DNA from: Hydractinia symbiolongicarpus
Lineage: Eukaryota; Cnidaria; Hydrozoa; Anthoathecata; Hydractiniidae
Assembly (NCBI RefSeq): GCF_029227915.1
Contig: NC_079878.1
Coordinates: forward strand, 15,006,001 to 15,070,000
Length of the DNA stretch: 64,000 bases
Direction: 5' to 3'
Position 1 is the stretch's first letter, and each line of letters starts with the position of its first letter. Shown piece after piece: positions 1 through 64,000 of the stretch. The notes below the pieces were generated by a model that worked only from the letters and a program-made list of their open reading frames with translations, did not search any database and was not told the origin of the DNA. A program made the position numbers and the translations under genes.

Positions 1-150
1 TTTTTTTAGTTGTACTAAATTAGGAATGACAGTAGTGAATTCAACTTGTAATCACAAAGTCTCTGGTTTGAGTCCTCACTTCGATGCATTTTAAATGTAC
101 TTTAGTCAGCCCATCTGGAGCCATCCACTGACTGGCAAGCAAGCAAGCTA
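1..150 (+). repeat. possible tRNA-derived SINE fragment
   Basis: The segment holds a B-box-like stretch (GGTTTGAGTCC, near 65-75) preceded at tRNA-like spacing by an A-box-like stretch, as in the head of a tRNA-derived SINE. No clear poly-A or microsatellite tail was found. It differs from the SINE at 9478-9831. The call rests on this one motif pair. Confidence 0.3.
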
Positions 151-295
151 CAGCAATGCTATACTTATTTTCAAAGGTTAATGTAACTTAGTTATCATCA
201 TAGGGGAGGAGGGGCAGCCCTTAGGATAGAATCACCAAGAACAGAAAAACTTTCTGTTACTTGCTTACTATTCTTATTTGAAAAAAATAACATAC

Positions 296-500
296 CACAT
301 GATGTGCTGATGTTATATGAGTATCCAATGCCTCCTCTGTTGCGAATTCCTCATAATTACATATGCGACAATGGTATTCTGATTGTGGTTGTGGCCAATG
401 TGGTGACATGACTTCTTCAAAGCACGATAATATAAAATCATTTTTACTCAAATCATTTGTACCAATTTTTTGAAAGATATTTAAGAATTGCTTGTCCATT
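296..500 (-). CDS. C2H2 zinc-finger exon of a paralogous gene (partial)
   Basis: This is an internal or first coding exon of 205 bp. It has an acceptor (TATACAG) just above 500 and a donor (GTG then GTATGT) just below 296. It encodes 68 codons after one split-codon base and ends in phase 0. It contains WPQPQ followed by one finger, C-x2-C-x13-H-x5-H (start YHCRICNYEEFAT). Exon 31712-31943 of the seven-finger gene has the same phase, the same WPQPxS lead-in and the same finger, so the two are paralogues. The downstream exons would lie left of the window. I did not find convincing upstream exons between 501 and 4873, so this could also be an orphan or pseudogenic exon. Confidence 0.6.
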
Positions 501-848
501 CTGTATATAAAAGTCAGATGAAAAAAACAAATGCTCTGTATACTAGAAAGAACATTAACAATAACAACAGTTAATAAAATTCTTAGAACAACAAAACTCT
601 TATAATAAAATTCATGTGTAACTGACTCTGTTTACGTGAAGAAATCAAAACATTTTTACTAAAGTAATTAATAAATTATAACAATTGATCTTAACCAATT
701 TCATAAACTATTTTTTGAGCTTTTTTTCTGACATAATTGAGGCACAGGTGTTAATGTTTAAGAAAGAAATGTGCTGAAAAAAGTTAAAAAAAAAACAGAA
801 AACAAGACACACTTAAACTACTTAAAAAATATCTGACTCGGAATATAT
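501..848. other. AT-rich stretch, nothing recognised
   Basis: There is no coding potential on either strand beyond short shadows. I looked here for the outer inverted repeat of the THAP/P2X7 element copy 1 and found none. Confidence 0.5.
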
Positions 849-1374
849 TTGATTAATGAATCAGAATAATGATGAAATATTTTCTGAACAAGAAAGTGAA
901 GATGAAGATGTTGGAGAAATGGAATGAATGATGAAGTCCTGAAAACCCTATCTTTTTGAATCAGAAATAGATATCTCTTCCTCGAGTCGGCAGCCTCAGA
1001 GGAAGAATTTTTAGATTTCAATAATGGCAAACTTTCAGCAGAAAAAAAGACAAGAGCTGGAAGAGTGGTGCACCTGTGAAAAATGTACGGTAGAGCAAAG
1101 GGATATTGATTGTTTGCGTTGCAAAGAAGTTGGGGCTTTGCAAAACAAAATTGAACAGCAACTATGTGCAACAACATTAGACCAATTTAAGACACTTTGG
1201 TTAAATGCAGACGTTTTAAAAAATGTTCCTGTTGGATTACACAATTTAAAAGGAGCCCACTTAGAAAGAAAAAAAAAGGTCAATGCAATATGCTGCATAA
1301 AAGGAAATCGACGTGTCCAGAGCCTAATAATAATTACGTGCTTTACTTCGAAGGAAAGAAAGACTAACATGTAA
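849..1374 (+). pseudogene. P2X7 ballast-domain-like gene, decayed (element copy 1)
   Basis: A frame opens with MNQNNDEIFSEQESEDED, acidic like the N-terminus of the intact homologue at 34167-34955. It stops after about 23 codons and resumes in another frame at 1024. The second part has the cysteine signature of the P2X7 C-terminal zinc-binding (ballast) domain, WCTCEKC then DCLRC and KE, followed by a segment resembling the VLLKNNLW region of the intact copy (VLKNVPVGL). The C-terminal YRxAAYRQF block was not found intact. It faces the THAP-type pseudogene at 1589-3555 on the minus strand, tail to tail. Family assignment is by motif recognition. Confidence 0.6.
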
Positions 1375-1588
1375 ATTTGAGATTTGTGTCACCTTTACAT
1401 ATCTCATATGGTAAAATAAATATAAATATCTAGAAGAAAATATAGTTTTATTTCTGAAATCTGGAAACCTGGTTTGTGATCAGCTCCTTTTTGTTCAGCT
1501 TGGGAGTTTTAGCAATGTATTTTGGCAGGTTTTGTGGCACTTTTGGAAGCTCTAGTGTCAATCTGTTTGAAGCGCATTCAAGGGTCTG

Positions 1589-3555
1589 TTAAATCATTCT
1601 GTGCAAATATAAATTGTTTTTATCAGCTTTAATTGGTTTTGATGACCATGTTCCAGTGATTTTGGAAAAATTATTTTTATAATTTTTTTCTCCTCCACTT
1701 GTAGTTGCTTGCTCCAAGTTGCTACCTTCTTTAGAATCTAGCACTGCCAACTGGGTTCTAGTGATCATTCCGAGATATGGAAGATGTTGACTTTTTGGTT
1801 CCCATTTATTGTACAAAGAATGGTACACTTCCAATGTACCTGTGTGAGAAAATCGTGTAAGATGGTTTAAGTCCGCTAAAAGTTGTTTATTTAAAACTAT
1901 TGTTTGCACAGCTAGAAATGCGTCGGACTTTGCTTTAATTCATTCTTTAGCTTTTGCTTTTTTTCTTGGTAAAGGAGGGTGCTCACATTTCGTAAACTTA
2001 TTACTGCCTGTCCATTTGTGCTTGTTTTGGATATGAAATAAAACACCTGTTCATTTTTTTAAAAGCTCCTCGTCTTCATTACAAGTAGCACTTGCCTACC
2101 ATAGATGGTTACAAATAGATGTTATTCATTTCTTGATAATGTTGCAGGAAGATTTTTGCTGGTAGCTACAAGTTTTGCTTATATGTTTTTGCAAAAGTGC
2201 CGTATGTTAAATTGATGAAAAATATCAGGTTTTTTCCTCTTATATACTTTCATATTTTTTTTTGCCTATCTGTTGTTATCTGTTCTAATGCAGTATTTTG
2301 ACTCAAGTAAGTAAGAGCTTTAGTATGCTCTAGTTTTTCCATTCTGTGAGAATAATGCAATAATTTCATTAGTCTTCTGGTTCATTAGTGAATAAGTAAG
2401 ATATTTGGCATTGTGGTCAAGGCTGTCACATCTTTCATCGTCACTGAGATGACATGACCCATTAATTTCATTTCATTTATTAATTTTGTGTTCATTTTAG
2501 AATAATTTTCATGTACAATTCCTGCTAAGAATTTTTTTAAATTGTGTAATAACTAGTTTTAGTTATCCATTGAATGCTTGCAAGGTTGAAATATTTAGCC
2601 ATTCGTTTACACGTATTTGCACTAAAAAGCACTGCTGCTGCTTGTGTTATGTTTCCCTGCGAACACTGATTAATAATTGGTTAAGACCTCCATTGTGATT
2701 ATTCACACAGAGTAATTTTACCATTAGCAGAAAACCCATCTGAAGCATTTAATGAAAGCAGGCATTTAACAAGTGAAACATCTTTGAGAGAATACCATTA
2801 ATGATGACTAATATACTACGAAGGTTGCTTTTTGAGGAACTTGCGTGTTGATATTATATTCATGATCACTGCTATATTCACTTTCATTTAGATACTCAGA
2901 ATCACTTTCAGTGCAACTACTTTCTGAATCACTGCTACAAGTGATTTCGCCGAGGTCATTATTAGCTAAAATGTAAATGAACTTATAATCACATTGAACT
3001 GCAACATTTACTTTATTTGCCTTGCTTTGTTTTTCGGTTTGAGTAGATACACAATTTATTTCAGGGGTAAAGTTAGCTTGTGTACCTTTACAATTCATCT
3101 CAAGTGTTCTATTTTTTCATTGTGAATGATTGCATCTTCACATAGTTTTCGTTTTACTGCAGTCTCCTCTCTTAGAATGCTGGATCTTCGCTTTTGCAGT
3201 TGTTTTCCTGAGTTGTGTGGAAATAATGTTGGAACAGTGTCACCTTTGAGCAAACGTCTGAGTGGTTTGTTAAGAAGTTAGTTCTAAATAAGACAAAGAA
3301 TTACTTACTATAGTTTTATTTCAAAAGTTAGAACAATAATACGTGATTACACAGACCTGTAAATCTCTTTTAATACATATATTTCCAAAATACTGATGAC
3401 AAATCTTCGCCTCTTTGCCTTGCTCTTTTAATGTTAGCTAACCTTTTCATTTGTAAGGTAATATTTGAAGAAAAACAAAAAAAAAATCTAATATTTTTTT
3501 CTCTATTTTTTGTAAAAGTGTTATTACTACAACCAACAACAACACACCAGCCCAT
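1589..3555 (-). pseudogene. THAP-domain transposase-like gene, decayed (element copy 1)
   Basis: The minus strand opens at 3555 with a THAP start (C-x4-C form, GWCVVVGCSNN). It continues at 3098-2808 with a low-complexity acidic region containing a VSTQTEK motif, also seen as IGIQTEK in the homologue at 32745. It ends at 1909-1589 with a block containing HTGTLEVYHSLYNKW and GMITRTQLAVLD. Between 1910 and 2110 the frame reads on with three stops (after NHLW, ELLKK and KAKE). The last block resembles the C-terminus of a large family of THAP proteins in cnidarians and fish, which I take to be transposase-derived. Stops and frameshifts make this copy non-functional. Copy 2 lacks this C-terminal block. 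Confidence 0.6.
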
Positions 3556-4873
3556 TTAATTAAAAAAATTGCTATCTTTTTAGTGTTGTTTTTAATTTTG
3601 TTTAAACTTTCACGTTCCTAAACTTTTTTTACACTATCTCCTCACATGCTGTTTTTTTAACATATGCCCTGATGATACTAAAATATATTTAATTAGTTTA
3701 AAACACTCGAAAAAGACACATGTATAATAGGCCTTAATTGCATAAACTTTCGTTAAAAAGAAAAAGAAATATACTTTTATTAAGTATATTGAGCATTTAA
3801 AAAAACATTTTAAGAAAAAAAATTTATTGAATTTTAAGTGAACAACTTCTAAACATTACAGCAAGAAACTTTCCAAACACTATTATTAAAATGCCTGCTT
3901 CTCATAATTTTCATCTGATTACTAAATTTTAAAAGGGGGGCTCTTGTCTTCGGGACATACTATACTAGCTCATATACACACACACTTGCTATATTAAAAA
4001 TTATATTTTAAAACCGCAACGTAACAAAGGCACAAAGGCACAAAAAGTTCCGTAAATAAAAACAAATTTTTAAAATTTTAGAGTAAAAGCTTCCTTGAAA
4101 AAACCAGTGGTATAAGTAAAATCTTATAAATTAAAATATTTTTATACTGGTAAAAACAATAGGTGTTAATTGCAACACCTCATACGATATTTACAGACAA
4201 TCAACTGTTTGAATAGTATAATTTTAAACGTTGATCATCTTTTTTTAGGGCCCTGTGGACTTACATTGTTTCAACCAGTTGGTTGATTTCATACTTAAAT
4301 TGGCATATGTTTTTTCTATTTTCATCTGTTCAACAACAATCAAACAATCTATGATTGTACTCGAGCCATTCATTCATGCAAAATCCGATTATATTTTATT
4401 TTGTTTAAAAAAAGGCACTAGGTTAGGTTTTTGAAGCTAGCATGATAATTAACTGTTCCATGCCCTAGAAATGCAATTCATTAGCGGCAAGAATTTTTTT
4501 TAAAGAAGAAACATATTTCCAGCGATTTCATTTTCATTTGTATCCTCAGTCAAACCATGGTTTAATAACCATGCAAGGTAGCTGTTATAAACAAAAATAA
4601 AAACAATGTAAGGATTTTTTTTAAAAAATTCATAAATTGCTAAGGAGGTTACTGTGTTCTTTTAAAATTTTAGAACAGTAATTTTCGCTAAAAATATTAT
4701 CATACCTCAATGTAAACTACAATAGGTAGAATGTCTCATATACAAAATTTAAAGGATGGTACTCTAACAAAACAGCTAAAACATAACATACAGGTTGAAT
4801 TTTCCATTGTTTTTTATCAACACAATAACAACAACAATGTACAATAGTGATCGAGGGTGAAAATGTTATATTT
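3556..4873. other. AT-rich spacer, no gene recognised
   Basis: This lies between copy 1 of the THAP element and the 3' end of the seven-finger gene. The minus strand near 4500-4585 has a short open stretch after an acceptor-like TTTATAACAG, but no partner exon was found. The 3' UTR of the seven-finger gene must start here; no clear AATAAA was placed. Confidence 0.4.
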
Positions 4874-7800
4874 TTAAAAAGATGTATAAAGCGAATCTGT
4901 AGTGAAATCATTATAATGTGTTTGATTTAAAGGTTCTAGAAAATATTCATTGTTAGACAAATGGGATGAACGCTTCAACATTTTTGTCTCTGATTCTGCA
5001 GCCTCTTTATGTTTGTGTTTTCTCTTTAAAGATCTAAAACATTTTATACAATGGGATTATTAAGTTGATCTAATAGCAAAAAGTCTTAAATGTAGTTAGT
5101 AAGTTATTGCTCCCTCTAAAGACAAAATGTGAAGACAACAAGATACCTGTTATTAGTCTTTTGTGATGCATCACCAACAGATATCGCACCTAGATCATGT
5201 GAAAAGCAAATAGTAAACTAGTTTTTCTTGATTTTCACTTAATATTTACTATTGAAGTAAGTTATCATGGAAATTGTAGAATGGAGTTGACTATAGACTT
5301 GTTAAGTGTGATATTCCAGAAAATGCAAGAAAATAATCTAATTTAACTAGGGAGCTTATAGGTTCCACTTCTGTACATGGAAAATGCACAAGAAATTATT
5401 ATTATTAAATCAAACATGACACCAGCATTTCAGCAAGAAATTGTAAAGACACTCCATAACAATTAGTAAATATTATGTATGAATGAAAAATCTATAGAAA
5501 ATATTATATAGTAACTTTTTTATATAATAGCATGCAAAACTACCAGCAAATCAAATCTCACATTAACAAGTTACTTTTTACAAAAAAGTCTTCGTAAATT
5601 TCAAAGCAGTCTTCTGAATTCTTTTTCATAACTTACTTGTTACTTGTTATACTTGTTACTTGTTATCTAGTTCTAAAAAATGAGCTCATTTTCCAGAACT
5701 TTGTATTTTGTTTACAATTTCAAAGATTTTGGATTATGTTACATACCTTTTGATTTTTTCAAGTTTCCTTTGTGTCTTTTTCCTAAAATGTGAATTGCTC
5801 TGCATTTGAAATCCTGTAAATTACCCACAACATCACAGAGTTGGCATCCTTTGTCTGTTACTGTATCTAAAGGAAATTGTACTAGTTAAAAACCGAGCGA
5901 ACAAAAAAAGGAATTTAAAGGAGCAACAAAAATACCATCATTTAAGACGTCTTTTTCTTTTTGATCAAATTCAAAAGCACCATCTTCACCTAATAACAAG
6001 TACATTAATTTATAACGAAAATATCACATCAGTGCTTCTTTAGTTTATATAACTCTTCCTGGCTTGACCATATTGTATGAGGTAGAAAGTGGTAATATTC
6101 AAACAGATCAACCCAATAGGTTTCTTTTAGAAATTGTCATTGGCCCACGCAAATTCAACCTTCATGCTAAAACGTTTATTTTGCTTGTTTTTGCTAAAAA
6201 AATTAATTGGTTCAAAATGTTGTGATACTAAACTGGTTGTTTTTTTACTGACATGTGTTTCACATATGTTAAAAAGTTAATAATTTACCAGTTGGGACAA
6301 AAACTATTTTATTATTTAGTTTACAATAATTGTAGGCTTATATTTGTTTAATACTAGTAAATATCCGTGTGGAAAAATCCATTTAGGCTGAAAAATAATG
6401 GAAAAGATTAGTCATTTGAATTTTGACGACGCCTGCAATGACCCTTTAATATTACGCAGAGATTAAAGCGCTGATTAAGAAAATATATAGGACCATGTGC
6501 TTTTGACTAATTCATTCATTCATTATTCATTCTCGGCTTAACGTCCGTTTTCCATGCTAGCATGGGTTAAAGAGGTATATTAATGACCCTCTTCCAATCT
6601 GATCAAGACTGTGTTAGATCTAAACTCAACTTCCTCTGTATTAAGTCTGTCCTTATAACCTCCTGCCAAGTCTTTCTCAGTCTGCCTCTGGGCTATGGCC
6701 CAGGAATTATCAAGTCTCTACACTTTCTTACCCAATTATCCTCCTCCATTCTTTCCAAGTGCCCCAGCCAATTCAATCTTCCTATCTGGATAACATCTTA
6801 TTCTACGGATACTTAGCCCGCTTCTTAGCTCATCTGAATTCTTTCTGTCTCAGAGACTGGCGTTACACATCCACCTAACCATTCTCATATCATTCCTTTC
6901 TAAACGGTCAAGATCTTCCTGCTTCACTGCCCATGTCTCACTACCGTACAACATAACACTTCTTACACAGGCCTCATACAACCTACCTTTTAACTCAATT
7001 GACAAGACTCTGTTAGTCAACAAAGGAAGTAACTCTCTGAACTTTTTCCAAGCAGAACCTATCCTGCAAGTAACACTTCTTCCAACACCCCCTTCACTGC
7101 CCAACATATCACCTAAGTAACAGAAGTTCTCAACTATCTCTAACGAGCCACTGTTGTACATCATTGAAGCCGGAAATACTTCATTCTCTATAATCTCACC
7201 TTTGCAACGCTTAGCCCTTTCTCTTCTAGTGCTTTCTCAAACTTTTCAACTAATTCTACCATCGAACTCTGCTATGAGAACCAAATCATCTATACATAAT
7301 AACTCCCATGGACAACCTGTTCTGAACTCCATCGACAGCGCTTCTAAGACTAGAACAAACAACAAAGGACTAAGTACAGAACCCTGATGTACACCCACAT
7401 TTACACTAAATTCATCACTAAGTGAATCGTTAATCCTGACACGACTTCTAGCATTGCTGTACATAGACTGTAACAATTCTCAAAATCAGAAAAGGAATGT
7501 ATACATTATTTTAATAAAAAAGATGTTTTTTGGATAAAGACAATCTCTCTAATAATACAGAGACTGTGTCTGTCTGTAACAGAAAAAGTGGATGTATTCA
7601 TTTTCCTTTGATGTTGCCGCAAAAGGTATGTCTCCAATGTTAAGTTTTCTGATGTTACAGCAAGATGCCAAAAACACTGCTTTAACGTCAATATCTTATA
7701 TTAAAACTTTGAGGCCAAATAACTTGGAAACAAGGTGGTGACGTCAGTCATTTTTTACGGTGTGGGTAACTACAGACAACCTGGGACCGAATTGGGTAAG

Positions 7801-10800
7801 TTTCTCAAACCTGGGTTCCCGAATCCGTTTCGCAATGAACGAGTTGATGACTTCATTAAAAAACCTTTAAACCCCAATATCTCTGCAACCGTAAGATACA
7901 TGATCCTATACATTTCTTGATCAGCATTTCAGGATCTATACGATGAAGGCAACAGGTATACAAATTTTTTCTTTTTTTACGGGTATTTGCTGACATCATC
8001 AAAATTTTTATACGTATATATTCTCCATATCTGTTCTTTAATTGTACATGTTCATATACTATTCATATTTTGATCAGAGTTTCAAGTTCCCCACAATAGA
8101 TGTTACAGGTTAAAAAATTCTAAGAATATTTTTTATGTATATGAACGGGACACTGCTGACGTCGTCAAAATTTAAATACAGCTTTTTTTATTTTTCCTCC
8201 ACCTTAGTGAATTTTTCCACAGGCCTTATCGACTAGTATATAATAACATGGAAGTGCAAAAATAGCAAGTGTAAAATTTTATAAAATTTAAATATTACGT
8301 TTATCAACTTTAAGGATAAAACTTTGAACTAAAGCTGGAATAAAAAATGGAGTTACTTATGAAAAGGTAATTTGCAATTCCTTCCTCTAATAAGTAAGGT
8401 TTGCATGCTTGCTCTGTGAACTTGTTTCGATGTGTGTTTTACTGTAGGAACTCACTCGAGCTGTCCAGTTACATGAACAGGTTTAAGCAAGAGAGTTGAA
8501 GGAAAAGAATGAAAAATACAAAAAAGTTGTTGATGAAATGAAAAGACTGGAACAAGAACAAAAAGATTTGTTATGCCGCTTGAAGGTAATTTTTTATTTA
8601 TTTTTTACAAGCCCTTTTCTCAGTCCTGTTTAAAGATAGTGACTGCTTGAATATTATAATGGCTGTAATTAACTTATATTCGTACACTGACAAAGAAAAC
8701 CGCTACCTTTCCCTTTAATCTTTGATAAAAACAAACATAAACAAAACTTTATTTCATGTGGCCATGTCGAAGCACAGCTTTGTTCATTCTAAATGTTTGC
8801 GCGGTCAGAGACTTGGTAAAAAAATTAATATGCGTAATTATGCGTTTGACAACAGTGGTAATATACTACTTTTGGGACTGAATGCAAAAAAAGCATAAAC
8901 CACCTGAAGTAACACTGAGATGTCTTTATCATTTTATTCCTTGTGGAATGTATCGCTCGATACATTCTTCAAACTTTTTTCAAAACAATTTTTCAATGAA
9001 AATGGCAACTAAAAGCAATAAAATTAATGTTATTGACTTTTAATATAAACCTGTTAGAACGAGTTGGCTCGGAAACCCAGCCCAGTTTTAATGATTCGGA
9101 AGAGGTATACATCGTTGCATACCCTCTTGCATTGTGAATAGGACATATCAAGAGTACCCTAGTCCCGACGGAAATTCCTGAGGTGGATAGTTCTTGGAAA
9201 GGAGACGAGGAAAACAAATGAAATTTATTTAGTATAATAACTCACAGGTTTCATATAAATTACAATTTAATTCTTTTGTATTTCAAGGAGTTCTCAATGA
9301 TTATATCACTGTCAGGTAGCTCTGTTGGTGTAATTTGTCGCCTTGACGTTTTCTCCTCTTTTTTGCACTAGCTCTCTTTTCACTTGACGCATGTAAAATT
9401 TATTTATTTATTTATTTTTATTTATTTCTTTACCACAAATATTTGTTATTATACAGGATGGCCATTCAAAAATTAGTGGCGCCGTAGATTAGTGGTTATA
9501 GCTCTCGTACTCTGTGCGGGAGACCGGGGTTCGATTCCTCTTGACGGCGATTCAACATGGGCGAGTGAATGTTACCATAGCCCCGGGTTAACCCAAGCCA
9601 TGTGAGGGAAATTGGGAAGATGGCACATTGTGTGGGCCGTTGGATGTTGCCGGGAGTTGTCTAGTAGAGCGCGGGCCCTAACTGGGTCTGCGTCGCTCAA
9701 AATGAGCATTAAATACACTAGGACTCCCCATCTAAGCCATGGCCCCTCCTGGAAATAATAGACAGGGTATATCCCTCGATATTTGTGAGGCTAGCCATGT
9801 AAAATATGCACATCTATCTATCTATCTATCTTAAAAGAAGTTTCTTTCGCTTTCCTAAAGATGATAAATTACGGAAAGCATGGGGCTGGACTTAGAAATA
9901 TATATGTTAGCCGTCACTCGGGTGAGGGTTTCAGCACTGACTCGGTCGATCGGTCAGGATTTTTTTTTTAAAGCATTTCTTACTACGATATATTTTTCTT
10001 ATATATTAGGAGAATGTACTAAATAAGCGCCATCAAAAACACAAAGCTTATGAAGCCTGCGATCAAAAACGGTTGGTGTTACGAAGCATGTGAGGTATAG
10101 AGAACATTAAAGTCGACCCCCTTTCTTCATGCTGCAACTCTTATGCTCGGCTGGTGCATTACACTGAGACGCGAACGAAAAACAGAAGACCATTTGGAAC
10201 TACGCCACAAGTCAATCCGATTTTCATCGTCACAGAGAATACTGTGAGAACAGTGCGCACCCATGCAAGTTAAATATAACAAGAACATGGGAGAGGTTAG
10301 GTGTCCTGTACCTTAATACAGCTTTCGGACGATGGTTTTCGTGATGTAATTCCAAGGAAAAAACATGTTAACCAAAATTAAAATACTTTTTGTCATTAAA
10401 AAATCCAAAAATGTAGTTAGTTGCACGATATAACAGTAATTTTACTTCCGTATTTTTCTTTTTCCTTACATAATTTTTTCCCAATGTGTATAAGGCTCTT
10501 AATTTTTTCAAAGTTTCGAAAGGAAGAAAAAAAGTAATAAATTATTCATTCGAATCTCACCTCTTGGTGACGGGGGTAAAACTCACATTTGTTTTTTTTG
10601 ATAAATATATTTATTTTCTTGAGACCTATTGTTCTTGTGTTTTGATGGAATATGACCACTGACGTAAATGGAATACATATTACAAAAGCCTCGTTTTCGT
10701 GCACAGCGCTGATTTCAAAACGGAGAATGTGATCAGAAGCATGGAGGGAAAGCTTCGAAAATCAGAAAAACAACATTAGAGCTTGGAAGTTTTATTCTTC

Positions 10801-13800
10801 AACTTTTAACTTGAAATTCGTAAATAGTAAGATTTGATCTCTCAGTTAACTGAATACTTAATTTAAGCAGTCACTACCTTTAAATACGATAGCTAGATTT
10901 TCCTGAGCCAATTGAATGTTTTTTTAAGGATAAGGAGAAAGCGTTAGAAATTACTAACATCTATTCGCAGCAGCTTTAATGGCACGGCAGTAAGGATAGT
11001 GTACATACTTTGTTTGGCCTCGATGACCCTGTCCCTGTAGCCATCAGAAGGCATCAAAAAGAACAAGGTAGCGTGTATGCGGAATCTGTAAAAAAGGCCT
11101 CTACTGAAAAACGTAACATGGGGAGTGCTAGCCCACGAACTAAAATGGCTTCTTTCGATGCTAAAAAAGATAGTCCAATTGCTTCTCCAAGACAGGAAAA
11201 TAGTCCGGTTGCTTCTCCAAGACAAGAAAATGAGGTTGAGAATGCATCAATGCCAGAAACAAATGACATGGAAACGCTAGTAATCAATATTATCAAAGAC
11301 AGTCTTTCTACTTCATGTGGTGACACGGCAATTTCTGATTCAATGCCGACATGTTAATAAAGCAGACAAACAACATATCACATCAGCAATTTTTTGCCAA
11401 TATGAAAGAGGCTGCAAAGTTAACAAAGACAAAGAAACCCTGCATCCTTAACAATTTTCACTGATGATATTTGAAAAAAAAAATGCTACAATTGATAGGT
11501 GTGTGAAGTGTAGGTCCCCTGAAAAGGCATAAATTATGGGATTTAGGTATATATTTTATGTTTTGTCATGTACAATCAAGAGTTGAACCATTTCCTGGCT
11601 CTTACGAATAACTATTATATGGCTAAATATTTGAACATTATAAAAATGCAATTGTCTGCATCAAAAACTGTAAATTGAATTATGCTCATTTTAAGAGCTG
11701 AATGTAAACTTCACACAAGTAGCATAATCACAAGTAGCATTATCTAGGAGCAGAGATAGAAACAGCAGTTACAAATGACAATAGCCAACCTTTTTTTAGT
11801 GCTATTTGTGCGGGGCTCATTCCTCTTGTTCGCAACATTGATAAATGCTGAACTGAATCTTTATGTCGTAAATACTTTTGTCTGCACAAATTTTCATCTA
11901 TGTTGCATAATAAGCATCCAGAAGAACTAACAAATTCTAAAAACAAAACTTTTTTGGCATATTTGTTGGAAAAACTGTTTAGGAAGAGAAAACGCTATAC
12001 AACTTATAAAAATTACAAAAAAGCTTTCAGCCTAACAAACCCAGTTCACTACTCCCAAAAAACTACAAAACAATCACTCTAAGTAAAGTTAGGATCAATT
12101 TGAAAATGAAATTGTAACAAACCCATTGTTCCGTTGGAAATGTGGGACAGAACTTTTTGTGGCCTCCAAGAATTAGTTAACAAGATCTTCAAAGGTTTTC
12201 CTGTCTACTTTTACCACAACCAGCATCTCCATTTTTTTTTGAGCAATACTAGTGAGGAGGGGGTAAGGAGGCAATGTACCAGAAATTTTTAAAAGGCATA
12301 ACTTTTTGTTAAGCATCTGGAAATTTATGGCTTTTGGAGGGGTTTCTGATGAAAAATATTTTTTAAAACATTTAAAGCGTGTAACACATTTATCAGATTT
12401 TATTTATACTTGTTCCTTTAAGAAGTGTATAACAATACAAATTATTTTTTCAGATAATACTACCCTTATAATGTGGATAAATAATTAAAACAGCTTACTG
12501 ACTTTGGTTCAAGACCACTTTTTTGTTATTTAAACATATGGATTTCGCAATTTCTCTGCTATTCGATTAGGAGCAAAAATTTTAATTTGCATCAAAACAA
12601 AATTTTTCTAATTAGAGATCTATTTCTATTTTGTAATGTCTATTCATTTCTCTAAGGGGTGTATTGGTTTATTCGTTATCTACCTGTTGTTGTTTCCAGT
12701 GAAATAAAAAAAAAGTTTTTATCTAACGGTGTATTCACTAATCCGGAATGGTTATTCGTAGCAATATAAAGTTTTGAAAAAAGTTTTTTCCGTAAGTAAA
12801 CCTTCTGGACTACATTCTGAGTTGTATTTATATATCTCTTATATAACTCAAAGACTGTGTCTGTGACGGGAAAAGTGGATGTGTCTATTTTCTTTTAAAG
12901 TAGCCACAAAATTATGTCTTAAATATTAAATCTTCTGATGTTATGGCACAACGTTTATAACATTAACGTAACATCAATATGTTAATTTTAAATTAATGAA
13001 GCAGTTAACCAAAGAAAAAACACATATATCTTCCGTTGCAGTTATTGCTATAGCAGCAACAGGGATAATGGTAGAAGAAAAAAAAGCAGGTTGTGATTAG
13101 AAACAGAAGATATATGCTCAAATCTTAAGTTTTAAACAATAGCTCATTAATCATTCTATTAATTTCAATAAAAAAAAATTAGCAAAAGTCCAACTTTTAA
13201 AAAACTTATAAAACCGAAAAAAGTTGTACATCTTTCCTGTTTACATGGTAAGTATTTTTTATCTTACATTTACACAGTCCATTTAAACTTACCGTGTATT
13301 TTACCCTTAATTTTTTTTTTGGTGGGTCTTTGTTGACGTCAGCAAAATTTTTAAACCCTTATATCTCCTTATGCGTTCATCAAAAACGTTGAACCTTCTA
13401 CACATTACAGTCAACGAATAAATTAAATTTTGCCAATTTTTATGATATATGCACTGCTGATGTCAGCAAAACATCTAAAACAACCTATTTTCCATTGTCC
13501 TTTTGCCTAAGTGAATATTTCAACAGGGTTTGGACTAGTTTTATATATTTTGACACTCTTTTTATAAATAAAAGCTACTAGATATTTTCCCTGTTTGTTG
13601 CAAAAATTGCAAAAAGAATTGACACGTTTGTTTGTTATTGCAATGTAATGTTTTAAGTATACTTTTTGAAAGTGCTTTTAATTAAAACTTGCATTGTGGA
13701 TCTGCTTTTGAGTTTATGTTCTGCAATCTTGCTCTTTAATAGTAAAGGTTTAAACTTTCTCAGCATTAGTTAAACAGATTGCGAAAAACAATTTTAGTAT

Positions 13801-16800
13801 AGTTGCACCAGTTCTTTAGCTATTTAACTCTTTTTTGTTTCGTTCAGTTTTCTTATATTGCTAAGGGTATTCTTTTCTTTTGTTATATTTCCAAACACAT
13901 GCAAAACATGATATAACTGTCTATATAATATTATATAGAAGATAGCAATTGTTTAAGATATCCAGATTCGCAAGAGTTTTCCTGTTAAATTTAAAAAACA
14001 GCAGTTAACAATCATGCAAATGTGTTAATGTTTATTGATTTTTTAATTTTTATATGTTGACTAAACATATTCGAATTAGCAGGTGGTTACTAAAGTGTGG
14101 CTAAGCAATATAGGGATTATTACGTACAGTCGGACATGTTAAAAAATGCAACTGGTGCAATTCAAATGCTGCTTAACTAACAAACACATCAATTTGATGA
14201 TTTTTGCCAAATTTGTAAAATGGCTGAAAAGGGTCATTGTCTCAATATTTTCCTGGGGGTTTGTAGTTTTATGACACAACGTAAAAATTTGGTTAAAATG
14301 TTGTTTATACTTTGCTCAGTTAAATGAGAAACTTTTTTAATCCTTGCGACATCATTAAAATTACTTTTTAAAATTTTTACCAACTCGTTCAATAACTCTG
14401 CTAAGAGTTGAGGCTATTACATAGTGGTATGCGAGAAACTAAGATATATTATTAAGACATTAAAGACACTCTCCATTGCAACTTCTCATCAAGAGCTGCA
14501 TCGTATGGACGAAGCTATTACTGCATTATGTCATTTTTGGTATCATACCCTTTTCCAATGTGGGAATGCAACAGGGTTCTATCCCATGTGAACGCTGTGC
14601 CTGAAAGGGTTAATAACATATTCCAATACTATACAAAGTTTCATAACTTAACCAGATCTAAAAAATAATGACCAGCAGACAATTTGTGCCTCAAAAACCC
14701 ATTTCCTTGATGCTAAACAGCCTGGTAATCATAGAATCAACCTTTTTCAAACATATGTTCCTAAAACACACTTACCATCATATTGGACATCACATGAAAA
14801 TACAGTTTGTTTTCCTGTAAATATAATCAGAAACAAGAAATAGCTTAAATATCAACAGAATATTTATTTGTTCAAGTATCATACACCAACACATTGCAAT
14901 TGATGGTGGCCATCTGAAACCAGTTCACATGTCAACCAAGAAGTAATAATACACAAAAAAGAGAATGTTCTTACCTTGGATTTTTTGCAGATGCATTTGA
15001 TGTATGTTTGATATTTTATGTTTCCACACTTCATTATTGTCATGCATATGCTGCTTAAAAGAGCACAATGTACATCCATCTCTGTGTATATAAGCTAAAA
15101 TTAAAACAATCATTATAAAAACATGAACAAACAATAACTAATTAAAATGCTTGTCACTTGTTTTTGCAAGGTTACTAGATCATAGACAAAATATAGTGAG
15201 ACAAGGTAACAATTTTCGAGGTCATTATTTAGAACATTTCCGCACTAAGTTCCTGCAATTTGAACATGTCAATGTTTTCAGAAGACTTAAGACTTAGGCT
15301 AGTTGGTCAGAACAAAACTTATAAAATGTAATATTTGTTGTTTCTTATGATACTTGGGTATAATAATTCCATGATAAAATCGAAGCTACCCAACTTGTGC
15401 AAATGTTGTCTATGTTTTCTTTATAAATTCTAGTAACCTCTCAAACATCTATTTTCAAATTTACTGAATATCATGAGTGAGGTGTTTATAAATTATTTTT
15501 AAAGTCAGGTGTTGTTATAAAGAGGGGGTGCCAAAAGGAGGAAATATGGTAAGTAAGCAAAAAATCTATAAATCAAACAAGAAGATAGTTCTAACAATAT
15601 TATGACATTACATGCAGACATGTTAGCTGACTGTAATACAACACAGACTAACAAAAGAAAGCATTTTGAATATGTGCAAGCTATTGCACTGCTATACCAT
15701 GCCCCAGCAGAAGACATGTATGATAGCCGGCAGTGCATTTTTCTGTTATGCACTGTCTTTTCTGTTTGAGGGTTCACAAGGTAATACGCCCTTGTAAGAT
15801 AGCAGTTCTCTTTGATCTTGAATATCTTAGAATATCTTCACAATTCTGAAAAATGTTTTGCAGCATCTATTTTTTGCGATTTCATAACTCTGGAAACCCC
15901 ATAATCATCGGCCACATGCAGTTAAATGACACAACACTGCATTAGCTAAAAATCCTTGTCTATGCAGCACACTTAAAATAAAGATTTCATTCTGGGTCAT
16001 CACTGTGACCGCAGAGAGTTTACAATGGCCAGTCAAGTCAATTGTTTGGGTGGCCAAAAATATCAAAAAGACAGTGTGGTAAAAGGCAGAGTCTTTAATT
16101 AAACTTTGTAACTACTTATGGGACAAATACATTAAGCGTATGAAATTCTATGCAAAAAAAAATGCAAGCATATTTTGCAATAATGTAACATGGATAATTT
16201 ATAAATAATTTGCATTGACAAGTTTTAAGGTTTAAAATATCTAGTTACAAGGGGTAAGTCGCCATGATTTTGATTATAGTGTCAAAATTTATTATGTCTC
16301 CCTTTCTAGTAAATTTGTTTGTAGAAATTTTCGTTAGCACTATCTAAAGTTTATTTCTCCCTTTCTAGTAAAAATGTTTGTAGACATTTTCGTTAGCACT
16401 ATCTAAAGTTTTATTTTATGTGTTGGCTACTCCCTATTTTTTAACAAAAGCAGGATAGCTTTTATAAAAGTTTGTTTGATAGTACTAAATGTTTATCAGG
16501 GATCTTAAATAAATAAAAGTAACAATACTTTATAAAAAAAGTTCTTTTAAAATAAATAAAAAAGATTGGCAAGAAAAATAGCATCTTAAAAAAAAATTAG
16601 CTTCACAATTGAATTCACCCACAAGTAATATGAAAATGTTTAAATGATGTTAAAGCTCGATCTAAATATTGTTTATTTTCCAAGAGTTTTGATAGTTATA
16701 CACTTCATGCTTTGTTGTATAGCTACGTTGTTGAACAATGCTTTTTGTGTGTGAATTTCAGGAGAGTTTCTCACTTGTGGAAGGCACAATTAGTTTCCTG

Positions 16801-19800
16801 TCCATTTAACTGTTCGTTTTTGTATCCTGAGAGTCAAACGGGTCGTTATTATAAGCGCTGGTACAGTGTAAATTTTGTGAAGATTTTTTTTTGATAAATT
16901 TTCAAATTTCCAGCAGTTGTAAAGCATGAGAAAAAGATCACTCAGGTATACTAATTCTGACAACGTATGGATTGCTTATGCAGATTAAGCCACATGTGTA
17001 ATTCAGCCCACATGTGTAGATTTTTCTACAAGGCTTGTAATCCTGCCATATGCCTAAACATTGCTACCATTTTGATGCTATCAGACACAAAAGAAAATAC
17101 TTACAATCTTCCATAAGCTCCTTATCAAGTTTTGGTTTTTCTGTAACGTAAATAATACAATTGGTACAGACAGACTCAAATGCCAGTAAAATATTTTTCC
17201 AAGGTCTATAATTTAGTTTAGTTAGTTGATTTGTTGGGTTTGTTGGTCTACTATTAATTATTTTTTAATTACACACAAGGAATATGAAGCTTTAATTCAT
17301 AATAATGTGGCAGGGTATAATAACATGGTAGATGAAAACTAAAGAACATAAAAATAATGCACAAAAATAATTTACTTAGGAGTTACACACAAAAAGGTAA
17401 ACAGAATATTATGGTGGTCCATCATTGTCAAGCACGATTTCATTTGATTTCACAGTTCAGTTTCCAATTTAAATTACATTTTAAAATGTTAGTGTTTTGC
17501 AACCATGTTTTTGTTTTAGAAGTAAATTGAAATTTTGATTCAATGCTAAATTTACATACAAATACATTTTTATAATGCAATTCAGTTCTTGTTTTTGATT
17601 GCTGCGTAAGTGCTGTAGGATCTGTTGGGTCCGATTTGTTATTATTATTGCTTCCTGTATTATTCCTTGTTACTTGTCGTAACAAGGATCTGAAACAAAC
17701 AACGATCTGAAACGTTTTGAAACGAATTTACGATTACCACAAGATGTTACTAATACACTACAAAGTACGATAATGGAGTAACAGTACACTACAAAAACTT
17801 TACAGAGCACGAAAAAGAGTCACAATACTAGACAAAAACAATGCAATCAGCAAAGATATTATTTTTGTGTTAATTTAATGATCGTATATAATGCTTATAT
17901 TTCATACATCAACATAAAAATTAGTTTTGTTACCTTTTCGTCAAAGCCTACCATTTAATTTTTCTTTATGCTAGGATTAAAGAATGTGTGAATGTTTAAG
18001 AATGTTTAAAAATGTTTTCAAAACTTGCCAAGCATCGAGACTAAAATGCTTATGGACCACTAACAGATCTAGCCTAGATAACTATTTTTAATTCACTTTC
18101 AAGATTATTAAAAAGCAACAAAAAATAGTTAAAAAAGATTTATGCTTTACCTACATTGTTGACCTTAACACAATGAATTTTGCAGATCTTAGATGGAGAC
18201 ATACACAACAGTTCACGACTTTTCTCAAGCAGCCACAAAAACAAGAACAACCAACAACGTTGAGAGTACGATTATTATAAAACTTCTTGAAATATAAGTA
18301 CAATAGAAACATAAACAAAAATTTGGCAAATGCAAAATATGGCACTGAATCATGAAAAATTGTCTGTGACTAAAACAATGCACAAAGACAAGACAATCTA
18401 GTAACCAGGACATTAGTTCATGTTTTGATTATGTATGACAAATGTGACTATAGGAATGAAGTAGTTAGCAAAAACATAGATAGATGCAGAGTGAAAATAA
18501 AACAATTCCTAGTGCAGGCGTGACAATTGAATGAAATTTGGACTAAAAACACTGCAAAATGAACCCAAAATTTAAGATTAATTTTTATAACGATGGGCCA
18601 CCATGGAATATACACTTACTTTTGGATTCTAACAGTGCTTGTAACTTCTTTTGATGTCTCTGAGAAGATTTATGAGTCTTAACAATTCTCTTTGTCCGTA
18701 CTTTAAAGATACGATTACATAACAGACAACCCAGCTCGCTAATAAAAGCTATAAAACAGAACTTTGGTGTTTTTTAACAAAGCTAACCAAATTAGATACT
18801 ACAATCAACCAAGTAAAACAAAGAAAAAAGATAAGAAAAAGTTAAGCTAATACCATCCTCGATATCTAAATTAATAGTTGTAGCATCAGCGTTTTCATCC
18901 TCATCTACAATAACAGTTCTTTCTTGCCAATATTCAATTGCAAATTTTTTAGTTTTTGTCAACATTTCTGCCAGCTAAAAATAAAAGTTTAAAGTTTTTA
19001 AATCAAACATTTAAACTGCAAATATAATATACATTTTTTTAAGGTGGGGGGATAAAGCAAGGGCTTTATTTGTATGTCATTGTATTGTTAATTAAACGGT
19101 TTTAAAAAAGTCTAAAAATGGCTTCAAAAAGCCTAAACATCTTATTTTGTTATAGCGAACAAAACCAGTTTGAGAAGCTTCACATTGCTGTATTTTGTTT
19201 TAGCTAATAAACTGGTTTGTGAAGCTTTAACATGGCTCTATTTTGTTCTAGCTAATAAACCGGTTTATGAAGCTCTAACATTGCTGTATTTTTGAAGAGC
19301 TAATAAACTGATTTTATAAATCTTTAATTCCATTGTATTTCGATATTTGCAGATTTGTAGGCTCCTTAAGAGTGACCCAAAATTTCTAAGAATTTAAGGG
19401 CTTCTCCAGATTGAAAGTGCCAAAGCTAAAGTAGTTTATATCCAGGGGGTAGCAGGTGCTGTATTAATGCAAGCATTGAATGCTGCTTTCCAATTTTCAT
19501 TCTTTAATTTAGTATCACTGATTATTTGCATTCAAACTCTTTTTAATTGTCTCAAAGGTCATACCCAATTGAAATGTCTGATTTACGTTACTTATTTTTT
19601 CAGTTCACTGTGCTTCAATTTCGCTCGTCCATTATAAATTCTGTTTGCAGCAAGTTCCCATAAGAACCAGAAGACTACCATGCATTTACTTAACAGAGCG
19701 ATTTCCTCACATCAATATAGGAATGAGAAGTCGGTTTTGCATTCACTGAAGAGAACCAGAAATCTTCTGTACATCCACTTGAGAACCAGAACTCCGCACA

Positions 19801-22800
19801 TCAATGTGAGAGTCAGAATTCTGCCACACTTACACTTGAGAACCAAAACCTGGTAGCGTCCATATGCAAGTCAGAATTCTGCCACACATTAACTTGAAAT
19901 CCAGTGTTTGTGCATGCACTTCCTAAGTCTGCTGAACATCCATTTGAGAACCAGACCTTCTCACATTTAAGTGGAAATCAGATTGCAGCACAGGCACTTG
20001 ATGGACACCATCTATCTCGCTAAATTGTGATGCATTACGATGGCCCTTACTGCACATGGGAAGTTATTCCACACATCTCCTTGAATTGTGATGCTGGCAG
20101 TTGCTCCTTTTTTTATGTCACAGGTTCCTGTTTTTTCATTTGGTTATCTTGAATTTAGCTTACCAAATCTTCCTGTGCCAGGAATATTTTCACTTGGATC
20201 TACTGACCTCTCTTCTACTCGAAAGGTCCTATCTACCAGCTTCGACATCTTGTGTTTAAACTTGGCAATCTTTTTTACATGTTTCACTCTCTGAAATTGA
20301 TTTATGTTTGGTGACTCAGCCATCTCGCAACCACCCATTGCTACCACATTTGTTTCAAATTTCATTTCGCTACTACATTGCTAGCACAATTTATATTTTC
20401 ATCTTATCATAGTTTCACCATACATCGGTAAATCGATAAGAATTCCTCTTTTATACTTTTTCTATAAATCCCTGTAGTAATATATTGCACCAAAAACATG
20501 AGTAAAGACTTGAGTAATTGCTAATAATTTAAAGCCTTTCTCTCACGAAAAAAAAAAGTTGGGCTCATATGAAAGATCTTTAAAAGTTATCTAAGAATCT
20601 GTTAATTTTTTTGAAAAATCTTTATTGGTTCTTGATATATTTGTCAAAAGTTTTACAAATAATTACAGCAACTAAATATTTAAATTTATGTAAAATATTT
20701 AAAATGCCAAACTGAATAACCAAAAAGCATTTTTAGCCCTTATGCCTTGTCAAAACTGTTAAATACAACAGCAACTTAGAGCTAGATGTCATGCATGATT
20801 AGTGAAACTACGTTCCAATTCTTAAGAACTAATCAAGAATTTAAAAAAAATAAAATTCCTAGACAGCTCCAAGCTTGAAATGAACTAATAATAATGCTTG
20901 CACACAATTTACACATTTTCAAAAAACAAAACCTGTCTTTTGATTTCTTAATTCGTACAGTTGGAGATTCATTATGCAAAATTCTATTGTTTTAAAATTA
21001 CGAATTGATACATTTTCAAATAAGAAGTGAGTGATTTTTCTAGAAAGCATCACTTTAATACTAGAGCAATTATTAAAAATGTTTATTTTGAATAGCAATC
21101 AAACATAAATAATGTTGTACATAAGTCTAACCCACCTTGGTATGATCATCTGTTAGAAGATGTTTTTGCATTCCTTGTTGATCAATGCAGTGAGTTTGAC
21201 AAGCTAAACAAAAGGCCTCTTCATAGCTCTCTTCAAGTCTCTAAATTATAAGAAATATAAGCCTTATCTTTATCATAGATTTATAAGATTAGAATGTTAG
21301 AAGTTTGGCACATAAAAATCGAAGTCATGTGATCGACGCATGTAATCAACGTATGTTTTATATTCTTATGAACTAGTCGATAAAACCCGTGGAAAAATCC
21401 ACTTAGACAGAATAACAGTAAAAAAGAACCATTATTTAAATTTTGATGACGTCAGCAATGATCTGTCAACAACAAAATATTTTTTCATGGAAATTTGTTT
21501 TCACGTTGCCTCTATTGTGTAGAGCGTAAACTGCTGATCAAGACAACGTATATGATCATGTGGTTTTAATAAGCAATTAATGAGATATAAAGGTTTAAAA
21601 TGTTTCCTGACGGCAGCAATGGCCTGTCAAAACCCCCAAAATGTTTTTTAAAGATTTGTATACCTGTTGCCTTCATCGTATAGATCTTGAAACAATGATC
21701 AAGGAAATATATAGGATCATGTACTTTTGAGAAACGGTTGCAGAGATATTAGGGTTTGAAGATTTTTTGATGACGTCATTAACCCGTCCATCCCGAAACA
21801 GATTTTGGGACCCAGGTTTGGAAAACTTACCCAAATTGGTCCCAGGTGGTCCCTAGTTACCCACGCGGTGAAAAATTATTGAAGTCACCACTTCGTTTCC
21901 AAGTTATTTGGCCTCAAAGTTTTAAGTGCACTGTAATGGCTTCACTTATGTTAATATACTTTCCTTTGACGTTAATATTGTTTACCGTTAAAGTTTGATA
22001 AATTACAGAACCGTTTTATGTATGTATATGTATTTTATATTTTATCCACTTTGCAAAAGTCACAGACAGAAGCTCTGTATTATTATAAGAGATTAGTATG
22101 CAACAGTTTCCACACTGCAATTTAACACAATCATTCACAGTAGTAAAAAAAAATTTGTAGCGCTACAAATCACAACACAACTGCATTACTCCTGTACCTG
22201 TACAGGCACTGTTGTTTTCGCTTAGGAACTGTAAAAGACCAACTTCAAACTTTAAACTTTGTACAAAAGCCAGATGTTCATCTCCAAGATCAACCTTTTC
22301 ATGGTCAGTAGTGGTAGTGGAAAATCAAAAGATTGCATAAAAAGGAGGTAATTTAAGATGAAGTGCAGGACGCTAAGTTGGTTTTATAATATTTAATTTG
22401 CACATTAGAAGAATCGTAGTGGATACAAGTATATCGGAGCTATTAGTAGAGGTAGTGTCACAAAATTATGATTATTTGTTGATATTAATTGTTGATGTTT
22501 ATTCTTTAGGGCAACTTTTATGTTGGCTAGCTAGTTAATACAAAAAACATTCAACCCAACTCAACCCAGTATGCTTAGTAATCACTAATTGTTTATTAAT
22601 ATTGGTTCTGATAGATAGATGTGCAATTTTACATGGCTAGCCTCACAGATATCTAGGGATATACCCTGTCTATTATTTTCAGGGGGGTCCATGGCTTAGA
22701 TGGGGAATCCTAGAGTATTTAAAACTCATTTTGAGATACAAGATAACTCCTTGCAACAGCTAACAGCCCACACAGAGTGCCATCTCCCCAATTTTCCACA

Positions 22801-25800
22801 CTTTTTTATTTTTTATTTATTTTGTGAATATTTTAATTGGATATATACACTTCAACTAATAAAAGCTGTTGTTAACGTGTGCCTTATATATGAATATATT
22901 TCATAAAATTATATAAAAACAATAGGGTAAAGTGTAAAACAAGTTAAGTGGGGATAAACAAAGGCTAGAAAAGTGAGAACGCAGATTGGGGATAAAAGAG
23001 ATTTCAGACATGCCTGATGGAATCAATAATAAGGGAGATAATAGAAAAATTTATAAATATATTAGCAAATATGTTGAAAAATAGTATAAAACTTAGTAAA
23101 TAAATATTAATAATATTAAAAACCATGTGCAGATAACTTTAAAAACTTGAAAACGAAACTACATAAGAGTAAAAAAGCGAAAACCAGGCCATGAAAAAGA
23201 AAATCACAAAATTTAAGACAAACAAGAGTGGCAAAATACTGGAAAAAAGAATAAAGAATGTCACAAGAGTGGCAAAATACTGGAAAAAAGAATAAAGAAT
23301 GTCACTAATCTCTTTACATATTTTAGATTGAAATACTTGGCTTATGCCATTAGCGAATCCAACTTAATTAGTTGTTCCATGGGCGAAATCGATGGTAGCC
23401 TACGGTGGGTTGGCGAAATAAAAATAATTTTATTGAGAATGTATGGTTGGAGCAACAACGAAGAAAATAATTAAAAAATAACAACGGAGGAGGTTGTTAC
23501 TACAAGCATATTTTTCTATGATTTTTTCGCATAACCCACGCAGTTTAATTTTTTTAGTTGCAAAAGAAAAATAATAATAATTTGTCTCACTGAAAAAATA
23601 TAACTAGCTCTCAAGGTGAAAAGATAAAAATACTTGCATGCTCAAAAACTTGTTTTTAAAAGTTAGCAGCAAAAATTTTTCTTGTGTTGTTAATAATTGG
23701 AAGAGCCACAGTTTAGATGTGAAAGCAGTCTTTTTACAAGGAGGAAAAATTAGACGAGTCGTGCATTTGCTGCCTCCTCCGGAAGTACTGACAAACTGTG
23801 GAAACTAAAAAGATCAGCTTACAGTTTGGTCTCCACATTCCTGGTACAAAAAATTGCTTCAGAACTTACATGCACTACGAAGTATGTATGATTATGCCTT
23901 ATTTTACTGGAAGTGTGATGGTATCTTAGCAGGTATCTTATGTTGCTATGTAGAAAATTGTTTTTATAATGGAAGTGTCTGGTTCATTGTGATAGCCCAT
24001 CTTCAGAAAACAGTTTTACTCAGTAAAGAAAGTTCTGTATCGTCCACGTTTTGGGTCTTAAATTAATGCAAAACCTAGATGGTATTAGAATTCAGCAAAA
24101 TAGATACATAAAAAGCCCCTCGTTTCTTCAATTGCCAGCCGGGACAGCCAAGAAATCAAATCAGATAGGGTTCAAGCATTAGTTAGACAATTACAATGAT
24201 CTGATGCTACTTATATGGCTTGCGATCTTAGCACTTGTGTGAAAAAGGCAACTGCTAGTGATTTTGAAGCATATGCAATTCAGAAAAGTTAAAATCTTGA
24301 TTCCAAACCGGGTGTGGGTTGGAAAACTGTGTATTTGTCTTTTCATTATAAGATACCCTAGGGAGGATTACAAAGTGGATTTGTTTTGTTCCTTTATGTA
24401 AAGGCCAGTAAGCCCCTTTATAATGGCAATCACACAAGTTGAAAAGAGTTGTAAAAAGTGATATGGGAGCTGAAACTATGGATATTTCAAGAGGTGCAGA
24501 GCATGGCATGCTGATAAAAGCACTATTTAAGGAAATCACCTCTATTGATCAGACAATTGATTGCTTTTCGATCCAGTAAATACAACCACAGTTGTTGAGG
24601 ACAAACGCTTATACATCAATATTTGTGCTTTGAGACAAATGATAAACGGAGGAGACATCTTGAAAGTGAAACTTCATCCAAAGAACAAATTGCTGACAGT
24701 TTAACGTAAGGTACATCCTCAGATCTGTGGTGTTGAAAGCATTCACTTGACTTGGAGTGAATCCTTATTGGGTATCGCAACCTCGCTATGCAATTGCAGC
24801 CATATGTTTACCTACATATACGGATTCTTCTGATGTTGGAAAAAACTGACATTTTTGGAAATTTTTGTTCTGTTTATCATTTCCATAGGATTTTGTTTTC
24901 TACTTTCAGCTATATATTTTTCACTATTTAGTTTCTATTTATTTGTGGAAAGACTGTCACTGCTTTTCTTTATATATTTTAGATTGAAATACATGGGTTA
25001 TGCGATTAACTTATAGTGATTGTACTCTTACTAAAAAATAGATGCAAAATTGTGCACAATGAGACATACGTGAATCAATACTGAAAAAATACCAAAACAT
25101 AAAACATTATAAAGTATTCTTTATTAAATTTAGAAAAACATTAATAATTCATTTTATGAGATCCAAGCAGGTATAACTTTAGCTCCCAAATACACTAAGC
25201 TCTTTTTAGCATATCAAGTTCTTATTTTTAGTAAACTAACCAAGCATTTGCTATTTTGTGTATTGTGTGAATGTGATACAACACCAAAATAGTTTTTGAA
25301 AGGCTCACTCTCAAGACATTGTCAAACAAAAAAAGACAAGCACATTTCTTGTTCACATTTACAATTGATTGAATACGTACATTATTACCACTTTGACCTT
25401 TAACAATACTTTTGACTCTAGTGTGGAACTACGATAGTTTATCAGCATGAGCATGAGTTATTGTTAAAAAATGAATTTCACAGTACGTGAAAGTTGGCAG
25501 ATTCATACAACTATATATCGATGGGGCAGCTGTCTCATCCAAAATCGGACCTCAGTTTAGAGAAGAGGCACAATCTTGAAGATGCTTTTCTATAATATTT
25601 ATTGAAGCAGCAATTCAGGTTCAAGAAACTATCAATGATAACACCCAGGTCCTTATAGCTGTCAATGATGTTTATCTTTTTATCTTTCACGAAAATATTA
25701 AAAGAGGGGTGATACTTCGTTCCCTTTTGCGAACTTCGGTGTTCTGCACAAAGTGCAAAAGTTATAACCAATAAGTTAAGGTGCCACAGATGTTTCAGAA

Positions 25801-28800
25801 AATAAAAAATAACAATAAACAAAAAATAATCAAACATAAATAGCATTGAATAACAACAAATAAAGTATTACGTCAACGTCCAAACAGCTAGGTTAATAGC
25901 CAATGCTTGTCTATAAATCTATAATAATCAACTTAGCTGTATGAACACCAGAAAAGAATATAATTCAACAACTTTAATAAATCCAGTGAATACTATTTTC
26001 GATTTCTTTTCCCAAACATTCATAATAGCCCATTTAAAAGATTAATTTGAAAACAGGGAGCGAATTAACTATAATAAGTGAGAGAGTAAAAATAACCTCC
26101 CGCAGTTGAAATTTTTTTTGGCATTAGCGATTTTGATTTAGGTAAAATGCAATATATATTTCCTATTTTCACAATCAAAATTCCATACTTACCGTTATCT
26201 AATAATTATTGTACTTGTCTGTATTTGCATAAATGCAGCTATTTCAGACTAAAGGGTGCTACAATTTATTGTAATATATATCCCTGCAGTCACCACACAA
26301 CACATTTTCAGTTAAAGGGGAACTCCAATGAAAATCACTTTTTTTGTTTGTTTTATGCGTACTCAGAAAAGCATTACTTCACCTGTTTTCCTTATTAAAA
26401 TTGTTGTACTAGCCTTTTGCATATTCAATTTTTTTTTTCATAAAAAACAGACAAGCACGATTTCATTTAGGACTGGACCCGATTATAAATAACGATGTCA
26501 AATCGTGCATAAAGTTTTAGCCAGCGCAGAAAACAATCATGTTAAACTTAGAGTTTACATTTAAATTGCTTTTTGTGTGTACTTTACCTTTAAATTTTTA
26601 AAAAATGGTTAGTTGTTCTGCGTTTGGATGTACCAATCGATCAGAGAAAGGTAAAGAAGTTAGTTTTCAAAGAATCCCGTCTTTGAAAAAGAAAAAACTC
26701 AAACAAAAATGGCTCAAAAAATATGTGGTGCAGGTGATCTACCAGGTGGTGAAAGTTTTTATATTTGTTTGTCGCACTTCACAGAATGAACCTCCAGAAA
26801 ATAAAGTTCCATAAAATATTGCCAATTCGTAAAACTGCCTTTTTAGCTAGTCAACGGTCGAAGTTTGTCATTACTGCTTATTTATTATTTGTACTTATAT
26901 CCACACAACACAACCAAATAATGTTTTGTACATTTTTATATTAAATGGAAGAACATTATACCAATTTCCAATGCAAAAACCAATAAAAAAGTTATCTAGT
27001 TAGAGACATGTTTTTTTGTAGCGCTTTTTTGATGGAAGGACCTGGGTTATTTTAGGAGGTAAATGTGTCTATTTTCTTAACATCATTTTATCAGCGCTAC
27101 TTTCAATCTTTGTTACTGTTTAGGCTGCATCCAATGCAGATAATACAGTTTCTAAAACAACTTTGTCAAAACAACCACTTGAAAATCAGTAGCTTCCGTA
27201 ATGCATTTATTACTTACGATAATGATAAAAGGGATTTTTATTTATGCAATATTAATCCCCTGTTTTAACAACTTATCACGACACGAACATTATTGATCTT
27301 TCGATAACACATTTCAATGGTTCTCCATCACAAAGAATATTTCAACATTACACAAAATTTGTTTGCATTTGTGTGCAAAAAAGCTTGTGCAGAGGAATGA
27401 TATTGCTAAACTGTGAAATAAAAATAAATTGGTTTGTAAAGTAAGAAAGAAGTGATGAAAAATTATTTTACTGAAGCAAATGATAAAGTTTTTTGTCAAC
27501 AAGAATTAAAAAAAAAGCAATTAAATATATTTTTTAATTTTTTAAAAAGGAAAAATTTCACTAAGAAAGAAATATAATATCAATAACTAGCCGGGAAACC
27601 CGGCGTCGAATCGCCGGGATGAGCCACAAGTAACTGTTGTTGAACACCCTAAGGAGCGCTTAAAAAGAACTGCAAACTGTGCAACACAGTCAGGTGGAGC
27701 GCTTTAGTACAGCTATGCAAATCAAGTGAAGGGCACACACCATTATAGTGTTGCGACTTTAACATATTTTTCAAAAAATAACTTTCCCGCAACAAAGGCT
27801 GAAATAAAAACAGTTTACAACCGTTGTGACTCTGTCATAGCAAAAACAACCGGTCAATATTATTTTATTTTGCGGAATAAGTTTTTGTAAAAGTTAAAAA
27901 ATTAATCGTGACACCGGATTGCGCGCTTAGTCCAGTTAAATGGTGTTACACAGGTGTATAGGGATAACACCCTTTTGAAAAAAACTTTCTTGTAGACTCT
28001 ATTTAAATGAAAACAGAAGAAACAGTCCTTCGCTTCTTGCACAGGGCTAAGCGGTTAGTCCAAGTAAACATTGTTGGACATTCCTACAGGCGTGATTCCC
28101 AAGAAAGTTTAAAAATTAATTGTCACAGCGGGCTGACCCGCATATGCGTAACAGCCTTTTCCAAAAAACAGGCTATTGTTAACACTGAGCTGACTGCTTA
28201 TTACAGTTAAACAGACTTGAACAGTACCCTTCTCCAAAAAAACTTTATCACAACTTCGGTTTAAATGACAACACAGAAAACAGCCTGTCGTAAAACCCTC
28301 CAGCTAAAGCAATTGCTCAGCCATTTTATTTGCAAAAAATGTTTTAAGAAAATAATTAAAGATATATAGCTACCTAGCTAAACTGCATTTAGCATAAGAT
28401 TTATTGCTGAGAATATTGCCATATTGATAGCCAAACTGAATTTTTATACTATCACTTTTTGGGTAAATATATGAGATAGCTAAATGGCTATATTCTCAAC
28501 ATAAAAATAAATGTTAGGTTGGAGAAAAACCTCTCATACCAAACAAAATTAGTACAAAGTAAGGCTATTAGCTAGTAGCCTTCAAAATATTCATTCCTAG
28601 CCAAAAATTCTAAAACTGGTGCGTTTAAGATCTGCACGTACCTAAAAAACGTGACAATATATTTATCTTCACATTTTAGAACATAAAAAAAACAAATATT
28701 ACAAATATAAAAAGCTTATAGAAGATAAAAAGGTGAAACAGACTTAGAAACAACACTGACCACCATTACTTTTTAAAAACTAAAATGGCCATCATGTTTC

Positions 28801-31800
28801 TTCGTTGGCATGTCTAGGCCGCGAAAGTCTTGATTGGTTTTTCAAAGAATCAGGCTTTTTGATTGGTATACATGTGCGAGGGGTCAAAACAAAGTCAGTT
28901 AAACTGTCAGTAAAACCATCCTATTTGTTTTCTGTGGCTCCTGGGCGGAATCGCCGATTAAGGTCATGGGGGTAAATTATTATTAAAAATGGCGCATTTA
29001 AATAATGAGTTCATTTTAATCACTTAATTTGTTTTTTAAATTAGAAGTTTATCAATTAAATTAATTAAATTATGTAAGGAAATAAATTTATTTCTGTAAT
29101 TTATTTTGACAAATCATAAGATTTCCAATTAAACAACCCCCTGGTCTCTGAAAATTCGCGGAAAGATCAAAGGAATATCGGTAACCCTTTTGAACAGACA
29201 AAATACGGCTATTATTATAGAGATACTATCATTCGAAAATCGTTGCTTTTTATCTCCTAGCTATCTTGGAAAAACAACAGGAATTTCGTTGGATTTGACA
29301 GATTCAACACAGCACATGCTTTAGCATCGGTTTCCATTGCTCTACAATTTCCACATTCACACCAACTTGTATTACTGGTACGTGGCTCACGTCAGTAAAA
29401 GACACCTTGCCGCTTTCTACATTGTTATTAATTTCTCCCTCGTGAGACACAGGAGGTTAGAAGTCGTATGGGTATAGCTTTGCAAAGTTTTTTTCATGAA
29501 GAGAATTATTCGATTCTAAGCTTTCTAAGTTATAATCTTCGTCATTATTAAAAGACATCTTATCAACAAACAATGCAAACAGTAAGTAAACAAAACTTAT
29601 CAGGCGAGCTGTCAAGCTTACAGATTTGTGGGTTGATGTGACGAATGCTATTTATTGGGACACAGTTCTCTTAGCTTTACACAACCTTGAAAATTCTTTG
29701 AAATTAAAGATGTTTCTAGACGCAGTAAATGATAAATGAAAATTTTTAACGACTGTAAAAGTTTAATTTTGACATAACTATGTTTAGTCTTATCAAAATA
29801 ACATTTTTTTTAAAAAAGATTTTTTTCACTGGAGTGCCCCTTTATATTAAAAAAATTATCAAAAATATTTGTGGCTAAATCGAAGAAAAAGTGCAGGGCT
29901 ATTTTATGTTTTTTACTTCTAATTCCATGCCATTTTTTAGAAACATTTAGCTAATTTTATGCCAATGCCTAAATTTGATAACTGTATGATTCAATGGTCC
30001 TTATTAATTTCTCACAGATTTGACGAATCTCCTACACAAACTGGATAACCATTAGAAAACTTGTTAAACACATAAAATGCTTTGAATTTGCTTTGACAAT
30101 CTATACTGTTACCACCAAGGTTCATTGCTAAACAATAGGTTAAATCAATCAAGTATAAGGGTTTCCCTCTTAAATTTTTTTCTTGTTTTTATCAACTATC
30201 TGCAAAGCTTGTAACATTTCTGCCTTCGTTATTAAATTTTTTTGGCTTAGGAATAAACTGCCTTGACTAAGACTTAACTTGCCATCTTCGGAACTAGTTG
30301 TAAATGTCCTTTGGTTGATAAGAACTTTTTTTGACCCAGATGCATGACACTTTGCATGTGATTTTACTTGAAATAACCCACTGTTGTCAATTTTGAATGC
30401 TTCAACACAAATTTTACAATAAGCTGAAAATTTATCATTTTTAACAAAACTGAGCCAAGGATAGCTTTTTCCCCACTCTGGACGGTGTTTAATCAATCAC
30501 TATTATAATTACTAACCTTAAAAAAAGTTGTTCTACTCATAAGAATAATAAATGCTGAGTATAGAGCAAAAAAAATTAAAAACAACTGCATAAACAAAAT
30601 TTTGGAGAACACATACAAAAATTATGATTTTTTAAGCCAACAAATAAATTTTATGCTAATTTTATAATTTGTGAGAAAAAAATTGCTCATTTTAGGATTT
30701 TTTTGATTTTATGCCGGCTGAAAGTGACATTTTTGTGAAAATAGTTTTTAAAAAAGGCAACAATATACAAAAATTTAGTGAATTAATCCTCATTTTCCTC
30801 TTCCGATGATTCAAAATCAAACAGTTTTAAGACTGTATTAATTTTTGTCGAAGCCATTCACTAAAGCAAAAGAGCACCCTAAGTGGATTAATTAACTCGC
30901 AAATATTTTTATTATTACATTATTTGTGAATAAATAAAAAAATAAACTTATAAAAAAAGTTATTTGTCGTTGATATCGTTTTCTTTAGTTCTTAAAAAAC
31001 TTAAAATTATCTTAAAAACAAGTGGTATAACCGGGAGAAGAACGAACAAAAAAAAAATCTCTGTACTTCACAATTTCGCACCTCAAAAAAACTTGAAATC
31101 TTTCTTAAAGTTGCAATAGAAATTGCAAAGAATGGATCATAGTGTACATTTAAAACAGGGGTTTTCCCTGTAACAAAACTGACGTCAAACTCTTTAAAAA
31201 CACTTTTCATAAACAAACAAGCAAACAGACTGCTGGGTAAAATAACGTGTTTTGTGATACTTGTTTTGTTAAAACTTTTTATTATCATTAAAATAAATAT
31301 TGTTAAGATAGAAATTCAAGAAAAATGTCATTTTGAGATTGCAAATTTGTGTACTTTATTCACTTTGATATCGCGAGTTGGCAAAATATTTAATCGCTGG
31401 AGGAATAATGAAGGGTAACAAACTAATGCATCATATGGCTGGAAAATTTAAATTGTCTCTAAACTAACCTTATTTTCACATTAGTATGTATTTGGCTGTG
31501 AATTTTTCGGGATGGAAATGGATATTGATATAGGCTTATTAAACTTGCAAATACTAGTGGAACAAACAAGTATCTAAACGCAAGCTCTCACATTTCTAAG
31601 ATGTTTAGTATGTATACATTTCTTTTAGATGTTTAAGTCATGCGCTTGCAATCACAAACCTAATACTCTGAAGCCTAGAATTGTGGTTTCTGCAACAAAG
31701 AGCACAATTACCTTGTGTTTAATCGAAGTGATATGTTCCTCCTTGAGATGTAAAGTTGCAAATTCTTTGTAATTGCATATACGGCAATGAAATTGGGATT

Positions 31801-34800
31801 TAGGTTGAGGCCAAAACTTGCCCAAGACTTCTTCAAATACAGAGGTAATAAATATATTTACATCACCAATTTCATCAATCTTTGCTGCTTCAAACAATTG
31901 CTTTAGATTATTTCTTGAAATATGCTCATAAATTTCTGAAAAGCTATATAACAATACAAAAATATATGATGCATAAGTACAGAAGAATTTAATTTTGTAC
32001 TCATTTCTCTTTAAAGGTAGTGTCTGCTACAAAACTTAAAGTTAGTTTACATAAAGAAAACATGTTATTATTAACGAATTTCAGGTTAAAATTTAATAAA
32101 TACAAAGTACCAGTGTAATGTTGTTCTTTTAAATTTGAGAGTTTCATCCTCGTGTAGCTACATTAGTTTGCCATATTGTAAACACGACCGCGCATGAATG
32201 CGAGGCTTATCTATTATGTCACCGCCTATGTCAGTGCCCAGGTTCAAAATCGGGACCGAAAACATGGGGAATGTATGAAGAACAAATTTAATTTGTAATG
32301 CCGAAGATTTAAAAATTAACCCCCGGCTACGAGCCAGACGCTTTCGAATAAAAAATGTATCGTCTGCGATAAGTATTTTTGGATCGTGAAAGGCTATTGA
32401 CAGACTGCAAAAATAGAAATCACAAATTAATAACATGAATCCCTAAATTTATTTAACGGAAATAAGTAAATTTATCTGTCAAAGTATGTATGTAATGTCA
32501 TACATAAGCAATAGAATAATTTTATTTTTATTTTTTCTTAAACATTTTTGAATGCCATGTGTTTTAAACAATGCGAAACGTTGAAGATTATGCTAGTATG
32601 AACACACACTTAAGCATAGACCAAACATCTATCCGGTCGGGACGGAACTGTTATAAAAAACACTAAAAAAACGTGGATACGAAGTTGCCAGACAGTTTAT
32701 CATAAGCAAAGAAATGTCCCAAAATTATCAGTTTAAGAACGAACATGTCTTGGTGCTCAGCGTTCGGTTGCAGCAATAATAGTAAACGCGACAAAGAAAA
32801 AAGTTTTTTTCGTCTACCAGGAGATCCAAATGTACGAAATGCCTGGGTAAAAGCTATAAACAGAACAGAATTGCCGAAAAAAGTTCTCTTATGTTCTGAT
32901 CACTTTACGGAGAACTGTTTCGATAAAAGCTGGAGCGTTCAAAATGAATTGTTTTATACCGAGAGAACGGCAAAAAGGAAATTGGTACCGGGATCTTTGC
33001 CAACAATTTTCCCACACAAACCGCGACCTAAGGAAAGGCAAACTTCCAAGAAAAGAGCTGAAAAAAAAAGTTTAAAAGAGGTACATACGGTTCCTAAAAT
33101 AATTCCTAGGCTCATTTTTAAGCGGTATTTTGTAGAATTATTTTATTTTATTTGTAATCCAATTCAAGGTTATCGAAAACGCTATAACGAGGGATGAATT
33201 GCCACATGATGAACCTTGCGCGTCCTGCGAACCTTTACCCTCGACATACTCGATTGGGATACAAACAGAAAAAAGGAAAACAAGAGATTTTGGAACACAG
33301 GTGCCGTCACCAAAAGTTCGGGACTATGGAAATCAAATGGATTTTAGGCCAGACATTCACGCCCAAACACTGCCCATGAGGCGCTGTAACAGAGCAACGC
33401 AAATTACGAACCAGTACTCGAGTGTTAATGATGGTAAAATTAATATCAACTTTTTCGTAAAAAGAACTCAAGGGTTTGTAAACAGTTTCACTTAAGTTTT
33501 ACTTAAGAAGCGTGTAAGTATTTAGTTAAACCGTTAAAATATGATTTACTTTTAGATGCCGAAAAGAACCAAGATCAAAGCATGGACGTGGTAAGCAGCG
33601 ATGACGAAATAGACGAGGATGAAGAAGATGTTGAAAGTACAGAAAGGATGAATAGTATTCACGGTATGTTTCAGTTGAACAACATAGAAGAGTTGGAAAG
33701 ATTCTTGGAGGTCCTTGGAGTTTCTTTGTCTTTTAACTTAAAAACGCAGATTGCTGAAGAATCAGCAGTTTCAGACCCTCTCGAAAAAAACAAAGAAATT
33801 GATGTGAACGATGACGAATGGCTGAAAAACTCTCTTGAAAGGTGAAAAGTTATTTTATAAACCAGAAGTAATGAAAGTAGTCTTTTTTATGCAAATTTAT
33901 TTTTTAAACGTTGCATATTTAGAACTGCGAAAAAAGATCCCGATTTCGCAGCTATCGATTCGCCCGATGACAACACAGAATCAGAATTCGATGATGATGA
34001 TTCTGAAAGCACACCATCATTATCAGCAACAAAACCTCTTCACAAACAAAAGGTTTTTCTTGTGTACGAATTACAGTTACTGCAACTGGTAAAATACTGT
34101 TTAAAATGTGGAGCGACAATCTCTTTTATATATGTTACACTTAACGGTTATATTTAAAAACAAAATTTAATTGTCTCCACTCCAAGAAAAGTCCACCTCT
34201 GAGACTCCTGTCTCTTCACAAAAACCCACGTACTTTCCATCAGGGCTCGGGTATTCTTGACGAATCCTCGTTACTACACAAGCTGGGATTACTCGACGTA
34301 CACTTCTTCCTAATCTGGTGTGGATAAACCAACAAAACTGCCGATAAGCAGCGTATCTATAAGATCTAAACATAACAGCAAATAGTCATCTACTCCAGTT
34401 ACGGCCATCGCATAAATACATGTTGTAATATTAATACCTGTTGGAAACATTATTCCTGCTTGATAAACCATGACTTTCTCTATCGTGCAAGCCCACTAAC
34501 GCCGTCCAAAGGTTGTTTTTCAAGAGCACGACTGGTACAAAGTCAGGATGGTCAAGTATGCAATGTTTGTCTATAATAAAATATAGGAACGTCGATTATT
34601 ATAAAAACATTTATACTAGTCATGCGTTTCCAGTGTCTCTGCCGCCCCCTCCTTAGAGACAAAAAAGTAGGCTGGAAACGAGATGTAGGTAACTGTTCTT
34701 ACCGTTCAGATGGGCGTACTTTATCTCGTCAATTTCATGACAACAAATGCATTCTTGCTGCGATGGCATAACCTCGCAGTTTTTACATAAGCACCACTTG

Positions 34801-37800
34801 TCCTTATTCAAGGTACTTCTTGGAGGTTTCGCACTTTCTTCATCCTCATCAGATGAGTCATTAAATTCGGGCATTTCATTTGCGCCAGGCGCTCTCTGGG
34901 GCTCATACTGAAACCCTATAACTTTCGGTTTATTGGATAGTCTAGATTGCGCCATTATTTAAAATTAAAACCGCCTAGTTTTATAGACCTATAAATGATT
35001 TGAAGAATATTTTTATACCTTCTCCCGTCTGAAAGAAAAAAAAAAGGAAAAGTTTTTATTTTCAGGGGGGCTTGTCGCGTTTGTCGCGTTTTCGCATGTT
35101 CGGTCTTTCAAATCAACCAACCACTGACGTCAAATGCATATTTACGCATAATAATTATTTTTACCAGGCCTTTTTTCGCGCATGTTATTCAGAACGTCTC
35201 TAGCTGTGCTTCGACATGGCCAAGTAAAAAAAGTTTTGTTTATATGTATTTCCAGAGATTAATAAAAAACAGGTATGTCATTTCTTTATTTGTATATCTA
35301 TATCAGTTAATATAAAAGTTTTTATTTAGTAGCAGACACTACCTTTAAGGGACTTTTAAAAAACAGATTTGGTGAAACTGCCCAGAAGGGGACAAGACAG
35401 GGAAAGAGCACGATGGCTTAGTGTGGGGTATCAAAAAATGTTTTATCTATAATTTGATCTTTTGATTGTTTTTTAAGTTTGTTTACTTTACTGCAAATCA
35501 ACTTAATCATCATTTTTGAACACTCCTAATTAATATGCAAGCATGGGCAAAGTATGATGTAAAGTGTAAAACAGTAAATACAGGCAAAATCAGGTCCTAA
35601 AGAACTAAAATACTCATTAGGCCACATCTAGTTGGAACGTTGGTCATTGTCATTTGCCCACTGTGCTCTGTCTATCTGCTGCGAATCATCTTAATAACCC
35701 ATGTTTATCTACTGCCTTTTTGCTTATTATTTGATATAGCTAACACTGTTAAGTTTTACTTGTGTTTTCATACTTTCAAGAAAGTGAACTTCAAATAAAA
35801 AAATAATTTTAAAAAAGTCACCTGGTGTCTCTGCATATTGGGGTTATTTCCTGCTTATTACTTTTTGCAGATTTCACATTTTTTTGCTGAAATTCTATGG
35901 ACAGAGACATGTCTAAGGTAATGTTCAATTTATACATATTTATACTTGAGATTCATTTTCAGGTTGAGTATTTTTCAAAACAATCAGCTACATACCCATT
36001 ATATTGGTTTGATGCATTTCTGTTTGCTTATGGTTTTCAGTAGAAGTGACATTTGTCTTTTCATCAGGAAGTACAAATGTTTCATTACATACCATACATT
36101 CAAAGCCAGAGTAACTTCGAGAACATTCTCTACCTTCTAAACAATTAATATACAGTAGCACAGGTTTATAACACTGGGAAAACATCATAATGCTTCAATA
36201 AACAACTAATCATTCAAACTTTCAACAATTTAGGTCATAGTTTGCATAGTGCCCTTTTATTTTTAATAACCCCTCCCCTATTATTACAATCCCACCCTTT
36301 TTATTTTAAGACTAACCCCTCTGTATTATTTCTAGGTCAAGCTTTTGTCTTCATCTTCTAACCGATATGTAATGCAAACACCCTATTAATTAGAACTCGT
36401 ATTCAAACACATCAGAAAGAATTTTTTTGTTGTTGTTGTTAAAAAATATATGGAGCCTACTAAAATGCGATGTTATAAATAGTTCTAGCAAATTAAATTG
36501 TGCTCTTGCTTACTTTATTTGTCCACTTTGTCTGCCTTTCATAGCCACTAAATGTGACTAAAAATACCTGATATTTTTCTAAGTCAAATCCCTCCCCCTC
36601 CTAACTATGTAGGTTATGTTAAGTACTACCCCCTGTAATTATCAACCCCAAGAGTTAAGAGTGAGTAAATAATATGCCTAGGATAATTATTTTCAACAAT
36701 GATACACTATTCTTATTGATTCCTAAATTGCACTCTACCTACTTAAATTCCTGACACTTTTGTTATCTTCTTCCAAAAACAACTTCACTTTGTCGTGATG
36801 TTTCCGAGTATTTTTGTGCATTTTTACCAATTGCTTTGACTTTATGAATTTTTCATTGCAAGCCAAGCATTCTGTCACTTTTATCCTCTTCACTGCATCT
36901 AGTTATAAAGTTTGTAAAATATATATACAGTGTATAATTTTTGTTACGCTCTATTAAGCACTACCTATTTATGCACAGGACAGCAACCATTTACAAGATT
37001 TTTGTGGGTATGGTGCCCTGTGATATGAAAATATGATATTTCCTAAGAAACATCTTATTTACGGTTTTAAATATCTTTATGATCACATAGCAAATTAAAA
37101 AAATGAAATGAAAACTTTAGATACAATTATAACATCGTAAATAATCTCTATCAAGATTATTTTAAAGGAATGAAAATATTTCTATTTCACATCACAATAG
37201 ATCATTAGAATGTATTGTTAACATCTCAATCTAACATTCATATATTATAAGTAATGTTTGATTTAGTTAAGGCAGTATAAGGTTCATCATTTTTTGCACC
37301 TTCTGTATATATTCTATACTGTATTATACTATATACAATAAAAAATTACCATCAGTTACAGCATCCAAATATTCATCATCCATCTTTTTCAGTACAGACT
37401 GAAACATATTCTAAGATTTAATGCACAGATCTTTCCATATGATTTGCTTTAAGCTTTCAATTTATGACTAAAAAAATGCCTGCAATTTTTCACAAGACCC
37501 AGTATTATTTAATTACAATTGTTTGATTTGCTTGTTCAATAAATATTTCTTTAAATTCTTTTATAACAATTAATACTTAACTAATTTTATGCCTAATGTC
37601 TAAATAAATGATGTTTGCATGAAAGCTATATAAGGGATCGTCTCCACGATCGTTTCGAAAATAATTGTTTCAATTCGTATAATTTTTTTTGAAACAATCT
37701 CTATACGAATTCAAAACGATTTGAAAATATTTTTTGCCGAAAAAAATCATTTCAAATTCGTTTCAAAGTAGTTTAAAATCATTTTGGTGAAACGAAAATC

Positions 37801-40503
37801 GTTATGCAATCGTTTCGCATTCGTTTCATAATCGTCTCACAATATCAACATCAATTCGTTTCAACAGTTTGTTAAATTGATTTCAGTTCAAATCGTTTCA
37901 AAATCGCTTCAAATTTAACACCATTATTATTATGTTCATCACACACACCGATTTCTAAAGAAATTTTATTATCAAATTATTTAAAATATCTACACAGTAG
38001 ACGTCCGTTAATTCGAACACGCAAGGGACTAAATTATTTGTTTAAATTAACGAATGTTCGGATTATTGGAAGTTCAGGAAAAACAAGAATTTTAATAAAC
38101 GTTTAAAGGTTTTATGCTAATATGACTTATTACAACTTTACTACAACTTTTTATAAAAATCTTTTAACATTGTTTGCTTGGCGATGGGCAAGGCCTCCAA
38201 ATACCTTGTAAACTTATTTTATTGGAAATGCCAATTTATTGATAAATTTAAAGAAATTTTGCCACCATTGATGCAATAAAAATGAATAAAAATAAAAACG
38301 TTTCCCTAATTTTTCCATAAGATTTTATTTATCAATACACAAAATTTCGAATTAACAAGCATAATGAAACCTTGGGACTAAAAAAATGTTCGAATTAGCT
38401 TTATTAAACTAAACTCAAGGACACCGTAAATCGTTTAAAAGTTATTAAAACACGATCGTAGGAAGCTAAAACACCGCCGTAGATCGTTTAAAAACCATCA
38501 AAACACGATCATATGAAGCGAAAAGATCGCTGTAGATCGTTTAAAAACCATAAAAACAAGATGATAAGAAGCTAAAACATTGCCGTAAATCGTTTAAAAT
38601 TTACCAAAACACGATTGTAGGAACATAAAACATGGCCGTAGATCGTTTCGCTTCAACTTCGATCATTTTTAAGCTTAGAGTTTAAAATAAAATTCAATCG
38701 TTTCACAATCGTTTTAAATCGTTTCACCTTCATTTCATGAAAAGATCTGTAAACGATTTTAAAAAATGATGATACAATCTCGAAATGATCATAATCGTTT
38801 CGATTCGTATTAAAGGTGAAACGATCGTGGAGACAGCCTAAAGTTTTATATAGATTTATATTTTTACAATTTATTACAAGCTGGAACTATTACTCTACAG
38901 AGCTCTTAATTTATCACAGTCAGGGTTAACACCTATTAAGCTTCTTGCCTTAACGAATGATAAGTGGCAACACATGGCCTAGACTAGATAAAGATTTTTT
39001 CTTAACCTTACGCTGTACTTATGTTAAACTATTTTGAATTGCAGAACAGCTTTAACAGGAATTATGTCACGGTTTCTGCTGACGTGAAATTGTGGATTGC
39101 CAAGACACTTAAAAATCGAAAATTTACTTTGGCATTTTTCTGCCGATGTGAAATGGCTAAATTCCAACACGAAACAGTATATATAATATTAGTTCGTGAA
39201 AAAATTTGGATTATTAGAAAGGCTGATGGTATAAATGACTTGCCAATGTTTACACAAGCCTAAAAACTTAGATTCGGGTAAAACAGGAAATTTTAATGTG
39301 CAATGTGGTCATGTGCAAGTACAAATTAAACTTTATTGCACAAGTTAGGGACAAAATTTGTGTAGGATTAATTATTTACTCAGCAGATCAATAACTTCAG
39401 TAGTTCAAAGTTTCTCCATGTTTAGAAGCTTCAAGCACACCTTCCCATATTTAATTTTTAATCGTCAGCATAAAAACAACGCACTTCTTAGTAAACTTAA
39501 TAAACATTAAATTTAGTTCGTGAGTGGGATGTTATCTGTTGTGAATAATTTTGTAATTGTTTATTTTTTTAAAGAATTGCAGGTTTTTCAAAATGAAACT
39601 ACATCTCCTGTAGCTATAAATATATTTGACTTAAAAAAGAAGACTATTATTTTTTGCGATGGCAAGTAGTGGTTCTGATTCCAGTGCATCTCTTCATGGA
39701 ATATCCTTCAACTTTCCTCTCCTGATAGCCTATTCATCACCCTCAGTTGTTCTGAGCTTAATAAGGACTTGACTAAATTTTTTTTTTCACATTGTGCACC
39801 TTATTTTTGATTTGTTTTTTATTTTTCTGTGTTCGCATGCCTCTGGTATTGCATCTCCTTGTATTATTTTTGTACTGATGGGTGGTCGCCATCTTTGTCA
39901 TAGCTTTTAGCTAATAATGTGATTACTACTGTTAAATAAATATTTCTCTCTCTTAAGGTAGCAATAAACCGAAAGAGGAACTTAAAGAAATTGGAGGTTC
40001 ATTTTATATACCTGCATTTTTAGAAGTGTTCTCAACAAGGACTGGAATAAAAGAAAGCTATTGTCTACAGAATTACACGAAGCCAAATTTATACAGTAAT
40101 AGTGTAAAAAAAAGATTATCTAATTAAAGTATCCATAACGAAAAACTCAGATAAATGAATTCGCTAAAACTAAGATTTTAGACCTGTTAAGGGACGTGCA
40201 TTCAAACCTTATTGCTGCCTAGATATATTATAAAGGTGAATTGATTACCATAATTTTTTTTGCCAAAATGATACTTGCTAAATACTGTTCTTAGGATCAG
40301 AGATAAATAAGGGGACTAGGGAATTAAGACATCTTATACAAGGAACTCTACTTGGGACCATATTGGTTAATACATGATAGGAGTGATGACTCGCCTACCA
40401 GCTTGTTTCATTATCAAGTATCAGAGGACAGAGCTATAAATACCTGTACATTGTCCACTTCAATTTCTGGATTTATCAACAACGAATATATTACATATTC
40501 CAT
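4874..40503 (-). CDS. seven-finger C2H2 (U1/matrin-like) zinc-finger protein, 15 exons
   Basis: Exons, 5' to 3' on the minus strand: 40503-40444, 37398-37350, 36898-36743, 36136-35996, 35912-35822, 31943-31712, 21240-21136, 18974-18854, 18748-18620, 17140-17105, 15094-14975, 5989-5936, 5866-5747, 5189-5147, 5033-4874. Every junction has AG/GT and matching phase, giving 538 residues and a TAA stop. Fingers, each C-x2-C-x(12-18)-H-x5-H: ECLAC, ECMVC, HCRIC, FCLAC, GCLLC, GCTLC, GCQLC, one per exon, with mostly phase-1 introns. H-x5-H is typical of U1/matrin/JAZ fingers, which often bind RNA or double-stranded nucleic acid; the function here is unknown. An acidic stretch (VIVDEDENADATT) follows finger 4 and the C-terminus is lysine-rich. 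ATG at 40503 has a strong context (AAAATGG); an in-frame ATG at 40533 would add 10 residues, with a TGA above it. A missed exon of symmetric phase cannot be excluded. Confidence 0.8.
6354..6511 (-). mobile_element. Helitron-type non-autonomous element, 3' end only
   Basis: Read on the minus strand it ends with a small hairpin (TGGA-TTTT-TCCA) followed by CTAG and a flanking T, the Helitron 3' signature. The body matches the 21373-22092 copy, including the phrase near ATATATAGGACCATGTGCTTTTG. It is cut off where the LINE copy at 6512-7478 begins. Confidence 0.6.
6512..7478 (-). mobile_element. RTE-like LINE, 5'-truncated copy lacking the PHD-like finger
   Basis: The minus strand matches the 3' part of the full-length element at 41039-44229, from the RT region (VQSMYSNARSRVRINDSLSD) to the terminal motif ending in GCCGAGAATGA, with a (TGAA)n tail. 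An internal deletion joins the residues after GLEEKGL directly to RCKGEI, removing the zinc-finger segment found in the other two copies. The TADD-type active site is damaged (IDDLVLIAE in place of YADDLVLIAE), and about 20 codons around the RRLNWLGHLERM region are altered. It is inserted into an older Helitron end at 6354-6511. Confidence 0.85.
7544..8236 (+). mobile_element. Helitron-type non-autonomous element
   Basis: It starts after an A with TCTCTCTAATAATACAGAG and ends at CTAG before a T. A hairpin (GTGAA-TTTT-TCCAC) lies about 16 nt before the end. No TIR or target duplication is expected or seen; insertion between A and T is the Helitron rule. Two further copies have matching ends (12835-13538, 21373-22092). 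There are no Rep/helicase ORFs. Confidence 0.75.
8713..8880 (-). mobile_element. end fragment of a THAP/P2X7-type element (fourth copy)
   Basis: Read on the minus strand, this matches the outer part of copy 2 near 35090-35275. Both share AGCTGTGCTTCGACATGGCC, then AAAGTTTTGTTTAT, and a further block with TATGCGTAAnTATGCnTTTGAC. In copy 2 this block lies upstream of the P2X7-like gene, inside the right end. Adjacent sequence (8693-8716) reads CGCTACCTTTCCCTTTAA, which may be a decayed terminus. The remainder of the element is not recognisable. Confidence 0.5.
9478..9831 (+). mobile_element. tRNA-derived SINE, full length
   Basis: The head begins GGCGCCGTAGATTAGTGG and carries an A box and a perfect B box (GGTTCGATTCC) at tRNA spacing, so it should contain an internal Pol III promoter. 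A body of about 260 bp follows, ending in a (TATC)n microsatellite tail, as is common for SINEs mobilised by RTE/L2-type LINEs. A 5'-truncated relative lies at 22610-22803. It is not a tRNA gene, because the acceptor stem does not close with the expected 3' half. Confidence 0.8.
9832..9950 (+). pseudogene. THAP-domain fragment, decayed
   Basis: Directly after the SINE tail the plus strand reads RSFFRFPKDDKLRKAWGWT, which matches the THAP core (SFxRxP ... R..W). With a one-base shift a CSRHxGEGFSTD block follows, the C-x2-H part of the C2CH zinc site. Stops and the frameshift make it dead. The SINE appears to have inserted within this THAP exon. Confidence 0.55.
10063..10372 (+). repeat. interspersed repeat R, copy 1
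   Basis: About 310 bp are nearly identical (roughly nine bases in ten by eye) to 52403-52714, from ATCAAAAACGG to AAAAAACATGTT. Both copies share one reading frame that ends at the same TGA after FGR-x-FS. In this copy the frame has a stop near its start (CAC TGA GAC). It may be the 3' end of a retroposed transcript or of an unrecognised transposon ORF. Confidence 0.7.
11358..12834. other. intronic stretch, nothing recognised
   Basis: It lies in the long intron of the seven-finger gene between 5989 and 14975. Short open frames here have no motif, no splice context and no repeat partner in the window. Confidence 0.5.
12835..13538 (+). mobile_element. Helitron-type non-autonomous element
   Basis: It starts after an A with TCTCTTATATAACTCAAAG and shares the following CTGTGTCTGTGACGGGAAAAGT block with the other copies. 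It ends with CTAG before a T. The terminal hairpin is decayed (GTGAATATTTCAAC). It is the same family as 7544-8236 and 21373-22092, and older by appearance. Confidence 0.7.
13539..14974. other. intronic stretch, nothing recognised
   Basis: AT-rich sequence with a short palindrome near 13920-13950 (CTATATAATATTATATAG). No gene, LINE motif or repeat partner was seen. Confidence 0.5.
16299..16412. repeat. direct tandem duplication, about 57-bp unit
   Basis: Two adjacent units share CTCCCTTTCTAGTAAA, then GTTTGTAGA, then TTTTCGTTAGCACTATCTAAAG, with few differences. They lie in an intron of the seven-finger gene. The rest of 15095-17104 shows no gene. Confidence 0.8.
17141..18619. other. intronic stretch, nothing recognised
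   Basis: It lies between two exons of the seven-finger gene. Minus-strand open frames around 17440-17685 and 18151-18413 lack acceptor/donor support in the gene's phase and show no domain. Confidence 0.5.
19130..19330. repeat. degenerate tandem repeat, about 56-bp unit
   Basis: Three to four units share TAGCTAATAAAC, TGGTTT, GAAGCT and AACATTGCTGTATTTTG. The first unit is the most divergent. Intronic. Confidence 0.75.
19650..20010. repeat. degenerate short-period repeat array, roughly 35-bp unit
   Basis: About nine to ten loosely conserved units contain variants of CACTTGAGAACCAGAA followed by TCTG and CACACAT. Spacing drifts around 33-38 bp. There is no reading frame across it. It lies in an intron of the seven-finger gene. 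Confidence 0.65.
20144..20365 (-). CDS. small hypothetical ORF, 73 aa
   Basis: Methionine start, basic middle (QRVKHVKKIAKFKHKMSKL) and a Gly/Pro-containing end (NIPGTGRFGKLNSR). No domain is recognised. It lies in an intron of the seven-finger gene on the same strand, between exons 21240-21136 and 18974-18854, and does not fit their phase. It could be a decayed gene exon or chance. Confidence 0.2.
   Translation of the reverse strand: MKFETNVVAMGGCEMAESPNINQFQRVKHVKKIAKFKHKMSKLVDRTFRVEERSVDPSENIPGTGRFGKLNSR
21373..22092 (-). mobile_element. Helitron-type non-autonomous element, best-preserved ends
   Basis: On the minus strand it begins after an A with TCTCTTATAATAATACAGAG. It ends with a perfect hairpin (GTGGA-TTTT-TCCAC), about 12 nt of spacer, then CTAG before a T. 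Length is 720 bp. The internal phrase with TGGGACCCAGGTTTGG is shared with 7544-8236. No protein is encoded; a Rep/helicase partner must act in trans. Confidence 0.8.
22610..22803 (-). mobile_element. tRNA-derived SINE, 5'-truncated copy
   Basis: The minus strand matches the 3' part of 9478-9831, with shared phrases TCTAAGCCATGG, TATTATT-CAGGG and GGCTAGCCATGT, and it ends in the same microsatellite type (GATA/TATC). The tRNA-like head is absent. Confidence 0.8.
23222..23303. repeat. perfect 41-bp tandem duplication
   Basis: The unit starting ACAAGAGTGGCAAAATACTG occurs twice in a row without visible differences, so the duplication is recent. It lies just left of the copia-like remnant. Confidence 0.85.
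23690..24980 (+). mobile_element. Ty1/copia-like retroelement remnant (RT and RNase H region)
   Basis: Fragments in changing frames carry copia-type RT landmarks in order: SLDVKAVFLQGG, LLPPPE, WYKKLLQ, DYALFYWKCDG, then a decayed YVDD-like box position and GSVWF. Near 24660-24720 comes an RNase H end (ESETSSKEQIADSLT). Many stops and frameshifts are present. At about 24835 TGTTGGAAAAAACTG looks like a copia LTR start. The phrase ATTTTAGATTGAAATAC occurs both at about 23328 and 24975, consistent with paired LTR remnants. Inactive. Confidence 0.6.
25535..25790 (-). mobile_element. CR1/L2-like LINE fragment
   Basis: The minus strand encodes a piece of the RT connection region (KINIIDSYKDLGVIIDSFLN, then RKASSRLCLFSKLRSDFG). 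The YKDLGV-I motif followed by a basic helix is typical of CR1/L2-type reverse transcriptases. Both ends are missing. Confidence 0.6.
26605..26870 (+). pseudogene. THAP-domain gene fragment (element copy 3)
   Basis: Starts MVSCSAFGCTNRSEKGKEVS, the THAP C-x4-C start seen in copy 2 (MSWCSAFGCSNNSKRDKEKS). It continues to a KQKWLKK block; after a one-base shift ICLSHFTE supplies the C-x2-H part of the zinc site. A stop follows. No downstream exons are recognisable before the Helitron insert. Confidence 0.7.
27587..29223 (-). mobile_element. Helitron-type element, larger divergent family
   Basis: On the minus strand it starts after an A with TCTCTATAATAATAGCCG and shares the following GTCTGT with the smaller elements. 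It ends with hairpin CCGGG-TTT-CCCGG and CTAG before a T. Length is 1637 bp. The interior contains loosely repeated units (GTAACAGCC/AACACCC-like phrases at 27900-28290) and no Rep or helicase motif. It is nested in THAP/P2X7 copy 3. Confidence 0.65.
29240..29558 (-). pseudogene. P2X7 ballast-domain-like gene fragment (element copy 3)
   Basis: Starts MSFNNDEDYNLESLESNN, acidic like the other copies, and hits a stop after about 32 codons. A frame change later gives SWCECGNCRAMETDAKACA, the W-C-x-C-x2-C ... C signature of the ballast domain. It faces the THAP fragment at 26605. No downstream exons were found on the minus strand, probably lost to the Helitron. Confidence 0.6.
30170..30496 (-). 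CDS. BED-like zinc-finger ORF of hAT-transposon type, 108 aa
   Basis: The frame starts MIKHRPEWGKSYPWLSFVKN and has AYCKICVEAF (C-x2-C) followed by KSHAKCH (H-x3-H class), with a W...YPWL lead-in. This is the zinc-finger module that precedes many hAT-family transposases in invertebrates. The frame ends at LITKAEMLQALQIVDKN with no catalytic domain following. It may be a relic of a hAT transposase or the first exon of a domesticated one. No TIR was found. It lies in the seven-finger gene's intron, same strand. Confidence 0.45.
   Translation of the reverse strand: MIKHRPEWGKSYPWLSFVKNDKFSAYCKICVEAFKIDNSGLFQVKSHAKCHASGSKKVLINQRTFTTSSEDGKLSLSQGSLFLSQKNLITKAEMLQALQIVDKNKKKI
32745..34157 (+). CDS. 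THAP-domain protein, four exons, 373 aa (element copy 2)
   Basis: Exons 32745-33080, 33169-33433, 33556-33841 and 33923-34157 join in phase with GT-AG introns. THAP C2CH zinc finger at residues 1-90: C4, C9, then W, CSDHF (C-x2-H) and a TIFP-like end (LPTIFPHKP). A basic stretch follows, then IGIQTEK and FGTQV motifs and a long acidic region with DSPDDNTESEFDDDDSES. The last exon reads KVFLVYELQLLQLVKYCLKC, which in related proteins precedes a cysteine-rich and transposase-like half. Here the frame stops soon after, so the protein is truncated relative to its family, or a further exon is missing. THAP domains bind DNA; it probably binds the element's own ends (inference). Its stop lies 9 bp from the end of the convergent P2X7-like gene. 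Confidence 0.75.
34167..34955 (-). CDS. stand-alone P2X7 ballast-domain protein, three exons, 194 aa (element copy 2)
   Basis: Exons 34955-34703, 34570-34438 and 34365-34167 join in phase with consensus splice sites and no stops. Residues 1-50 are disordered and acidic (FNDSSDEDEES). Then comes KWCLCKNC ... ECICCHE, then HPDFVPVVLLKNNLWTALVG, then SYRYAAYRQFCWF, GRSVRRVIPACVVTRIR and SPDGKYVGF. This order and spacing match the cytoplasmic C-terminal (ballast) domain of vertebrate P2X7, which binds zinc through clustered cysteines and binds guanine nucleotides. There are no transmembrane segments and no ATP-gated channel part. Similar genes lie in the same relation to a THAP gene in copies 1 and 3. 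Its role in the element is unknown. Confidence 0.8.
37634..38839. mobile_element. foldback-like or MITE-like element with inverted termini
   Basis: The left end reads GGGATCGTCTCCACGATCG and the right end, read inward, reads AGGCTGTCTCCACGATCG; CTCCACGATCGTTTC is shared exactly. Both arms are rich in ATCGTTT and its variants in opposite orientation, so the arms could pair over hundreds of bases. The centre contains a 53-bp minisatellite (38424-38636). No protein is encoded. It lies in the first intron of the seven-finger gene. Confidence 0.65.
38424..38636. repeat. 53-bp minisatellite, four units
   Basis: Units start CCGTAgATCGTTTAAAA (g is A or G) and include AAAACACGATC and GGAAGCTAAAACA. 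The first interval is exactly 53 bp. Units differ from each other at several positions each. Confidence 0.8.
38840..40443. other. first intron of the seven-finger gene; unassigned plus-strand open stretches
   Basis: Plus strand 39034-39263 follows an acceptor-like TTGAATTGCAG and reads open to a TAA (contains DVKLWIAKTLKNRKFTLAFF). Plus 39957-40125 is also open (EIGGSFYIPAFLEVFSTRTG) to a TAA. Neither is recognised and no joining exons were found; they may be remains of an inserted gene. Sequence at 39700-39955 ends in a TTACTACTGTTAAATAAATA tail resembling the CR1/L2 3' ends in this window. Confidence 0.3.
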
Positions 40504-41038
40504 TTTCTTGTTTCCATATAATAAATAAATCATCCCAAAATCTCATAGCAAATATATCTGGAAATATATCATTGATCTCTCAAAGTTCCTTTATCGTGCT
40601 TGCTCCACATTTTAAAACCTTATGTGTCTGTGTTTTTATGAGGAGAGTAAATTGAAATAACTTTCTTTCTTATATGTGGTCATTCTTCAACATATTTGCT
40701 ATTAAATAGTTTAGAAAAATATCTCTGAAAACATTGTCTTCCTTCATTTTTATAATGAATGTTAAATATGTTTACCAAGATGTGCCTAGTTTTTACGCAT
40801 GCAGCATTATACAAACTTAAAATCGGGAAAGGTGTATTGTGAAGCACATCATAGAGTAAGTGCTAAGAAGAAAGAATTTAGTTTCACATTATAAGTTTAA
40901 ATCATTTTGTTTATAACTACCAATCCTTCGAAATTCGCACAACAGCATTTGGAGATGGTTGTTTGTAAGTTCTGATCATTTGAAGTAATAAGAACAGCGT
41001 TTTTAAAATTGTTAATGTTTATGTCAAGGCTAGCTGCA

Positions 41039-44000
41039 CGGGGCTGGAACTCTAAGGAGTGAAGGTGTCGTGAAGTGAAGGTGTCGTGCACGGTAGGACA
41101 GATGTCAGATGTGAGCATCGTCAGACCGTTACCCAGCTATCACATCACAAGGTAGATAACACTAGGTTGAGGATGGCTAGTGTAAATGTTGGTACTCTGA
41201 GAGGTAGAGCAGGTGAAGTAGTTGAAATGTTAGAACGTAGATCTGTTGATATGTGTTGTGTTCAGGAAGTTAGGTGGAGAGGAGCTTCAGTGAGATTTGT
41301 GGAAGGTAGGAGGGCAAGGTATAAGCTTTTTTGGATTGGTAATAGTGATGGATATGGAGGGGTTGGCATATTCGTTGCGGAGAAGTGGGTAGAAAAAGTA
41401 ATAGATGTTATGCGTGTTAATAGTCGTATTATAGTGATAAGTTTTTGATAGGTAATAGGATTGTCACTTTTCTGTCAGTTTATGCTCCACAGTGTGGACT
41501 CAGTGAGGAAGATAAAGATAAGTTTTATGATGAGTTAATAGCAGTCACATCAAAGTTTGGAGACACTGAACTTGTCATGGTGGGCGGCGACTTTAATGGT
41601 CATGTTGGGAAGTCATCTGAAGGTTATAGAGGTGTGCATGGAGGCTATGGATTTGGGAGCAGAAATAAGGAAGGGGAGAGATTGCTTGAGTTTGGAATGG
41701 CAACGGACATGGTGGTTTGCAACACATCATTCAGTAAGAGACAGAGTAGGCTGATAACATATGAGTCAGGTGGTTGTAAGACACAGATAGATTACTTTTT
41801 GGTTAGAAAGTCAGACAAGAAAGTGGTGAAGGACGTGAAAGTTATATCGGGGGAAGAGTGTGTTTCCCAGCATAGGTTGCTGGTTTGTGATATTATCTTG
41901 AAGAGTGTTAAAGAAGCCAAGGGAAAGTACAGGCCCCGTCGAAAAGTCTGGAAGCTAAAGGAAGAGATTGTAGCAGGACAATTTAGTGCAAAAGTTCAGC
42001 AGTTGGCCTACAATAGTCAATGTGATAGTGACAATGTTGAAAGTACTTGAACTACTTTGAAGAATTGTCTTCTAGAAGCTTCTGATGATACCTGTGGGTG
42101 GACGAAAGGACCAGCTAGACATAGACAGACCTGGTGGTGGAATAATGAGGTTGACCAGTGTATAAAGGAAAAGAGGAAACTTTGGAAAGAGTGGAAGTCA
42201 GGTGGTAGTAAAAATATTTACTTACAAGCTAAGCGTCGCGCTCGTACAGCAGTGTATAAGGCAAAATCAGAAGCAGAGAGAAACAGATTTGCAGATGTGT
42301 TAAGAAGGGAAGACCAGCGCAATGAGGTATTCAAGATAGCAAAGCAAATGAAGAACACTAATCAAGATATTGTAGGTGAGAAGTGTATACGTAATGATGA
42401 AGGTGTTTTGGCTAGCACAGAGGAGGAGAAAAGGGTAGCTTGGAAGAATCATTATCAGAGGTTGCTTAACACTGAGTTTGATTGGGACGAGGATAATTTG
42501 TCTGATGATGATGTCGTAGATGGCCAGCTATGCAGATCAAGACAGAATGGGTAGTGGAGGCTATTAGGAAATTGAAGATTGGCAAGGCTGCAGGAGTATC
42601 AGGTATCGTTGCAGAGATGGTAAAAGCATCTGGATATATTGGAGTTGAGCTTATTACAAGTCTTGCTAACCAGATTATAAAGGATGGTGCTATTCCGAGT
42701 GAGTGGCAGTCGAGTGTAATAGTGAACTGTTTCAAGGGCAAGGGTGATGCATTAGAAAGGGGTAACTATAGAGGTTTGAAGTTGGTTGATCAAGTAATGA
42801 AAGTTATTGAAAGAGTGATTGATAAGTTACTTAGAGAAAGAATTGATATAGATAAGATGCAATTTGGTTTTGTACCAGGGCGTGGCACTACAGATGCAAT
42901 ATTTTTACTCAGACAGCTTCAGGAAAAGTATTTAGGAAAGAGAAAGAATCTCTATTTTGCCTTTGTAGATTTAGAGAAAGCTTTTGATAGAGTGCCACGT
43001 AAAGTTATTTGGTGGGCTATGAGAAAATTAGGTGTGGATGAGTTGCTAGTTACGATGGTTCAGTCTATGTACAGCAATGCTAGAAGTCGTGTCAGGATTA
43101 ACGATTCACTTAGTGATGAATTTAGTGTAAATGTTGGTGTACATCAGGGTTCTGTACTTAGTCCTTTGTTGTTTATTCTAGTCTTAGAAGCGCTGTCGAT
43201 GGAGTTCAGAGCAGGTTGTCCATGGGAGTTATTGTATGCAGATGATTTGGTTCTCATAGCAGAGTCGATGGAAAAATTAGTTGAAAAATTTGAGAAGTGG
43301 AAGAAAGGACTAGAAGAGAAAGGGCTGAAGGTAAACACAGCAAAGTCTAAAGTCATGATAAGTAGCATTGCAGCCAAGTGTGACCTTGTAGTTGGAAAGT
43401 GGCCTTGTGGAGTTTGCAGGAAAGGGGTTGGTAGTAACTCAATTTTTTGTCAGACTTGCAAGCATTGGGTACATAAGAATTGCAGTAGTATTAGTGGAAG
43501 GTTAAGAGCTGGCATACAGTTTGTATGCAAGCGTTGCAAAGGTGAGATTATAGAGAATGAAGTATTTCCAGCTTTAATGATGTACAACAATGGCTCGTTA
43601 GAGATAGTTAAGAACTTCTGTTACTTAGGTGATATGTTGGGCAGTGAAGGGGGTGTTGGAAGAAGTGTTACTTGCAGGATAGGTTCTGCTTGGAAAAAGT
43701 TTAGAGAGTTACTTCCTTTATTGACTAGCAGAGTCCTGTCAATTGAGGTAAAAGGTAGGTTGTATGAGGCCTGTGTAAGAAGTGTTATGTTGTACGGTAG
43801 TGAGACATGGGCAGTGAAGCAGGAAGATCTTGACCGTTTAGAAAGGAATGATATGAGAATGGTTAGGTGGATGTGTAATGCCAGTCTGAGAGACAGAAAG
43901 AGTTCAGATGAGCTAAGAAGCAGGCTAAGTCTCCGTAGAATTAAAGATGTTATCCAGATAAGAAGATTGAATTGGCTGGGGCACTTGGAAAGAATGGAGG

Positions 44001-44229
44001 AGGATAATTGGGTAAGAAAGTGTAGAGACTTGATAGTTCCTGGGGCAAAGCCCAGAGGCAGACTGAGAAAGACTTGGCAGGAGGTTATAAGGAAAGATTT
44101 GATAGAGAGGAAGTTGAGTTTAGATCTAACACAGTCTAGATCAGATTGAAAGAGGGTCATTAATATACCCCGTCCAACCCATGCTAGCATGGAAAACGGA
44201 CGTTAAGCCGAGAATGATGATGATGATGA
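41039..44229 (+). mobile_element. RTE-like LINE, full length with target-site duplication
   Basis: A 9-bp direct repeat, CTAGCTGCA, flanks it at 41030-41038 and 44230-44238, so both ends are defined and the element is 3191 bp. It has a short 5' UTR, endonuclease, reverse transcriptase, a zinc finger and a C-terminal domain, and ends in a (TGA)n tail. Length, single-ORF plan and microsatellite tail fit the RTE group. Partial copies are at 6512-7478 and 50079-50784. It lies about 0.5 kb upstream of the seven-finger gene's first coding exon. Confidence 0.9.
41173..44149 (+). pseudogene. RTE-like LINE ORF (endonuclease, RT, PHD-like finger), frameshifted
   Basis: The EEP endonuclease spans about 41173-41990 (MASVNVGTLRGR, VCCVQEVRW-type box, GGDFNGH, then SQHRLLVCDI). 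RT spans about 42530-43400, with FAFVDLEKAFDRV at about residue 143 and YADDLVLIAE at about residue 235 of the last open segment. A PHD/RING-like Cys/His cluster (PCGVC ... CQTCKHWVH ... CKRC) lies at about 43398-43545 between RT and the C-terminal domain (GSETWAVKQEDL, RRLNWLGHLERM). The frame breaks near 41445 (shift), at a TGA at 42048-42050, and near 42530-42554 (shift), so this copy cannot make the full protein. RT and the downstream part are otherwise open for 539 residues. Confidence 0.9.
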
Positions 44230-44238
44230 CTAGCTGCA

Positions 44239-45430
44239 TAGCGAAAAGGTAATGAAGAAATTATATTGAAAATTAAATTCGTATGATCATTTGTTTAAAA
44301 ATTCGTATCGCAAGTCGTATTGAAAAATTTTAATAATTCGTATGAATATTCGTTAAGTAAGAATATAATTCGTACCACAATTCGTATCACAATTTGTATG
44401 AAAATTTGTATGGAAATCGTATAAAATTTGTATAGGATTTTTTAAAACTCGTATAACTAATTAAGGTTATACCCTTATCGAAAATCGGAAATTTTTTTTC
44501 ACATAATTAGTTACGAAAGGTTATTTTCAGACTATATATCCATATTTTTTCTGTTATAACACACTTGTCACGATTAAAAATATTCAGCCTCAACAATTAC
44601 TTTTTAAAATAAAGTTCATAAATAATTAATTAGTTCTGCCGAATATAGTTTAAGTCTATGCGCTTGCGAAATTGTACAGAAAAAAATGACGTAACTATTA
44701 AAGAGAAACGTTAATAACAAAAAAGATGGCGCATTATGTAGAAATTTAGGACGATCTTCATTATGCTACATTGCACAAGCTTTAACTTTCGATAGCATTT
44801 TCGTTTTACTTTAAAATTTTCAGACATGCTTGGTGAATCATGCAGTCATGATACGGTGTGCGGAAATCTTTTTATCTAGAATATTTTACTTTTAACAGCG
44901 TTCAATGTAGCAGGGGATGCTAACAAAGAATCTTTTGAAAAAAACAAAAGGCTATTGTTAAAAAAAAAATGAACAAAAAAAACCTGCACACCGTTTTAAC
45001 AAGGTTAACCCAAGGTTCATTTAAGCACAAAAGCTAATAAGAAATAATGAGGTTGTAAAATTTTGGAGCTCATAGAAGCCGATTTTTTTCTTGTTTATGA
45101 TACATTTTTAAATAGAAATTTCTGCTGACTCAGCAATTTTAGTGTTGAGTTAAAATCATTTTATTATGTATTAAGGCCTATATTTTCAGGAAATAGTAAA
45201 AAAATGGTATAAATATAATACTGAGTAAATAATTCAGCTATTTGGACAGCTAAAAAAGGGTTACTGCCACCTTAACACTATACAAATGGTATACGGTTTT
45301 TATACAAATTGTAAGCAATTAAATTCATATAATTTCGTTTAAAATGTTATACAAAATTTGTAGATGACCCCTAATTAATAGCAAGACAATAAATCTTGGT
45401 AGAGTGTCTGTATCTCTATAATCATATGTC
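44239..45430. other. low-complexity sequence after the LINE
   Basis: 44280-44460 is a string of degenerate ATTCGTAT/TTTGTAT words, echoed near 45280-45370 by GTATAC and TATACAAATT words in opposite sense. This could be a decayed foldback element like 37634-38839. No gene is seen. Confidence 0.35.
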
Positions 45431-45808
45431 CCCAAACTTAACCAAAATTTACATTTCTACTTTTCTACATATTTTTTATAAGAACCAGGAAATTTGGCTT
45501 CAGCCTGAAATTGTTTTTATTTTCTTCTTAGAATTTTTTACCATTTTTATTCTTTAGAAGTTTTTGCAACCTACAATCTAAATTTCGTAAAATTACAACA
45601 ATTGATTCTGTGAAAATTTCCCAAACTTAACCAAAATTTACATTTCTACTTTTCTACATATTTTTTATAAAAACCAGGAAATTTGGCTTTAGCCTGAAAT
45701 TGTTCTTATTTTCTTCTTTTAAATTTTTTACCATTTTTATTCTTTAGAAGTTTTTGCAACCTAAAATCTAAATTTCGTAAAATTACAACAATTGATTCTG
45801 TGAAAATT
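45431..45808. repeat. tandem duplication, 189-bp unit
   Basis: Two adjacent copies (45431-45619 and 45620-45808) begin CCCAAACTTAACCAAAATTT and end near TGATTCTGTGAAAATT, with only scattered differences. They abut the truncated end of the LINE at 45833. Confidence 0.9.
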
Positions 45809-45832
45809 TATAACTTGAAAGATATTTACAAA

Positions 45833-47998
45833 TTATTGAAAATTAAATCCAAACTGGTTCTTAAACAAAATTTGATTTAATTCAAGAAAATTGTAAGGTC
45901 TTTTATGCACTAATTTTTCTATGAACTTATCAAAAACAGATAGCAAAGATATTGGTCTAAAGTTATTCAGATCTTGCGTGGTACCGCCCTTAAGTAGAAG
46001 GATGACTTTAGCAACCTTTAAAGCATTAGGAAAAGTACCAGTTAAAAACGAGTTATTAATTAAACTGCAAAGAGGAATTATAATCAGATCAGCCACAGAT
46101 TTTAATATGTTAATAGGTATACTACCAGGACCTAAACTTTTACTTTCCAAACCTTGAATAATATCAAGCACCTCCTGTGAAGTAACATTGGATAATAAAA
46201 ATTCATTGTCTTATTTTTTAAGAATTTGTCAGGCGAGATGTTCTTTATTTTAGGAATATTTTTATCTAAATTAGGACCAGCATTCATAAAAAAGTCATTC
46301 ACATGATTGACTATCAATTTTGAATCGTTCATAATCGAACCATTGACATTAAGTTGAGAAATGTCTTGATTTGAGTTGTTTTTTGTGTTGATTAAATAGC
46401 GAATACCTTGCCAAGTTTTCTTTATATTATTGCTATGAGTTAGAAAGTAAGAGTTGTAATAAGCAATTTTAGATTTTTTTAAAGTATGGTTAACCCTATT
46501 TCTAAAAAGTTTATAAGCTCTCTTCACATTATCATTTCTAGGTTGTCTTTTTTTCCTCGTAAACAATTTATTTTTTAACCTGATCATTTTTGAGAGGTTT
46601 TGGTCAATCCAAGGTTTAGTTTTAAGTTTCAGTTTTAGTTTTTTTCATAGGTGCATGTCGCCATAAAAAATCATTCATTAAGTTATTGCTTTCACCTTCA
46701 ATCTTCCAATTTTGAATTGAGATATCATCTCTAAAGGCATCTGCATCATACTTTGAAAAGTCCCTTGAAAATACAATCTTAGGCTTAGAGTCTAGTTTTG
46801 AGCGATTTACAGAAGCAAATTGGGAAAAGTGCTCTGATAGGGAGAAGTAGATGTTCCCACTACAGATTTTATCCCAGATATTATTGCTAAAAATATTATC
46901 AATTAAAATGGTGTTTAATTTTCTACCACCCTAGAGGGATGTTGAATAAGGGGAAGAAAGCTATAGCTACAGAGTAAGTTAGAAAAATTAAGAAAGGAGC
47001 TAACTTTCTCTAGTTTTAGAAGATTTATGTTAAAGTCAACACAAATGTAAACTTCTTTATTTTCTTTGGCTAATTTCTTAAGGACATGTTCCATATAAAA
47101 AAGAAAATCGTCTAAATTTTGTCTAGGATGTCAGTAGATGCAACCACAAATAATGTTTTTACTTGTTTTGTTAGAGATCTCAATCCAAGTACTCTGGAAC
47201 TGAACAGATTTAGCTCCGAGGTCATGTCTTGTAAAAGGTTTGTAAAGACTATTAACAAAAAGGAGTGTACCACCTTTAGCTTTGTATGTTGACGTAGAAA
47301 ATATGTCATAACCGGCAATGGAAATGTTGGAAATAAATCCATCATTTTGCTCAGATGTTTCTAAGATTGCAAAGATATCAAGAGGTGAAAGACAGTCAGA
47401 TAAAAATTGATGTAAATTTTCAAACTTAGATTCAAGGCCATTGACGTTTAAGTGAAAGATATTCAGTTTATTTTTAGCATTAATATTGTAAAAAGACTGG
47501 ACAGTATGACAGTGACTGTCTACTAGACTAGGAATTTCTTCTACATCATCACCAATATTATCGTTAGGTTTGAACTGAAAATCAAGCTGACTAGCATTAG
47601 ATACTATTGTTGCATTAGGAATGTTGTAACTAGTTGAAAAAGAGTCAAGATTGTTTAGGTTATGCAATTCTGAATTATCTAATAGGGTAAAAGGAATGTT
47701 TTCATAACGAAATTTTACGACACACCAAAGGTAATACCAGCAGCTATTGTCAAGCTCATTTGTGGTTAGATCATTGTAGGTTTTTGGTGATGTCCCATCA
47801 CATTTAATGTGACAACATTTATCACAAAGGTCACACTAAATAGCTTTTTGATTACGTAAAACATTCTTGTTGCAAACACTACAAGGCCATTTCAAGTTAT
47901 TAGTTGGATTTGGATTTAGGGGAGTGTTGTTAATTAACGCCTCATTGATCCTGTCACTAGTCAGGCTCAGTTTGAGTTGAGAAGAATTAAAGGCCATT
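45833..47998 (-). pseudogene. LINE ORF2: PHD finger, endonuclease, partial RT
   Basis: Start MAFNSSQLKLSLTSDRINEA. The PHD-type cluster KWPCSVC ... CDLCDKCCHIKCD ... SCWYYLWC has an in-frame TAG just before CDLCD. The endonuclease starts at LNIFHLNVNGLESKFENL and includes ILETSEQNDGF. After frame changes come the linker (RAYKLFRNRVNHTLKKSKIA) and RT start (GPGSIPINILKSVADL, LNNFRPISLLSVFDKF, NQFGF). The YADD box and everything beyond are absent. Confidence 0.75.
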
Positions 47999-48615
47999 TA
48001 ACGCAGTCGTTGTAGAAAAGAGAATAAGAACAAGTGAAAAAAGAGGAAGAAAAGAGAATCAGACCAAAAAAAATATACCAAAAGCAACTAATATGGTAAC
48101 AAAATATGGAATTGAATTGAAGCTTGCAAAATGTATGCAAAAAACAGTCAGAAAAACAAACACGAAACAGAAACACACACAAAAAAAAGTATGAAACTAT
48201 GACTAAAAGCAAGGAATATAATTCCAAAAGAGTGTAACACTAACCTTTTCCGATACAATTTCCACTTGCTCTCGCTAAGTTTGTAGCAAAATATGTCTAC
48301 GAAATACCGAGAAAATGATACAAAACGGCTCACAAAACCAGGGCATTTAAAAAATCTCACAGCTAAGTGTGCCATTATTAATGTGTACAAGCTTTCCGCA
48401 AATCAGATGTAAAACTTGAGAATTCAAATAAAAAAGGCGCAAAATTAAAGGGCGTAAAGAAATCATTCCACAGGATGTACAGCTTTTTTAACAGGGAATA
48501 CAAAGTTTGAAAATAGTTTTTCTATGTCAATATCAGTGCGAATTTTCACAGGTTTACCGTTTGCTTCGAGGTACAGAAAATACGCTTCGTTTTGATAGCG
48601 AAATGAATGAATTTC

Positions 48616-49176
48616 TTAATTTCTTTTTAAGACTCTACATTTCCATCTTAAACGTTCGAAGTATTGATTAAGGTTGTAATTAATAAAAACTTTAAAATCA
48701 GTATCAAAGCCCAACTCTGTCGTCTTCACATCTCCAAGTCGATTTCTGGTTACTGTCGAGAGAGCATCTTCGCAAATTTTACGGTTTACAAACCTTACAA
48801 TTACTTTTTTTGTTGTTGGTTTTCTTCTCGTTGGGGGCAATCGATGACAAGCTTTGGAATCTTTCCCATCAATAACAACATTGGCTTTATTTAAAACATA
48901 TACAACAAACGGTTTAAGGTCTTTATCAGCTATATCTAAAGGAACTCCACTCATTTCTACGTTGGTTCGCCTAATGTACTGGTTGTTTATTTCGACGTCC
49001 GGTAAACGTGATTCCAGGAACTCGACGCGTTCTTGTAGTTTTTTGTTAGCATCAACTAGGTTTTTTATGAGAACATCTCTGATTTGAAGAACATCATTTC
49101 GTATGGTTGTCGTAGCTTCATTTATTTCCTTGAATCCTTTGGTCATGTTAGTATTTTGTTCAGCGTTAGTTACCAT
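48616..49176 (-). CDS. LINE ORF1 protein, 186 aa, coiled coil plus RRM-like
   Basis: Residues 1-60 form a coiled coil (VDANKKLQERVEFLESRL). From about residue 65 a NVEMSGVP-type strand, ACHRLPPTRRKP and KKVIVRFVNRK follow, the layout of the RRM-like domain of ORF1 proteins that bind LINE RNA. The frame is open from ATG to a TAA. It precedes ORF2 of the same element. Confidence 0.7.
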   Translation of the reverse strand: MVTNAEQNTNMTKGFKEINEATTTIRNDVLQIRDVLIKNLVDANKKLQERVEFLESRLPDVEINNQYIRRTNVEMSGVPLDIADKDLKPFVVYVLNKANVVIDGKDSKACHRLPPTRRKPTTKKVIVRFVNRKICEDALSTVTRNRLGDVKTTELGFDTDFKVFINYNLNQYFERLRWKCRVLKRN

Positions 49177-49189
49177 GTTGAATTAAGGT

Positions 49190-49760
49190 GTTGGCCCATG
49201 ATGATTTGTGTATTTTCACCGCATCAGTAGCACGTCCGCACCCGCCGATGACAAAAAGAGAAAAAAAGACCCACCCCGTTTACAAGAAGAGATTGTTGAT
49301 GTTAACAAGGTATACCAATTAAGGCTGTAATATAGGCATAGCAAATCCAACCATTATTACAACATAATCGTTGTTGTTAGAAATGTGAAGAAACCTGGCC
49401 CGCATCCTTACTATATGTATCTATCACGATGGACCAATGATAATCAGGATGGATTTGTAGTTGAACGCCATGGAAATGCTTAGAAACCACTTGCTTCCAG
49501 CTACTTCCGCAAAGATCTTTCAGTTTTTACTGAGGTACGGGACAAGCTGGTGAGTGGTACGTTCAAATTGGCAAACAACACGACACAGTGGGTTCTGTTA
49601 GTGAATCTGTAAGTAATCCAAAGCTGGTACACAATCAAAAACAAAAAATGTAACCAACCACAAGTGCATTAACAAAAAGTGAAGCAGAGATTTAGATTGA
49701 CTTGCTGCACGGAGACACTTTTGTTCAAACAGTTAGGTTTATATTTTGTATATTTTCATC
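49190..49760 (+). pseudogene. decayed coding sequence, family unknown
   Basis: Plus-strand pieces in shifting frames read KKPGPHPYYMYLSRWTNDNQ, DGFVVERHGNA and VRDKLVSGTFKLANNTTQWV, with stops between. The FKLANN-type phrase resembles one at about 53510-53550 (KVANKLWLTDSS in another frame), so this and 53405-54720 may derive from the same gene family. Not identified. Confidence 0.3.
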
Positions 49761-49779
49761 TATCATATGCAACTAAGTC

Positions 49780-50830
49780 TGGGGTCAAAATCTTCCACTC
49801 AACTCTCGTATTTTTAAACTACAAAAATCTGTAGTTAGCCTCATAACTTTTTCTGATTACTATGGCCACTCTCAACCACTCTTTGATACTCTAAATATAC
49901 CTCCCCTTAACGTTTTCTTAGCGTATAAAACTCTTAACAACTTATCTCCTACATAAAAATTCTTTCAATCTGACTTATCTGCCAAATACTCATGTAACTA
50001 CAGGATGCTTCTACAAACTTCTTTCTATACCATCTATTAGGACTTTAACATATGGTACGGATTCTATTCACTATCATCAATATCATCATCATCATCATCA
50101 TCATCATCATTCTCAGCTTAACGTCCGTTTTCCATGCTAGCATGGGTTGGACGGGGTATATTAATGACCCTCTTCCAATCTGAGCTAGACTGTGTTAGAT
50201 CTAAACTCAACTTCCTCTGTATCAAGTCTGTCCTTATAACCTCCTGCCAAGTCTTTCTCGGTCTGCCTCTGGGCTTTGCCCCAGGAACTATCAAGTCTGT
50301 ACACTTTCTTACCCAATTATCCTCCTCCATTCTTTCCAAGTACCCCAGCCAATTCAATCTTCTTATCTGGATAGGCCTCGTACAACCTACCTTTTACCTC
50401 AATTGACAGGACTCTGCTAGTCAACAAAGGAAGTAACTCTCTGAACTTTTTTCAAGCAGAACCTATCCTGCAAGTAACACTTCTTCCAACACCCCCTTCA
50501 CTGCCCAACATATCACCTAAGTAACAGAAGTTCTCAACTATCTCTAACGAGCCACTGTTGTACATCATTAAAGCTGGAAATACTTCATTCTCTATAATCT
50601 CACCTTTGCAACGCTTGCATAAAAACTGAATGTCAGCTCTTAACCTTCCACTAATACTACTACACTTCTTATGTACCCAATGCTTGCAAGTCTGACAAAA
50701 AATTGAGTTACTACCAACCCCTTTCCTGCAAACTCCACAAGGCCACTTTCCAACTACAAGGTCACACTTGGCTGCAATAAAAAACTGGAACTCTCTCCAA
50801 ACGCATTTCAATTCTAAGTAAGTAAGTAAG
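49780..50830 (+). mobile_element. CR1/L2-like LINE 3' part, split by an RTE-like copy
   Basis: Plus strand 49780-50075 reads the RT C-terminal region (NSRIFKLQKSVVSLITFSDY, IPPLNVFLAYKTLNNLSP, SIRTLTYGTDSIHYH). The expected WNSL motif comes only after the RTE-like insert (KNWNSLQ at about 50788-50812), followed by a (TAAG)n tract. The host LINE was therefore interrupted in its ORF. Confidence 0.7.
50079..50784 (-). mobile_element. RTE-like LINE copy with internal deletion
   Basis: It ends in a (CAT)n/(ATG)n tail at 50085-50112. The minus strand keeps the zinc-finger cluster (PCGVC, CQTCKHWVHKKC, CKRCKGEI) and GDMLGSEGGVGRSVTCRIGS. It then jumps from the KGRLYEA-like segment to the RMNWLGYLERM-like segment; about 0.2 kb is missing relative to 41039-44229. 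5'-truncated at the AAKCDLVVGKW region. Confidence 0.85.
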
Positions 50831-51070
50831 TAAGTAAGTAGTCATTTATTCGGAATAAGAAATTTACAAGACTTATTCATTTGTAAGGATAACAGCAAAA
50901 ATAAAATACAATATAATTATCAAAATAATGATATCCACTATAAAAATTATCCAGGAGACCACACTATAGCATAGCTAGAAAAATGTGAGGCCACCTTTGA
51001 TTAAAGAACTATGATCAGTGACAATTTAGCGATATATGAAATGGGGTATATATCAATTAAATAACCAGGA

Positions 51071-51075
51071 AAAAA

Positions 51076-51118
<43 letters not shown>

Positions 51119-51119
51119 A
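51071..51119. repeat. (AAAT)n microsatellite
   Basis: About twelve uninterrupted AAAT units. Confidence 0.95.
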
Positions 51120-51199
51120 ACAATAAACAAAACAAAAACTGAAAACAATTGGACACACATTTACACACACAGAACCAGCACATTGACACACAACACACG

Positions 51200-51775
51200 C
51201 ACACATGACCCTAGTGATGACAAAAGTTTTAAACAATTGGCTTGAAATAAGCAGTTTAAAAAATAAGGAACTATTGTTGGGTATAAGATTGTAAAAAAAA
51301 AATCAGTTAGTTTAATCATTAAAGCATTAGATGATAAATCAAGGAAGGATAAGTTGAAATGTTCGATAAACTTGTTCCATGATTGAATGGATTAAAAGCG
51401 AATTGAATTTAAACCGTAGGATACCGTTTGAACAGAAGGAACACTTATGAGACCATTACTATATATCTACGAGTATCATAGTTAACAGAAAAATCAATAC
51501 CAAAAGTTTTAATGACAGAGAATGGAAGTGTGTTTAAAGTAATTTTTTTTAAGAATTGGGACATTATGAAGGTGGACATAATCAGGAAATTTTAAGATTT
51601 TAAGTTGGGAGAAAAGTGGTTAGCATGAGAATGGGGATGTGAAAAAGTAATAATACGTAAGGCCTGTTTTTGAAGAGTTAGAATTGTATTAACTAAGGAA
51701 GAAGTGGCCTAACACCAAATCTGGCAACAATATGAAAGATGGGATTGAAAAAGTGATTGATCATACCTCACTTAG
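51200..51775 (-). mobile_element. CR1/L2-like LINE fragment (RT C-terminus)
   Basis: The minus strand reads SHLSYCCQIW, LQKQALRIITFS, SHANHFSPNLKILKFPDYVH and LHNVPILKK with stops between. This is the C-terminal arm of CR1/L2-type RT, the same region as 49780-50075 and 57900-58280 but a different copy. Confidence 0.65.
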
Positions 51776-51969
51776 TCTTTCTAGACTTAAATTATTTACT
51801 TGTACATTTCCCCAAAAAAATCACAACTCTTAAAATTAATTTTTTTTTGCATATCGCACAAACAAAAATAGTTTTGAAACTATACCTAAAGGTGGCATCC
51901 TTAGATTAGCTTTTGCTAGTGGTCGGTCTCCTGACTGCTATCGCTTGTATTGTACTATTATTAACATAC

Positions 51970-53317
51970 CAGCGCTTAAAAGAAATATTTAACCACTGCC
52001 GGTCATACTGACCGTCGGAGATCCGAAATGGCTGGTCAAATTAAAGTTTTCGGCGGTCAAAAATATATGTGATTCCTTGCATAACGGTTTCAATCACGAA
52101 ATTTGATATTTGTTCCACTCTGACGTTTTAAATTATTTTTAGCCTCCCTGATGAAGTACAAGTACAATTGACCTACCTTCCTGTTGGCGTACTTCGTTAA
52201 GTGAATACACAATGAACGATAATTAGTCAACTTTTCTTTCCTTGCGCTCATAAAAGCAAGCTGCCTGGGAACTAGGTTGCACATGTTAGTGTCGCATTCG
52301 GCACTGTCGACGTAATTGCCGACGTAAAATACGAAGATAACGTAGTTGCGTCAGCAAAAAAAATTGCAACATAATTTTGCTTTGAAATTTGAATGAATGC
52401 CACGATCAAAAACGGTCGGTGTTATTATGAAGAACGTAAGGTATAGAGAACATTAAAGTCGGCCCCTTTCCTTCATGCTGACACTTTTATGCTCAGCTGG
52501 TGCATTACACCGAGACTCGAACGAAAGACGGAAGACCATTTGGAACTATGCCACAAGTCAGTCCGACCTTCATCGTCACAGAGAGTACTGCGAGAAGAGT
52601 GCGCACCCATGCAAGTTAAATATAACCAGAACATGGGAGAGGTTAGGTGTCCTGTACCTTAATACAGCTTTCGGACGAATGTTCTCGTGATGTAATACCA
52701 AAGAAAAAACATGTTGAATAAAGTTTAAAAAATCTGAAAAAATTAAAAAATTGAGTCTCCTGTCCAGTTTTGCCTCATGTTAAGCTGTGCCAGTGACAAG
52801 CATTTCCGAAGCATGCCAGCGGTGACTTTTGCGATATACAACCTAATGAATTCATCTCGAAACATAAAAAGCCAGTAACATTCGAAAAGAACAACAGGTG
52901 TTATTACGCAATGTAGTATTCAATTTCTAAAAATAATTCATTTTTAAACGCACATGTTTTTCATTCAAATTCCGAACTTTAAGTCATTTTTTTCTTTGAT
53001 TTTTAGTATAGTAAATAATTACTTTATACAAAAGACATTTCAGGTGGGCATTATTGAAGTGACTAAAGTGTTTTTGGTGCGTGATTGAAAACGGTACTCC
53101 ATTGTCTATATGAAAAAATGTGTATGAATCAATGGTAAATAAATGTTAAGCGAGATATTCAGATTGTTGTCTATTCTTAATAGTAGATGAATAATTTTTT
53201 TTTGGGAAGCAAGGAATCGATCGCTGGTCAGTCTGACCGCTCCTAACGTGATCCTGATGGTCAATTAACAAAATTCAGCGATCAGTGACCATTGACCGGC
53301 CGTTATTTTAAGCGCTG
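51970..53317. mobile_element. hAT-like non-autonomous element with 5-bp duplication
   Basis: 12-bp inverted termini CAGCGCTTAAAA at both ends are flanked by direct CATAC (51965-51969 and 53318-53322). Subterminal regions carry several GGTCA/TGACC motifs (GCCGGTCATACTGACC, GGTCAGTCTGACC, TGACCATTGACCGGCC), as in hAT transposase-binding regions. CAG termini fit hAT, but most hAT elements make 8-bp duplications, so a 5-bp subgroup is inferred. It encodes no transposase; it carries copy 2 of repeat R. Confidence 0.75.
52403..52714 (+). repeat. interspersed repeat R, copy 2, with open frame
   Basis: Match to 10063-10372. The frame 52475-52690 is open for 71 codons and contains TIWNYATSQSDLHRHREYCE and KLNITRTWERLGVLYLNTAF before TGA. 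AATAAAG lies 25 bp beyond the repeat's shared end, followed by an A-rich stretch. Between copies, many differences in the second half of the frame fall at third positions. Not identified. Confidence 0.7.
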
Positions 53318-53404
53318 CATACAATTTTATTTACATTTATATATTTATATATTATATATATACTGTACAATCTATAGAGCAGCAAATAAATACTACTACT
53401 ACTA

Positions 53405-54720
53405 GGTTTGACAATGATAGCTACTCTTTCATTAATTATTTACCTTACATGACCAACGACTTAAAACGCTTTTGCGTTAACGGGAACTCCACATTCGTTG
53501 TAGATACGTTTTAAGTTGCCAACAAATTATGGCTCACCGACTCGTCTTATGAGAACCAATCACTCTCACTTTCTGGGACCAAGCCAGTGGCAGTTCCGAA
53601 AGAACCAGCTATTGTTCCGGCGAATTATTGGAGAGCACATAATCGACGATCCCGTTTTTACAAAAAATTAAGAAGATAGGTCACGACTTAGACAAAGCAA
53701 CTTCTCAAGGTTTGGTTGATCTCTTGCCACATGCAACTCACTTACTCAACATTTGCAAGGTGCTGACAAAAAAAAGTTAAAGAAAATTAATGCAAACCAA
53801 AGAACAATGAGCCGTATGTCAGATATATATGTGGATGTCAAGTAAATACAGTTGTCCAAGAAGGTCTTGCCGATGCGTTTGATCCAGAAGATCTTTCAGT
53901 GAAGTTAGTTAATCTTCAAAATATGTATGAGAAGACTTACTGTGTTTTAATGAATGGTTTCATAAAAATTGATTGGATATTTTTCATATGTGTCTAGTAC
54001 AGTCAGCTCGAGCTTCATTATATCTGGCAGATTTTATTCAAATCGTTTAGAACTTAAACATCGTCTGTTGAAGAAGAAAATACGCAACTTGTAAATTCCA
54101 TCTGGTTTAGCTGCTACTAGTCAAGCTTTGACAAAATGGATTCAAGAAAATTATCTTTAGAAACTCGAAAAGCTCTACAGGGCAAGGAAAATATAGATTG
54201 ACAAAAGGCTATGGTCAATTTTTTGTGAATCCCGTTGAATGGGTAAGAATGAGCGCTGAGAGAAAGTCTCAACATTTTCAATCCTTTCTTGCCTACTCAC
54301 CAACTAGTTTTCAGAAGTATACTAAACCAACTGATGTTGGGGCAAAAAAGAAATCTGTAGAAAAAAGGCGTGCACGACTTCCAGAGGCAAATACATTTGT
54401 GAGCCTCAGTCCAAAGTCTTCACACACAAAAACAACCATGGCACCTTTGAGGATAAAGAAGACAAGATCTTCGTGGAAAGTCAGTGCCAAAAGTAAGTCC
54501 AGCTCTGCTATGCATACTGTTCATGTCTTCAACCCAAACTGTACGAATTCCAAGATCTATATCGTTGTTCAAAACCAGTGCTGTTCGTGAATTTACCGAT
54601 GTTATTTGTAATCGCTGAAAGAATGCTGGTAATGTTTACCTTCACTTCCTCACAAACTGCCTGAAAGGCCATGATCAAAAATTTGAGTTTTCAGCAATAA
54701 CCGTGCCAGAATGAACTAAA
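53405..54720 (+). pseudogene. decayed long coding sequence, family unknown
   Basis: Plus-strand coding-like pieces in changing frames: YLPYMTNDLKRFCVNGNST, VAVPKEPAIVPANYWRAHNR, VQEGLADAFDPEDLSVKLVN, NMYEKTYCVLMNGFIKIDWI, then the longest open part 54198-54590 (PVEWVRMSAERKSQHFQSFL, KRRARLPEANTFVSL) and FTDVICNR with LHFLTNCLKGHD. It appears to be one intron-less protein of 400 or more residues with frameshifts, so it may be a retrocopy or transposon ORF. I do not recognise it. Confidence 0.4.
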
Positions 54721-55317
54721 ATCCATCTGACAGACAGTCAAATTTCAAAGGCTGGCAGTGGATGCAGTTTTGAAAACTTTTAAAAATTTTAGTGTCATTT
54801 TTTTTCTTTCGAATTTCAAGATTGTCGTAGATTTAATTAACGAAAAAAGGTTCTAGGAAATGCGTTTAATTGGCTCCATCTAATTTTCTCATGCGCTAGT
54901 TTCGCGTTACTTTACTAACTTTAACTTTAGTTAGAAAGCTTTATTTCAACGTTGACAAAGGTTTCAAAACACGGACATTGATTAATATATTTTATTATCA
55001 CAAAGTGCAGATTATCTGCATTGAACATAATGGTTCCAACAATCCTGTGTTTGGATATGTGTCTGCTGGTAAAAACGTTTTGACATTGTTAAATTTAGTT
55101 GGTGTTTTTTTATTATGTTTTGTACACTTTTTATAAGAAAACCTGAACCTTCAATATTGTTCTTGATTTTCCTCTTACTTCTTCTTGACCACATGGTCAC
55201 GGGTTCGGATAAAAGAAACCTATTGATTCCTTCGCCCTGTGACAAGTAAAATATGTTGTGCTGTTATATGGAAATCTAGCAATTCAGCGTTAAACCTAAA
55301 ATATTTTGATTTATCTG

Positions 55318-55440
55318 GTGAGTTCCTGCTTGGTTCTGGTGGGTTCCTGTTTGGTTCGTGCTCGGTTCTGGTGGGTTCTTGCTTGGTTCCTTCTCGGTTC
55401 TGGTGGGTTCCTGCTTGGTTCTGGTCGGTTCATGTTATAG
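55318..55440. repeat. minisatellite, about 20-23-bp unit
   Basis: Five to six units of variants of TGGTTCTGGTGGGTTCCTGC. There is a chance open frame across it; I do not call a protein. Confidence 0.8.
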
Positions 55441-55841
55441 TAACCGCGCTATTTTTCACCCCAACTGTGGATAAAATAAAACCATGTAAGATGGCCATGT
55501 TTATTTTTTAAAAGCAGAAAACAAACATCCCTCTTGCCTAACTTCATACCAGTTTTTAGAAGTACACAAGAGCCAGTTTTTTTAAAAAAGGGCTATATAC
55601 TGGTTCATAATGATATTAATTCAAAATGAAAACATAAAAAACTTAACACCATGCCATGTGACATGGACAAGGAAAGGATAAAGCTCCGCGGAGCTCAAGC
55701 TGTAGCACGCAGTGTATAGTGTTCAGGATGTGAAACACATACTGGAATTCACTCGATTTTTGAGTGAAGAAAATGGAGTGAAAAAAATGCAAACAAATAT
55801 GGCAGCTTTGAAAAAGCTGTGAAGGGGGTAAAATTGTAGGT

Positions 55842-56060
55842 AGTAGTAGTAGTAGTTTTATTTCTTTTTTAAAACTATTTACAAGTGTGAACGAATGAAT
55901 GAAATATATTTCTAGCTAAATATCTAGTATATATACAATAGATTGGCTAAAAAATAAAATACATACTGTGGCCTCAAAATTTAATATTAGTGCTATAGAA
56001 AAGGAAAAATAGTTTAATTGTCACTTTTATCCTTCATCATTGAGAAGTAAGTAAAGTGTT
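55842..56060 (-). mobile_element. possible CR1/L2-like 3' end
   Basis: The minus strand ends in AAATAAAACTACTACTAC, the same tail type as 53380-53402 and 58640-58680. The body has no coding remnant. The rest of 55440-57080 shows no gene. Confidence 0.35.
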
Positions 56061-57082
56061 TATAGAATAGTTGTGAAATTTAGACACATATTTAATTCCT
56101 GAGATAATCGAATGCCGTGGCCTACTAGCCAAGCCTAAAGCGCCCAGCCAAGAATTCTTTCTGTGTGTGTGGACACCATACAATAGCTAGCTACATTTTT
56201 ATATCTTGAATATAGCTAGCTGCCCTTGCTCATGCAAAGACTCACCCAATGCTGAGAAATGAGAAACTAGCTGATCCATTAATTGCTCCTCCTGATATTG
56301 TCTAACTTTAGGTTGAAAAAAGACTAATTTTTCACATTTATATGTGTTGTTTTAGTCTTGTCCTGTTTAATGTCTGTGTGTAAATGTAAGCTGTTACCTG
56401 TGTGTGCGTATTTGTAGTTTTGTATTATTTTCAATGCCATCTTCCAGGCTAGTCTCAGCTCTGCGAAGCAGACAAACTTCTTTTCTTCATTTTTTTTTCA
56501 ATCATCCCTGTCAACCCCCATCTATCAGGCGATTGTACCTTTTTCTAGCTGTTGCTATTTCTACAGTCTTCCCTCATGAATAATTAGAAATTGTATATAT
56601 GGAGTTATATCATTGTAAGTGGTTTCATGAAAAATAGATTATTATCTATGTATTTATGTTTAAACTCTTGCAGAAAAGAAGCTTTATATATATAATTAAA
56701 CAATTACTGCCACAAAACATCTGTTAAATTTATAAAAAATATATTATGTCCGTGTCCTTTGACTAACTCGTTTAAGTTACGAAAAATCTGGGTCAGTGAG
56801 TTTAGAAAAAAGGTATGAGTAGTCCTTAGTTGTTTATCTTAATTGTCTCCGTTACTCAGTAATAACATATCATAATAGTATAGAATATTGTATAATGAGA
56901 TAAATTTATACAACATCCTTCACTTTGGATGCTATTGTTTGGTGAATTGATAGGATGCAGGCAATAAGATTAGACAAGGATGGGCAGGAAAGATACATGT
57001 ATTGCTAAATAAAATCAGAGTCGGATAATCACATCAACTGCTTGCCCAAGGCAAAGACATTAATAACCACAGCATATGCAAT

Positions 57083-57290
57083 TGAACGGTATGACACACT
57101 CACAATGACATGTACATCTTGGCTGAAATCCGTTGTGAGCGTCTCCCATGGCATATCCCGTTATTCTCTTCATCATAATGCATTTGAATGGTATGACACA
57201 CTCACAATGACATGTGCATCTTGGCTGCACTTTATTGTGAGTGTCTGCGACTGCATTACATCCTCATGCATAAAGATCACTAACCTTTAA
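57083..57290. repeat. tandem duplication, 102-bp unit
   Basis: TTGAA-GGTATGACACACTCACAATGACATGT-CATCTTGGCTG recurs at exactly 102 bp (57088 and 57190). The open frame through both units is probably incidental. Confidence 0.8.
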
Positions 57291-57484
57291 TCCTTCTGTC
57301 TCAAATAATAACCATGATGCCAAATGTTATGTGGTGACAAGTCAGTGATACTCTGCATTAGTTGACCAACTTGATTAGTTGGGTGGCATCACATAAGTAA
57401 GTAAGTAACGGGAAGTTTTATCTTCCTTGGGGATTCCATCCTAATGGCTGGCTCTTCTTCCCCTCTGACTGTAACTATGTTACA

Positions 57485-58690
57485 TTATTGCTAGAGATAC
57501 ACATAACATGGTGTACCTCAAGGTTCTGTGTTAGGACCCTTACTCTTTATCATCTATATTAAAGATCTTTCTAATGCCATAATTTTTAGTAAAACTACAT
57601 TATTTGCTGATGATACATGTCTACTTTTTTCAAGTCCCTCTCTAAAAAGAATCAACAAATGTGTCAATGTTGATCTCAATCCTTAAATGCTTATGTTCAA
57701 ATAAAATATCCTTAAATGTTTCAAAAACTGAGGTTATCCTTTTTCGTAGTCCCAGTGAAAAAATCAATCTAAATTTTAATCTAAAGCTTAATGGCAAACC
57801 TTTAAATTTAAGTAAGTCAGTAAGATACCTTGGAATTTTATTAGATTGTTTCTTATCCTGGAGTCCTCATATACACAATTTATCTACTAAACTTTGAAAT
57901 GCTATTAATATCATCTCCAAACTACGCTATTTTGTTCCTAAATCTACTCTTCTTTGTATCTATTATGCTCTTTTTGATTCTCATTTAAGATATGCTTGTC
58001 AGATTTGGGCCCAAAACTTTAATTTCAATGCCAACAGAACTTTCCTTCTTCAAAAACAATGTGTAAGGCTTTTGACATTTTCTGATTTTAATGCACATAT
58101 TTCTCCTTTACTTAATGAACTCCGCATTCTAAAGCTTATTGACCTTATTAAGTCCCTAAATGTTTTAAGGATTTATCGAATTTTAAACCGGCAAAATTCT
58201 TCCCTAAGTAATACATTTGATCTCAGATACTACTCTAATACTCACATCACTAGGAGGGGGAATCAAGGGGTTTATTAGCTAAAAGTCACTGTAAAACCTC
58301 TAAATATGGTATTATTATATTGTTTGTCAGTCAGTTGTTCACTGGAATGAGCTGCAGTCTCTGTGTCCTGAACTAGAGAGAGAATAGCAATTCTATCAAA
58401 ATCTAATCTAACTAAATTGCAAAATAGCATCTTTCTAAGTACAGTTACATTGCCTAAGTTATCACAGATGTTTTACTTGTTTTTCATTTAGTTATTTAGC
58501 ACAATAATTAACTACTAAACACTGGTGGCCTCCTTCAGAATCGTCTTCGACTAATAGGTGTGTCTCCTATCAATTAGTCATTTTTGTAACAAAATATTTA
58601 TTATACTTATTTAGTTTTACATTGTACATGACTTATTGATAAACAAATATTACTACTACTACAACTACTACTTGCTTGTCTGCCACACAA
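57485..58690 (+). mobile_element. CR1/L2-like LINE, 5'-truncated, with 3' tail
   Basis: It starts in the RT palm (VPQGSVLGPLLFIIYIKDL), then FADDTCLLFS (the catalytic DD box), NVSKTEVILFRS, VRYLGILLDCFLSWSPHIHN, LRYACQIWAQN and FLLQKQCVRLLTFSDFNAHI, with a few stops and frameshifts. It ends in a (TAC)n tail at about 58655-58680. Order and motifs are those of CR1/L2-type LINEs. Confidence 0.8.
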
Positions 58691-59804
58691 GCCGATTAGT
58701 ACTCAGTAGATGGCACCAGATAGGCTGACTACACTACATTTAAATTGCTAATCACGAATAGTATATGGAGAGTTGACTGGAATCTTTAGCTCTAATTGTT
58801 GTTGATAGATCTAAAATTAAAATTGACAATAGGTATTTATAGCCTTGTGTTAATACGCGAAGCATCACATATACGTCTGATGATAAAAACATGCTGGTAT
58901 GTGAGTCCTATCGTGCAAACCAATATAACCCCAAGTAGATTTCTTTGTATAAGATGTTTAAACCCCTAAGCCCTTGCTTATATCTGATTCTAAGAACATA
59001 AGTATGTACAAGGCAACAGAAAAGTTACTGCAGTCACAACAATTAACATGAACGAAATGTTTATTTAGCTCCTTCAAATATTTTTATTTTCATATGGGTA
59101 TTTATACAATTCCTTTGATAATCGTGCCTTCTGGAAGCAAAATGACGCTCCAGAAATCCATGCAATGAAAATAACACATTGTTTAACAAGAGCGTAGCTA
59201 TACGACAAAGCATAAGTATGTAACCAGCAAAATTAAAAGTGAATGAACAATTAACATTTACATCAACCTTCAATAGGTTATTTTAAACAGTTTTATATTA
59301 CTTGTGGGTAAATTTAATTGTAAAAAAACTAGCAATTTTAATTTAATTAATATGCCGTTTTTCTCGCCAGTGATTGAATTAATATTTCTTTTTTTAAATT
59401 TTTTCTAAAAATAATGTTATTTTTATTTATTACAGATCCCTGTTAAAAGTTATATCAAACGAACTTTAAAAAAAGCTATAAAATTAGGGGGTAGCCAAAG
59501 CATAAAATATCACATTTCATGAACTGAACTTGCGTATATCACAGAAGCTGATCATTATTTTTATTAACTACAAAAAAATTGCCGGGAAAACAAGAGAAGT
59601 AAAAATCCTTTAAAATTCTGTTAAAAAAACCCTAAATACTTCCCTGCTATGTAGCTTAAAAACTAAATAAATCATAAGAATACTCTAGTAAATCCTGTTT
59701 TTTTTTAGATTTTCTATGCTTATTTAAATTTTCAAGAGATGCTTTAAAGACAATTTAAATGGCTCTATGAATGACATTAGAAACACACAGCAAAGATAGC
59801 AATA
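58691..59804. other. region upstream of BTBD7, no gene seen
   Basis: It should contain the BTBD7 promoter and 5' UTR. TTTATTACAG at about 59425-59434 could be the acceptor of the exon that contains the start codon. No TATA or repeat was assigned. Confidence 0.35.
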
Positions 59805-62800
59805 ATGGGCCATTCATATTCAACAAGTAATATCGGTACATCTGAAAAAGCGGTCATATCAATAAACGATCCTTCTATGACGTCTCCACATAAAGTTGGA
59901 ACATTTTCAAGTAAAACCTCGCACAATGACAAAAATAAATCAGATTCAGCATCTAACAACAGGAAAAAGTTAATAAGATTAGGAACTATCAGGAGAAAAC
60001 TTACACGTTCATTGCGAACTGTGAAGAACTTAGATCATCGTAAGCACATTCGTGATTTATTGCAAACATGCACAGTGGGTGAGATCAAGTCTCTCTTGAG
60101 AGAATATGATGGTATAGAAGCATTAAAAGAACTAACAAGACTCAGCAATAACGTAAGACAGTATTCAAATTCGATTACACGTGACCTAGAAATACTTTAC
60201 GATAAAGAATACTGTTGGAACCTTTGTCTTAGATATAAAAATAGGATTTTTAAAGTTCATACAGCAATTCTTTGCTCGCGTTGTGACTTTTTTACCAAAT
60301 ATTTACCAAAAGATGCCATATCAGATAGGAATAAACCAGTCGAGTTACATATACTTGCGATTGATTTAAATGTGGAAGTGTTTTCATCTTTACTTAAATA
60401 TGTATATTGTGGTTACTCCAATGATGCAGGTCTACTGAATGTGCTATCCAAACTTGGAGAACAATTTGGAATGTTAGATCCTGTTAAAAACGATATGAAA
60501 GCCTTACTAGATAAGAAAGACTATGTTGATTTGGTTTTGGTTTTCAAAAATAAAACTACTGTGGATACTATTAGTGGCAACGCCTGTCACACATACGTAG
60601 AAAAAGGTGACAGCAGTGTGGACAACATGTTGGAATTCCCATGTCATGCTTCTGTACTATGTTCCAGATCTGCGTTTTTTGAATCTCTTTTGGTAAAAAC
60701 ATTTGCTACATTTAATAATAGAAGCAAGCCTTTAAAACTTGTACTCAATGAACATGTACTCCCACGTACTTACATGAAAGTGATATTAAATTGTTTTTAT
60801 ACCGACACTGTGATGTTAGATTCTATTATCAAATGGAAGTTAGCTGATGATGGTAGTGGTGAAGCTGATAGATTATTAACCATATCTGAACTGGCTATGG
60901 AATTGTACGAGATAGGATGTTTTTTAGAATTCCCTGTTTTAAAGAAAGGTATGCTTTTTTTTGTTTATCTTATGAAATTGTTCTAATGCTGTAAATTTAT
61001 CACTATAGTCGGCAAATATTTCTGAGTAATCGCAACAGTCAACACAGGTAAAGTGACTAAATTTTTGAAAAGTTAGTGAGGCTTTTGCCTACACTTTTTT
61101 GAATCTGCAGGACTTTTTATGTGATCTTCTTTTTACTGATCACCAAGTGTTCTTAGAACAATATTTTATTAAAACGTTAATTCTAGACTGGAACTTTAGT
61201 GACAGAGTGGCCTGTTTATCTAAACTAAAGTTCCATTGATTTCTGTATTCTTAAATTTTAGGTTGTGAAGATATCATAACTTCGCAGTTAAACGTGTCGT
61301 CGTTGCTTAGTGTTTTGGAATGGAGTTCACAGCCATTTGGTTCACTTTACGTGCACAGACAAGCCATGGAATTTTTTCAAGATGAGTTTTATAGCCTGTG
61401 CAAAACTTCTGTATTTCTTGCAAATATCCCAAAAAGGTTTTTGCTTCGTGTTATCAAGAGTGATTTTCTTCAGGTTAGTTTACACATGGAAATTTCAATT
61501 TTGATTTACAAATGCATAATTCTATTATGAATGAAACCATGCACTCCCGTATAAAATCTATGTAGTATGTACATGTTTTATAGACGTTTATTGTTTTCAT
61601 TTAAAACTCGAATTAATTAGTTGAATTATTTCATTCGAACAATCTAAAGTCTGTGGAAAAGAATAGTTATCCCTTTGAATTTAAAAGGACCTTTAACGTT
61701 TAACGTTTTTATTCCGATTTATAGTTTAATCAAACTAGCAAGCTAGCTCGATTATATACATCTAGTAAATAATATGAAGTCACCAAAGGACCTTAAACTT
61801 TCTGTGATTCAAAATAATATTGATATTGAAGTTTTAAAGATAAAGATCCTTCGGAATCCTGTCTTTTTTGTTATTTTTACTAATTTCTTAAATATTATAA
61901 TTATTTTACCTCACTTTTGTTAGTTTTTTTAGCAATACCTAGAAGTTATCTTTTTGCAATTGCTGTCTGCAAAAAATGCCTATTTTCTTCCCCATCTCTT
62001 TTTCATATTTTAGGCAAACGAAGAATTTATACTTGCTACCGTCATAAAGTGGGGCGAATGGCAAGTTGTCAAGTCAAATGAACAACCTGGTAATTATTTT
62101 TTAGTATATTTTTTATTGTGACTTTAAAGGGGGCTATTTTTTACATTTTTTATCTCCATTTTATTTTTTGAAGCATAATTCACTGCAAAAAAAGTCAATG
62201 TGGGACATTTAATTTTAATCCATTTTAGAACTTACCCTAAATTGTATTTATATTTTTTGTGACTACTATAATCGTGGACGAAATGTAATAAAACACCTTT
62301 GAAAATATTAATATTTTGTTGATAATTTGTAATACCAGACCAATATCAACCCTTCCCTAAATTATTCCAATCAAAGCTTTCGGCCAACTCCACACAAAAA
62401 ATTGGAGGAAAGGGACATTTTGGTAGCCGTTTCAATAGACTTGCCTGCGATTGTAAAAGCAAATACATAATTCATTTTATAGGCACCAGTCCGGGTAACT
62501 CTTTACTAAGAAGAAGTCCAAAACGCCGTGATGTTAACAACGGAATATTGCGGGACACGATTTCTGATTTACTACCTTACATTCGTTTGAAACACATTTT
62601 GCCAGCAAACTCATCTGTATTAAATACTGCATACCAACGTGGGTTGCTGCAGCGCCCATTTCCGTTTGATGTGGTGGCTTCGGAGAAACAATGCGCCGCT
62701 TCTCCAGTATATTGGTTGCGTAGTGGTCCAAAATTGGACTATCTGAGACCACGCTTGTTTTTACCGTATGTTTATGAAGTAAAGGTACGGCTTTTTATTG

Positions 62801-64000
62801 TTTATAGTTTGGGTATTTTTTCTTTTCGTTAAACAGCATAGAATTTTAAAGGGAAAAATATTGCTTTTGTTTGCCGTTTATCATGCAGTTAACCGACTAA
62901 CAAAAATCTGACTTTAGCTTTAAAAGCTTTTTCCTTGTGTTTGCCTTCTTACTAATAATTTTCGCGGGTTAAAAGGTCCTACCGCGAGGCATTCTTTAAA
63001 ACCTTGACTGAAATAAATACATGCTAAAATTTGTCATTTTTTCATGATTTCACACGGGGCTTTTGGGACAAATATTGCTTTTGTTTGCCGTTTATCATGC
63101 AGTTAACCGACTAACGAAAATCTGACTTTAGCTTTAAAAGCTTTTTCTTGTGTTTGCCTTCTTACTAATAATTTTCGCGGGTTAAAAGGTCCTACCGCGA
63201 GGCATTCTTTAAAACCTTGACAGAAATAAATACATGCTAAAATTTGTCATTTTTTCATGATTTCACACGGGGCTTTTGGGAATTCTGCAAGTATCATACA
63301 TTTTACTTATTGACGAAAACACAAATTTATCAACGCAGGGATTAGTACTAGCGAAGCTAGTCGATTTCCTGGGACTAGTAGATCAAATATTTTATTTTTT
63401 AGTTAGTACTTCACGAACGCCTTTGCACAGCAAGTGATCATGATATGCATGCATCTTCATACTATCATTCCATGCCAGACATGTTGCTTCCTTTGCAACG
63501 TACGAACAGTGGCCCCAAAACACCTAGCGATGAAGAGCTGCACAGCGCAGCCATTATGTCATTGCTAGATTCTATTCAAATTGATCAAACGACAAGACGG
63601 AAAATGATGCTGCGAGAAAAAGAACTGAAAATGTCAACCGAAGTTTTGAAAGCATTATCTCTTTTACCGGGTAAGTTGCTTTGTTGCTGTATTCTCAATT
63701 CAAAACATCAAGTAATGTGCGATAAAGTAATAGTACTTTTATCACAATACTTACTTGTTTGAATGTAGGTGCGTAAATATGTAAAGCATGCGTTTTCATC
63801 TACACCTGCATCGACATTGACTGTTATGCGAAATTAGGATTCTTTTTTACCAGCTTGTTTTTATTTCTTTTTCCGAAAATGTTTAGACAGTCGTGAAATA
63901 AGCGAAGAGGTGCAACTTCGTGTGGTACGCGAGTTTGGTTATCCTGATGAAATTGCCAGCAAAATATTCCAGCAAGTACCAGATTTAATCGAGGATTCTG
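59805..64000 (+). CDS. BTBD7: BTBD7 orthologue, six exons, 3' part off the window
   Basis: Exons 59805-60948, 61262-61473, 62014-62089, 62483-62784, 63403-63670 and 63887-64000 join in phase with GT-AG introns, about 705 residues so far without a stop. The first exon alone codes 381 residues. MGHSYSTS is a plausible N-myristoylation start (Gly2, Ser6), as in the vertebrate protein. A basic segment follows (KKLIRLGTIRRKL). BTB 1 spans about 133-225 (VHTAILCSRCDFF), BTB 2 about 238-345 (CHASVLCSRSAFFESLL), and the BACK domain starts at about 380 (EWSSQPFGSLYVHRQA, FILATVIKWGEW). Later IRLKHILPANS and LRPRLFLPYVYE match the conserved C-terminal half. BTBD7 in vertebrates regulates cell adhesion during branching morphogenesis; the role here is inferred by orthology only. 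Confidence 0.9.
62856..63283. repeat. very recent 214-bp tandem duplication in a BTBD7 intron
   Basis: Units 62856-63069 and 63070-63283 begin AAATATTGCTTTTGTTTGCC and end GGGGCTTTTGGGA, with about three differences (one indel in CTTTTTCCTTG). Both lie between exons 62784 and 63403. Confidence 0.9.

Follow-up and report, generated by a model that had tools for sequence, protein, structure and literature searches.

Two convergent genes between TTAA-flanked inverted repeats

Element A, very probably a Kolobok DNA transposon copy, occupies positions 32011-35348 of a 64,000-nt window from Hydractinia symbiolongicarpus, a small, colonial marine cnidarian; it has TTAA on either side and two convergent spliced genes inside. 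Positions are numbered within this window, meaning the whole stretch that was analyzed (NC_079878.1:15,006,001-15,070,000, assembly GCF_029227915.1). Its features are as follows.

32011..32014, no strand: left TTAA target-site copy
32015..32030, + strand: left terminal inverted repeat (TIR), AGGTAGTGTCTGCTAC
32745..33080, + strand: THAP-transposase exon 1 (THAP domain, PF05485 E 2.1e-16)
33169..33433, + strand: THAP-transposase exon 2
33556..33841, + strand: THAP-transposase exon 3
33923..34157, + strand: THAP-transposase exon 4, with the start of the transposase body KVFLVYELQLLQLVKYCLKCG, the deletion junction, a short chance tail and the stop
34120..34121: deletion junction relative to the full-length relative L009 (1,809 bp missing, 2-bp overlap)
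34167..34365, - strand: KolX exon 3
34438..34570, - strand: KolX exon 2
34703..34955, - strand: KolX (P2X7 ballast) exon 1
35329..35344, - strand: right terminal inverted repeat
35345..35348, no strand: right TTAA target-site copy

The initial annotation had described perfect 16-bp inverted repeats with exact TTAA at this place, and the repeats are indeed identical at 16/16 positions, with TTAA at both borders; the inverted match at the ends extends to 33 nt at 85% identity. In a scan of all 64 kb, element A was the sole 16/16 TTAA-RR pair; of 100 random sequences matched to the window in dinucleotide composition, 0 reached 15/16 and 3 reached 14/16. The termini, 5'-AG ... CT-3', fit the form 5'-RR ... 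YY-3' by which a passage of Kojima and Bao 2022 (PMC9587614) defines Kolobok ends. TTAA is also present at both sides of a second, decayed element (element B, below). A third TTAA pair (43502-50643, 14/16) was rejected, as it sits within inverted LINE copies. No Rfam family reached gathering level, and no tRNA was found by ARAGORN.

Both genes proved to be spliced and open, converging as first annotated: each of the five introns has GT..AG borders, neither frame is interrupted by a stop, and 9 bp (34158-34166) separate the two stop codons. The frame on the + strand has four exons and 373 aa, and its THAP box reads SLPTIF, which is of the AVPTIF type expected, along with C2CH and P/W/F, of a Kolobok THAP domain.

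P2X7 is an immune channel. As the initial annotation had it, the gene on the - strand encodes a free-standing P2X7 C-terminal domain with no channel part (194 aa, 3 exons, Pfam P2RX7_C E 7.1e-19). An earlier model with exon 3 starting at 34356 (191 aa) was replaced, since the acceptor at 34365 restores residues common to P0001 (LOC130648668), the corresponding protein of the full-length relative. We call this protein KolX, the name that Kojima and Bao 2022 (PMC9587614), in the passage concerned, give to the second protein of Kol0 Koloboks, and which they identify with the P2X7 ballast fold.

When a KolX profile was compared with the PDB, P2X7 alone was matched (4/4 sequences, best E 1.6e-13). 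KolX has a C-x-C-x2-C, CC, C, PAC pattern, that is, the seven zinc-site cysteines in order and aligned to P2X7, with cysteine-to-ligand pairing assigned by motif order and not from a structure. It also carries equivalents of the conserved P2X7 arginines R546 and R578. The zinc-cysteine pattern and the two arginines are common to KolX, the P2X7 ballast and the free-standing ZCD/nanor-like proteins described in part of PMC7016195. The predicted structure of P0001 had a mean pLDDT of 50.7; with this low-confidence model, the eight best Foldseek matches were all P2X7 (best E 9.7e-3, none at or below 0.001). KolX found no relative among viral contigs and prokaryote genomes, nor did the transposase of locus C (below) among viral contigs.

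An internal deletion and the relatives of element A

A search of the Hydractinia genome with element A gave 52 matches. The region C7:32672531-32677669 matches both halves of element A at 98%, with ~1.8 kb extra in the middle. The relative L009 measures 5,146 bp from one TTAA to the other and carries KolX in the same place and orientation as in element A. Compared with L009, element A is without 1,809 bp carrying the transposase DDE and H2CH regions; as read in L009, this segment holds the motifs VDGQCDTPGHN, STDRH, DPWH and H-TANK-H..C-E-H, the last being the H2CH segment (HTANKH..CEH) of its transposase. The exon 4 segment before the junction shows 92% identity across 25 residues, and the junction itself (34120-34121) is crossed by just 1 of the 52 matches, element A itself.

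The initial annotation had proposed a THAP gene at this place. The THAP domain stands, but the separate gene does not: the frame represents the N-terminal portion of a transposase, the remainder of which has been deleted here. Its last codons straddle the junction, and the reading as an intact, independent THAP gene was rejected. Protein searches with the frame yielded a single protein each (P0017; P0018), and the transposase reading is therefore drawn from Hydractinia's own genome. Because the DDE catalytic core, found in pieces in L009, is deleted here, element A is a Kolobok deletion derivative and not autonomous, and its 9-bp tail-to-tail spacing is a by-product of the 1,809-bp loss.

A genome search with the TTAA+TIR pattern found 79 sites at up to 2 mismatches and 0 with the reversed control pattern. 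TTAA is kept at 68 of the 79 TIR-like sites; eight copies have TTAA because the search required it. Joining the flanks of one copy, L013, gives a sequence that aligns with a pair of LINE copies in the window at 387/401 and 320/335 identical positions, with a single TTAA between, a paralogous empty site that supports TTAA target-site duplication.

None of the examined copies of this family had an intact transposase. In the L009/L010 copy the frame changes close to where THAP begins, and an in-frame stop is present as well; L011 has one stop and one deletion in the transposase. The KolX frame is open in L012, L014 and L015 and broken in L009/L010, L013 and L016. Between the KolX genes of element A and L009, dN is 0.013 vs 0.011 at noncoding sites, with no clear constraint; between those of element A and L014, dN is 0.013 and dS 0.053, which leans to constraint on just 6 and 6 changes, numbers too low to judge selection on KolX. 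The idea that shortened copies preferentially retain KolX was dropped given TIR-pattern copies with no KolX match, some with a transposase match (e.g., L011 and L035) and others without one (L031 and L034).

Ballast genes and transposases in the window and the genome

Besides element A, the window holds three ballast loci, all decayed.

8630..10883, - strand: element B, decayed (TTAA, TIRs 14/16)
9263-9411, - strand: element B transposase C-terminus
9095-9178, + strand: element B KolX exon-3 remnant, convergent with the transposase
606..3850, - strand: element C, decayed (THAP start and DDE/H2CH transposase pieces on the - strand)
1015-1371, + strand: element C KolX exon(s)
26605..29651: locus D, the weakest (THAP start at 26605-26679, + strand; KolX exon-1 remnant at 29260-29651, - strand)

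The ends of element B are 65-70% identical to those of element A. Element C, at 85-88% identity to the genomic locus L044, is the only place in the six-frame translation of the window that matches the H2CH pattern; its ends are degraded, and no TIR pair was found there.

Genome-wide, the 150 ballast matches listed correspond to 124 loci, so that at least 124 exist, many of them remnants. Among the matches listed, a transposase match lies 3' of and convergent with the ballast gene, no more than 4 kb away, at 45 of the 124 KolX loci, and in the mirror position on the other side at 0/124; in 200 random position-shift trials, at most 2 KolX loci had such a transposase. The other 79/124 have no transposase match within 4 kb among the matches listed, partly because each of the two sets of matches is a lower bound. 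For the KolX loci fetched from outside element A's family, the transposase was 3' and convergent at 9/12 and on the 5' side at 0/12; L050 had neither a transposase nor a 14/16 TIR pair. Some of the 124 listed loci adjoin transposases with long open frames.

These linkage counts support ballast genes being element-encoded, as the initial annotation had proposed, and KolX is likewise present in the 5.1-kb relative. Ballast genes are thus not single-copy and unlinked to transposases or TIRs in this genome, with 124 loci listed and 45 linked. Rump et al. 2020 (PMC7016195), in the part concerned, give one or few (<10) such genes per species, vs the 124 loci listed here, and transposons go unmentioned in that part.

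Kolobok assignment and the possible role of KolX

Taken together, element A is very probably a Kolobok DNA transposon copy of the Kol0 lineage from which the middle and the C-terminal part of the transposase are missing. The Kolobok identity put forward at the outset is upheld by TTAA, the 5'-AG termini, the THAP domain and the multicopy relatives with a DDE/H2CH transposase; H2CH, THAP and DDE are the motifs stated for Kolobok in a passage of PMC6004289. A probable assignment to Kol0 follows the similarity of KolX to the ballast domain. According to passages of PMC9587614, Kol0 elements (Kolobok-1_XT type) share TTAA and 5'-RR termini with element A, pair a DDE transposase bearing a zinc finger with a ballast-like second protein, as in element A's family, and have listed hosts that include cnidarians. 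Unlike the Kol0 elements published there, element A is without the transposase core. Xenopus XKol/T2-MITE is alike in its TTAA, AG termini, THAP, DDE and H2CH and in having many shortened copies, whereas its TIR sequences differ and KolX is unmentioned in the relevant part of PMC6004289.

It is improbable, though not negligibly so, that the THAP-only protein and KolX form a regulatory derivative kept for repressing or helping the family, rather than a dying copy. Deleted P elements (KP) are kept as regulatory derivatives and offer a comparison. The open frames of element A (373 and 194 codons, introns GT..AG) would fit such a role, as would the KolX frames open in three other copies. However, the exact deletion appears in just one of the 52 matches and thus has not spread; KolX is broken in three further copies, and its dN against L009 is close to the noncoding value.

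Much less credible still are two other explanations. One locus by itself could not rule out that host genes for a ballast protein and a THAP protein lie between chance TTAA repeats, but the multicopy relatives share ends, genes and orientation and refute it; element B has both ends in common with element A, and such a pair arose in none of the random sequences. The chance that element A instead belongs to piggyBac, the other TTAA superfamily, is equally slight. TTAA sites would suit it, and a passage of PMC9587614 does deal with piggyBac proteins; yet these reportedly lack most of the seven cysteines whose pattern KolX keeps here, the AG termini are the pattern stated for Kolobok (PMC9587614), and the transposase has THAP and H2CH.

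In the fuller relative, the left gene is one spliced transposase in which a THAP DNA-binding domain precedes a DDE catalytic core that includes an H2CH zinc finger. The right gene, on the opposite strand and convergent with it, is KolX, a small P2X7-ballast-domain protein. The transposase would bind the ends via its THAP domain, excise the element by cutting at its TIRs and integrate it at TTAA. Element A would now depend on transposase from another copy in order to move, and its THAP fragment might do no more than bind the ends, where it may act as a repressor. For KolX itself, the likeliest role is that of an accessory factor in transposition or a regulator of it. A more specific proposal, tentative and rather unlikely, is that KolX binds nucleotide and zinc and regulates Kolobok transposition, and that vertebrate P2X7 inherited this switch on capturing a KolX exon.

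The suggestion of the initial annotation that stand-alone invertebrate ballast genes may often be transposon cargo, with a bearing on the origin of the P2X7 C-terminus, is right in its central idea, and one passage of Kojima and Bao 2022 (PMC9587614) had already identified invertebrate ballast genes as Kolobok KolX and proposed KolX as the source of that C-terminus. Both the kind of element and the reading of the ballast as KolX are thus published, and element A adds one further example. The counts given here provide independent, quantified support, from one cnidarian genome, for free-standing P2X7 ballast domains being transposon proteins, and they carry a warning that a gene model labelled 'P2X purinoceptor 7-like' may in fact belong to a transposon, as does P0001, the KolX of the full-length relative. 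If the regulatory switch proposal were true, Hydractinia would be a living system for testing the original job of the ballast domain; its role before P2X7 is testable because the element provides the protein and its likely substrate together.

Structure of element A and its full-length relatives

The TTAA-bounded transposon proposed at 32015-35345 is borne out, with ends reading TTAA-AGGTAGTGTCTGCTAC ... GTAGCAGACACTACCT-TTAA at 32011-35348 and terminal repeats identical at 16/16 positions. This is the sole 16/16 TTAA-RR pair in a whole-window scan, and even a 15/16 pair was reached in 0/100 random sequences with the window's dinucleotide make-up. The element contains a plus-strand frame that spans four exons, totals 373 codons, and includes a THAP domain, and a minus-strand gene of three exons and 194 codons that matches Pfam P2RX7_C (E 7.1e-19). 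All five introns are GT..AG, and internal stops are absent from both frames. The element's insertion point lies ~70 bp from one exon of a host gene family characterized by the motif FEEVxxxxWPQPxSxxHCRICNYxEFAT; exons of this family occur at 260-631 (-) and 31709-31942 (-), and a Kolobok copy adjoins each.

Among the 52 matches to element A listed from its own genome, two on contig C7 have the full-length form and lie in opposite orientations, about 10.6 Mb apart:

C7:32672527-32677672, L009, full-length relative of A, 5,146 bp
C7:22103767-22108911, L010, full-length relative of A, 5,145 bp

The 30-bp flanks of these two copies are identical, and they therefore represent a single insertion that was duplicated afterwards; either C7 contains a large inverted duplication or the assembly is wrong here. 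Other repeats near the two copies are also mirrored (C7:22086596/32694731).

Element A is 97.7% and 97.6% identical to L009 on the two sides of a 1,809-bp stretch that A lacks, with the junction at 34120-34121 and a 2-bp overlap. As read in L009, the missing stretch includes segments with VDGQCDTPGHN, STDRH, DPWH, an H2CH finger, and a C-terminal part, and it encodes the transposase core. The assignment of these segments to the DDE triad follows the general pattern of the family and the motif list in section 11 of PMC6004289.

Because of this loss, the initial annotation's pair of convergent genes holds only in part: the free-standing P2X7 ballast gene (KolX) and the convergence stand, whereas the THAP frame is not a gene of its own and is the N-terminal part of a transposase whose remainder is deleted here. 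It also follows that the last residues of the THAP frame are chance codons past the junction and that the deletion itself created the 9-bp gap between stop codons. The transposase frame of L009 runs to position 3828, with the stop of KolX at about 3966. Only A spans the junction among the 52 listed matches, so the deletion has not spread within them. Different internal deletions are present in other copies.

Kolobok transposases recognize the element ends, excise the element, and insert it at TTAA. Element A would now be mobile only with transposase supplied from elsewhere. No intact transposase was found among the copies read of A's own family; some other families in this genome have stop-free transposase frames of 600-700 codons beside KolX, such as that at C7:8580136 with KolX at C7:8580977.

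Association of KolX with transposase across the genome

The genome holds 227 KolX matches, of which 150 were listed and grouped into 124 loci, and at least 150 matches to segment 5, a coding piece of the transposase read from L009. Counting listed segment 5 matches within 4 kb, we found transposase 3' of KolX on the opposite strand at 45/124 listed loci, in the 5' divergent position at 0/124, and in any arrangement at 46/124. In 200 shifted-position trials, the convergent arrangement averaged 0.2 (maximum 2) and any arrangement 0.75 (maximum 4). Together with the full-length relatives that carry transposase, this supports the earlier guess of a Kolobok carrying a ballast protein. With A's own family excluded, 40 of 112 listed loci had a convergent transposase. 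At the other 79 of the 124, the listing contains no transposase match within 4 kb, which this test does not account for; the listed matches are a minimum for both proteins, and shortened copies lack segment 5.

A closer reading covered 12 loci that do not belong to A's family; they came from the 17 highest-ranked, with the omission of C2:28454113 and of four whose score equalled that of a chosen locus. Transposase pieces were 3' and convergent in 9/12 and on the 5' side in 0/12, and in 6/12 KolX lay between TIRs that match at 14 or more of 16 positions (shuffles, 0/240). One of these loci, L050, had neither transposase pieces nor such a TIR pair. L051 and L055 are ~2.7-kb elements with 15/16 TTAA TIR pairs, KolX matches, and no transposase match; they are KolX-only shortened elements.

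Insertion sites and other ballast loci in the window

A genome search for the TTAA+TIR pattern gave 79 sites at up to two mismatches, and the reversed control pattern gave 0. On our own reading, exact TTAA was kept in 68/79 and 17 pairs were in facing orientation no more than 6 kb apart. In a set of eight copies, which includes L009 and L010, TTAA at both ends follows from the construction of the search. One copy, L013, is inserted within a LINE, and its joined flanks match two LINE copies in the window, 43302-43702 (387/401) and 50778-50444 (320/335), where TTAA occurs just once at the insertion point. Close to this empty site, a few bases off, there is a 4-base difference, and a third window match misses the site. 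The joined flanks of six other copies had no empty-site counterpart within the window.

Long LINE reverse-transcriptase/endonuclease frames occupy 41074-44229, and a second 3' piece at 50095-50841 is inverted and 97% identical. The TTAA pair at 43502-50643 is a false pair produced by these inverted pieces. Elsewhere in the genome, L032, L035, L036, and others are ~2-kb elements with A's terminal repeat except for the last base (..CTAA); some have THAP/transposase matches and none has a KolX match.

Three further decayed ballast-bearing loci were seen in the window:

8630-10883, locus B, both ends in common with A at 65-70%
606-3850, locus C, an 85-88% identical relative of L044, a locus elsewhere in the genome
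THAP start at 26605 (E 1.8e-4) and KolX exon-1 remnant at ~29.3-29.6 kb (E 2.1e-5), locus D, the weakest

Locus B has a transposase C terminus on one strand and a convergent KolX exon-3 remnant on the other. The sequence at 9477-9815 is inserted in B, recurs at 22617-22801 and 25730-25795, and looks like a short interspersed repeat. At locus C, transposase pieces align to L009 segments (E 1e-4 to 4e-8) with the N-terminal half of KolX on the opposite strand; by Pfam alone this locus is below cut-offs (THAP E 0.029, P2RX7_C E 0.045), and no recognizable TIRs were found there. A 401-codon open frame at 59781-60983 resembles, by eye, a BTB/POZ-type host protein.

KolX proteins and published accounts

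Hits of the KolX search include the annotated H. symbiolongicarpus proteins P0001 on C7, P0002 on C13, P0006 on C1, and P0016 on C4, the contig to which the window itself belongs (C4:15006001-15070000). P0001 (LOC130648668) is the KolX of L009/L010, with residues in agreement from RAPGANEM through the end. Its annotated start, MRNYAFDVS, resembles subterminal stretches of A (MRKYAFDVSG) and B (MRNYAFDNSG), and the gene prediction therefore starts within the transposon end. The KolX frame is open in A and in the related copies L012, L014, and L015, the last two being counted as one insertion with a common right flank; L013 and L016 have a broken frame, as does L009/L010, where a single stop interrupts the upstream frame. 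Synonymous and nonsynonymous changes numbered 4 and 6 between A and L009 and 6 and 6 between A and L014, counts too small for any selection on KolX to be demonstrable in these comparisons; noncoding divergence between A and L009 was 7/629. Our best guess is that KolX has an accessory or regulatory role.

In PMC9587614, Kol0 elements are described as encoding a transposase and KolX, KolX as similar to human P2X7 residues 476-595, the proteins of Rump et al. as parts of Kolobok elements, which had previously not been pointed out, and P2X7 as the product of a fusion between a P2X4-like gene and KolX. The idea of an element-borne ballast gene is therefore already in print. Section 11 of Rump et al. 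(PMC7016195) puts the number of such genes in a species below 10, in contrast to the at least 124 listed loci in Hydractinia, many of which are fragments. Our literature search for a printed account of a Hydractinia Kolobok with KolX found none.

Taken together, the ends, target sites, genes, deletion, and relatives of element A are directly observed, and A is a genuine element that represents a new copy and a new family within a kind already known. The main inference drawn from it has already been published, and its THAP gene is a deletion remnant.
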